This document shows positions 1 to 34,108 of a stretch of 34,108 bases of DNA, one piece after another. The position numbers and the translations under genes are program-made. Numbering within the stretch: position 1 is the first letter of the stretch; each line of letters starts with the position of its first letter. The DNA is from Planctomycetota bacterium (GTDB lineage: Bacteria; Planctomycetota; SZUA-567): assembly GCA_031270685.1 (NCBI GenBank), contig JAISXA010000230.1, positions 1 to 34,108 on the forward strand, in the 5' to 3' direction. The notes below the pieces were generated by a model. The model ran no database searches, was not told where the DNA came from, and saw only the letters and a program-made list of their open reading frames with translations.

Positions 1-13
1 CGGGAATTATTGC

Positions 14-38
14 CAGGTCGGCGCTATCGCCCGACCTG
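14..38. other. 8-bp perfect stem-loop at window edge
   Basis: CAGGTCGG (14-21) pairs perfectly with CCGACCTG (31-38) across a 9-base loop. It lies immediately next to the family A repeat copy and downstream of the minus-strand RseC-like gene. It could be a terminator stem or part of another repeat. No T-run follows on the minus strand, so a classical terminator is not supported. Confidence 0.4.
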
Positions 39-125
39 ACGAAAAATCAACCCATTGGTCCGTAAGCGGTAACATCTTTGGAGGAAATCGGGCGGTGGTT
101 GGCCCGATTTTCTCCAAAAGTCCAC
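39..125 (-). repeat. Family A repeat, truncated copy A5
   Basis: This stretch matches the inner half and one terminus of the repeat seen complete at 16859-17054 and 21827-22023, in the orientation of the latter. It keeps the hairpin (arms around GGAAATCGGG and CCCGATTT) and ends in AAAAGTCCAC, the terminal inverted repeat. The other terminus is missing. The stem bases differ from other copies in a paired way (GGAG with CTCC instead of AAAG with CTTT), which keeps the hairpin. The repeat ends exactly where the RseC-like stop codon begins. Confidence 0.75.
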
Positions 126-572
126 TTATTGACAACCCCCCGTTTTTCCGGATGCGACGATCCGGGCCCGCGAACCGATGCTTTTCTCGAGCAACCTGAT
201 CAACCCGGCCGCGACGGCGAATCCCGCCGCCGTCCCGGCGAGCGCGAAAAAGACAAGCGCGATTTCGCCGAAACCGGAGCCGGCGAGGATTCCGCCCAGC
301 AATCCGACAAGTGCGGGAACGAAGAACAGGGCGGCCATGGCCGCGCGTTTCGGCGGCCGATAAGACAACGACACCCGATCCCCCGGAAGCGGGGGAGCAA
401 CGGCGGCATCCGCCTCCGCCTCCAGGTCGAGGGGCGGAGCGGAGGCGCAGAGGCCGCACTCGGGACAACTCCCGCCGCAGTCCTCCCCGTCCGAGAGGAG
501 GGGCACCCGCACCACGACCCCGGATTTCTTCGTTTCCAGCACGATGCCGTGGAGAACTTTGGTTTCGGACAT
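126..572 (-). CDS. RseC/MucC-like SoxR-reducing / sigma-E regulator family membrane protein
   Basis: The protein has the RseC/MucC layout: a short N-terminal beta-rich segment, a cysteine cluster (CGGSCPECGLC), a PPLPGDRVSLSY linker, then two hydrophobic segments (AALFFVPALVGLLGGILAG and IALVFFALAGTAAGFAVAAG). RseC proteins modulate envelope-stress signalling or take part in SoxR reduction (the RsxC/Rnf context), with the cysteine cluster thought to carry redox or Fe-S function. The chosen ATG at 572 follows GAGGA by five bases. An in-frame ATG at 587 would add five residues. The gene stands alone here, divergent from the sugar cluster, and its stop abuts repeat A5. The family call rests on architecture and the cysteine motif; the precise role is inferred. 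Confidence 0.72.
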   Translation of the reverse strand: MSETKVLHGIVLETKKSGVVVRVPLLSDGEDCGGSCPECGLCASAPPLDLEAEADAAVAPPLPGDRVSLSYRPPKRAAMAALFFVPALVGLLGGILAGSGFGEIALVFFALAGTAAGFAVAAGLIRLLEKSIGSRARIVASGKTGGCQ

Positions 573-818
573 GTCGATCCTCGTCATCCGGCTCTCTCAA
601 ACCGGAACCATATTACTCCATGCGTCGCGGCATGGCAATCAAACACCGCCGATGCGATAATGAATGGTCTCCGTTTACGGAAAGCGGGATTCGGCCAGGA
701 TCGCAACGCCGGCGGAACGACTCATTCTCCCGAGGAAAGGGCGGGAGTTCGCGGACAGGAAAAGAGAGGCGAACGGGGCGGTTTGCGCGCGCTCGAAAAA
801 GCGCGAGGAGCGATTTTA

Positions 819-848
819 TTTTCATAAATTATGATAAAAAAATGAAAA
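819..848. promoter_or_regulatory. Inverted repeat, possible operator upstream of sugar cluster
   Basis: TTTTCAT (819-825) and ATGAAAA (842-848) form a perfect 7-bp inverted repeat with a 16-base spacer. It lies just upstream of the candidate -35 box at 854. RpiR/MurR regulators often bind AT-rich inverted repeats, and one is encoded in the cluster, so this is a candidate operator. In such AT-rich DNA a chance match is possible. Confidence 0.35.
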
Positions 849-853
849 AAATA

Positions 854-881
854 TTGCAAATTGAATAATCGCGGTTATAAT
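854..881 (+). promoter_or_regulatory. Candidate sigma70-type promoter for the sugar cluster
   Basis: TTGCAA (854-859) and a perfect TATAAT (876-881) are separated by 16 bases on the plus strand. They sit in the only strongly AT-rich patch of the upstream region. Transcription would start near 888, giving a leader of about 320 bases before the isomerase ATG at 1210. Confidence 0.5.
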
Positions 882-1209
882 TCCCGCTTGTCATGGCGCA
901 TTCTTTTCCGTTTGCCTTTTCTGTATCCTGCTTTTCGCCGCGCCATCCCCTGTTTTTGTCAAGCGCTCTCACAATACGGTGATTCACAGCGCAAGCCGCG
1001 CCGAGCCGTGGTATGGGGCGTCAAGCCGGGCCAGGATCGCCCCGGGATCCCCGCTCCGGCGGCGACGCCGTGCTGCGCCAATAATCTTTAGTTTGCGAAA
1101 GCTATTGTGAAAAAAATGCCTTTCCTCGATAGGGATTTCCTCCTTGATCGATGAGATGCGTATTGTCTTCGTGGCGGCACGGCCACTCACCGGATAAGAG
1201 GAGAATGCG

Positions 1210-2643
1210 ATGCTCGACGGGAAAATCACCTTTGGCCTGATCGTAAGCACCCGGGGATGCTTCAACTTTGAAATGGCGGTCGAGGGAAAGAGGCAGCTTG
1301 TCTCCCGTCTCGCCACGCTGGGGCACGGCCACATCGTGCTCGCCGACGACGCCACGCCCACCGGATGCGTCGAGGGCAGGCCGGACGGGGTGAAATGCGC
1401 CGAGCTGTTCGGGAAAAACCGGGACAAGATAGACGGCGTCATCATCGTCCTGCCCAATTTCGGGGACGAGATGGGCGTTATGGCCGCTCTCGACGGTGCG
1501 CGTCTGGATGTCCCCATACTGCTTCAGGCGTCCGACGACCGCCTCGACAGGCTTGGCACCCGCGAACGCCGGGACTCCTTCTGCGGCAAGCTCTCCATCG
1601 CGAACAACCTCTGGCAGTACGGATACGCCTTCACCGACACCGCCAGCCATACCGTGGACATCGATTCGGACGCCTTCGCCGCCGATATCGGGCGCTTCGC
1701 CGCCATATGCCGCACCTATCGCGGCCTGCGTCGCGCGAGGATCGGCCAGATCGGCGTCCGCCCAGGCTGTTTTCAGACGGTGCGCATCAGCGAAAAGCTG
1801 CTTCAAGCCTCGGGTCTGACGGTCGTCCCGGCGGACCTGTCCGAGATCCTCGGAACCGTCTCCCGTCTCGACGACGGCGCGGCGGAGGTGAAGAACGCGC
1901 GGGAACGCCTCGCGGAATACGGCAATGTCTGTCCGGAAGCGTCCGGGGCGCAACTGCTGCGCCAGGCCAAGCTGACGGCCGCCATCGAAAAATGGATCGC
2001 CGAAAACGAGGTCGATGCGGTGGCGATGCAGTGCTGGGATTCGATCGAACAGAATTACGGCTGCGCCGCCTGCGCTACCATGAGCATGCTTTCGGACCGG
2101 CTGATCCCCGCCGCCTGCGAGGCGGATGTCGGCGGCGCGGTCGCGATGTACGCGCTTTCCCTCGCCGCGGGGAACGCCAGCGCGCTCCTGGATTGGAACA
2201 ACAATTACGGCGACGCGGCGGACAAGTGCGTGTGCACCCACTGCGGCAACAACGCCAGGAGTTTCATCTACGGCGCGAACCCGGCCGGCAAGCCGGAGAT
2301 ATCCTATCTCGACGTGCTGTCAACCACGCTGGGCAAGGACAATTGTTTCGGGGCGGTGAAGGGCAAGGTCAAGGCCGGCGACATGACTTTTTTCCGCGTC
2401 TCCTCCGACGACCGAAGCGGCTGTATGCGCGCCTACCTCGGACAGGGCGCATTCACCGACGATCCCTTCGCCATGTCCGGCTGCATCGCGGTGTGCGAAG
2501 TGCCGGAGTTGCGCAAGTTCATGGGCCACATCGTCAAGAACGGCTTCGAGCACCACGTGGCGATGGTCAGGGGCCACATTGCGGACATCGTGGAGGAAGC
2601 GGCCGGGAACTACCTGGGTTGGGATTTGTATCGGCATTCGTAG
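1210..2643 (+). CDS. L-fucose/L-arabinose isomerase-fold sugar isomerase (COG2407-like)
   Basis: The 477-residue protein has the pattern of the FucI/AraA-type metal-dependent ketol isomerases. A glutamate in ACEADVGGA (about residue 304) is followed 24 residues later by an aspartate in LLDWNN (about 328), the same spacing as the Mn ligands of E. coli FucI (Glu337, Asp361). Histidines in FEHHVAMVRGH near 448 are the likely third ligand. A conserved MQCWDSIEQ stretch (about 274) and a THCGNN motif also fit the family. These enzymes interconvert aldoses and ketoses in the cytoplasm. AGAGGAG precedes the ATG by six bases. It is the first gene of the sugar cluster, directly before the importer, so it probably acts on the imported sugar. 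The substrate is not readable from the sequence. Confidence 0.78.
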   Translation: MLDGKITFGLIVSTRGCFNFEMAVEGKRQLVSRLATLGHGHIVLADDATPTGCVEGRPDGVKCAELFGKNRDKIDGVIIVLPNFGDEMGVMAALDGARLDVPILLQASDDRLDRLGTRERRDSFCGKLSIANNLWQYGYAFTDTASHTVDIDSDAFAADIGRFAAICRTYRGLRRARIGQIGVRPGCFQTVRISEKLLQASGLTVVPADLSEILGTVSRLDDGAAEVKNARERLAEYGNVCPEASGAQLLRQAKLTAAIEKWIAENEVDAVAMQCWDSIEQNYGCAACATMSMLSDRLIPAACEADVGGAVAMYALSLAAGNASALLDWNNNYGDAADKCVCTHCGNNARSFIYGANPAGKPEISYLDVLSTTLGKDNCFGAVKGKVKAGDMTFFRVSSDDRSGCMRAYLGQGAFTDDPFAMSGCIAVCEVPELRKFMGHIVKNGFEHHVAMVRGHIADIVEEAAGNYLGWDLYRHS

Positions 2644-2697
2644 AGGCGATTGCCGAATGACCTACGGTTCATCGTGCGTATTTAAAAAGGAGATGGT

Positions 2698-3705
2698 ATG
2701 AAATGTTTGGCAAAAACAGTATTGGCGGCGCTGTTCGTATGCTGCCTGGCGGCGGGAGCCTCCGCCGGCGAGAAACTCCGGATCGCTTTCCTCTTTCAGG
2801 ACCTGGAGACCGAGTTCTGGGTCGCCGGCCACCAGGCCATCACGGAAACCTTGCGCGGACAGGGCATCGAGGTCATCGAGTTCAACTCCAATCAGGACGC
2901 CAACCGCCAGCTTGAACAGCTGCGCTCCGCGATCAATCAGCGCGTCGACGGCATCATGGTCATTCCCCACGACGGCAACGTCGCCGTGACCATGGGCAAG
3001 CTCGCCAACCGCGCCAACATCCCTTACGGCGTCTTCAACCGCCCCCCGTCCAGCAAGGACATCCAAGCGGTCGTGGTCGTCGCCGACAACCGCACCATCG
3101 CGGCGGCGGCAGTCGAGTACATGTGCGAAGAGGCCTTGAAGCTCGGACGCAAGTTCACTCCCGCCATCGTCGTCGGCGATCTCGCCGATCCCAACGCCGT
3201 TGAACGGCGCAACGGTTTTTACGATGCCGTGAACAATCCGAAGTACAAGGATCTCTGGATCGACAAGCCGATCGAGATCATGTCCAAGTGGGACGCCAAC
3301 GTCCTTACCCAGAACTTCCAATCCGCCATGCAGGCGAATCCGGATATCGACTTCCTCTTCACCTCGTCCGACTTCCTGATTCCAAACATCAAGGCCGTCC
3401 TCGCGCCCCTCGGCAAATGGGAGAAGGTCGGTCATCCCAAGCACGTCATCTTCGGCGGCCTGGACGGCGACAAGACCGCCTGCGGCCAGATCGAGGAAGG
3501 CTATCTCGACTCCACCGGCGTCCAGGACGTCTTCGCGGAGGCCGAGATGCTTATGAACGCGCTGGTCGCCGCCATCCAGAAGGGCGACACCAAGCCCAAC
3601 GAATGGCTCTACGACCCCGGATTTGCCCTCACCCACGGCAATTTCGGGGACCGTTGCCAGGATATGTGGGGCTGTAAGCTCATGTTCGAGGAACGCGGCA
3701 AATAA
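2698..3705 (+). CDS. Periplasmic sugar-binding protein of ABC importer (RbsB/Peripla_BP_4 type)
   Basis: A signal peptide (hydrophobic core LAALFVCCLAAG, cleavage near ASA-GE) is followed by a type I periplasmic binding fold typical of ribose/galactose binders: KLRIAFLFQDLETEFW, then RSAINQRVDGIMVIP. The length (335 aa) is usual. There is no lipobox, so the protein should be free in the periplasm. It delivers a sugar to the two permeases encoded downstream. AAGGAG lies five bases before the ATG. A very strong GC hairpin follows the stop, which may raise the level of this mRNA segment relative to the permease genes. Its ligand is unknown. Confidence 0.88.
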   Translation: MKCLAKTVLAALFVCCLAAGASAGEKLRIAFLFQDLETEFWVAGHQAITETLRGQGIEVIEFNSNQDANRQLEQLRSAINQRVDGIMVIPHDGNVAVTMGKLANRANIPYGVFNRPPSSKDIQAVVVVADNRTIAAAAVEYMCEEALKLGRKFTPAIVVGDLADPNAVERRNGFYDAVNNPKYKDLWIDKPIEIMSKWDANVLTQNFQSAMQANPDIDFLFTSSDFLIPNIKAVLAPLGKWEKVGHPKHVIFGGLDGDKTACGQIEEGYLDSTGVQDVFAEAEMLMNALVAAIQKGDTKPNEWLYDPGFALTHGNFGDRCQDMWGCKLMFEERGK

Positions 3706-3718
3706 TCCAATTTCACGG

Positions 3719-3759
3719 CGCGCCGTCCCTCCCCGCGCGGGACGGGGAGGGACGGCGCG
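3719..3759 (+). terminator. 17-bp perfect GC hairpin after binding-protein gene (attenuator or mRNA stabiliser)
   Basis: CGCGCCGTCCCTCCCCG (3719-3735) pairs perfectly with 3743-3759 around a 7-base loop. It begins 13 bases after the binding-protein stop. The bases after it (GCAGGATCTTTCGC) have no long T-run, so full rho-independent termination is doubtful. A partial terminator or a 3' stability stem, giving more binding protein than permease, is the likely role. Confidence 0.65.
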
Positions 3760-3866
3760 GCAGGATCTTTCGCGCATTCGGTGACCGGCTTCACCGGGCT
3801 GCCGTTCCGGCGGCGCCGGCGGAGAAAATCGGTCAGCCGAATGCCAAACCCAGCGGGGATGCGACC

Positions 3867-4931
3867 GTGTCGGCTCAAATTGAATACAAGACTGAAGCGG
3901 GTTGGCGCAGGTGGTTGCGCCGGATTCTCGCCTCCGAGTTTTTCGTCCTCTACCTGACGATCGCGTACGTGCTGTGCCTGTCGCCATGGATTCCCTACTT
4001 CTGGAGCATGGGCAACCTCACCGACATATTGTCGAACACCTGGCCGCTCCTGGTCATCGCCGTCGGGCAGACCTTCGTACTCATCATCGGTGGAATCGAT
4101 TTATCCCAGACCTCGGTGTTGGCGTTCGCGAGCATCGTCGGCGCGGCGCTCATCTGCACCTCTCTTGAACCGTACATCTTCTCGAAATGCGTGATGTGGG
4201 GCTGGATTGTCGCCGAGGACGGCGGAATTCTCGCGCACAGCACGGCCGGATTCGTCCTCGCCATCGCGATCATGCTGGGGTGCGGCATGTTTGTCGGCCT
4301 GCTGAACGGCATCAGCGTCGCGGCGTTCAGGATGCCCGCCTTCATGGTCACGCTGGTTACCATGATGATGTTCAGCGCCGTCGCCCTCTACCTTGCCGGC
4401 TCGGAAAACATCATGCACCTGCCGGACGAATTCGTCCTGCTCGGCGACTCCTACGACCTGGTGTCCGTGCCCATGTTCATCGCCATCGGCGTCACCATTC
4501 TCGCCCACATCCTGCTGCGCCGGTCGCTTTTCGGGATGCAGGTCTATGCGGTCGGCGTCAATCCCATGGCCTCGCGCATTTCCGGGGTGCCGGTCCGCCG
4601 CGTCATCATCCTCGCCTTCGTCATCTCCGGCCTTTGCGCCGCGATCGGTTCGATCCTCTACACCGCGCGCTTCGAGATGGGCCGCCCCACCCTCGGCGCG
4701 ACCATGCTCATGGATGTCGTCGGCGCCAACGTCATCGGCGGCGTCAGCCTATCCGGAGGCAAGGGCAAGATCCTGTGGGCGGTGTTCGGAGTGCTGTTTT
4801 TCGTTATTTTGGCCAATACGCTCAATTTCCTCAATTTGAGCTTTTACACCATAGACCTGGTCAAGGGAGTGGTGATTTTCGGCGCCGCGACGCTCGACGT
4901 GGTTCGCGGCAGAATCGCCCAGGCGTCCTGA
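3867..4931 (+). CDS. Sugar ABC importer permease (RbsC/BPD_transp_2 family), first copy
   Basis: This 354-residue, strongly hydrophobic protein has the RbsC-type layout of about ten membrane segments. It includes the family stretch TFVLIIGGIDLS (about residues 69-80) and the cytoplasmic loop GVNPMASRISGVPVRRV that contacts the ATPase. The start is GTG at 3867, preceded by GGGGAT. It lies downstream of the binding protein and before the ATPase in the same direction. With the second permease at 6522 it probably forms a heterodimeric channel, as in many ribose-type importers with two permease genes. Confidence 0.88.
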   Translation: MSAQIEYKTEAGWRRWLRRILASEFFVLYLTIAYVLCLSPWIPYFWSMGNLTDILSNTWPLLVIAVGQTFVLIIGGIDLSQTSVLAFASIVGAALICTSLEPYIFSKCVMWGWIVAEDGGILAHSTAGFVLAIAIMLGCGMFVGLLNGISVAAFRMPAFMVTLVTMMMFSAVALYLAGSENIMHLPDEFVLLGDSYDLVSVPMFIAIGVTILAHILLRRSLFGMQVYAVGVNPMASRISGVPVRRVIILAFVISGLCAAIGSILYTARFEMGRPTLGATMLMDVVGANVIGGVSLSGGKGKILWAVFGVLFFVILANTLNFLNLSFYTIDLVKGVVIFGAATLDVVRGRIAQAS

Positions 4932-4992
4932 AGGCGGGAGAGGCGACGGAGGCCGGTTCCGGGCGCGTCCCGACGGAGTAAGGCGGACAAAC

Positions 4993-6525
4993 ATGGACGA
5001 CACACCCATCTTCCAATGCAACGGCGTCGGCAAGGCGTTTTTCGGCGTCAAAGCCCTGGACAACGTCGATATCGAGTTGCGGCGCGGCCGCGTTCTCGGC
5101 CTGATCGGCGAGAACGGAGCCGGCAAGTCGACGTTGATGAACGTGATCGGCGGCTTTTTCCCCCAGGATTCGGGGGAAATGTTCCTGGACGGCAAACCCT
5201 ACCGCCCGGAAGGGACGCTCGCGGCCACGAAAGCCGGCATCGGCTTCATTCATCAGGAATTGAATCTGTTCCCCAACCTTGCAATCGCCGAGAACATGTT
5301 CATCGACGACTTTCCCAAGCGCGGCCCCCTGATCGACCGCCGGGAAATGGCCAGGCGAACCACCGGGGTCCTCAAGGCGTTGGGAATGGATTTCCCGCCC
5401 TGGCTCAAGGTTGAGCGCCTTATGCCGGGCGAACGGCAGATGGTGGAGATCGCCAGGGTCCTCGCCTCCGACGCGCGCATCATCATTTTCGACGAACCCA
5501 CCACGTCGCTCACCGCCAAGGAAACGGAAAAACTGTTCGTTCTCATCGGACAATTGAAGGAGGAGGGTCGCGCCATCGTCTACATCTCCCACATTCTCGG
5601 CGACGTGGAGAAGTTGTGCGACGACCTGGTGATCCTCCGGGACGGCGGGATCACCGCCGCCGGGCGCTGCGGGGAATTCTGCGTCGAGCGCATGGTCGCC
5701 AGTATGATCGGCCGCGACATCGGCAGCATCTATCCGCCGAAAACGAACAAACCCGGCGGCGAGGTCGCCCTTTCGGTGAAAAACCTCAGCCAGTCCGGAA
5801 TCGTCAGCAATATTTCACTGGATCTCAAAAAAGGCGAGATTCTGGGGATTTTCGGGCTCATGGGCTCCGGGCGCACCGAACTGATGCGGATGATTTTCGG
5901 GGTGGACGACTACGAGTCCGGCGCGGTGACGGTGGACCGCGTCCCGATACGCAGGTCGAATCCGCGCGACGCCATCGACAAGGGGATGGCGTTCGTCACC
6001 GAAAACCGCCGCGACGAGGGGTTTCTGCAGAGCTACCCCATCGTCGACAACATCGGCCTGGTCTATATGCGCGACTTCATCCATCCGCTGACGCGCCTGG
6101 TGGACCGCAAGCGCGTCGCCGGCGAAAGCGTGCGCATCGCCGGGGAACTGAAGATAAAGTACGCCTCGGTGGACAGGCAGGCGGTGAAAAGCCTTTCCGG
6201 CGGAAACCAGCAGAAGGTGGCGCTCGGCAAGTGGCTGGTCAAGCGGCCGAAAGCGCTGATCCTGGACGAGCCGACGCGCGGCATCGATGTGGGCGCGAAA
6301 TACGAGGTTTACAACATCATCAACGATCTCGCCGCCGGCGGATCGGGCGTCATGGTGGTGTCCTCCGAATTGGGCGAACTCATGGGCATAGCCGACCGCA
6401 TCGTCGCCATGAACCGCGGGGAGATCATACAGGTGTTCGCGCGCGGGGAATTCGACGAAGAGGCGATAATGCGCGCCGCCTTCCGGATTCATGAGGACGG
6501 CATGCGCATCGGGAGCGCTTCATGA
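4993..6525 (+). CDS. Sugar ABC importer ATP-binding protein (RbsA/MglA type, two nucleotide domains)
   Basis: The 510-residue protein contains two ABC ATPase domains. Domain 1 has Walker A GENGAGKST (about residues 39-47), the degenerate signature LMPGERQMVEIAR and Walker B RIIIFDEPTTSL. Domain 2 has the degenerate Walker A region GLMGSGRTE, the signature LSGGNQQK and Walker B ALILDEPTRGIDVG. This asymmetric arrangement is diagnostic of the RbsA/MglA/XylG group that energises sugar uptake at the inner membrane. The stop overlaps the start of the next permease by four bases (ATGA), implying translational coupling. Confidence 0.93.
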   Translation: MDDTPIFQCNGVGKAFFGVKALDNVDIELRRGRVLGLIGENGAGKSTLMNVIGGFFPQDSGEMFLDGKPYRPEGTLAATKAGIGFIHQELNLFPNLAIAENMFIDDFPKRGPLIDRREMARRTTGVLKALGMDFPPWLKVERLMPGERQMVEIARVLASDARIIIFDEPTTSLTAKETEKLFVLIGQLKEEGRAIVYISHILGDVEKLCDDLVILRDGGITAAGRCGEFCVERMVASMIGRDIGSIYPPKTNKPGGEVALSVKNLSQSGIVSNISLDLKKGEILGIFGLMGSGRTELMRMIFGVDDYESGAVTVDRVPIRRSNPRDAIDKGMAFVTENRRDEGFLQSYPIVDNIGLVYMRDFIHPLTRLVDRKRVAGESVRIAGELKIKYASVDRQAVKSLSGGNQQKVALGKWLVKRPKALILDEPTRGIDVGAKYEVYNIINDLAAGGSGVMVVSSELGELMGIADRIVAMNRGEIIQVFARGEFDEEAIMRAAFRIHEDGMRIGSAS

Positions 6526-7532
6526 ACAAGCTGAAACTGTTTCTCCTGAATAACGCCGCGTTCATCATCTTCATTGTCATCTTCGTGATCTTCGGGCTGT
6601 TGTCGCCGCGCTTCCTGGCCTACAAGAGCCTCGAAATCATCATCGTCAACGCCACCTTCATCGGCGTCATCGCGGTGGGCATGACCTTCGTGCTGCTCAC
6701 CGGCGGCATCGACCTGTCCGTGGGTTCGACCATGTATTTCTCGGCGGCGGTCCTGGGATACCTGGTGAACGATCTCGGAATTTCCATCTGGCTCGGGATG
6801 CTCGTCTGCCTGCTGGTGGGCCTCCTGATCGGCGCGCTCAACGCGCTCATGATCACCCGCATCGGCATGGTGCCGTTCATCGCCACCCTGATCTCCATGA
6901 TCCTGGCGCGCGGCGCCGGCATGTTCATCACCCGCTCGGTGCCGATGGACTACCCCGAATCCCTCACCACCCTCGACGCCATCAACGTCTTCGGCGTCAT
7001 CCCCATGCCCATCCTGCTCTTCGCGCTTGTCGTGCTGGCCGCTTCGGTGTTTCTCCGCGACACCCAGACCGGCCGTCAGCTCTACGCCATCGGCAACGAT
7101 CCGGAAGGCGGCCGTCGCGCCGGCCTCGACACCCGCCGACTCACCGCCATGACCTATATGATCTGCGGCACCTGTTCCGCGCTGGGCGGCATCGTTTCCA
7201 TCGCGCAACTCGGCAGGGTCAACGCCAGTTTCGGCGTCGGCAACGAATTCGACGCCATAGCGGCGGCGGTGCTCGGCGGCGCCAGCCTTTTCGGCGGCAT
7301 CGGCACCGTTTTTCCCGGAACCCTTCTCGGCGCGGTGATGATCCAGATGATCCAGTCCGGTTTGGTGTTCACCCGCATCGACCTTTATCTCCAGCCGATC
7401 ATCATGGCCGCGATCATCTTTCTCGCCGTACTGGTGGACAGCATCCGCAGTTCCTTCATCAAGAAGCTGCAGCGCCGCAACATCACCAGACAGGGCGACG
7501 CCGCGGCCGGAGACGAAAACGCCGACGGCTGA
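6522..7532 (+). CDS. Sugar ABC importer permease (RbsC family), second copy
   Basis: The 336-residue hydrophobic protein has the family hallmark TFVLLTGGIDLSVGS in its early part and the coupling loop NDPEGGRRAGLDTRR later. About ten membrane spans can be drawn. It overlaps the ATPase stop by four bases. It is closer to textbook RbsC than the copy at 3867. The two permeases differ in length and loop sequence, so they are paralogous subunits rather than a recent duplication. Confidence 0.9.
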   Translation: MNKLKLFLLNNAAFIIFIVIFVIFGLLSPRFLAYKSLEIIIVNATFIGVIAVGMTFVLLTGGIDLSVGSTMYFSAAVLGYLVNDLGISIWLGMLVCLLVGLLIGALNALMITRIGMVPFIATLISMILARGAGMFITRSVPMDYPESLTTLDAINVFGVIPMPILLFALVVLAASVFLRDTQTGRQLYAIGNDPEGGRRAGLDTRRLTAMTYMICGTCSALGGIVSIAQLGRVNASFGVGNEFDAIAAAVLGGASLFGGIGTVFPGTLLGAVMIQMIQSGLVFTRIDLYLQPIIMAAIIFLAVLVDSIRSSFIKKLQRRNITRQGDAAAGDENADG

Positions 7533-7597
7533 CGATCTCCGCCGGGTTTCAGGTCGGCTTTGCGGAAAGCGGGAACGATAACGACGGAGCCGGAAAA

Positions 7598-8206
7598 ATG
7601 GACCGGAACGAAATGTGGGACAAGGCGCTGCAGGTCTGGAAGACCGGCGCCCGCGAGTTGGAACGGCTTGGAACTTACATCGACCAGGACGTTTTCGCGA
7701 AGGTCGTCGAGGCCGTCGCGGGATGCGCAGGCAGGGTGGCCACGGCCGGCGTGGGCACCTCCGCCGCGGCGGCGAGGAAGATCGCGCATTCGCTGTGTTG
7801 CGTGGAGCGCCCCGCGTTCTTTCTTTCGCCGGGCGACGCGGTTCACGGCGGCCTCGGGGCGGTCCAGCCCGGAGATGTGGCCATACTCGTTTCAAAAGGG
7901 GGCGGCACGAGGGAAATCACCGATATGCTTCCCGCGCTGCGGACGAAAAAAGCGTTCGTCGTCGGCGTGACCGAGAATCCGGAATCGCAATTGGCGCGAA
8001 ACTCCGACCTGGTCGTCGGGATCAAGGTCGAAAAAGAGGCCGACGAGTTCAACCTGCTCGCCACCACCAGCACCACGGCGGTGATAGCTTTTTTCGACGC
8101 GGTGGCGATCGCGCTTATGACGCACACCGGATATACGCGCGAACGGTTCGCGGTCATTCACCCGGGGGGCGCGGTCGGCGACCGCCTTCTCGGAAAGGAA
8201 GGTTGA
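7598..8206 (+). CDS. SIS-domain sugar-phosphate isomerase (KdsD/GutQ-like, without CBS domains)
   Basis: This 202-residue protein is a single SIS domain. It shows the phosphosugar-binding patterns ATAGVGTSAAAARKIAHS (about 49-66) and VAILVSKGGGTREITDML, and the HPGGAVGDRLL ending seen in arabinose-5-phosphate isomerases of the KdsD/GutQ group. Those enzymes normally carry two C-terminal CBS domains (about 320 residues), which are absent here. The likely role is aldose-ketose isomerisation of a phosphorylated intermediate in the cytoplasm. 6-phospho-3-hexuloisomerase-like activity is an alternative. It starts 65 bases after the permease stop and ends five bases before the dehydrogenase start. 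Confidence 0.75.
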   Translation: MDRNEMWDKALQVWKTGARELERLGTYIDQDVFAKVVEAVAGCAGRVATAGVGTSAAAARKIAHSLCCVERPAFFLSPGDAVHGGLGAVQPGDVAILVSKGGGTREITDMLPALRTKKAFVVGVTENPESQLARNSDLVVGIKVEKEADEFNLLATTSTTAVIAFFDAVAIALMTHTGYTRERFAVIHPGGAVGDRLLGKEG

Positions 8207-8211
8207 AGTCA

Positions 8212-9252
8212 ATGAAAGCGGCGGTATTCATCGAACCCGGACGCATCGAAGTGAGGGACGTCCCCCTCGCGCCGTGCGGTCCCGACGACATCATCGTCAA
8301 GATTCACGCCTGCGGCATCTGCGGTTCCGACGTGCGCAACTTCCGCGCCGGACTGCGCCGGAACGCGCAAGGCATCACCAGCCAGATCATGGGCCACGAG
8401 TTCACCGGTGTCGTTTCCGAGACGGGAGCGAACGTGACCCGCTACCGGATCGGCGATCCCGTCGCCGCCGCCCCCGACGTCAGTTGCGGCCGCTGCTGGT
8501 ATTGCCGGCGCGGCCTGGCCAACCTTTGCGACTACCACCGCATGCTCGGCGTCGATTGGCCGGGCGGGTTCGCCGAATACGCGCAGCTCCCCGCCGAGGT
8601 GCTGGAACGCGGCATGATCCATCATGTTCCCGACGGGCTGTCGCTCGACGACGCGGCCATGTCGGAGCCGGCGGCGTCGGTGATCGCCGCCCAGGAAAAC
8701 GCCGGAGTGGGTCTCGGCGACACGATTCTGATTCTCGGCGACGGCCCGATAGGGTGTCTGCATTTGGAGGTCGCGCGGGCCAGGGGGGCCTCGCGGGTGT
8801 TTATGTCCGGCGCGCTGCGGCTCAGGGCGGCGGAGGCGTTCGGGCCGGACCTGCTTATGGACGGCAGGCGCGAGGACGTGGTCCGAAAAGTTCGCGAAGC
8901 CACCGGCGGTCTTGGCGTCGATTTCGCCGTGTGCGCCAATCCGGTCGCCGCCACCCAGGAGCAGGGCGTGCAAGCGGTGCGCAAGCGCGGGACCGTAATC
9001 CTGTTCGGCGGACTGCCGAAGGACAAGCCGCGGACGACGCTCGATTCGAACCGGATACATTACGGCGAGATACGGGTGGTGGGGGCGTTTTCCTATCCGG
9101 CCCCCATCCACCTGAAAGCGCTCGCCGCCATACGCGATGGGGTCATTACTCCGAGCAAGTACATAACCCTGATCCTGCCCCTCGATGAAACGGTTCGCGG
9201 CTTCGCGGCCGCCGTAGCCGGCGAGGCGCTCAAAGTTTTGATCAAACCCTAG
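8212..9252 (+). CDS. Zinc-dependent medium-chain alcohol/polyol dehydrogenase
   Basis: The 346-residue protein has the full medium-chain dehydrogenase layout. The catalytic zinc cysteine is in HACGICGSDV, followed by GHEFTGVV. The structural zinc lobe is a four-cysteine set (CGRCWYCRRGLANLC). The Rossmann domain has GDGPIG. It resembles the sorbitol/threonine dehydrogenase group and probably oxidises a hydroxyl of a sugar or polyol. The stretch after the second beta strand reads RVFMSGALRLR and lacks the usual aspartate that binds the NAD ribose, so cofactor preference may differ. The track ORF begins at 7615, but AAGGAAGG before ATG 8212 and the family length fix the start there. Confidence 0.87.
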   Translation: MKAAVFIEPGRIEVRDVPLAPCGPDDIIVKIHACGICGSDVRNFRAGLRRNAQGITSQIMGHEFTGVVSETGANVTRYRIGDPVAAAPDVSCGRCWYCRRGLANLCDYHRMLGVDWPGGFAEYAQLPAEVLERGMIHHVPDGLSLDDAAMSEPAASVIAAQENAGVGLGDTILILGDGPIGCLHLEVARARGASRVFMSGALRLRAAEAFGPDLLMDGRREDVVRKVREATGGLGVDFAVCANPVAATQEQGVQAVRKRGTVILFGGLPKDKPRTTLDSNRIHYGEIRVVGAFSYPAPIHLKALAAIRDGVITPSKYITLILPLDETVRGFAAAVAGEALKVLIKP

Positions 9253-9262
9253 GAGATGCGCC

Positions 9263-10552
9263 ATGTACGGCATGTACGACAAGCTGAAGTTGCGCGAAAA
9301 GGAGGGGAATCCCATCCAGGTCGGCATTATCGGGGTCGGCCAGATGGGCGCGGAGATAGTGGCCACCATCGGCGAAATGGACGGCATGCGGGCCGCGGTC
9401 ACCGTCGATCTCACGATTGAACGCGCCGCCGCCGCGCACCGCCAAAGCAGGCGTCCGGTGAAAGTGACGGAGACGAACGATCCCGATGCCGCCGCGAAGG
9501 CGGTCGCCGAAGGCGGCGCCGTCGCCGCCACGGATTTCAGCGTCGCCACCCGGCTTCCGCAGGTCGACGTCGTCGTGGACGCGACCGGGTCCGCGGAGAT
9601 GGGGGCGGTCTGTTCCCTGGACGCGATTCACCACAAGAAGCATGTCGTGATGATGAGCGTGGAGTGCGACGTCACCATCGGCCCCATACTGAAGCGCATG
9701 GCCGACGACGCCGGCGTCGTCTACGGCATGGCCGCCGGCGACGAACCCGCCGCCATCATGGAAGTGTGGCGCTTCGCCCGTTCCATGGGCTTCGAGGTGG
9801 TCTGCGCCGGCAAGGGCAAGAACAATCCGCTCAACATCCACGCCACGCCCGACGACGTCCTGGAAAAGGCGAACGCGAGGAGGATGAGCGCCAAGATGCT
9901 TTGCGAGTTCGTGGACGGCTCGAAGACCGCCATCGAAATGGCGGCGGTGTCCAACGCCACCGGACTGGTCCCGGACGTGAGGGGGATGCATGCCGCGAAG
10001 GCCGCCGTGCCGGAGCTTAACCGGGTGTTCGTGCCGAGGAAAGACGGAGGGGTGTTGGAGAGGAGCGGCGTCGTCGATTTCGCGATCGGCGTCCATCCCG
10101 GCGTTTTCCTGATCGTCAAGACCGACAACCCCTGCCTGGTTAACGGCCTGTCGCAGCGCGACATGGGCTCAGGCCCCTATTACACGCTCTATCGCCCCTA
10201 CCATCTCTGTTCGATCGAGGTGCCGTTGACGGCCGCCAATTGCGTCCTGTACGGGGAATCGTCCGGCCATCCCGGACCAAAGCTGATCTCGGAATGCATC
10301 GCCATCACCAAGCGCGACCTCAAGGCGGGAGAGGCGCTTGACGGCATCGGCGAATATTCGTATCGCGGCTCCATAGATCTCGCCGCCACGGCGATCAGGG
10401 AGAACCTCCTGCCGCTCGGGCTCGCCAGGGGATACCGGTTGAAACGGGACGTCGGAAAGGACCGGGTCCTCGCCTACGACATGGTGGAGCTGGACGCGGA
10501 TTCGCCGCTGCGCCAGCTGCGGCGGCTCCAGGACGCCTTGCGGGAGGATTGA
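9263..10552 (+). CDS. SAF-domain NAD(P)-dependent oxidoreductase (homoserine-dehydrogenase-like, COG4091 type)
   Basis: The N-terminal half is a Rossmann domain (VGIIGVGQMGAEIV at about 20-33). It is followed by the family stretch GMAAGDEPAAIMEVW and the lysine-rich CAGKGKNNPLN. The C-terminal part (about residues 340-429) is a SAF-type domain, beginning near ECIAITKRDLKAGEALDGIG. Proteins of this type are often annotated as homoserine dehydrogenase or FlgA-like, but their usual neighbours are sugar catabolic genes. Here it sits between a dehydrogenase and an FGGY kinase, so a role on a branched or short-chain sugar acid or polyol intermediate is inferred. AGGAG precedes the ATG by seven bases. 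Confidence 0.75.
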   Translation: MYGMYDKLKLREKEGNPIQVGIIGVGQMGAEIVATIGEMDGMRAAVTVDLTIERAAAAHRQSRRPVKVTETNDPDAAAKAVAEGGAVAATDFSVATRLPQVDVVVDATGSAEMGAVCSLDAIHHKKHVVMMSVECDVTIGPILKRMADDAGVVYGMAAGDEPAAIMEVWRFARSMGFEVVCAGKGKNNPLNIHATPDDVLEKANARRMSAKMLCEFVDGSKTAIEMAAVSNATGLVPDVRGMHAAKAAVPELNRVFVPRKDGGVLERSGVVDFAIGVHPGVFLIVKTDNPCLVNGLSQRDMGSGPYYTLYRPYHLCSIEVPLTAANCVLYGESSGHPGPKLISECIAITKRDLKAGEALDGIGEYSYRGSIDLAATAIRENLLPLGLARGYRLKRDVGKDRVLAYDMVELDADSPLRQLRRLQDALRED

Positions 10553-10553
10553 A

Positions 10554-12080
10554 GTGCGCCTCATGGGATTGGACATCGGCACGACCGGATGCAAGGCGCT
10601 GGTAATCGACGCGGACGGCGGCGCGATCGTCGGCCGTTCTTTCCGCGAATACGGCATGGACGCCGGAACGGACGGCAAGGCGGAACAGAATGCCGAGCAG
10701 GTGTGGACGCTGGCGAAGACGGTCATGCGCGAGGCGCTCGCCGGGGCGAACGTCCCGGAAGTCGCGGCCGTCGCCACGTCGGTCCAGGGGGATACGGTCA
10801 TCGCCGTCGATGCGGACGGCGCGGCTCTCGCTCCCGCGATCCTCGGAATGGATTACCGGTGCCGGGCGGAGCTTCCCGCCGTGGCCGAACGTTTCGACGG
10901 GTTCGAACTGTTCGGGCGGACGGGAATGCGCCCGCACCCGATCAACGCGTTTCTGAAAATGCTGTGGCTTCGCCGCGCTCTGCCCGAGGTGTTTTCGCGC
11001 GCGAAGCGCCTGGTCACCTATTCCGATTTCGTGATGGGCCGCATGGGCTGTCCCGGCGTGATCGACGCCTGCACGGCCAGCCGCACCATGTGCTACCATC
11101 TCGTCGGTTCGGTTTGGGACGGGGAAATCCTAGCCGCGTTCGATTTTCCCGATCGGCTGCTGTCGACGCCGATCCCGCCGGGATCGGCGGCGGGAACCAT
11201 GTCGCGGAGCCTCGCGGACGAGCTTGGCCTGTCGAATCCGCCCGCCGTCGTGGCGGGCGGGCATGATCAGCCGGTGGCGGCCATCGGCGCGGGAGCGGTG
11301 ACCGGCGACATCGCCGTCGCCTCGACCGGAACGGCGGAAGTGCTGTCCAGGACGCTGGACGCTCCCCAACTTTCGCCAGGCATGTATAATAGTTATTATC
11401 CCTGCTATCGCTCGGCGATGAATGGGAAGTACTTCACGTTTTCGCTGAACCACGTCGGCGGTCTGGCGCTACGCTGGTTCCGTGACAACTGGAGCGCCGA
11501 GGAGGCGCGACTGGCGGCGGAAACCGGGCGTGACGCGTACGCGGTCATGGACGACGCGATGCCCGGGGACCCGACGGATATATTCGTCATGCCGCATTTC
11601 AACGGCTCGGGAACCCCGAATTGCGATCTCTCCTCGCGCGCGGCGATCGTGGGCATGACGCTTTCGACCGACCGGCATACGGTCGCGCTGGCGCTGCTCG
11701 AGGGGCTTACCTTCGAACTGCGGATCAACCTCGACCGGATGCGCGAACTCGGCATGGCCACGAGCAGGCTGCGCAACGTGGGGGGCGGTTCGCGGTCCGC
11801 CCGCTGGATGCAGCTCAAGGCGGACATTCTCGGCGTGCCGGTGGACGCCATGCGCGACGCCGACGCCGCCTGCGTCGGAGCCGCCGTTTTGGCCGGCGTG
11901 GGCGCGGGAGCGTTCGGATCGGTCGCCGCGGGCGCCGCCCGGCTGGCGCGGACCGCGCGGACCTTCGAACCCCGGCCCGAACCGGCGCGACGCTACGCCG
12001 GGCGGTTCGAAAAGTACAAAAGCCTGCACGGAACGCTCGCCCCGTTTTATGCCGCGTGCGACGCGAAAGAGGGATCATGA
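10554..12080 (+). CDS. FGGY-family carbohydrate kinase, first copy
   Basis: The 508-residue protein has both FGGY actin-fold halves. The N-terminal phosphate loop is MGLDIGTTGCKALVID, the presumed catalytic aspartate is in AGGHDQPVAAIG, and the C-terminal ATP site is NVGGGSRSARWMQLKADILG. It should phosphorylate a pentose, tetritol or related sugar with ATP. The start is GTG at 10554, placed seven bases after GGAGG. ATG at 10563 is a poorer fit. It follows the SAF oxidoreductase stop at one base distance, so the two are co-translated. It is clearly different from the second FGGY kinase at 12973, suggesting two phosphorylation steps or two substrates. Confidence 0.88.
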   Translation: MRLMGLDIGTTGCKALVIDADGGAIVGRSFREYGMDAGTDGKAEQNAEQVWTLAKTVMREALAGANVPEVAAVATSVQGDTVIAVDADGAALAPAILGMDYRCRAELPAVAERFDGFELFGRTGMRPHPINAFLKMLWLRRALPEVFSRAKRLVTYSDFVMGRMGCPGVIDACTASRTMCYHLVGSVWDGEILAAFDFPDRLLSTPIPPGSAAGTMSRSLADELGLSNPPAVVAGGHDQPVAAIGAGAVTGDIAVASTGTAEVLSRTLDAPQLSPGMYNSYYPCYRSAMNGKYFTFSLNHVGGLALRWFRDNWSAEEARLAAETGRDAYAVMDDAMPGDPTDIFVMPHFNGSGTPNCDLSSRAAIVGMTLSTDRHTVALALLEGLTFELRINLDRMRELGMATSRLRNVGGGSRSARWMQLKADILGVPVDAMRDADAACVGAAVLAGVGAGAFGSVAAGAARLARTARTFEPRPEPARRYAGRFEKYKSLHGTLAPFYAACDAKEGS

Positions 12081-12093
12081 AACGGAGAAGGTC

Positions 12094-12969
12094 ATGATAA
12101 TGAGCGAGGAAATGTTCGCCAGGATTCCCCATTCCTGCGCTCTCAAAATCCAGGCGGGGTATCCGAACCTGAAGTCGGCGGAGCGACGGGCCGTCGATTT
12201 TCTCATGGCCAACGCCGAGCGCATCGCCGACCTGAACATCGTCGATTTCGCGTCGATGGCCGAGTGCAGCGAGGCGACGGCGGTGCGCATGGCCAAGCGG
12301 CTCGGCTACGAGGGGTATATCGAACTCCGGCGATCCTTCGACCTGCACCGCGATGCCGAGCCGGAGGGCGTCTATCCCGAGATCGATTCGAAGGATCCCC
12401 TGCCGACGATGCTGGAGAAGGTGTTCAATTCCAGCATGTCCTCCCTCGCGGACACGTTGCGCACTCTCGACCTGGGTCAATTCACCAGGGCGGTTGACGC
12501 GCTGGTGGGGTCGGGGCAGATCCTGTTTTGCGGCATCGGCGACGGCGGGGTGGTGGCTCGCGAAAGCTATCTGCGCTGGCTCAAGGTGGGGCATACCGCC
12601 TACGAGTCGCCGGACGCGGACGAGCAGCTGTTTTTCACCACCCGGCTCGGTCCGGGCGACGTCATGCTAGCCTTTTCCCATTCGGGGCGAAGCCGCACCG
12701 TCAACAATGCGGCGAAGCTGTCGCGCAAGCGCGGCGCGACGGTGATCGCGGTGACCAATTATCCCGTCTCGCCCCTGGTGAAAACCTCCGACATCATCCT
12801 CCAGACCGCCGTGTTCGCGACCTTCGCCAACTTCGAGGTCATCGCCAAGCGGCTGGCGCAGCTGTGCATCGTCGAGAGCCTGTTTATCGGCTTTTTGCAG
12901 AAAATGGGAAAGCCGTACCTGAAACGCATGCTCGCCTACGAGGAAAGCGTCAAGCCGAACAAGGTATGA
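12094..12969 (+). CDS. RpiR/MurR-family transcriptional regulator (HTH + SIS)
   Basis: Residues about 1-80 form an RpiR-type helix-turn-helix (SAERRAVDFLMANAERIADL, then SEATAVRMAKRLGYEGYIEL). Residues about 130-260 form a SIS domain (ILFCGIGDGGVVARES and LAFSHSGRSRTVNNAAKLS), which in this family senses a phosphorylated sugar. It lies between the two FGGY kinases in the same transcript, so it is the likely local regulator of the sugar cluster, probably releasing DNA on binding a pathway sugar phosphate. ATG 12094 is preceded by GGAGAAG. ATG 12100 is also possible. The longer track ORF from 12049 overlaps the kinase and is not needed. Confidence 0.9.
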   Translation: MIMSEEMFARIPHSCALKIQAGYPNLKSAERRAVDFLMANAERIADLNIVDFASMAECSEATAVRMAKRLGYEGYIELRRSFDLHRDAEPEGVYPEIDSKDPLPTMLEKVFNSSMSSLADTLRTLDLGQFTRAVDALVGSGQILFCGIGDGGVVARESYLRWLKVGHTAYESPDADEQLFFTTRLGPGDVMLAFSHSGRSRTVNNAAKLSRKRGATVIAVTNYPVSPLVKTSDIILQTAVFATFANFEVIAKRLAQLCIVESLFIGFLQKMGKPYLKRMLAYEESVKPNKV

Positions 12970-12972
12970 TCC

Positions 12973-14508
12973 ATGCACTTTCTCGGGATCGATTACGGCA
13001 CCGGCGGCGCCAAGGCCACGCTCATCGCCGACGACGGCTCCGTCAAGGGGCATTCCTTTCGCGAATACCCGATCCTCACGCCCAAACCCGGATGGTCCGA
13101 ACACGAGCCCGGCCTGTATTGGGTCTATGCCCGCGAAATGATCCGCGCCATCCTCGACGAAACCGGCGTCGACCCTGGGGACATCGGCGGCGTGGCCGTG
13201 TCCTCCGCCATGCCCTGCCTGGTCATGGTCGACAGAAACGGCGACCCGGTAGGCAAAGCATACAACCTCATGGACCGCCGGGCGGTGCGGCAGGTCGAGG
13301 CGGTGCGTTCGCTCTTCGGCGATCAAAAACTCTTCGCCGTAAGCAAAAACCGCCTGGACGACCATCCGGTCATCGTCAATCTGCTCTGGGAACGCGAAAA
13401 TCGTCCCGGCGATTTCAAGCGCGTCGACAAGGCGCTCACCATCGACGGGTTCGTCGTCCGCAAGCTGACTGGCTTAAGCCGTTGCCACTATTCGGGCGCC
13501 GCCTTTTACGGCGTGGCCTACGACCTTCTCGGGCGGCGCTTCAATCTCGACATGCTTGACGCTCTCGGTCTCGACGCCGGCCTGTTTCCCCGACTCGCCC
13601 GCTGCGACGCGATCGTCGGCGGCATCACCCGCGTGGCGGCGGCGGAGACCGGGCTCGCCCCGGGAACGCCGGTCGCGACGGGGCAGGTGGACTGCAACGC
13701 GGGATGGATCGGCGGCGGCATGATCAAGGAGGGCGACGTCCAGATGAATCTCGGCACCTGCGGCAATTTCGGGATTCTTCACCGCGACGCCAATTTCCAC
13801 GAAAGCATGATCGGCTTCGCCTACACCACCGATTCCGAAAATACCTATATCACCGTACCGACCACGACCACCGGCGGCCAGACCATCCGCTACCTGCGCG
13901 ACAACTACTACCGGTCGGAGAAGAATAACGAGGCGCGCGGGGGCGAAGACGCCTATGAGGTCATCAATCGCGAGGCGGCGAACGCTCCCGCCGGCTGCGG
14001 CGGGCTGGTCGCGCTGCCCTATCTCATGGGCGAGCGGACTCCGATATGGGACGTTCGGGCGCGCGGCGTCGTCTTCGGCCTCAGCCTCAACCATACCCGG
14101 GGCCATCTGGCGCGGGCGATGATGGAGTCGGTGGCCTTTGCGCTGTACGACTCCTTCCGGATAATAAAGTCGTCGGGACGGCCGGTGAATCCGCCGCTGG
14201 TGTTGAACGAGGGAGGGGCGAAAAGCGCGTTGTGGCGGCGCATCATAACCGACGTCTTCGACCTGCCGACCGTCCTGGTCGAACGCCGGAACGGCGCGCC
14301 CTATGGCGATGCGCTTCTTGCCGCCGTCGCGGTCGGCGCATTCAGGGATTTTTCTTTCGCCAGGGAGTGGACGCGCTATATTGATCCCATGGAGCCGGAT
14401 CCGGCGGCGCACCAACTGTATATGGACTATTTCTCCCTCTACAAGTCGCTGTACGAGCATGTGAAAGGCGATTTTCAGACTCTCGCGAAGCTTCGCGACA
14501 AGGATTGA
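12973..14508 (+). CDS. FGGY-family carbohydrate kinase, second copy (xylulokinase-like)
   Basis: This 511-residue kinase has the xylulokinase-type start FLGIDYGTGGAKATLI and the motif WSEHEPGLYWVYARE. The presumed catalytic aspartate is in ATGQVDCNAGWIGGG and the C-terminal sugar/ATP region is LNEGGAKSALWRRIITDVF. The spacing from the regulator stop is three bases. The Asn-Glu-Gly-Gly-Ala version of the usual N-x-G-G-G motif is a mild variation. It should phosphorylate a ketose or polyol at the end of the isomerase/dehydrogenase steps encoded upstream. The exact sugar is unknown. Confidence 0.88.
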   Translation: MHFLGIDYGTGGAKATLIADDGSVKGHSFREYPILTPKPGWSEHEPGLYWVYAREMIRAILDETGVDPGDIGGVAVSSAMPCLVMVDRNGDPVGKAYNLMDRRAVRQVEAVRSLFGDQKLFAVSKNRLDDHPVIVNLLWERENRPGDFKRVDKALTIDGFVVRKLTGLSRCHYSGAAFYGVAYDLLGRRFNLDMLDALGLDAGLFPRLARCDAIVGGITRVAAAETGLAPGTPVATGQVDCNAGWIGGGMIKEGDVQMNLGTCGNFGILHRDANFHESMIGFAYTTDSENTYITVPTTTTGGQTIRYLRDNYYRSEKNNEARGGEDAYEVINREAANAPAGCGGLVALPYLMGERTPIWDVRARGVVFGLSLNHTRGHLARAMMESVAFALYDSFRIIKSSGRPVNPPLVLNEGGAKSALWRRIITDVFDLPTVLVERRNGAPYGDALLAAVAVGAFRDFSFAREWTRYIDPMEPDPAAHQLYMDYFSLYKSLYEHVKGDFQTLAKLRDKD

Positions 14509-14513
14509 CCGCC

Positions 14514-15041
14514 ATGAACCCCGAAGACGGATCGAAGGATATCCCCGCTTTTCCCATTACCAACATCGCGCAGATCTGCATTCTCGTCCCCGACCTGGAC
14601 CAGGCCATGAAATCCTTCTGGGAGCGCTTCCGCGTGGGGCCGTGGACCATCTACACCTACCGGAAGCCGTTTGTCCCCAACATGACCCGGAACGGCAAGC
14701 CGGCCGAATACGCCAGCCGCATCGGACTCGCCAACATCGGCCCGCTGCGGCTGGAATTGATTCAGCCGCTCGAAGGCGACACCGTATACGGCGAATATAT
14801 CGCGAAGCACGGATATGGCGTGCAGCATCTCGGCATTTTGACCGATGACATGCGGAAATCGCTCGCCGAAGCCGAGGCGGCGGGACTGCGCATGACCATG
14901 GACGGCAGCGGCTTCGGCCTCGACGGCGACGGGCATTACGCTTACCTTGATACCGAGGATCTGGTGGGCGTCACCCTTGAACTGATCGAACGCCCGAAAC
15001 GCAGGCGTGAGCCGGAAGGCCATTATCCCTCGCGGGCATGA
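14514..15041 (+). CDS. VOC-superfamily (glyoxalase/methylmalonyl-CoA epimerase fold) protein
   Basis: The protein of 175 residues contains paired beta-alpha-beta modules of the VOC fold: AQICILVPDLDQAMKSFWE and GVQHLGILTDDMRKSLAEAE. The likely metal ligands are a Gln in the first strand (in place of the common His), Glu in LRLELIQP, His in GVQHLGIL and Glu in GVTLELIE. It could be an epimerase, isomerase or lyase acting on a pathway intermediate. The start is ATG 14514 after AAGGA; an in-frame TTG at 14505 is listed in the track. It is the last gene of the plus-strand cluster and overlaps the minus-strand DUF2877 gene by 19 bases tail to tail. Confidence 0.72.
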   Translation: MNPEDGSKDIPAFPITNIAQICILVPDLDQAMKSFWERFRVGPWTIYTYRKPFVPNMTRNGKPAEYASRIGLANIGPLRLELIQPLEGDTVYGEYIAKHGYGVQHLGILTDDMRKSLAEAEAAGLRMTMDGSGFGLDGDGHYAYLDTEDLVGVTLELIERPKRRREPEGHYPSRA

Positions 15042-15886
15042 GAGTCGCCGGAGATCGCCGCAAGCGCGCCCAGCATGCCGAGGAGCGCGTCCCATCCCGA
15101 GGAATGCCCTATCCGGTCGACTCGCGCAAGAAACGGTTTCAACTCGCCTCCGGCGACGGCCCAGGCCAGAAGCTCGTGGAAAACGGCCGCGCCCTGACCT
15201 TTGTCGGCGGCGAGCAGGTGGGCGGCGCTGACGCGGTTGGTGCGTTCTAGGCGCGGGATGACGGATTCGGCGAGCCGGTTCGCGCGGCCGTGAACCGCGA
15301 ATGCCCGGAGCGCGAGCAGTGCGCCGGCGAGGATGTCGTCGCCGCTCGGCGTGAGTCCGGGACCGAGGCCGAGCAGGATTTCGGCCGCGTCGCGGGGGCG
15401 TTCCGCCAGCGCGAGAAGCCCTTTTTGGATTTCGGCGAGAAGGAAGGGGGATATTTCTTCGCTGTCGGTTTTTTTCGGGTGGAGGCACGCCGCGACGAGC
15501 GTACGGGAGGGGGCGGACGTTTTCGCCGCCGCGCGGATGGCGCGATGCGCGGCGCGGATTGCCGTCGGCGCCGCCGCTGGCAAGGATCGGGGTCGCCAGA
15601 CTGCGGCCCCGGTTATCGGAATTGAAACAGCCGCCGACCTCAGCGTTCCGTCGGCTAACGCGAATTTGTCGCCGACGCGCGCGAACCGCCCGGCGTTTTC
15701 CGGCCAAGCGGCGCAATTCAGGTGCAGCGGCCCGGCTTCCCGGAACTCGGAAAGGACGCACAACATTCCGCCCGCGTCGTCGGAGAGGTAGAAGCCGCCG
15801 GCGAATACCGCTGTCGCCGTCAGGCCGCGCCCGTCGAGAAGGGGCAGGGCGATGGCGCCCGCTGAAACGGCGGCGGCGCGGAGCAT
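15023..15886 (-). CDS. allH: DUF2877 protein, oxamate carbamoyltransferase subunit AllH (YlbF-like)
   Basis: The 287-residue protein carries the DUF2877 hallmark LGLGPGLTPSGDDILAGALL in its C-terminal half and is close in length to E. coli YlbF (AllH). AllF (FdrA), AllG (YlbE) and AllH (YlbF) together act as oxamate carbamoyltransferase, which converts oxalurate and phosphate to oxamate and carbamoyl phosphate. The start ATG overlaps the carbamate kinase stop (TGATG), so the enzyme that uses carbamoyl phosphate and this subunit are translationally coupled. Its partners AllF and AllG lie 7-10 kb upstream in the same direction, an unusual separation. It is the last gene of the minus-strand cluster. 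Confidence 0.85.
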   Translation of the reverse strand: MLRAAAVSAGAIALPLLDGRGLTATAVFAGGFYLSDDAGGMLCVLSEFREAGPLHLNCAAWPENAGRFARVGDKFALADGTLRSAAVSIPITGAAVWRPRSLPAAAPTAIRAAHRAIRAAAKTSAPSRTLVAACLHPKKTDSEEISPFLLAEIQKGLLALAERPRDAAEILLGLGPGLTPSGDDILAGALLALRAFAVHGRANRLAESVIPRLERTNRVSAAHLLAADKGQGAAVFHELLAWAVAGGELKPFLARVDRIGHSSGWDALLGMLGALAAISGDSHAREG

Positions 15887-16842
15887 CAGGGAACCACGTG
15901 AGTGCCCGCCCCCCGGGCGAAGGCCTGGCCGAGGTTTTCCGGGCTGGTGATGATGACCTCCTTGCCGCCCGCCTTGATGAAATCGATGGCGGATTGGATC
16001 TTCGGTCCCATGCTTCCGGCGGGAAACTGGCCTTGCGCCATGTATTCCCCGAGCGCGGCGATATCGACCTTGCCGAGCTTTCTTTCCGCCTCCGTGCCGA
16101 AGTTGACGGCGACCTGCGGGACGCCGGTGGAAATGACGAGAAGATCGGCCCCGAGCTTGTTGGCGAGCAGGCGCGACGCGAGATCCTTGTCGATCACCGC
16201 GTCGACGCCCACATAGCTCCCGTCCGGCTTTTGCAGAACGGGAATGCCGCCGCCGCCGGCGGCGACGATGTTGAAGCCGGAATCCGCAAGGCTGCGCACC
16301 GCGTCCAGCTCGATGATCTCGATCGGCTTCGGCGACGGCACCACCCGCCGCCAGCCCCGGTTGGCGTCCTTTTTCATGGTCCAGTCGGGGTGTTCCTCGC
16401 GTACCTCCGTGGCCTTGCCGTCGTCGTAGAACTCGCCGACGAATTTGTCCGGATCGTTGAACTTGGGGTCATTGGGGTCGACCAGAACCTGGGTGATCAG
16501 GGTGACGGTGTTCGACGGCAGGCCGCGTTTCTTGAGCTCGTTGTGCAGCGCCTGTTGGATCTGATAGCCGATGCCGCCCATGGTGTCCGCGACGCAGGAG
16601 ACCAGCGGGAGGATGTGGAGGCCCGTGTGTCGGCGCGCCATCTCGGCCCTGAGCATCAGGAAGCCGACCTGGGGGCCATTGCCGTGGGTGACCACGACTT
16701 GCCAACCGCTCTCGATGACGTCGGCGATGTGTTTGGTTGTTTCCCGCACCGCGTCGTATTGGTCGGAGACGCTGATCTTTTTGCCGACGATTAACGAATT
16801 GCCGCCGATGGCGATGACCGCCAACTTCTTCTTGCCCGACAT
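15886..16842 (-). CDS. arcC: Carbamate kinase (ArcC/AllK)
   Basis: The 318-residue protein matches carbamate kinase along its length: LAVIAIGGNSLI at the start, VVVTHGNGPQVGFLMLR, NRGWRRVVPSPKPIEIIE, and IVAAGGGGIPV. It converts carbamoyl phosphate plus ADP to ATP, CO2 and ammonia. In this cluster that is the energy-yielding end step of allantoin breakdown, so it corresponds functionally to E. coli AllK. AGGAG lies six bases before the ATG, immediately beside repeat A1. The stop overlaps the AllH start. Confidence 0.93.
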   Translation of the reverse strand: MSGKKKLAVIAIGGNSLIVGKKISVSDQYDAVRETTKHIADVIESGWQVVVTHGNGPQVGFLMLRAEMARRHTGLHILPLVSCVADTMGGIGYQIQQALHNELKKRGLPSNTVTLITQVLVDPNDPKFNDPDKFVGEFYDDGKATEVREEHPDWTMKKDANRGWRRVVPSPKPIEIIELDAVRSLADSGFNIVAAGGGGIPVLQKPDGSYVGVDAVIDKDLASRLLANKLGADLLVISTGVPQVAVNFGTEAERKLGKVDIAALGEYMAQGQFPAGSMGPKIQSAIDFIKAGGKEVIITSPENLGQAFARGAGTHVVP

Positions 16843-16858
16843 GAGCTGCTCCTATAGG

Positions 16859-17054
16859 GTCGACTTTTAAAGGAAATCGGGCCAACCGCCGCGCGATTTC
16901 CTTTAAAGATTCAACCGCTTTCGTTTTAATGGGTTGTTTTTTCGTCAACTCGACCCAAACCCGCGACGTTGCAAAAAAGCGTGGTTGAAAAGAACGCCCT
17001 GAAACTTTGAAGGAAATCAAACAGCGGTTTGTTTGATTTCCTTCAAAAGTCCAC
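16859..17054 (+). repeat. Family A repeat, full-length copy A1 (MITE-like)
   Basis: This is a 196-bp element with imperfect terminal inverted repeats: the left end reads GTCGACTTTTAAAGGAAATC and the reverse complement of the right end reads GTGGACTTTTGAAGGAAATC (18 of 20 identical). Each end folds into its own hairpin. The left one uses AAAGGAAATC with GATTTCCTTT. The right one uses GAAGGAAATCAAACA with TTGTTTGATTTCCTTC. TATAGG lies directly outside both ends (16853-16858 and 17055-17060) and could be a target duplication. The element sits between carbamate kinase and the allantoinase stop codon. Confidence 0.85.
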
Positions 17055-18502
17055 TATAGGGGGAAATGGCCATTAACCGGAGTTTCGCAAATTGGGCGTT
17101 CAAACCGCCGAATGCCCAATTTGTAAAAATCGCGATCCTTGCGGCACAAGCGTTTTTTAACCAGCCGTCCATGCTCCAGGTCGCCGATCGCGTCGCCGTC
17201 CCTCGCCACCACCTTGCCGCGCACCAGGGTAAGCGCCGGCAAGCCCTTGCCTTTGAGCCCGACGAACGCCGAATTCCGGTTCAGATACTTGAGCGAATCC
17301 GCCGTGATCTCCCATTCGCGGTCCGGGTCGAGAATCACCAGATCCGCGTCGAGGCCGGGGCGGATCGCGCCCTTCGCATGGTCGAGGCCGAACGCCCTAG
17401 CCGTGGCGGCGGACGCCCTCGCCAAAATAGACGGCGGGCAGCCGCGCTTGACGACGCCCTCCGAGAATACCGCCTGCATGAGGCTCTGGATGCCGGAAAT
17501 GCCGCCCCATGCCCCGAGCACGCCATGGGTCTTTTCGTCCTTTTCGTCGGCGCGGCACGGAGAATGGTCGGAGGCGAGGGAGCCAAGCGTCCCGTCGAGC
17601 ACGTATTCCCATAATTTTTCGCGCGCGGCGGCGCTGCGCAGGGGCGGCGCGCACTTGAGCATTTCGCCGTCCCGGATTACATCCTCGTCGCAGAACGTCA
17701 GGTAGTGGCCGCAGGTTTCGCCGGTCACGCGCACGCCTTCGCGTCGCGCGGCGCGGATGATCTCGGCGACGTCGGGATGGCTGACATGGCAAATATGGAC
17801 GCGGACGCCCATCTCCCTGGCGAGTTCGATGATGGCCCGGGTGGATATGATTTCCGCCGACGGCGGGCGCGAATCCAGGAAATCCCTCCAGGTCGCGTTC
17901 TTTCCGGCGCGTTCCGCGGCTTCCGCCTCACCGGATTTGATGATGTAATAATCCTCGCAATGGAAGCCGCCCAAGCCGTCGAAACGCTTGAGCACGGCCA
18001 TGGCCCGGCGAACCGTCCCCAGGTCGGTGGATGAATAATCCGGCGACACCGGGGCGATGAATGCCTTGAAGGCGACGACGCCCGCCTGGTCGAGCCCCTC
18101 CAGATCGCCCAAATTGGCCGGAACGAGCCCGCCCCAGAAGGCGTAGTCGACATGGCTGCGGCCGGCGACCGCCTTTTCCTTGGCGGCGAAGATTTCGGCG
18201 TTGGTCAGCGCCGGTTCGTTCTGAAGCGGCATGTCGATAATGGTCGTCACCCCGCCCGCCGCCGCCGCCGCGGAGCCGTGCGGGAAATCCTCGCGCCAGG
18301 TGAAGCCCGGGTCGTTTAGATGGACGTGCGAATCGATCATGCCGGGAAAGACGTATTTGCCGCCGGCGTCGATGGTCTCCGCCGCTCCGGCGTCGGCGAT
18401 GTCGCCGATCGCCGCGATCCTTCCGGCCTTGACCAGTATCCCGCCGGCGAAAACGCCGTCTTCGCAAACTATCCGCGCATTGACGATCTTCAGCTCATCC
18501 AT
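17054..18502 (-). CDS. allB: Allantoinase (AllB), copy 1, with repeat-derived C-terminal tail
   Basis: This cyclic amidohydrolase hydrolyses allantoin to allantoate using two metal ions. It has IDSHVHLNDPG (His59, His61), the carboxylated lysine in VVAFKAF (Lys146, the same number as in E. coli AllB), FHCED, HICHVSHP and SDHSPC. The ATG follows GGAGAGCCGTC. The last roughly 33 residues, from about KRLCRKDRD to the stop, are encoded by the family B repeat and the spacer before repeat A1, so the native C-terminus has been replaced or extended. The catalytic core is intact. It lies between AllD and carbamate kinase. A second allantoinase-like gene is at 25836. Confidence 0.9.
   Translation of the reverse strand: MDELKIVNARIVCEDGVFAGGILVKAGRIAAIGDIADAGAAETIDAGGKYVFPGMIDSHVHLNDPGFTWREDFPHGSAAAAAGGVTTIIDMPLQNEPALTNAEIFAAKEKAVAGRSHVDYAFWGGLVPANLGDLEGLDQAGVVAFKAFIAPVSPDYSSTDLGTVRRAMAVLKRFDGLGGFHCEDYYIIKSGEAEAAERAGKNATWRDFLDSRPPSAEIISTRAIIELAREMGVRVHICHVSHPDVAEIIRAARREGVRVTGETCGHYLTFCDEDVIRDGEMLKCAPPLRSAAAREKLWEYVLDGTLGSLASDHSPCRADEKDEKTHGVLGAWGGISGIQSLMQAVFSEGVVKRGCPPSILARASAATARAFGLDHAKGAIRPGLDADLVILDPDREWEITADSLKYLNRNSAFVGLKGKGLPALTLVRGKVVARDGDAIGDLEHGRLVKKRLCRKDRDFYKLGIRRFERPICETPVNGHFPL
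17077..17158 (+). repeat. Family B repeat, partial copy B1, inside an allantoinase reading frame
   Basis: This matches the left 80 or so bases of the complete B element at 20725-20858, including CCGCCGAATGCCC and ATCGCGATCCTTGCGGCAC. The hairpin CAAATTGGGCGTTC/GAATGCCCAATTTG is kept. Relative to copy B2, a T-to-A change in one arm is matched by an A-to-T change in the other. The right half is missing, replaced by allantoinase coding sequence. Read on the minus strand it is open and forms the protein tail. Confidence 0.8.
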
Positions 18503-18573
18503 GACGGCTCTCCGAAAAATACGCGCCGGGGGGACGAAGCCGCCCTCCCGGGGCCCTGCCGGAAGTCAGGCGC

Positions 18574-19623
18574 TCAAACCGCGAAAGTGCCCTTGTTGTC
18601 GTAGTTGTTGCGATGGATCACGTCTGATACCAAGTAGGCGTAGATCTCGTCGACGATCTCGATCCCGTCCTTTTCGTAGGCCAATTTGCGCCGCCGGCTG
18701 CCTTCGCCGGGGAAGAGGACCTTGTCGTATCCGGGCGCGGGCTTGACCGCGTTCAGGTCGGCCATGAGCCGGTTGATATTCTTGAGGAACGCTTCCCGGT
18801 CGGTGAAGCGGGCCGGGTCGATGACGATGTGAAGCTGTCCCAGCATACGCATTTCGGTTAGATCGTTGTACATGGAAGTGACGTCCTTGCCGAACGGAAG
18901 TCCGAGAAGCACGCCGGAGAGGATGTCCACCATCATCGCCAGGGCGTAGCCCTTGGGCCCGGCGATGTGATTGAGCGCCGCGACCTGGAAGGGGTCCGTC
19001 GTCGGGTTGCCGTCCTTGTCCACCGCCCAGTCCTTGGGGATCTCCTCGTGGCGGGAGCGGGCGTGGAGGATCTTGCCCCACGCCTGGACCGTTACCGCCA
19101 GATCGACGATGACATGCCTCCCGTCGGCGGACGGCGAGGCGAAGGCGATCGGGTGGGTGCCGAAAAAAGGCTCCGCGCCGCCGTAGGGCACGGCCATCGG
19201 GTCCGATTGGCAGACGGAAATGCCGAGCAGGCCGGCGTCCGCCGCCTGTTCGACGAAATAGGACAGCGCCCCCGAATGCCCCATGCGGCGCATGCCGACG
19301 ACCGAGACGCCCGTTTCCTTGGCGATCCCGATGGCGTGGTCCATGCCGATCTTGGCGACGACCTGGCCGGCGGCATTGTCGCCGTCGAAAACCGCGGAGG
19401 CGGGTCCGGTGCGCTCGAACTTGAAATCGGGCTTGGCGTTGGTGCCGCCCTTGGCGATGCGCTCGGAATAGTATTCCACCCGCATCGCGCCGTGCGAGTG
19501 CACGCCGCGCAGGTCGGCGTGCGCCAGGACGTCGGCGACGATGTCGGCGTGTTCCCGGGAGAGCCCCGCCTTGTGGAGTTTGTCGCTCATCAGTTGGTGC
19601 AGTGTGTTCTTGTCTACGCGCAT
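18574..19623 (-). CDS. allD: Ureidoglycolate dehydrogenase (AllD)
   Basis: The 349-residue protein is collinear with E. coli AllD (also 349 residues). It shares RGVHSHGAMRVEYYSERI, RRMGHSGALSYFVEQAA, CQSDPMAVPYGGAEP, VTVQAWGKILHARSR and DILSGVLLGLPFGKDV. This Ldh2-family NAD(P)-dependent enzyme oxidises (S)-ureidoglycolate to oxalurate in the cytoplasm. AAGGAG lies eight bases before the ATG. It is preceded by the transcarbamylase-like gene and followed by allantoinase copy 1, so oxidation of ureidoglycolate feeds the carbamoyltransferase branch. Malate or lactate dehydrogenase activity is less likely given the detailed match. Confidence 0.95.
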   Translation of the reverse strand: MRVDKNTLHQLMSDKLHKAGLSREHADIVADVLAHADLRGVHSHGAMRVEYYSERIAKGGTNAKPDFKFERTGPASAVFDGDNAAGQVVAKIGMDHAIGIAKETGVSVVGMRRMGHSGALSYFVEQAADAGLLGISVCQSDPMAVPYGGAEPFFGTHPIAFASPSADGRHVIVDLAVTVQAWGKILHARSRHEEIPKDWAVDKDGNPTTDPFQVAALNHIAGPKGYALAMMVDILSGVLLGLPFGKDVTSMYNDLTEMRMLGQLHIVIDPARFTDREAFLKNINRLMADLNAVKPAPGYDKVLFPGEGSRRRKLAYEKDGIEIVDEIYAYLVSDVIHRNNYDNKGTFAV

Positions 19624-19660
19624 GGTGGGTTCTCCTTGAAAAGGCCACTCCCGGCCACCC

Positions 19661-20686
19661 TCAGTTGACTCCGCAGATCGCGCCCAAAAGCGCCATGCGG
19701 AGCGGCACGCTGTAGCCGATCTGCTTGAAATAGAGCTGGAACTCGGTGTTGTCGATGGCCTGGTCGAACTCGAAGTCGTTGCGGGGCAGGGAGTGCATGA
19801 TGCCGATGGCGCGCCCGGTCTTCTTCTTCAGCTGCTGGAGGTCTTCGAGGGAGAAGTGATGGTTCGCCACCTTCTTCATGAAATCATCGCGGTTCGGATC
19901 CTCCTTCTTCAGCGAACTGCCCGGGAGGTAGAGGAGATCGGCTTTTTCCATCAGCTCGAGGTTGCCCTTCCGGTCGAGGTCGAAATGCTCTTCGTAGCTC
20001 GCGCCGATAGTCTTGAGCTTGTCGATCATCACCTGCGGCGTCCGCAGTTCGCTGGCGCCGGTGTAGACGATGTGCGCGCCCATGCGTGCGGCGCCGAGGG
20101 CGAAGGACTGGCCGGAGCGCGCGCGGGAAAGGTCCGGCGTCGAAATGATGATGCGCATCTCGTCGAGCGGCTTGTCGATCACCCGATAGGCGGTGTAGAT
20201 GTCCAGGAGTCCCTGGGTCGGGTGGGTGACGTGGCCGAAGCCGCCGCTGATGATCGGACAGGCGTTGGGGCCGAGCCGGTCGAGGGCGGCGAAAACCTCG
20301 TCCGCATCGCCGTGGCGCAGCACGAGGACGTCGGCGTATTGCGAAATGACGCGGATGCCGTCGTGGAGGCTTTCGTTCTTGGCCATGGCCGAGTTGTGCA
20401 ACGGGTCCGTTTCGGTGACCACCCTGCCGCCCATGCGGTGCATCGCCGCTTCGTGACTGCAACGGGTGCGGGTGCTGGGCTGGAAGAAAAGGGTGTAGAG
20501 AATCTTGCCCTTGAGGAGATCGAGCTGGGTGCGGGAATAGGGTTCGAGCAGCTTCGCCGCCTCGAAGAGTGCGGCGAGCTGTTCGCGCGTCCAGTCGTCG
20601 AGGAAGATCATGTTCTTGCCCTTCATGTCGGCGGCATTCAGTACGTCCTTGATATTCAAGGGTTTAAGATCGATTGCGAGAGGCAT
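19661..20686 (-). CDS. Aspartate-transcarbamylase-like carbamoyltransferase with altered substrate site
   Basis: The 341-residue protein keeps every carbamoyl-phosphate contact of aspartate transcarbamylase: STRTR (71-75), Ser99/Lys103/Glu105 in NSAMAKNES, Arg124-His125, HPTQ (155-158), and HSLPR (298-302). Arg190 aligns with the carboxylate-binding Arg167 of E. coli PyrB. The PyrB segment TRVQ that holds aspartate (Arg229, Gln231) is replaced by PGSS (255-258), and the following loop is longer. Aspartate is therefore an unlikely substrate. The setting between AllE and AllD suggests a purine-derived ureide or amide, such as oxamate/oxalurate or ureidoglycine. The start is ATG 20686 after AGGAG, not the upstream codon of the track ORF. 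No regulatory-chain gene (PyrI) is nearby. Confidence 0.82.
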   Translation of the reverse strand: MPLAIDLKPLNIKDVLNAADMKGKNMIFLDDWTREQLAALFEAAKLLEPYSRTQLDLLKGKILYTLFFQPSTRTRCSHEAAMHRMGGRVVTETDPLHNSAMAKNESLHDGIRVISQYADVLVLRHGDADEVFAALDRLGPNACPIISGGFGHVTHPTQGLLDIYTAYRVIDKPLDEMRIIISTPDLSRARSGQSFALGAARMGAHIVYTGASELRTPQVMIDKLKTIGASYEEHFDLDRKGNLELMEKADLLYLPGSSLKKEDPNRDDFMKKVANHHFSLEDLQQLKKKTGRAIGIMHSLPRNDFEFDQAIDNTEFQLYFKQIGYSVPLRMALLGAICGVN

Positions 20687-20724
20687 TGCTGGTTCTCCTG
20701 TAGTGGTTTGAAACACGGTTATAC

Positions 20725-20858
20725 CTGGAGTTTTGCAAATAGGGCATTCAAACCGCCGAATGCCCTATTTGTAAAAATCGCGATCCTTGCGCCACAAGCG
20801 TTTTTGATTTTTGCAAAATGGCGATTGGCGGTTTGATCGCCATTTTGCAAAACTTCAG
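20725..20858 (+). repeat. Family B repeat, full-length copy B2 (MITE-like)
   Basis: This 134-bp element begins CTGGAGTTTTGCAAA. The reverse complement of its right end begins CTGAAGTTTTGCAAA, giving terminal inverted repeats. The left hairpin is CAAATAGGGCATTC/GAATGCCCTATTTG (14 perfect pairs). The right hairpin is TTTTGCAAAATGGCGAT/ATCGCCATTTTGCAAAA (17 pairs). It lies between allE and the transcarbamylase-like gene, so it would be transcribed within the operon. I see no clear target duplication. A short GC stem (CCCGCC/GGCGGG, 20877-20891) follows it before the allE stop. Confidence 0.85.
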
Positions 20859-20920
20859 ATCCATGTCTTGCCCCGGCCCGCCCCTGGCGGGACAGGGTGG
20901 AACGGGGATGCGATTCTCCA

Positions 20921-21700
20921 TCAGATTTCCACATCCCGGTGGCAGTCCTTGGAGTAGATGTACGAGAGGCGGCCGCGACCGGTGCCGTAGCACGCCTGCT
21001 TGGTGTAGGGGCCGAACCAGAGGAAATCCTCGGGCTGCACGGAGAGCCAGTCGTCGTCGAGAAGGTACATGCCCTGGCCCTCGTAGATGTACGCCCCGTG
21101 CTCCTGGACGTGCGTTTCGATGAACGGGTGGCAGCCGCCGGGGGCGAACGAAAGGGTGTGCATGTTCATGTCGTAGGTCTCGTCGACCGGCAGGAGGTCG
21201 CGGACAAAGACGTTTTCCATCTCGTCGTAGCTGCGCTCCTTGATGTCGTTGAGGTTGCCGAACACCGGCGCCGGAACGCGCGCGGGATCGGGATGCGGGA
21301 TATAACGTTGCTTGTACAAAAGGAAGCGGAGCGGTTTCGCGCCGACGTTCTTGAAGTGGATGCCCTTGCCCGCGGGCGCATAAGCGTAGCCGCCCTGGCC
21401 GAAGGTCTCGGTCCTGCCGCCCACGGCCAGTTCGAGCTCGCCCTCGCCGTCCAGGAAGTGGATGAAGGTCTCGACGCCCTCGGCGGCGCCGAATGCGCTT
21501 TTCGCGCAGCCGCCGCCGGCCTGCGCCGTGCCGATGTACTGCACGAAGCCGGCGCCGATCTTGGGGGTGCAGAGGATGGTGGTCCGGCAATTTTCCAGGC
21601 CCGGAATGACGTTGAACACCCGGCCCTCCGGGGGAACGAGGGCATAGATTCCCGGCTTGACCACGGCACGGGTTTTCAGGGGGCCATCGGGATACGGCAT
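20921..21700 (-). CDS. allE: (S)-ureidoglycine aminohydrolase (AllE)
   Basis: The 259-residue bicupin matches E. coli AllE (261 residues) throughout. Examples are KPGIYALVPPEGRVFNVIPG, the second-cupin metal motif region MNMHTLSFAPGGCHPFIE with THVQEHGAYI, and the ending YSKDCHRDVEI. It converts (S)-ureidoglycine to (S)-ureidoglycolate and ammonia using Mn, setting up oxidation by AllD. The start is ATG 21700, seven bases after AGGAG. The 58 extra N-terminal residues of the track ORF come from the promoter region and repeat A2 and are not real. A candidate FCD-regulator operator lies 87 bases upstream. Confidence 0.95.
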   Translation of the reverse strand: MPYPDGPLKTRAVVKPGIYALVPPEGRVFNVIPGLENCRTTILCTPKIGAGFVQYIGTAQAGGGCAKSAFGAAEGVETFIHFLDGEGELELAVGGRTETFGQGGYAYAPAGKGIHFKNVGAKPLRFLLYKQRYIPHPDPARVPAPVFGNLNDIKERSYDEMENVFVRDLLPVDETYDMNMHTLSFAPGGCHPFIETHVQEHGAYIYEGQGMYLLDDDWLSVQPEDFLWFGPYTKQACYGTGRGRLSYIYSKDCHRDVEI

Positions 21701-21718
21701 GACATTTCTCCTAATAAA

Positions 21719-21740
21719 AGAACGACACCAGAACGACACC
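21719..21740. repeat. 11-bp perfect tandem duplication upstream of allE
   Basis: AGAACGACACC occurs twice with no gap (21719-21729 and 21730-21740). It lies in the allE leader, just upstream of its ribosome binding site. It may be a replication-slippage duplication or a pair of half-sites for a regulator. Confidence 0.7.
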
Positions 21741-21786
21741 ATTTTGCGCCGGCGGCACTTGTCGCCTTCTTCGCGAATTGCTTTGG

Positions 21787-21797
21787 TGGTATTACCA
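21787..21797. promoter_or_regulatory. TGGTATTACCA palindrome, candidate GntR/FCD operator for allE
   Basis: TGGTA-T-TACCA is a perfect inverted repeat of the TGGTnnnACCA type bound by FadR/PdhR/LldR-like GntR regulators. It lies 87 bases upstream of the allE start and 30 bases from repeat A2. The same 11-mer lies beside the promoter of the importer operon at 33951. A GntR/FCD gene is the upstream neighbour of allE. Confidence 0.65.
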
Positions 21798-21826
21798 ATA
21801 CGGCAAATAAAAAACGGTCCTGCATC

Positions 21827-22023
21827 GTGTACTTTTGAAGGAAACCAAACAAACCGCTGTTTGATTTCCTTCAAAGTTTCAGGGCGTTCGTTTCAACCAC
21901 GCTTTTTTTACAACGTCGCGGGTTTGGGTCGAGTTGACGAAAAAACAACCCATTGAAACGAAAGCGGTTGAATCTTTAAAGGAAATCGGGCGGCGGTTAA
22001 CCCGATTTCCTTTAAAAGTCGAC
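21827..22023 (-). repeat. Family A repeat, full-length copy A2 (MITE-like)
   Basis: The element is 197 bp in inverse orientation to A1. It begins GTGTACTTTTGAAGGAAA and ends with the hairpin GAAATCGGG/CCCGATTTC followed by CTTTAAAAGTCGAC. An internal 10-bp inverted repeat, TTCGTTTCAA with TTGAAACGAA, adds a third stem. It separates the GntR gene (stop at 22031) from the allE promoter region. Confidence 0.85.
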
Positions 22024-22030
22024 ACATCCG

Positions 22031-22774
22031 CTAGCCGGATTTTCTGCGTTTTTCGTTTTGCGCTTTCTCGCTGTGGCGGCGCGCGCTTTCGCGCCGGTTG
22101 CGGTCGCGCGCGAGATCGACCACGTTGTCGAGGTGCCTGTCCATGGCCTCGACCGCCATTTCCGCGTCGCCCTTGGTCACGGCATTGAGGACGACGTCGT
22201 GCTGCCTGGCGACCCCGGCCCGGAAAGCGCGGCTTTGCAACAGCTCGCGGTTGAACTCGGCCATCAGCCGGCGCATGGTCTTCATCGTCTCGAACAGCAT
22301 TGAATTCCGCGCCGCCTCGGCGATCGCGCTGTGGAAGGCGAAATCGCACTCGATGAAGCGCTCCATATCGTCGACGCTCGCTTTCGTCCGCTCCTGTATC
22401 TCGCGCAGCGTTTCCAGGTCCTCCCCGCTGGCGCGTTCGCTGGCGAACCGGACGGCGGCCTTCTCGACGACCTTGCGCATTTCGATCATCTCCTCGAGCG
22501 TATACTGGTTGAGGAAGGTGGAAAAACCCGATTCCATCGGGAAATCGGCGCTTTTCACATAGATGCCGTCGCCGTAGCGGGTTTCGATGACGCCGGCGTA
22601 TTCCAGCGCGCGCAGCGATTCGCGCAGCGGCGGCCGGCTGACCCCGAGCTGCTCCGCCATCTCGCGCTCCGGCGGCAGCCGGTCGCCGGGTTGCAGTTTG
22701 CCGTTGCGGATCAAATCGGTCAGTTGGTTGATGACCTGCGAAGCGATCGTTTTCTTGCTGACTTTTTTCAACAT
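22031..22774 (-). CDS. GntR-family transcriptional regulator, FCD (FadR) subfamily
   Basis: The N-terminal winged helix is classical: QVINQLTDLIRNGKLQPGDRLPPEREMAEQLGVSRPPLRESLRALEYAGVI, covering about residues 14-64. Residues about 85-215 form the all-helical FCD ligand domain (MIEMRKVVEKAAVRFASERA, then DFAFHSAIAEAARNSML). FCD regulators usually sense small organic acids. Oxamate, glyoxylate, allantoate or ureidoglycolate are plausible here. The start is ATG 22774, because the protein then begins directly with the wing-helix domain; no strong ribosome binding site precedes it. It lies between AllG and AllE, next to an operator-like palindrome. The C-terminal tail is basic. Confidence 0.92.
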   Translation of the reverse strand: MLKKVSKKTIASQVINQLTDLIRNGKLQPGDRLPPEREMAEQLGVSRPPLRESLRALEYAGVIETRYGDGIYVKSADFPMESGFSTFLNQYTLEEMIEMRKVVEKAAVRFASERASGEDLETLREIQERTKASVDDMERFIECDFAFHSAIAEAARNSMLFETMKTMRRLMAEFNRELLQSRAFRAGVARQHDVVLNAVTKGDAEMAVEAMDRHLDNVVDLARDRNRRESARRHSEKAQNEKRRKSG

Positions 22775-22839
22775 GGCAACCCGTCCATTTCCGGATCGGA
22801 ATCCTCTTCCCCTTTCCTTCCGCCCAAGGCCGGGCGGGG

Positions 22840-24273
22840 TCACCGACCGCATTTTCCCAGGCGCTTTTCCGCGAAGCGCGACAGCGCCCGGCGCATGATC
22901 TCCATCGGCGGCGTGACGATCCCCGCCCCCACCTGTCCGACGCCGGGCAGGCGGTGCGCGACGCCGGTGTTGATGACCGGCATGATTCCCGTCGCCACAA
23001 CCCGGCGAATGTCGATCGCCGACGGGATGCCGATGAAATCCATGCCCGGAATCGGCAGGTCCGGGTTCGGTCCGACCGCGATTTCGCGCATCGTCCTGGT
23101 GTAGCGGTAGGCGTCCTCCGCTCCCCCGGCGCCGACGAAGCGCACCACCGCCGGTGCGGCGCCCATGGCCATGCCGCCGATGCCGAAACACTCGACGATG
23201 GCGGAATCGCCCATGTCGGGATTGGCGTCCGCCTCGCTGAAGCCTGGGAAGTAAAGCGCCTGCGGCTTGAGGCAGGGCGCGGTGAACCATTCTCCCTCGA
23301 GATCGGAGACGTTGATGCCGAAGTCGACGCCGTTCCGGCTCATCGCCGTCACCACGGTGGAATAGGGGATGCCGCGCAACGGATCCATGATCGCCTTGCA
23401 CGAGGCCATGGCGAGGTTGAGGAAAAACTGTTCGTTCCCGCCCGCGACGAACTCGACCGCCTTTCTGCCTTCCGGATTCCCGGACAGGGCGGCGTGGAAC
23501 CCGCCCGCGACGGCCTTGTGGAAGTTGAGGCTCGCCGCGACGTTCCGCTGGTGCATTTCGTCGCCCATTGCCAGCGACTGCGCCATCACCACCTTAAGGT
23601 CCACGCCGCCGCCGTCGACCAGCGCCTGGTCGATCGCGGGCGCGAGGACCGTTTCGATCCACCTGAGATTCGCGATCACCGACTCGTCGTTCGCGCCGAA
23701 GCGCATGACCTTGCCGATGCCCTCGTTGACGGGACAGAAGGCCTGGTTGCCGAAGGGTTCGTTCTCGACGACGAACACCGGCATGGAATGGGAGATCATC
23801 CCGGTCATCGGCCCGACGGCGCGGTGATGGTGGTTGGGGCGGCACTTGATTTTCCCCGAGGCGAGAAGTGTTTCCGCCCCGGCGTCGTCCTTGGCGAGGC
23901 CCTCGTATTTGACCGCGCCGACGAACGCGCCCCGCATCGGGCCGCACATGTCCGCCCAGGCGATGGGCGGGCCGGCGTGGAGGATCGTCTCCTTGTCGAG
24001 TCCCGCGATCACCTCGTGGGCGGGGCGGACCCGCTTCAGGACCGGCCGGCCCTTTCTCAGCCTGTCGAACGCTTCGCGGTTTGCCCGGTCGATGAGCGAG
24101 TCGCCCTTGTCATCGACGCATTCCGTTTCCAGGCGGAACAGCGCGTCCACCAGCTTGGCGTCCCCGCCCGCCGGCGGCTTCCAATCGAGGCGGGTGTACG
24201 GGGTATCGCTTTCCGCGAACGCCGCGTCGAAGACGTCCACCCCCAGAACCGCGACCTGCAGTTTATTGGTCAT
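22840..24273 (-). CDS. allG: DUF1116 protein, oxamate carbamoyltransferase subunit AllG (YlbE-like)
   Basis: The 477-residue protein has the DUF1116 pattern, including WADMCGPMRGAFVGAVKYEG, ASGKIKCRPNHHHRAVGPM and GGNEQFFLNLAMASCKAIMDP. It corresponds to E. coli YlbE (AllG), which with AllF and AllH makes oxamate carbamoyltransferase. The start is ATG 24273, placed within the end of fdrA (11-base overlap), so the two subunits are coupled in translation. The track ORF start at 24330 would add arginine-rich residues from the fdrA frame and is rejected. Confidence 0.9.
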   Translation of the reverse strand: MTNKLQVAVLGVDVFDAAFAESDTPYTRLDWKPPAGGDAKLVDALFRLETECVDDKGDSLIDRANREAFDRLRKGRPVLKRVRPAHEVIAGLDKETILHAGPPIAWADMCGPMRGAFVGAVKYEGLAKDDAGAETLLASGKIKCRPNHHHRAVGPMTGMISHSMPVFVVENEPFGNQAFCPVNEGIGKVMRFGANDESVIANLRWIETVLAPAIDQALVDGGGVDLKVVMAQSLAMGDEMHQRNVAASLNFHKAVAGGFHAALSGNPEGRKAVEFVAGGNEQFFLNLAMASCKAIMDPLRGIPYSTVVTAMSRNGVDFGINVSDLEGEWFTAPCLKPQALYFPGFSEADANPDMGDSAIVECFGIGGMAMGAAPAVVRFVGAGGAEDAYRYTRTMREIAVGPNPDLPIPGMDFIGIPSAIDIRRVVATGIMPVINTGVAHRLPGVGQVGAGIVTPPMEIMRRALSRFAEKRLGKCGR

Positions 24274-25807
24274 CGCCGTCTCCCGTAACGCCCATCGCCG
24301 CGCGCGCCGCCCACCTCGCCGCGCGCGCATTGCTGGCCAGCACGATCACGCCGGCCTCCCGCAGGATTTTCGCCTGGCTTTCCCGGGTCGGATTGTCGGC
24401 GTCGGTTCCGGTGACGGAGGCGACGACGATTTTTTCTTCGCTTTCCGGCTTCGCGGCCGTGAGCGCCTCGACGGCGAGTTCGGCCTGGCGGGGATGCGAT
24501 CCGTGGCCGATAACCAGGTCCATGAGCACGACCCGCACTCCCGGGTCGCGGAGCGCGGCCGCGATGCGGTCCATTTTGAGGTCGGGCGCCATCATCGGAT
24601 GCGGCCGGCCAACGGTGAATTCGTCTTCGCCCAGGTCCAGGAAAAGGTGGCCGGAGAACGCGTCCGAGCCGCCGATTTTTTCATATCCAGGCGCGGAAAG
24701 ATTGGACGCCCTGGGGCTGGAAAGCATTTCCCCGCAGATCAGCGCCGCCTCCTGGCACAGGGTGCCGCCGCCGAAAATGCCGTGCAGGCAGCCGCTTTTC
24801 GCCGGCGAGGGCGGGGGGGGAGCGCTTTCGGCGTCGCCGAGCGCCGCGCTCGGGCGAACGTGCCGCGCTGCCTTTACCGCCAGTTCCTCGAGGTCTCGGG
24901 CCGCCGCGACGCCGGCCTTCTCCTCAGCGGAATACTCGTCGGCGCCGAGGTAATGGACGAAGGCGGGTTTGCCGATTTCGCGGATCCGCGCCAACAGCTT
25001 TTTTCGCGTCTCGCGACCGGGAGGTTTTCCGAGGATGACGAGCGCCTCGACGGTCGGATCCTTGCCCAGCCTGTTCAGTGCGGCCAGCGCGGTGATTCCG
25101 CCGACATCGTCCTTGAGGTCGCGGCCGCCGGCGCCGTAGGCCTGGCCGATGCCCACGCCCATGCGCTCCAGAAGACAAGTCACTTCCTGCAGGCCGGTTC
25201 CGGATGCGCCGACGACGCCGACCGGCCCTTTGCGCACGCGGTTGGCGAAAGCTAGCGGCGTGCCGTCGATGATCGCGGTGCCGCAATCGGGCCCCATGAC
25301 CAGGAGCCCCTTCCGGTCCGCCAGCCGCTTGAGCGCGAGTTCGTCGGCGAGCGAGATATTGTCGCTGTAAAGCATCACATCCATGCCGAGGGCAAGCGCC
25401 TCGGCCGCCTCGTAACGGGCGAAATCCCCGGCGACCGACACCAGGGCGATGTTGAGGCCGGCGTCGGCCCGTTTGGCCTGCCGGAGGGTCGCCGGCGTCT
25501 CCTCGCCGACGCCGCCGCTTTTGCGGCGCTCAGGTTCCGCGTCGAGCAGTTGCAGCGCCAGTGCGGCGGCGGCGTCCACCCCGGCGGCATCGCCCTTGAT
25601 GGCGATCGCGAGGTCGTTCGGGGCGGCGGCGGCGATCTCCGGCGTCATGAGCCCGGAAGCGGCGAACAGGTCCTTGTTGCGGTCGGTCGCCATCATCGCG
25701 GAGACCGCCTCGACGCCGCCGCTCCTGGAAGCCTGCGCGGACAACCGCATCAGGAAAATGGAGTCCCGGTAGCTGTCCCTCTTTATTACAGCGAAAACTC
25801 GCGACAT
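24263..25807 (-). CDS. fdrA: FdrA-like protein, oxamate carbamoyltransferase subunit AllF
   Basis: The 514-residue protein resembles FdrA (555 residues in E. coli) and the acyl-CoA synthetase alpha-type fold. It has LVMGPDCGTAIIDGTPLAFA, the loop VGVVGASGTGLQEVTCLLER and GQAYGAGGRDLKDDVGG. In E. coli FdrA (AllF) is part of the oxamate carbamoyltransferase complex with AllG and AllH. ATG 25807 follows GAGGAG by five bases. The gene overlaps allG and is preceded by allantoinase copy 2, in one transcription unit. It is about 40 residues shorter than the E. coli protein. Confidence 0.9.
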   Translation of the reverse strand: MSRVFAVIKRDSYRDSIFLMRLSAQASRSGGVEAVSAMMATDRNKDLFAASGLMTPEIAAAAPNDLAIAIKGDAAGVDAAAALALQLLDAEPERRKSGGVGEETPATLRQAKRADAGLNIALVSVAGDFARYEAAEALALGMDVMLYSDNISLADELALKRLADRKGLLVMGPDCGTAIIDGTPLAFANRVRKGPVGVVGASGTGLQEVTCLLERMGVGIGQAYGAGGRDLKDDVGGITALAALNRLGKDPTVEALVILGKPPGRETRKKLLARIREIGKPAFVHYLGADEYSAEEKAGVAAARDLEELAVKAARHVRPSAALGDAESAPPPPSPAKSGCLHGIFGGGTLCQEAALICGEMLSSPRASNLSAPGYEKIGGSDAFSGHLFLDLGEDEFTVGRPHPMMAPDLKMDRIAAALRDPGVRVVLMDLVIGHGSHPRQAELAVEALTAAKPESEEKIVVASVTGTDADNPTRESQAKILREAGVIVLASNARAARWAARAAMGVTGDGDDQ

Positions 25808-25835
25808 GACCACTCCTCAAGTTTCAAGTCGCCGA

Positions 25836-27206
25836 TCAGCGATTATTGATGGGTCTGACGAACTTGCCGAACCCCGGTTCGACCTCGACTACGTTTTTCA
25901 CCCCGTCGTAGACCTTGACGCCGCGAACGTATGTCCCGAGGATCCGGCCGCGGATCCTCCGCCCCTCGAAGGGCGTCGCCTTTTCCCTGCTTTTGCCGAG
26001 CGAGCGCTCCCAGCTCCAGGTCCATTCCGCGTCCGGATCGACGACGACCAGGTCGGCGTCGGAGCCGACGCCGATCACGCCTTTCCGCGGATACAGTTCG
26101 AAGCGGCGGGCCGTGTTCGTCGCCAGAAGGCGCGCCAACCGCTCGGCCGGCAGGCCGCGCCGGTTGAATCCGGCGTCGAGCATGAGCGGGAAGGCGAGGT
26201 CGATGCCGGAAAGTCCGGGGGGCGATTCCCACAACGGCAAATCCCGGTCCTCGTCCAGGTACGGCGAGTGGTCGGAGGCGACCATCTGGATGTCGCCGTC
26301 CATGATCATCTTCCACAGCGCCTCCCGGTTCGCCTGGTCGCGGATAGGCGGGTTGCATTTGGCACGCGCGCCGCAACGGTCGAGGTCGCTGTCGTCCAGG
26401 GTCAGGTAGCTGTGGCAGGTCTCGACCGTGAAATCCGCCCCGCGTTCGCGGTAGAACCTCATGACGGCGGCGGTTTTGGCGGAGGAGAGGTGGCAGATGT
26501 GCATCCGGGCGCCGCTTTCCCGCGCGAAGAGGAGCGCCCGCTGTACCGCCTCGATCTCGGCGACGTCGGGGCGCGAGTCGAGGTGCGCCCGGCCGTCCTG
26601 TCGCCCCTCCCTGGTGAATGCTTCGCAGCAGTTGTCGATGATGTCGTGGTTTTCCGCATGCACGCCCACCAGGCCGTCGAAGCCGGCGACGTCGCGGAGC
26701 GCGCGCAGGAAGTCGTAGTCGCCCATGCGCGGGCTGTCGGGATCGGTCGAAAGGAAGACCTTGAACGCAACCGCGCCGAGGTCGTGCATTTCGCGGTAAT
26801 GCCCTTCGGCGTACGTGTTCATCCCCGCCCAGAACGCGAAGTCGACGTGCGACTTCTTCGCGGCGATCCCCATCTTGAGGACGAAAGCCGCCTTGTCGAC
26901 GGTGAGGGGTATGGACAGGGGCATTTCCATGACCGTGGTCACGCCGCCGGCGGCGGCCTGTCGCGAACCGCTCTCCCAATCCTCGCGGTGGGTGTTGGGA
27001 CCGGGTTCCTTGAAATGAACGTGCGGATCGATCATGCCGGGAAACAGCATCATGCCGCCGAGATCGATATCGCGGTCCGCCTCCGCATGAACCGCCTTGT
27101 CGGCCAAGAAGAGAACGCGCCCGCCCTTGACGCCGACGGCGAGCGCCTGGACGCGGTCCTCGAGGACCACGCGGTCGCAGCGCAGGATCAAATCGCATTT
27201 TTCCAT
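25836..27206 (-). CDS. Allantoinase-like cyclic amidohydrolase, copy 2
   Basis: The 456-residue amidohydrolase has all metal ligands of the allantoinase/dihydropyrimidinase group: IDPHVHFKEPGP (His62, His64), lysine in AVAFKVF, HAEN, HICHLSSA and SDHSPY. EMPLSIPLTVDKA matches the allantoinase region EMPLNQLPATVDRA well. It should open a ureide ring, most likely allantoin. The paralogue at 17054 is clearly diverged (for example HCED against HAEN), so one of the two may act on another cyclic ureide such as a hydantoin. The start is ATG 27206 after AAAGGA; an upstream in-frame ATG at 27221 has no such site. It lies between the permease and fdrA. Confidence 0.85.
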   Translation of the reverse strand: MEKCDLILRCDRVVLEDRVQALAVGVKGGRVLFLADKAVHAEADRDIDLGGMMLFPGMIDPHVHFKEPGPNTHREDWESGSRQAAAGGVTTVMEMPLSIPLTVDKAAFVLKMGIAAKKSHVDFAFWAGMNTYAEGHYREMHDLGAVAFKVFLSTDPDSPRMGDYDFLRALRDVAGFDGLVGVHAENHDIIDNCCEAFTREGRQDGRAHLDSRPDVAEIEAVQRALLFARESGARMHICHLSSAKTAAVMRFYRERGADFTVETCHSYLTLDDSDLDRCGARAKCNPPIRDQANREALWKMIMDGDIQMVASDHSPYLDEDRDLPLWESPPGLSGIDLAFPLMLDAGFNRRGLPAERLARLLATNTARRFELYPRKGVIGVGSDADLVVVDPDAEWTWSWERSLGKSREKATPFEGRRIRGRILGTYVRGVKVYDGVKNVVEVEPGFGKFVRPINNR

Positions 27207-27225
27207 GGCCGATCCTTTCAATAGA

Positions 27226-28812
27226 TCACCCGAACGCCATCACCAGCGCGCCGATCACGGCGGCGCTGGCCACGGACGCCCCGAGCAGGCGGCGGATGAC
27301 CACGCCTTCCTGGCCGACCACCCCCGCGGTGGTCGCGCCGAGCATCACCTTGGACGGGGAGATGATGCAGCCGAGCGCGCCGCCGCTGGTCTGCGCGGCC
27401 AGGATGACCGCGACGTCGAAGCCGGTGAGGGTGGCGGTGGCATATTGGAACTGTCCGAAAAGGACGTTCGAACTGACGTTGGACGACGACATGAACGCGC
27501 CGAGCACGCCGACGAGCGGCGACAGCGCCCCGTACCATGAACCGGTCAGGTTCGCGGCCGAGGCGGCGAGGACGGCGGTTTGGCCGCTGCCGCCCATGAT
27601 CTTGCTCATGCCGATGAGGAGGATCACGGACAGCGCGGCGGGAAGCGCCTTTTTCCAAGTCGCGGCGCAGGCCGCGCGGATCCCGTTGCCGGGGAGCAGA
27701 TCTTTGCCATGATAGTACAACCCGGCCGTGACCGCCGAAAGCAGCAGGAAGAAGCCGGAGTGGGTAAGCCAGGCGATGGGGGAATGATACGCCGATCCCT
27801 CGCTCGCGAATCCTAGGCCGGTCGTGGAGGGTGCGAACGCGAAGCCGGTGGTGAATCGCCCGAGAGCCGATTTCACCGGTCCGACCAGGAGAACCAACAG
27901 GGTAATGACGGTGAGCGCGTAGTATGGGAGCATCGCCTGGTGCAAACTCATGGCGGCGGGTTCTGCGAGGTCGCCGGACTTTTCGCCTTCCACGATCGGG
28001 CTGTCGTCCTCGCGGCCGCCGGCGTACCTTGGCAGTCGGGCGAGAAGGAACGCGAGACCGAGGGCCGCCGTCGTCGGGATGACTGTGGAAAGCGAGGGCA
28101 GGACGCGGGTCAGAAGCATCTGCCCGCCGCCCATGACCAGTCCGAACGGGAGGATCGCCGGGAGGCCGTGGCGGACACCGCGAGCGCCGTCGTAGAACCA
28201 GCAGATGAAGAAGCCGGCCAGAACATTCATGGCGAAGAGGAACAAGCCCGCCCAGAACGCCGCCGAAAGCCAGATTCCGGCCGGCAGGTCCGCCTGCTGC
28301 ACCAGGGCGTCCCAGGCCAGGGCGAGGGTGCCGAAAGTGTTCGCCCAGCCGTGTCCCATGAGGGGGATGGCCACCGCCCACACCGGTTTGACGCCGATGG
28401 CGATGAGGAGCGGCGCGGTGACCGCAATCGGCACGCCGAAGCCGGACGGCCCCTGCAGGAAGCTGGCGAAGCACCAGCCGAGGGTAAGCGCCTGAAGCAG
28501 CCGGTCCGGAATGAGACGGGTCAGTCCGCGGCGGATCGCCGGGAAGGCGCCGGCCTGGAGGCTGATTTCATAGATAAGGATCGCGGGGAAGATGACGATG
28601 ATGATGGAGACGCTGTTCCACAGCCCCCTTAGGGCGTCAAACGCGATGTGTCCAGCCGACGCCCGGTAGAAGAGGAGGGCGATGGCGGCCGCGAGGGCGA
28701 TGCCGACGACCGAGGCGTGGACCGCCGTCCACTTGAAGCCGATAAGGAGGACGACGAGCGCGACGATCGGCACGGCTGCGGCGAGAGTGAGGAGCGGCGT
28801 CGCTTGGAGCAT
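27226..28812 (-). CDS. LctP-family permease (L-lactate/glycolate permease type)
   Basis: The 528-residue protein is almost entirely hydrophobic with about a dozen or more spans. It carries family stretches such as LQGPSGFGVPIAVTAPLL, MGHGWANTFGTLALAWDAL and MSSSNVSSNVLFGQFQY. LctP proteins move lactate or glycolate with protons. In this operon the natural small acids are oxamate, glyoxylate and ureidoglycolate. Oxamate, a close mimic of pyruvate and lactate, is the end product to be disposed of, so export or exchange of oxamate is a reasonable inference. The start is ATG 28812 after AAGGGG. The track ORF's extra 98 N-terminal residues are encoded by repeats A3 and B3 and are spurious. Confidence 0.88.
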   Translation of the reverse strand: MLQATPLLTLAAAVPIVALVVLLIGFKWTAVHASVVGIALAAAIALLFYRASAGHIAFDALRGLWNSVSIIIVIFPAILIYEISLQAGAFPAIRRGLTRLIPDRLLQALTLGWCFASFLQGPSGFGVPIAVTAPLLIAIGVKPVWAVAIPLMGHGWANTFGTLALAWDALVQQADLPAGIWLSAAFWAGLFLFAMNVLAGFFICWFYDGARGVRHGLPAILPFGLVMGGGQMLLTRVLPSLSTVIPTTAALGLAFLLARLPRYAGGREDDSPIVEGEKSGDLAEPAAMSLHQAMLPYYALTVITLLVLLVGPVKSALGRFTTGFAFAPSTTGLGFASEGSAYHSPIAWLTHSGFFLLLSAVTAGLYYHGKDLLPGNGIRAACAATWKKALPAALSVILLIGMSKIMGGSGQTAVLAASAANLTGSWYGALSPLVGVLGAFMSSSNVSSNVLFGQFQYATATLTGFDVAVILAAQTSGGALGCIISPSKVMLGATTAGVVGQEGVVIRRLLGASVASAAVIGALVMAFG

Positions 28813-28853
28813 GTCCCCTTCTTCCGTTTCTTTCTCTTGTCGGCGATAGAACC

Positions 28854-28947
28854 GGATTTTTGCAACGTGGGCATTCACACCGCCGAATTCCCGCTTTGTA
28901 AAAATCGCGTTCCTTGCGGCACAAGCGTTTTTACTTTTTGCGAAGTG
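28854..28947 (+). repeat. Family B repeat, copy B3, interrupted by repeat A3
   Basis: The left part of a B element is recognisable (GCATTCACACCGCCGAATTC, then TCCTTGCGGCACAAGCGTTT) and runs into TTTTTGCGAAGTG, the start of the right B hairpin. There repeat A3 begins directly. After A3, AAACTCCAG (29090-29098) is the exact reverse complement of the B terminus CTGGAGTTT, so the B copy seems to continue on the far side. The left stem is degraded compared with B1 and B2. Confidence 0.75.
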
Positions 28948-29090
28948 GTCGACTTTTAAAGGAAATCGGGCCAACCGCCGCCCGATTTCCTTTAAAGATT
29001 CAACCGCTTTCGTTTCAATGGGTTGTTTTTTCGTCAACTCGAACCAAACCCGCGACGTTGCAAAAAAACGTAGTTGAAACGAACGCCCTA
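28948..29090 (+). repeat. Family A repeat, truncated copy A3, nested in B3
   Basis: It starts with GTCGACTTTTAAAGGAAATC and keeps the left hairpin and the internal inverted repeat TTCGTTTCAA/TTGAAACGAA. It stops after GAACGCCCT, so the right hairpin and terminal repeat found in A1 and A2 are missing. It is in the same orientation as A1 and lies between the LivF-like gene and the permease gene. Confidence 0.82.
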
Positions 29091-29122
29091 AACTCCAGTT
29101 ATTCATTCAATGCGCTTCGGTC

Positions 29123-29854
29123 TCACGCCCGCGCTTCGGAAATCTCCCCCAGATACGCCTTTTGCACCCGGTCGTCCAGAAGCAGGCGCGACGATTTGTC
29201 GTTCACCACCACCTTGCCGGTGGACATGACGTAGGCGTGGCGCGACACGCGCAGCGCCATGCGCGAATTCTGTTCCACCAGGATGACGCTCACGCCCTGC
29301 CGGTTGATGTCCACGATCGCGCGGGCGATCTCCTGGACGAACTTGGGCGCGACGCCCAGCGACGGCTCGTCCATGATGAGCAGCTTCGGGTCGGCCATCA
29401 TGCCCCGACCGATCACCATCATCTGCTGTTCGCCGCCGGACATGGTACCGGCAGCTTGGTGGAAACGCTCCTTGAGACGCGGGAACAGCGTGACGACCCG
29501 GTCGATGGAGGCGGCGATCTTCGACTTGTCGCGGCGGAGGAAAGCGCCCATGAGCAGGTTGTCGCGCACAGTCATGAGCGGGAACACGCGCCGCCCCTCC
29601 GGCACCATTGTTACGCCCCGCTCGACGATGGCGTCGGTGGCGAGCCTGTCGATGCGGTCGCCGTTGAACCAGATCTCCCCGGAGGAGATGGGCGTCAGGC
29701 CGGTGATGGCCCGCAGGGTCGAGGTCTTTCCCGCGCCGTTGGAGCCGATAAGGGAAATGGTCTCACCTTCATCCATGCCGATGGAGACGCTTTTCACCGC
29801 CAACACGCGGTCGTACTTGACCGTAATGTTCCTGGTTTCGAAATAGCGGGTCAT
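29123..29854 (-). CDS. Branched-chain-amino-acid-type ABC importer ATPase (LivF)
   Basis: The 243-residue ATPase has Walker A GSNGAGKTS (about 38-46), the Q-loop region GVTMVPEGRRVFPLMTVRDN typical of LivF, the signature TMSGGEQQMMVIGRGMM and Walker B LLIMDEPSLGVAP. It is the last gene of the five-gene importer operon and overlaps livG by four bases. The substrate of the importer is open. Liv-type systems also carry urea, amides and other ureide-like compounds, so allantoin or allantoate uptake is plausible given the downstream genes. Confidence 0.92.
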   Translation of the reverse strand: MTRYFETRNITVKYDRVLAVKSVSIGMDEGETISLIGSNGAGKTSTLRAITGLTPISSGEIWFNGDRIDRLATDAIVERGVTMVPEGRRVFPLMTVRDNLLMGAFLRRDKSKIAASIDRVVTLFPRLKERFHQAAGTMSGGEQQMMVIGRGMMADPKLLIMDEPSLGVAPKFVQEIARAIVDINRQGVSVILVEQNSRMALRVSRHAYVMSTGKVVVNDKSSRLLLDDRVQKAYLGEISEARA

Positions 29855-30627
29855 ATGCCGAGCTCCTCGTCCTCGCGCCCCAGGTACGCCTCGATCACCG
29901 CCTCGTTCTCCTGGATTTCGGAGGGGGCGCCTTCCGCGATCATTTCGCCGAAGTTGAGGACGACAATGCGGTCGCTGACCTTCATCACCGCCGGCATGTC
30001 GTGTTCGACCAGGAGCACGGTGATGCCGCGACCCCGGATGCCGCGCACCATGCCGAGAGCGCTTTCCGTCTCCTCGGCGTTCATGCCGGCGAAGGGCTCG
30101 TCCAGGAGCAGGATCTTGGGGGCGGCGGCCATGCCCATCGCCATGCCGAGCGCTCGGAGGTGGCCGTGGGGGAGATTTTTCGCCGCCTCGTCCCTCATCT
30201 GTCCGATGCCGAGGAAGTCGATGATTTCCTCGGCGCTCCTGCGGAAGCCCGCCTCGTCGTCGCGCGCGACCCTGGTGCCCAGGAAGAAGCCGATCAGGGA
30301 CGCCTTGCTATGCAGATGGTGGGCCACCACCACATTGTCGAGCACGGTCATGTCGCGGAATATCGTCGTTTCCTGGAAGGTGCGGATCACGCCCTTCCGC
30401 GCGACGACGTGCGGCTTCTGCGAGGTGATGTCCTCGCCCCGGAACACCACCTTCCCGGAGGTGGCGGGCAGGAACGAGGAGATCAGCTTGAACAGCGTGC
30501 TCTTTCCCGCCCCGTTGGGGCCGATGACCGAGAGTATCTCGCCCTCGTGGACGTCGAAAGAGACGTTGTTGACCGCCGCCAATCCTCCAAAGCGTTTCGT
30601 CAGCTTGACCACTTCCATGATAGCCAT
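29851..30627 (-). CDS. Branched-chain-amino-acid-type ABC importer ATPase (LivG)
   Basis: The 258-residue ATPase has Walker A GPNGAGKST (about 37-45), the LivG-type GVIRTFQETTIFRDMTVLDN, and Walker B ILLLDEPFAGMN with a distal LLVEHDM. The signature region reads LPHGHLRALGMAMGM rather than the common LPYGQQRRLEIARAL. The signature glycine is kept, and HGH-type variants are known in related importers. The start ATG directly follows the livM stop, so the genes are tightly coupled. It pairs with LivF to drive transport. Confidence 0.92.
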   Translation of the reverse strand: MAIMEVVKLTKRFGGLAAVNNVSFDVHEGEILSVIGPNGAGKSTLFKLISSFLPATSGKVVFRGEDITSQKPHVVARKGVIRTFQETTIFRDMTVLDNVVVAHHLHSKASLIGFFLGTRVARDDEAGFRRSAEEIIDFLGIGQMRDEAAKNLPHGHLRALGMAMGMAAAPKILLLDEPFAGMNAEETESALGMVRGIRGRGITVLLVEHDMPAVMKVSDRIVVLNFGEMIAEGAPSEIQENEAVIEAYLGREDEELGI

Positions 30628-31632
30628 TTAGATATCCCCTCCGGACGCTGGCCGGGACGGCGTTTTCGGCGGCAGGAATTTCGGCAGTCTGATGGATAGA
30701 AGTCCGTTGGGAAGCCACAGCATCACGCCGATCATGAGCAGGGCGTACAGGAGCGGCTGGTATTCCTTGAACCCCTGGAGAACCTCGAAGCCCATGTACA
30801 GGATGAAGGTGCCGACGAGCGGGCCGAAAACAAAGCCCAGGCCGCCGATGAAGCAGTACAGCAGGAAGTAGGTCGAATCCTGCACCGCGAAAGTTGCGGG
30901 ATAGATGCTCTGCTGCATGACGACGAAGAACGCGCCGCCGACGCCGGCGAAAAAGGTGCATATCGCGAAGGCGATGACGCGCAGCATCGGGACGTTGACG
31001 CCGAACGAGGAGGCGAGATCCTCGTTCTGTTGCAGGGAGCGGAACAGCCAGCCGAGGCGGCTGTTCACGACGCGGTGGATGACGGCGTAGGTGACGACGA
31101 GCAGGACCGCGCCGAGATAAAACAGCGCACGGTGCTTGTTCAACGTGGCGAAGTCGGGGATGACGGTAACGCCGAAGATCGACAGTTCGCCGGGCAGCGG
31201 AATGTTGAGAATGCCGTTGGGGCCGTTGGTGACCGCCTTGAGACTTTGCGCGGCGAGGCGGGCGGTTTCGGTGAGGCTGAGGGTGATCATCGAGAAATAC
31301 ACGCCTTTGAGCCGCAGCAGGGGCAGGCCGATTAGCATTCCGACGAGCATGCTCGCCAATCCGGCGAAGGGCATGGCGATCCAGAACGACAATCCCCATT
31401 TGGTGACGGCTATGGCCGCCGCGTATCCGCCTATTAGCGCGAACGCGCCCTGGCCGATGTTGATGCGGCCGATATAGAAGATGAGCCACACCCCGGCGCA
31501 GATGACCGCCAGCCCCGAGGCGGTGGTGACCACGCCGAGATAATAGTTGCGGCCGGCGCAGAGCCATGGCACGCCGATGAGGTAAAGCGCTATCGCCACG
31601 GCGGCGAGCGTTATTTTCCGGTTGCGGGTCAT
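30628..31632 (-). CDS. Branched-chain-amino-acid-type ABC importer permease (LivM)
   Basis: The 334-residue membrane protein has the LivM pattern of about eight to ten spans. It includes GRINIGQGAFALIGGYAAA, the helix MLIGLPLLRLKGVYFSMITL and the family stretch GLGFVFGPLVGTFILY. The start is ATG 31632, eight bases after AGGA. ATG 31641 and TTG 31650 are also in frame. A palindromic GC stem (CGCCGCGCGCGGCG) lies between livH and this gene. It forms the inner-membrane channel with LivH. Confidence 0.9.
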   Translation of the reverse strand: MTRNRKITLAAVAIALYLIGVPWLCAGRNYYLGVVTTASGLAVICAGVWLIFYIGRINIGQGAFALIGGYAAAIAVTKWGLSFWIAMPFAGLASMLVGMLIGLPLLRLKGVYFSMITLSLTETARLAAQSLKAVTNGPNGILNIPLPGELSIFGVTVIPDFATLNKHRALFYLGAVLLVVTYAVIHRVVNSRLGWLFRSLQQNEDLASSFGVNVPMLRVIAFAICTFFAGVGGAFFVVMQQSIYPATFAVQDSTYFLLYCFIGGLGFVFGPLVGTFILYMGFEVLQGFKEYQPLLYALLMIGVMLWLPNGLLSIRLPKFLPPKTPSRPASGGDI

Positions 31633-31654
31633 GGCTGTCATCCTGTCCAAAGAA

Positions 31655-31685
31655 CCCCGAAAAGCGCCGCGCGCGGCGGCCGGGG
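31655..31685 (-). other. GC-rich inverted repeat between livH and livM
   Basis: CCCCG (31655-31659) pairs with CGGGG (31681-31685) around a self-complementary CGCCGCGCGCGGCG core. It lies in the 73-base gap between the two permease genes and could tune their relative expression. Confidence 0.4.
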
Positions 31686-31705
31686 ACGCATCCGCGTTCG
31701 GGCGG

Positions 31706-32560
31706 CTATTGCCGACCCAGGAGGCCGCGCGGGCGGATTGCCAGAAAAACGATCAGGGCGACGAAAATGGCGAGATACTGGCTGCCGGACATAAAGTGCG
31801 CACCCAGGGATTCGAGCATGCCCAGGACCAGGCCGCCGATGATCGCGCCGGGGATGGCGCCCGCGCCGCCGATCATGACCATGATGAAGGCTTTGATGGA
31901 GATCCAGGTGCCCAGCCCGGAGTTGACCCCCGAGACGGAGACCAGCATGGCGCCGGCCAGCCCGGCGAGCAAGGCCGCGATCGCCCAGCCGAGCATGGAA
32001 TAGCGGGCGACGTTCACCCCCATGAGCCTCGCCGCATCCCGGTCCTGGGCCATCGCCCGGAGTCCGCGCCCCCAACGGGTATAGGTCATGAACAGGATGA
32101 AGGCGGCGATCAGGATCACCGACAGCGCGATGATGAGCGCCCGGCCGTAGGGGAGGAAAATGCCCTGGCCGATCCGGAGCACCCCGCCCGCGACCGGCGG
32201 CACGCCGCGGTGCTTTTCGCCGAAGAATATGATGAACAGGCTGTCCAGAAGCAGGGCCGAGCCGCTTGCGAGGAGCATGGTGCTTTCGTCCCGGGCGCTC
32301 CGCGCGAGAACGCGGCGGAAGAGGAGGACGTCGAACAGCACTCCCACCGCCGCCAGCGTCGCCGCGGCGGCGAAAAGGGCGACCGCGAACGGCAGTCCCA
32401 CGATCCCGTAGACGTAATAGGTGACGAAGCCGCCAAGCACGTACAGTTGGCCGTGGGCGAAGTTCATCACGTTCATCAAGGAAAATATCAGGGTCAACCC
32501 GAGGGCGATGAGGGAGTACTGCACCCCGGAATAGATGCCGTTCATCAACACCTGGCCCAT
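31706..32560 (-). CDS. Branched-chain-amino-acid-type ABC importer permease (LivH)
   Basis: The 284-residue membrane protein starts MGQVLMNGIYSGVQYSLIALGL and contains NVMNFAHGQLYVLGGFV, a signature of LivH permeases. It also has the loop YTRWGRGLRAMAQDRDAARLMGV, which contacts the ATPases. The start is ATG 32560 after GGAGAAG; the longer track ORF would add 16 residues without a ribosome binding site. It is second in the operon after the binding protein. Confidence 0.92.
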   Translation of the reverse strand: MGQVLMNGIYSGVQYSLIALGLTLIFSLMNVMNFAHGQLYVLGGFVTYYVYGIVGLPFAVALFAAAATLAAVGVLFDVLLFRRVLARSARDESTMLLASGSALLLDSLFIIFFGEKHRGVPPVAGGVLRIGQGIFLPYGRALIIALSVILIAAFILFMTYTRWGRGLRAMAQDRDAARLMGVNVARYSMLGWAIAALLAGLAGAMLVSVSGVNSGLGTWISIKAFIMVMIGGAGAIPGAIIGGLVLGMLESLGAHFMSGSQYLAIFVALIVFLAIRPRGLLGRQ

Positions 32561-32630
32561 GGTCTTCTCCGGCCGTCTTTCGCGCGTTCCATTTCCGGGA
32601 ATGCGCACCCGTCGGTTTCAGATGGGAAAA

Positions 32631-32661
32631 CCTCCGGGGCCGGCGCCGCCGGCCCCGGAGG
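32631..32661 (-). terminator. GC hairpin with T-run after the Liv-type binding protein gene
   Basis: CCTCCGGGGCCGG (32631-32643) pairs perfectly with 32649-32661 around a five-base loop. On the minus strand it comes 11 bases after the binding-protein stop and is followed by TTTTCCC. It looks like an attenuating terminator that lets the binding protein be made in excess over the permeases. The sugar binding-protein gene at 2698 has an analogous hairpin. Confidence 0.65.
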
Positions 32662-32672
32662 GGATGTCGCGT

Positions 32673-33866
32673 TCAGTCCGCGACCGCGCCGACGAAGAGC
32701 GTTTCGAAATCGCCGTCGCGGTATTCGGTGACGACCATCGGCACGGAGATCTGGCGCTTGTGGCCGAAATCGGTTATGCCGACGTAATTGAGGGGACGGT
32801 TGTCCTTGAGGTAGGGATTGGGCATGGAGAAGGTGTCTATGGCCTTCATGAAGACATTGACGTCGTTGATGGCGGCCGGGCCGGCGGCCTTGATGGTGTT
32901 GAGGATGATTTCAAGGGCGTAGACCTTGGTGCCGGCCTCGTCGTTCCATTCGCCGGCGACCTTTTCGTAGCGCTTGATGAATTCTTCCATGTAGGCGCTG
33001 CGGATCTCGGGGGTGCTGGCGCCGCCGACCGAGATAAAGCCGTTGGCGAGGTCGCCGGCGAGCTCGGAGATGACCTTGGCGTCCTGGGCGGTTTCGGTGC
33101 TGATGATGCCCTGGAAGCCGAGTTCCCGCGCGGCGCGGATGAGGAGCGGGGTGTCGGCCGGGGCCGCGCCGGAGATCACCAGGAGGTCCGGATTCTTCTG
33201 GACCACGGAGGCCATTACCGGGAAGAAGTCTGTGGTGCCGACCTCGTAGGAGTCGGTATCGGCGACGATATTCAGGCCGAGACGCCCGGCGGCGAGCACG
33301 CCCTCGTCGCGCTGGTTGAGGGACTCGGAATCGTTGCGGGCGACGAAGGCGATTGACTTGACGCCCCTGTTCTCCTTGAGGTACTGATAGATGACGGGGC
33401 CGGCCTGGTAGGAGGCGATCATGCCGAGAATCGAGTTCTTGGCGGGCAGGGAGTAAAGCTTCTTCGAGAAGGCGTAGGGAATGCTGATGGCGCCGCCCTG
33501 TTCGATGGTGGGGACGATGGACATGGAGGTCGGGTCGATGTTGGGACCGATGATGTAACGGACGCCGTTTTCGTGGATCAGTCTCTCGGCGCCGGTGATA
33601 CAGACCTTCGGGTCGTTGCGGTCGTCGATGGAGATGATCTCGATCTTGTACTTCTTGCCGCCAATCTCGAATCCGCCCTTTTCGTTGATCATTTCGGCAG
33701 CCGCTTCGGCGCAATAACGGTTGACCAGGCCCCACGACGCGGCGGGTCCGCTCATGACGCCGAGGACGCCGATCTTGATCACATCCTGAGCCGGCACGAC
33801 GGACGCCGACATGATGAACGCCGCCGCCGCGAACGCCGACAATGCCGCCATTCTTTTCCTTAGCAT
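32673..33866 (-). CDS. Periplasmic substrate-binding protein of Liv-type ABC importer
   Basis: The 397-residue protein has a signal peptide (LRKRMAALSAFAAAAFIMSA, cleavage near PAQ-DV). The mature Peripla_BP_6 fold includes IKIGVLGVMSGPAASWG, AEMINEKGGFEIGGKKYKIE and IIGPNIDPTSMSIVPTIEQ. It has no lipobox. It starts the importer operon, with GAGGAG five bases before ATG 33866; the extra N-terminal residues of the track ORF are promoter DNA. The ligand is not evident. Its operator match to allE suggests a ureide or a related compound rather than leucine. Confidence 0.9.
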   Translation of the reverse strand: MLRKRMAALSAFAAAAFIMSASVVPAQDVIKIGVLGVMSGPAASWGLVNRYCAEAAAEMINEKGGFEIGGKKYKIEIISIDDRNDPKVCITGAERLIHENGVRYIIGPNIDPTSMSIVPTIEQGGAISIPYAFSKKLYSLPAKNSILGMIASYQAGPVIYQYLKENRGVKSIAFVARNDSESLNQRDEGVLAAGRLGLNIVADTDSYEVGTTDFFPVMASVVQKNPDLLVISGAAPADTPLLIRAARELGFQGIISTETAQDAKVISELAGDLANGFISVGGASTPEIRSAYMEEFIKRYEKVAGEWNDEAGTKVYALEIILNTIKAAGPAAINDVNVFMKAIDTFSMPNPYLKDNRPLNYVGITDFGHKRQISVPMVVTEYRDGDFETLFVGAVAD

Positions 33867-33920
33867 GCTTTCTCCTCGAAAAATGAAGTGACCGGAAAGA
33901 AATATTACCGCCCAAAGCAT

Positions 33921-33949
33921 TACATACCAGATTGCGCTCTTACTGTCAA
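33921..33949 (-). promoter_or_regulatory. Strong sigma70-type promoter for the importer operon
   Basis: On the minus strand a perfect -35 box TTGACA (33949-33944) and TATGTA (33926-33921) are separated by exactly 17 bases. They lie 55 bases upstream of the binding-protein ATG. This is the clearest promoter in the window. Confidence 0.75.
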
Positions 33950-33950
33950 G

Positions 33951-33961
33951 TGGTATTACCA
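33951..33961. promoter_or_regulatory. TGGTATTACCA palindrome beside the importer promoter, candidate GntR/FCD operator
   Basis: The same 11-base inverted repeat as at 21787 lies one base upstream of the -35 hexamer. On the minus strand the context is AATTGGTAATACCA, close to the AATTGGTnnnACCAATT sites of PdhR-like regulators. Binding here would cover the -35 region and repress, or act from an activator position. Confidence 0.68.
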
Positions 33962-33990
33962 ATTAAAAAATATTTATGGTAATCGTGTAG

Positions 33991-34034
33991 GTGGACTTTT
34001 GGAGGAAATCGGGCCAACCGCCGCCCGATTTCCT
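33991..34034 (+). repeat. Family A repeat, single-end fragment A4
   Basis: GTGGACTTTTGGAGGAAATC, then CGGGCCAACCGCCGCCCGATTT, matches the terminal hairpin of the A family and most closely the copy at 39-125 (GGAG-type stem). The match ends at TTTCCTG, so only one terminus is present. It lies just upstream of the importer promoter. Confidence 0.75.
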
Positions 34035-34108
34035 GTTATGAAGTCTGGTGTCAAGAGGATATAATCGTGATTCAGAAAAAGCCGACACCTCACGTTTATT
34101 AAAGGAAA
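34035..34108. other. Window end without recognisable gene
   Basis: These 74 bases are AT-richer than average and contain no open frame of useful length. A GTG at about 34067 opens only an 11-codon frame. The final bases TTATTAAAGGAAA resemble the start of an A-type hairpin arm, but the window is cut there. Confidence 0.4.

Follow-up and report, generated by a model that had tools for sequence, protein, structure and literature searches.

A gene resembling that for aspartate transcarbamylase (ATCase) lies among allantoin-degradation genes in a planctomycete genome, which raises the question of what acceptor its product serves and how such an enzyme would fit into allantoin breakdown. The stretch of DNA analyzed here (the window; 34,108 nucleotides) is one whole contig of a 3.18 Mb genome that comprises 283 contigs and is 88.65% complete; planctomycete MAGs are its nearest named relatives. 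The preliminary description of this locus had placed the gene at 19661–20686, and this frame holds: it runs on the minus strand from an ATG at 20686 to a stop at 19661 and encodes 341 amino acids, with a GTG at 20716 as a further possible start. The sequence, predicted fold, clade, motif exchange, and neighbors of the gene, along with the lack of a detectable AllC in the genome, lead us to predict with high confidence that the product is a catabolic ureidoglycine transcarbamylase (UGTCase).

The allantoin cluster of the window

The gene is part of a run of genes on the minus strand. Reading from upstream to downstream, these encode an LctP-type permease that may be the pathway transporter (27226–29106; PF02652, 253.5 bits); a second allantoinase-type cyclic amidohydrolase (25836–27206; TIGR03178, 387.9 bits, cut-off 357.85); the oxamate transcarbamylase subunits AllF (FdrA; 24263–25813; NF004760, 440 bits, cut-off 433) and AllG (22840–24273, start estimated; PF06545, 274.8 bits, cut-off 27); a GntR/FCD regulator, possibly of the operon itself (22031–22777, start estimated; PF07729 and PF00392); the (S)-ureidoglycine aminohydrolase AllE (20921–21700; TIGR03214, 314.6 bits, cut-off 200); the predicted UGTCase; the ureidoglycolate dehydrogenase AllD (18574–19623; TIGR03175, 551 bits, cut-off 496.2); the allantoinase AllB (17054–18502; TIGR03178, 425.3 bits, cut-off 357.85); a carbamate kinase in the AllK role (15886–16842; PRK12352, 401.5 bits, cut-off 266); and the remaining oxamate transcarbamylase subunit, AllH (15023–15886; PF11392, 71.8 bits, cut-off 25). 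Intergenic gaps are about 234 bases between AllE and UGTCase, 37 between UGTCase and AllD, 71 between AllD and AllB, and 211 between AllB and the carbamate kinase. The position between AllE and AllD proposed in the preliminary description is thus borne out by models scoring over their cut-offs, as is its view that two routes to carbamoyl phosphate coexist, with AllF, AllG, and AllH encoded in the same cluster as the transcarbamylase.

Other features of the window lie around this core. The second amidohydrolase, beside AllF, perhaps acts on the other allantoin enantiomer or on another cyclic ureide. A branched-chain amino acid/urea-type ABC transporter, encoded upstream of the allantoin genes (29123–33962, minus strand), may serve ureide uptake. 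A separate sugar cluster on the plus strand (1210–14508) includes a weak match to sulfoquinovose isomerase, a sugar-type ABC transporter, a zinc alcohol dehydrogenase, a DRL-type oxidoreductase, an RpiR-type regulator, and two FGGY kinases. No Rfam family matched the window.

Active site and separation from aspartate transcarbamylase

Profile searches recovered both transcarbamylase domains in the window protein (PF02729, 130.8 bits; PF00185, 39.1 bits). The AlphaFold2 model (pLDDT 93.3, pTM 0.91) resembles ATCase catalytic chains such as 1ml4, with TM-scores of 0.80/0.89, and the protein is accordingly predicted to adopt the ATCase fold. The best named model is likewise that for aspartate transcarbamylase (asp_carb_tr), but its score of 181.9 bits falls below the cut-off of 236.95.

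Alignment locates the change within the active site. The carbamoyl-phosphate residues are all present, as had been claimed: S71-T-R-T-R75 (STRTR, the carbamoyl-phosphate loop; 20462–20476, minus strand), K103, R124-H125, H155-P-T-Q158, and L300-P-R302. The counterpart of E. coli Arg167 is also retained, as R190. Conversely, the aspartate-binding segment R229-x-Q231 of the E. coli enzyme is replaced by G256-S257-S258 (19913–19921, minus strand), R234 by K261, and P266 by S299, the last within an HSLPR motif (residues 298–302; 19781–19795, minus strand) that is the UGTCase form of the ATCase HPLPR. The preliminary description had also reported loss of Arg229-x-Gln231 together with a longer loop; the lengthening is real, since HPTQ and the substrate site are 100 residues apart (94 in the E. 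coli enzyme) and the stretch between the GSS site and HSLP contains another insertion. Two exchanges are additional to that account, the one at P266 and Q69 in place of E. coli E50, as is the minus-strand orientation of the gene.

These exchanges are consistent across relatives recovered in the genome scan described below. Among the best 80 scan loci, all 73 rows of the clade carry G-x-S at the substrate site, and YLPG[CS]S, H[ST]LPR, and the Arg167 counterpart are invariant; in 15 of 15 true ATCases, by comparison, R229, Q231, and P266 are invariant (RxQ and HP). Ureidoglycine can be regarded as aspartate in which the side-chain carboxymethyl is swapped for a neutral ureido group, and retention of the Arg167 counterpart with loss of R229, Q231, and R234 is what would be expected if aspartate had been exchanged for ureidoglycine.

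A divergent ATCase whose contacts to aspartate have moved elsewhere in the protein would account for the fold and for the identity of the best named model, which the window protein shares with PyrB along with the carbamoyl-phosphate site and the Arg167 counterpart. However, this reading is scarcely credible given the sub-threshold score, the missing R229, Q231, and R234, and the placement of the protein outside the ATCase clade; in place of the RxQxxER aspartate loop and HPLP of PyrB, the window protein has GSS and HSLP. Furthermore, the same genome encodes a normal pyrB elsewhere, with LRIQFER and HPGP motifs and flanked by pyrR-like and pyrC-like genes, as well as an argF. In trees, the window protein falls outside both ATCases and ornithine transcarbamylases (OTCases). 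Assignment as aspartate transcarbamylase was rejected on these grounds (motif, score, clade, and separate pyrB), in agreement with the preliminary description, which held that the gene is not the housekeeping PyrB; the sequence observations it had named as contrary to its reading, namely placement in the PyrB clade and the lack of another pyrB, were not found.

YgeW was also considered and rejected. This protein is likewise a transcarbamylase that occurs in purine-related clusters, but the window protein scores only 21.3 bits against the YgeW model (TIGR03316; cut-off 500) and is distant from it in the tree, as expected from the earlier statement that it is not YgeW-like.

Relationship to described UGTCases

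The "pseudo-ATCases" were described in 2013 by Barba et al. (PMC4016543), who reported phosphate- or arsenate-dependent cleavage of allantoate by Rxyl_2847 of Rubrobacter xylanophilus, giving ureidoglycine and carbamoyl phosphate; the UGTCase reaction is allantoate + Pi <-> ureidoglycine + carbamoyl phosphate (PMC4016543). Motifs H[ST]LP and GX[SC] are listed for one pseudo-ATCase subgroup in Table 1 of that study, and H(T/S)LP is assigned to UGTCase, with residue numbers, in a review (PMC4581275). Subgroup numbers in the table and the text of PMC4016543 seem discordant, and the tie between motif and UGTCase used here follows PMC4581275 and a Rubrobacteraceae sequence from our scan (L101; 339 amino acids). 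This sequence carries the published UGTCase residue at 13 of 14 positions, with the remaining one shifted by one place, and by this match it would thus be Rxyl_2847 or a close relative. In the window protein, S258, K261, H155, and Q158 occur at the same numbers as the published residues, and R190 is the counterpart of published R189. The features by which UGTCases can be recognized are present throughout: STRT and HPTQ (S71–T74 and H155–Q158), GX[SC] instead of RxQ (G256-S257-S258), H[ST]LP (H298-S-L-P301), and a gene near those for allantoinase and carbamate kinase, here AllB and the carbamate kinase downstream.

Relatives were collected in a single genome scan, which artificial guide rows steered to the peptide FQPSTRT. 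The best 80 loci comprise 73 at 38–87% identity and seven ATCase-like loci at about 30%. Because Q69 is part of the search pattern, its conservation is circular and was excluded from the evidence. The survey genomes were all found by this one pattern, and the frequencies given below apply to the sample of best 80 loci.

Phylogenetic analysis places the window protein, L101, and the remaining relatives in one clade (99/98 support) apart from the ATCases, with L101, not Rxyl_2847 itself, as the Rubrobacteraceae representative. Sub-clade A includes Rubrobacteraceae, Actinomyces, Chloroflexota, and others; sub-clade B, to which the window protein belongs, includes Planctomycetota, most Pseudomonadota, Synergistota, and Bacillota. 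On this basis, the window protein is a new predicted member of the already described UGTCase family. The preliminary description had contrasted ATCase-like proteins with ureidoglycine types, a distinction that does not hold, as the characterized UGTCase is itself an ATCase-like "pseudo-ATCase" (PMC4016543) whose clade includes the window protein.

In addition to the clade, Rxyl_2847 (PMC4016543) shares with the window protein GxS for RxQ, H[ST]LP, an equal distance between HPTQ and the substrate loop, and allantoinase and carbamate kinase neighbors. However, identity to the Rubrobacteraceae representative is 44%, the motif there is HTLP rather than HSLP, and the partners AllE, AllD, and AllFGH of the window are not shown in the published Rubrobacter cluster. 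The assayed enzyme, moreover, comes from Rubrobacter, of the sub-clade A family Rubrobacteraceae, and function in sub-clade B, which holds the window protein, is assigned by analogy.

Several loci of Chloroflexota, Spirochaetota, and other relatives have a second transcarbamylase-like gene near the UGTCase (L103, L108, L109, L110, L111, L112), which is YgeW-like at 26–28% identity, or PyrB-like in L112. A search of viral contigs with a pattern for planctomycete orthologs, built from lineage-specific peptides, found nothing, and plasmid records gave only weak, PyrB-like matches.

The one assay of a UGTCase concerns a single actinobacterium, and the name is rare in the open-access literature. 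Here, UGTCase emerges as a coherent family over several phyla, whose members score best against ATCase models and consistently have a gene for a ureidoglycine-consuming enzyme nearby.

Genomic context and proposed pathway

Among the 53 whole genomes with UGTCase from the best 80 scan loci, AllE was found in 32 and allantoicase in five; AllG occurs in 22 and was absent from 31, and AllD occurs in three, all planctomycetes of the window's family. AllE is directly upstream of UGTCase in 26 of 45 sub-clade B loci, several of which are cut by contig ends. In eleven genomes (G000, G011, G395, G401, G403, G407, G409, G420, G429, G430, and G432), AllE and UGTCase are present whereas AllC-like proteins and allantoicase are both missing, which leaves UGTCase as the sole ureidoglycine source visible there.

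A different arrangement occurs in marine gammaproteobacteria of sub-clade B. AllE was not found in their survey genomes, and their operon encodes UGTCase, an asparaginase homolog, carbamate kinase, and a class-V aminotransferase, then AllG, AllF, and AllH. The best solved match of the aminotransferase is ureidoglycine–glyoxylate aminotransferase (3nnk; E 2.8e-158). With AllE or this aminotransferase near the gene, two unrelated ureidoglycine-consuming enzymes are linked to the UGTCase clade, and ureidoglycine is therefore the most likely acceptor, rather than oxamate or aspartate. The preliminary description had expected a purine-derived acceptor, which is most likely so; of its candidates, ureidoglycine gains from the clade and from these neighbors, while oxamate/oxalurate loses ground because relatives occur next to AllE or the aminotransferase, often in genomes that lack AllFGH.

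An oxamate (oxalurate) or ureidoglycolate transcarbamylase, acting as a second enzyme for the AllFGH step, would fit a cluster shared with AllD and AllFGH in which oxalurate is a pathway intermediate. It is nonetheless unlikely: AllFGH already covers this reaction here; 50 of the 53 genomes are without AllD and 31 without AllG; and AllE (32 of 53) or ureidoglycine aminotransferase puts the substrate upstream of ureidoglycolate. Oxamate/oxalurate is accordingly disfavored as substrate.

Ureidoglycine as acceptor also accords with the place of the gene. The E. coli genes run allE-allC-allD, so that the UGTCase gene of the window, between AllE and AllD, occupies the allC place. No AllC match was found in the window's own genome even at E 0.01, though at 88.65% completeness this absence is not final. 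E. coli AllC shares this location and the proposed substrate, allantoate, but this M20-type hydrolase is unrelated, and it yields ammonia and carbon dioxide where a transcarbamylase would yield carbamoyl phosphate; in E. coli, consequently, only one carbamoyl phosphate arises. None of the 53 genomes has AllC over the model cut-off, which says little because that cut-off is strict, and a lack of matches at loose E-values carries more weight. Two observations speak against the present assignment: an AllC-like M20 protein occurs in 35 of the genomes, and in a sister planctomycete (G015) an AllC-like M20 amidohydrolase gene (L056:3164–4339) lies between UGTCase and AllD; allantoate hydrolysis and phosphorolysis may therefore coexist in that sister planctomycete.

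We infer the substrate of the window protein, the details of its binding, the direction of flux, and a yield of two ATP. AllB would convert allantoin to allantoate, whose carboxylate would be bound by R190, with phosphate in the STRTR/K103/R124/H155 pocket. Attack of phosphate on a ureido carbonyl would then release ureidoglycine together with carbamoyl phosphate. At the position of the aspartate side-chain carboxylate, the uncharged ureido arm would be met by G256-S257-S258, K261, and S299, not by R229, Q231, R234, and P266. AllE would convert ureidoglycine to ureidoglycolate and ammonia, and AllD ureidoglycolate to oxalurate; AllF/G/H would convert oxalurate and a second phosphate to oxamate and carbamoyl phosphate, an activity (OXTCase) established for E. 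coli AllFGH (PMC11326118). Carbamate kinase would turn both carbamoyl phosphates into two ATP. The E. coli AllF-AllG-AllH system (PMC11326118) resembles the proposed UGTCase in forming carbamoyl phosphate from an allantoin-derived ureide, and its counterparts are separate genes of the window; however, these proteins are unrelated to the window protein, which is of the ATCase family, and act at another step (oxalurate).

The carbamoylation direction, in which ureidoglycine and carbamoyl phosphate yield allantoate, for example for nitrogen storage or export, would agree with a carbamoyltransferase equilibrium that favors carbamoylation (PMC4016543). We regard it as very improbable in this cluster, where carbamate kinase, AllE, AllD, and AllFGH would pull away the catabolic products.

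Overall, we favor, with fair confidence, all-phosphorolytic allantoin fermentation in the catabolic direction, in which UGTCase replaces the hydrolytic AllC and, with AllFGH and one carbamate kinase, provides two ATP per allantoin; marine gammaproteobacteria seem to join the same pair by an aminotransferase instead of AllE and AllD. Since UGTCase is in the usual place of the allantoate-hydrolyzing gene, beside a second phosphate-splitting enzyme, this bacterium probably gains two ATP per allantoin instead of one. The enzyme family itself is known; a less common feature is the combination with AllFGH by way of AllE and AllD, which in the best 80 scan loci is confined to the window's planctomycete family. 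With this combination, both ureido groups of allantoin would be removed by phosphorolysis. If the pairing operates as proposed, the two ATP from allantoin by substrate-level phosphorylation would bear on how anaerobes and marine bacteria recycle purine nitrogen, and some "pyrB" annotations would need correction.

The marine operon, a double route without AllE and AllD, is seen at L082:11245–18251 and in matching stretches of L079–L090. Its asparaginase homolog, encountered next to the Rubrobacteraceae gene as well, might function as an amidase on a product of the pathway.
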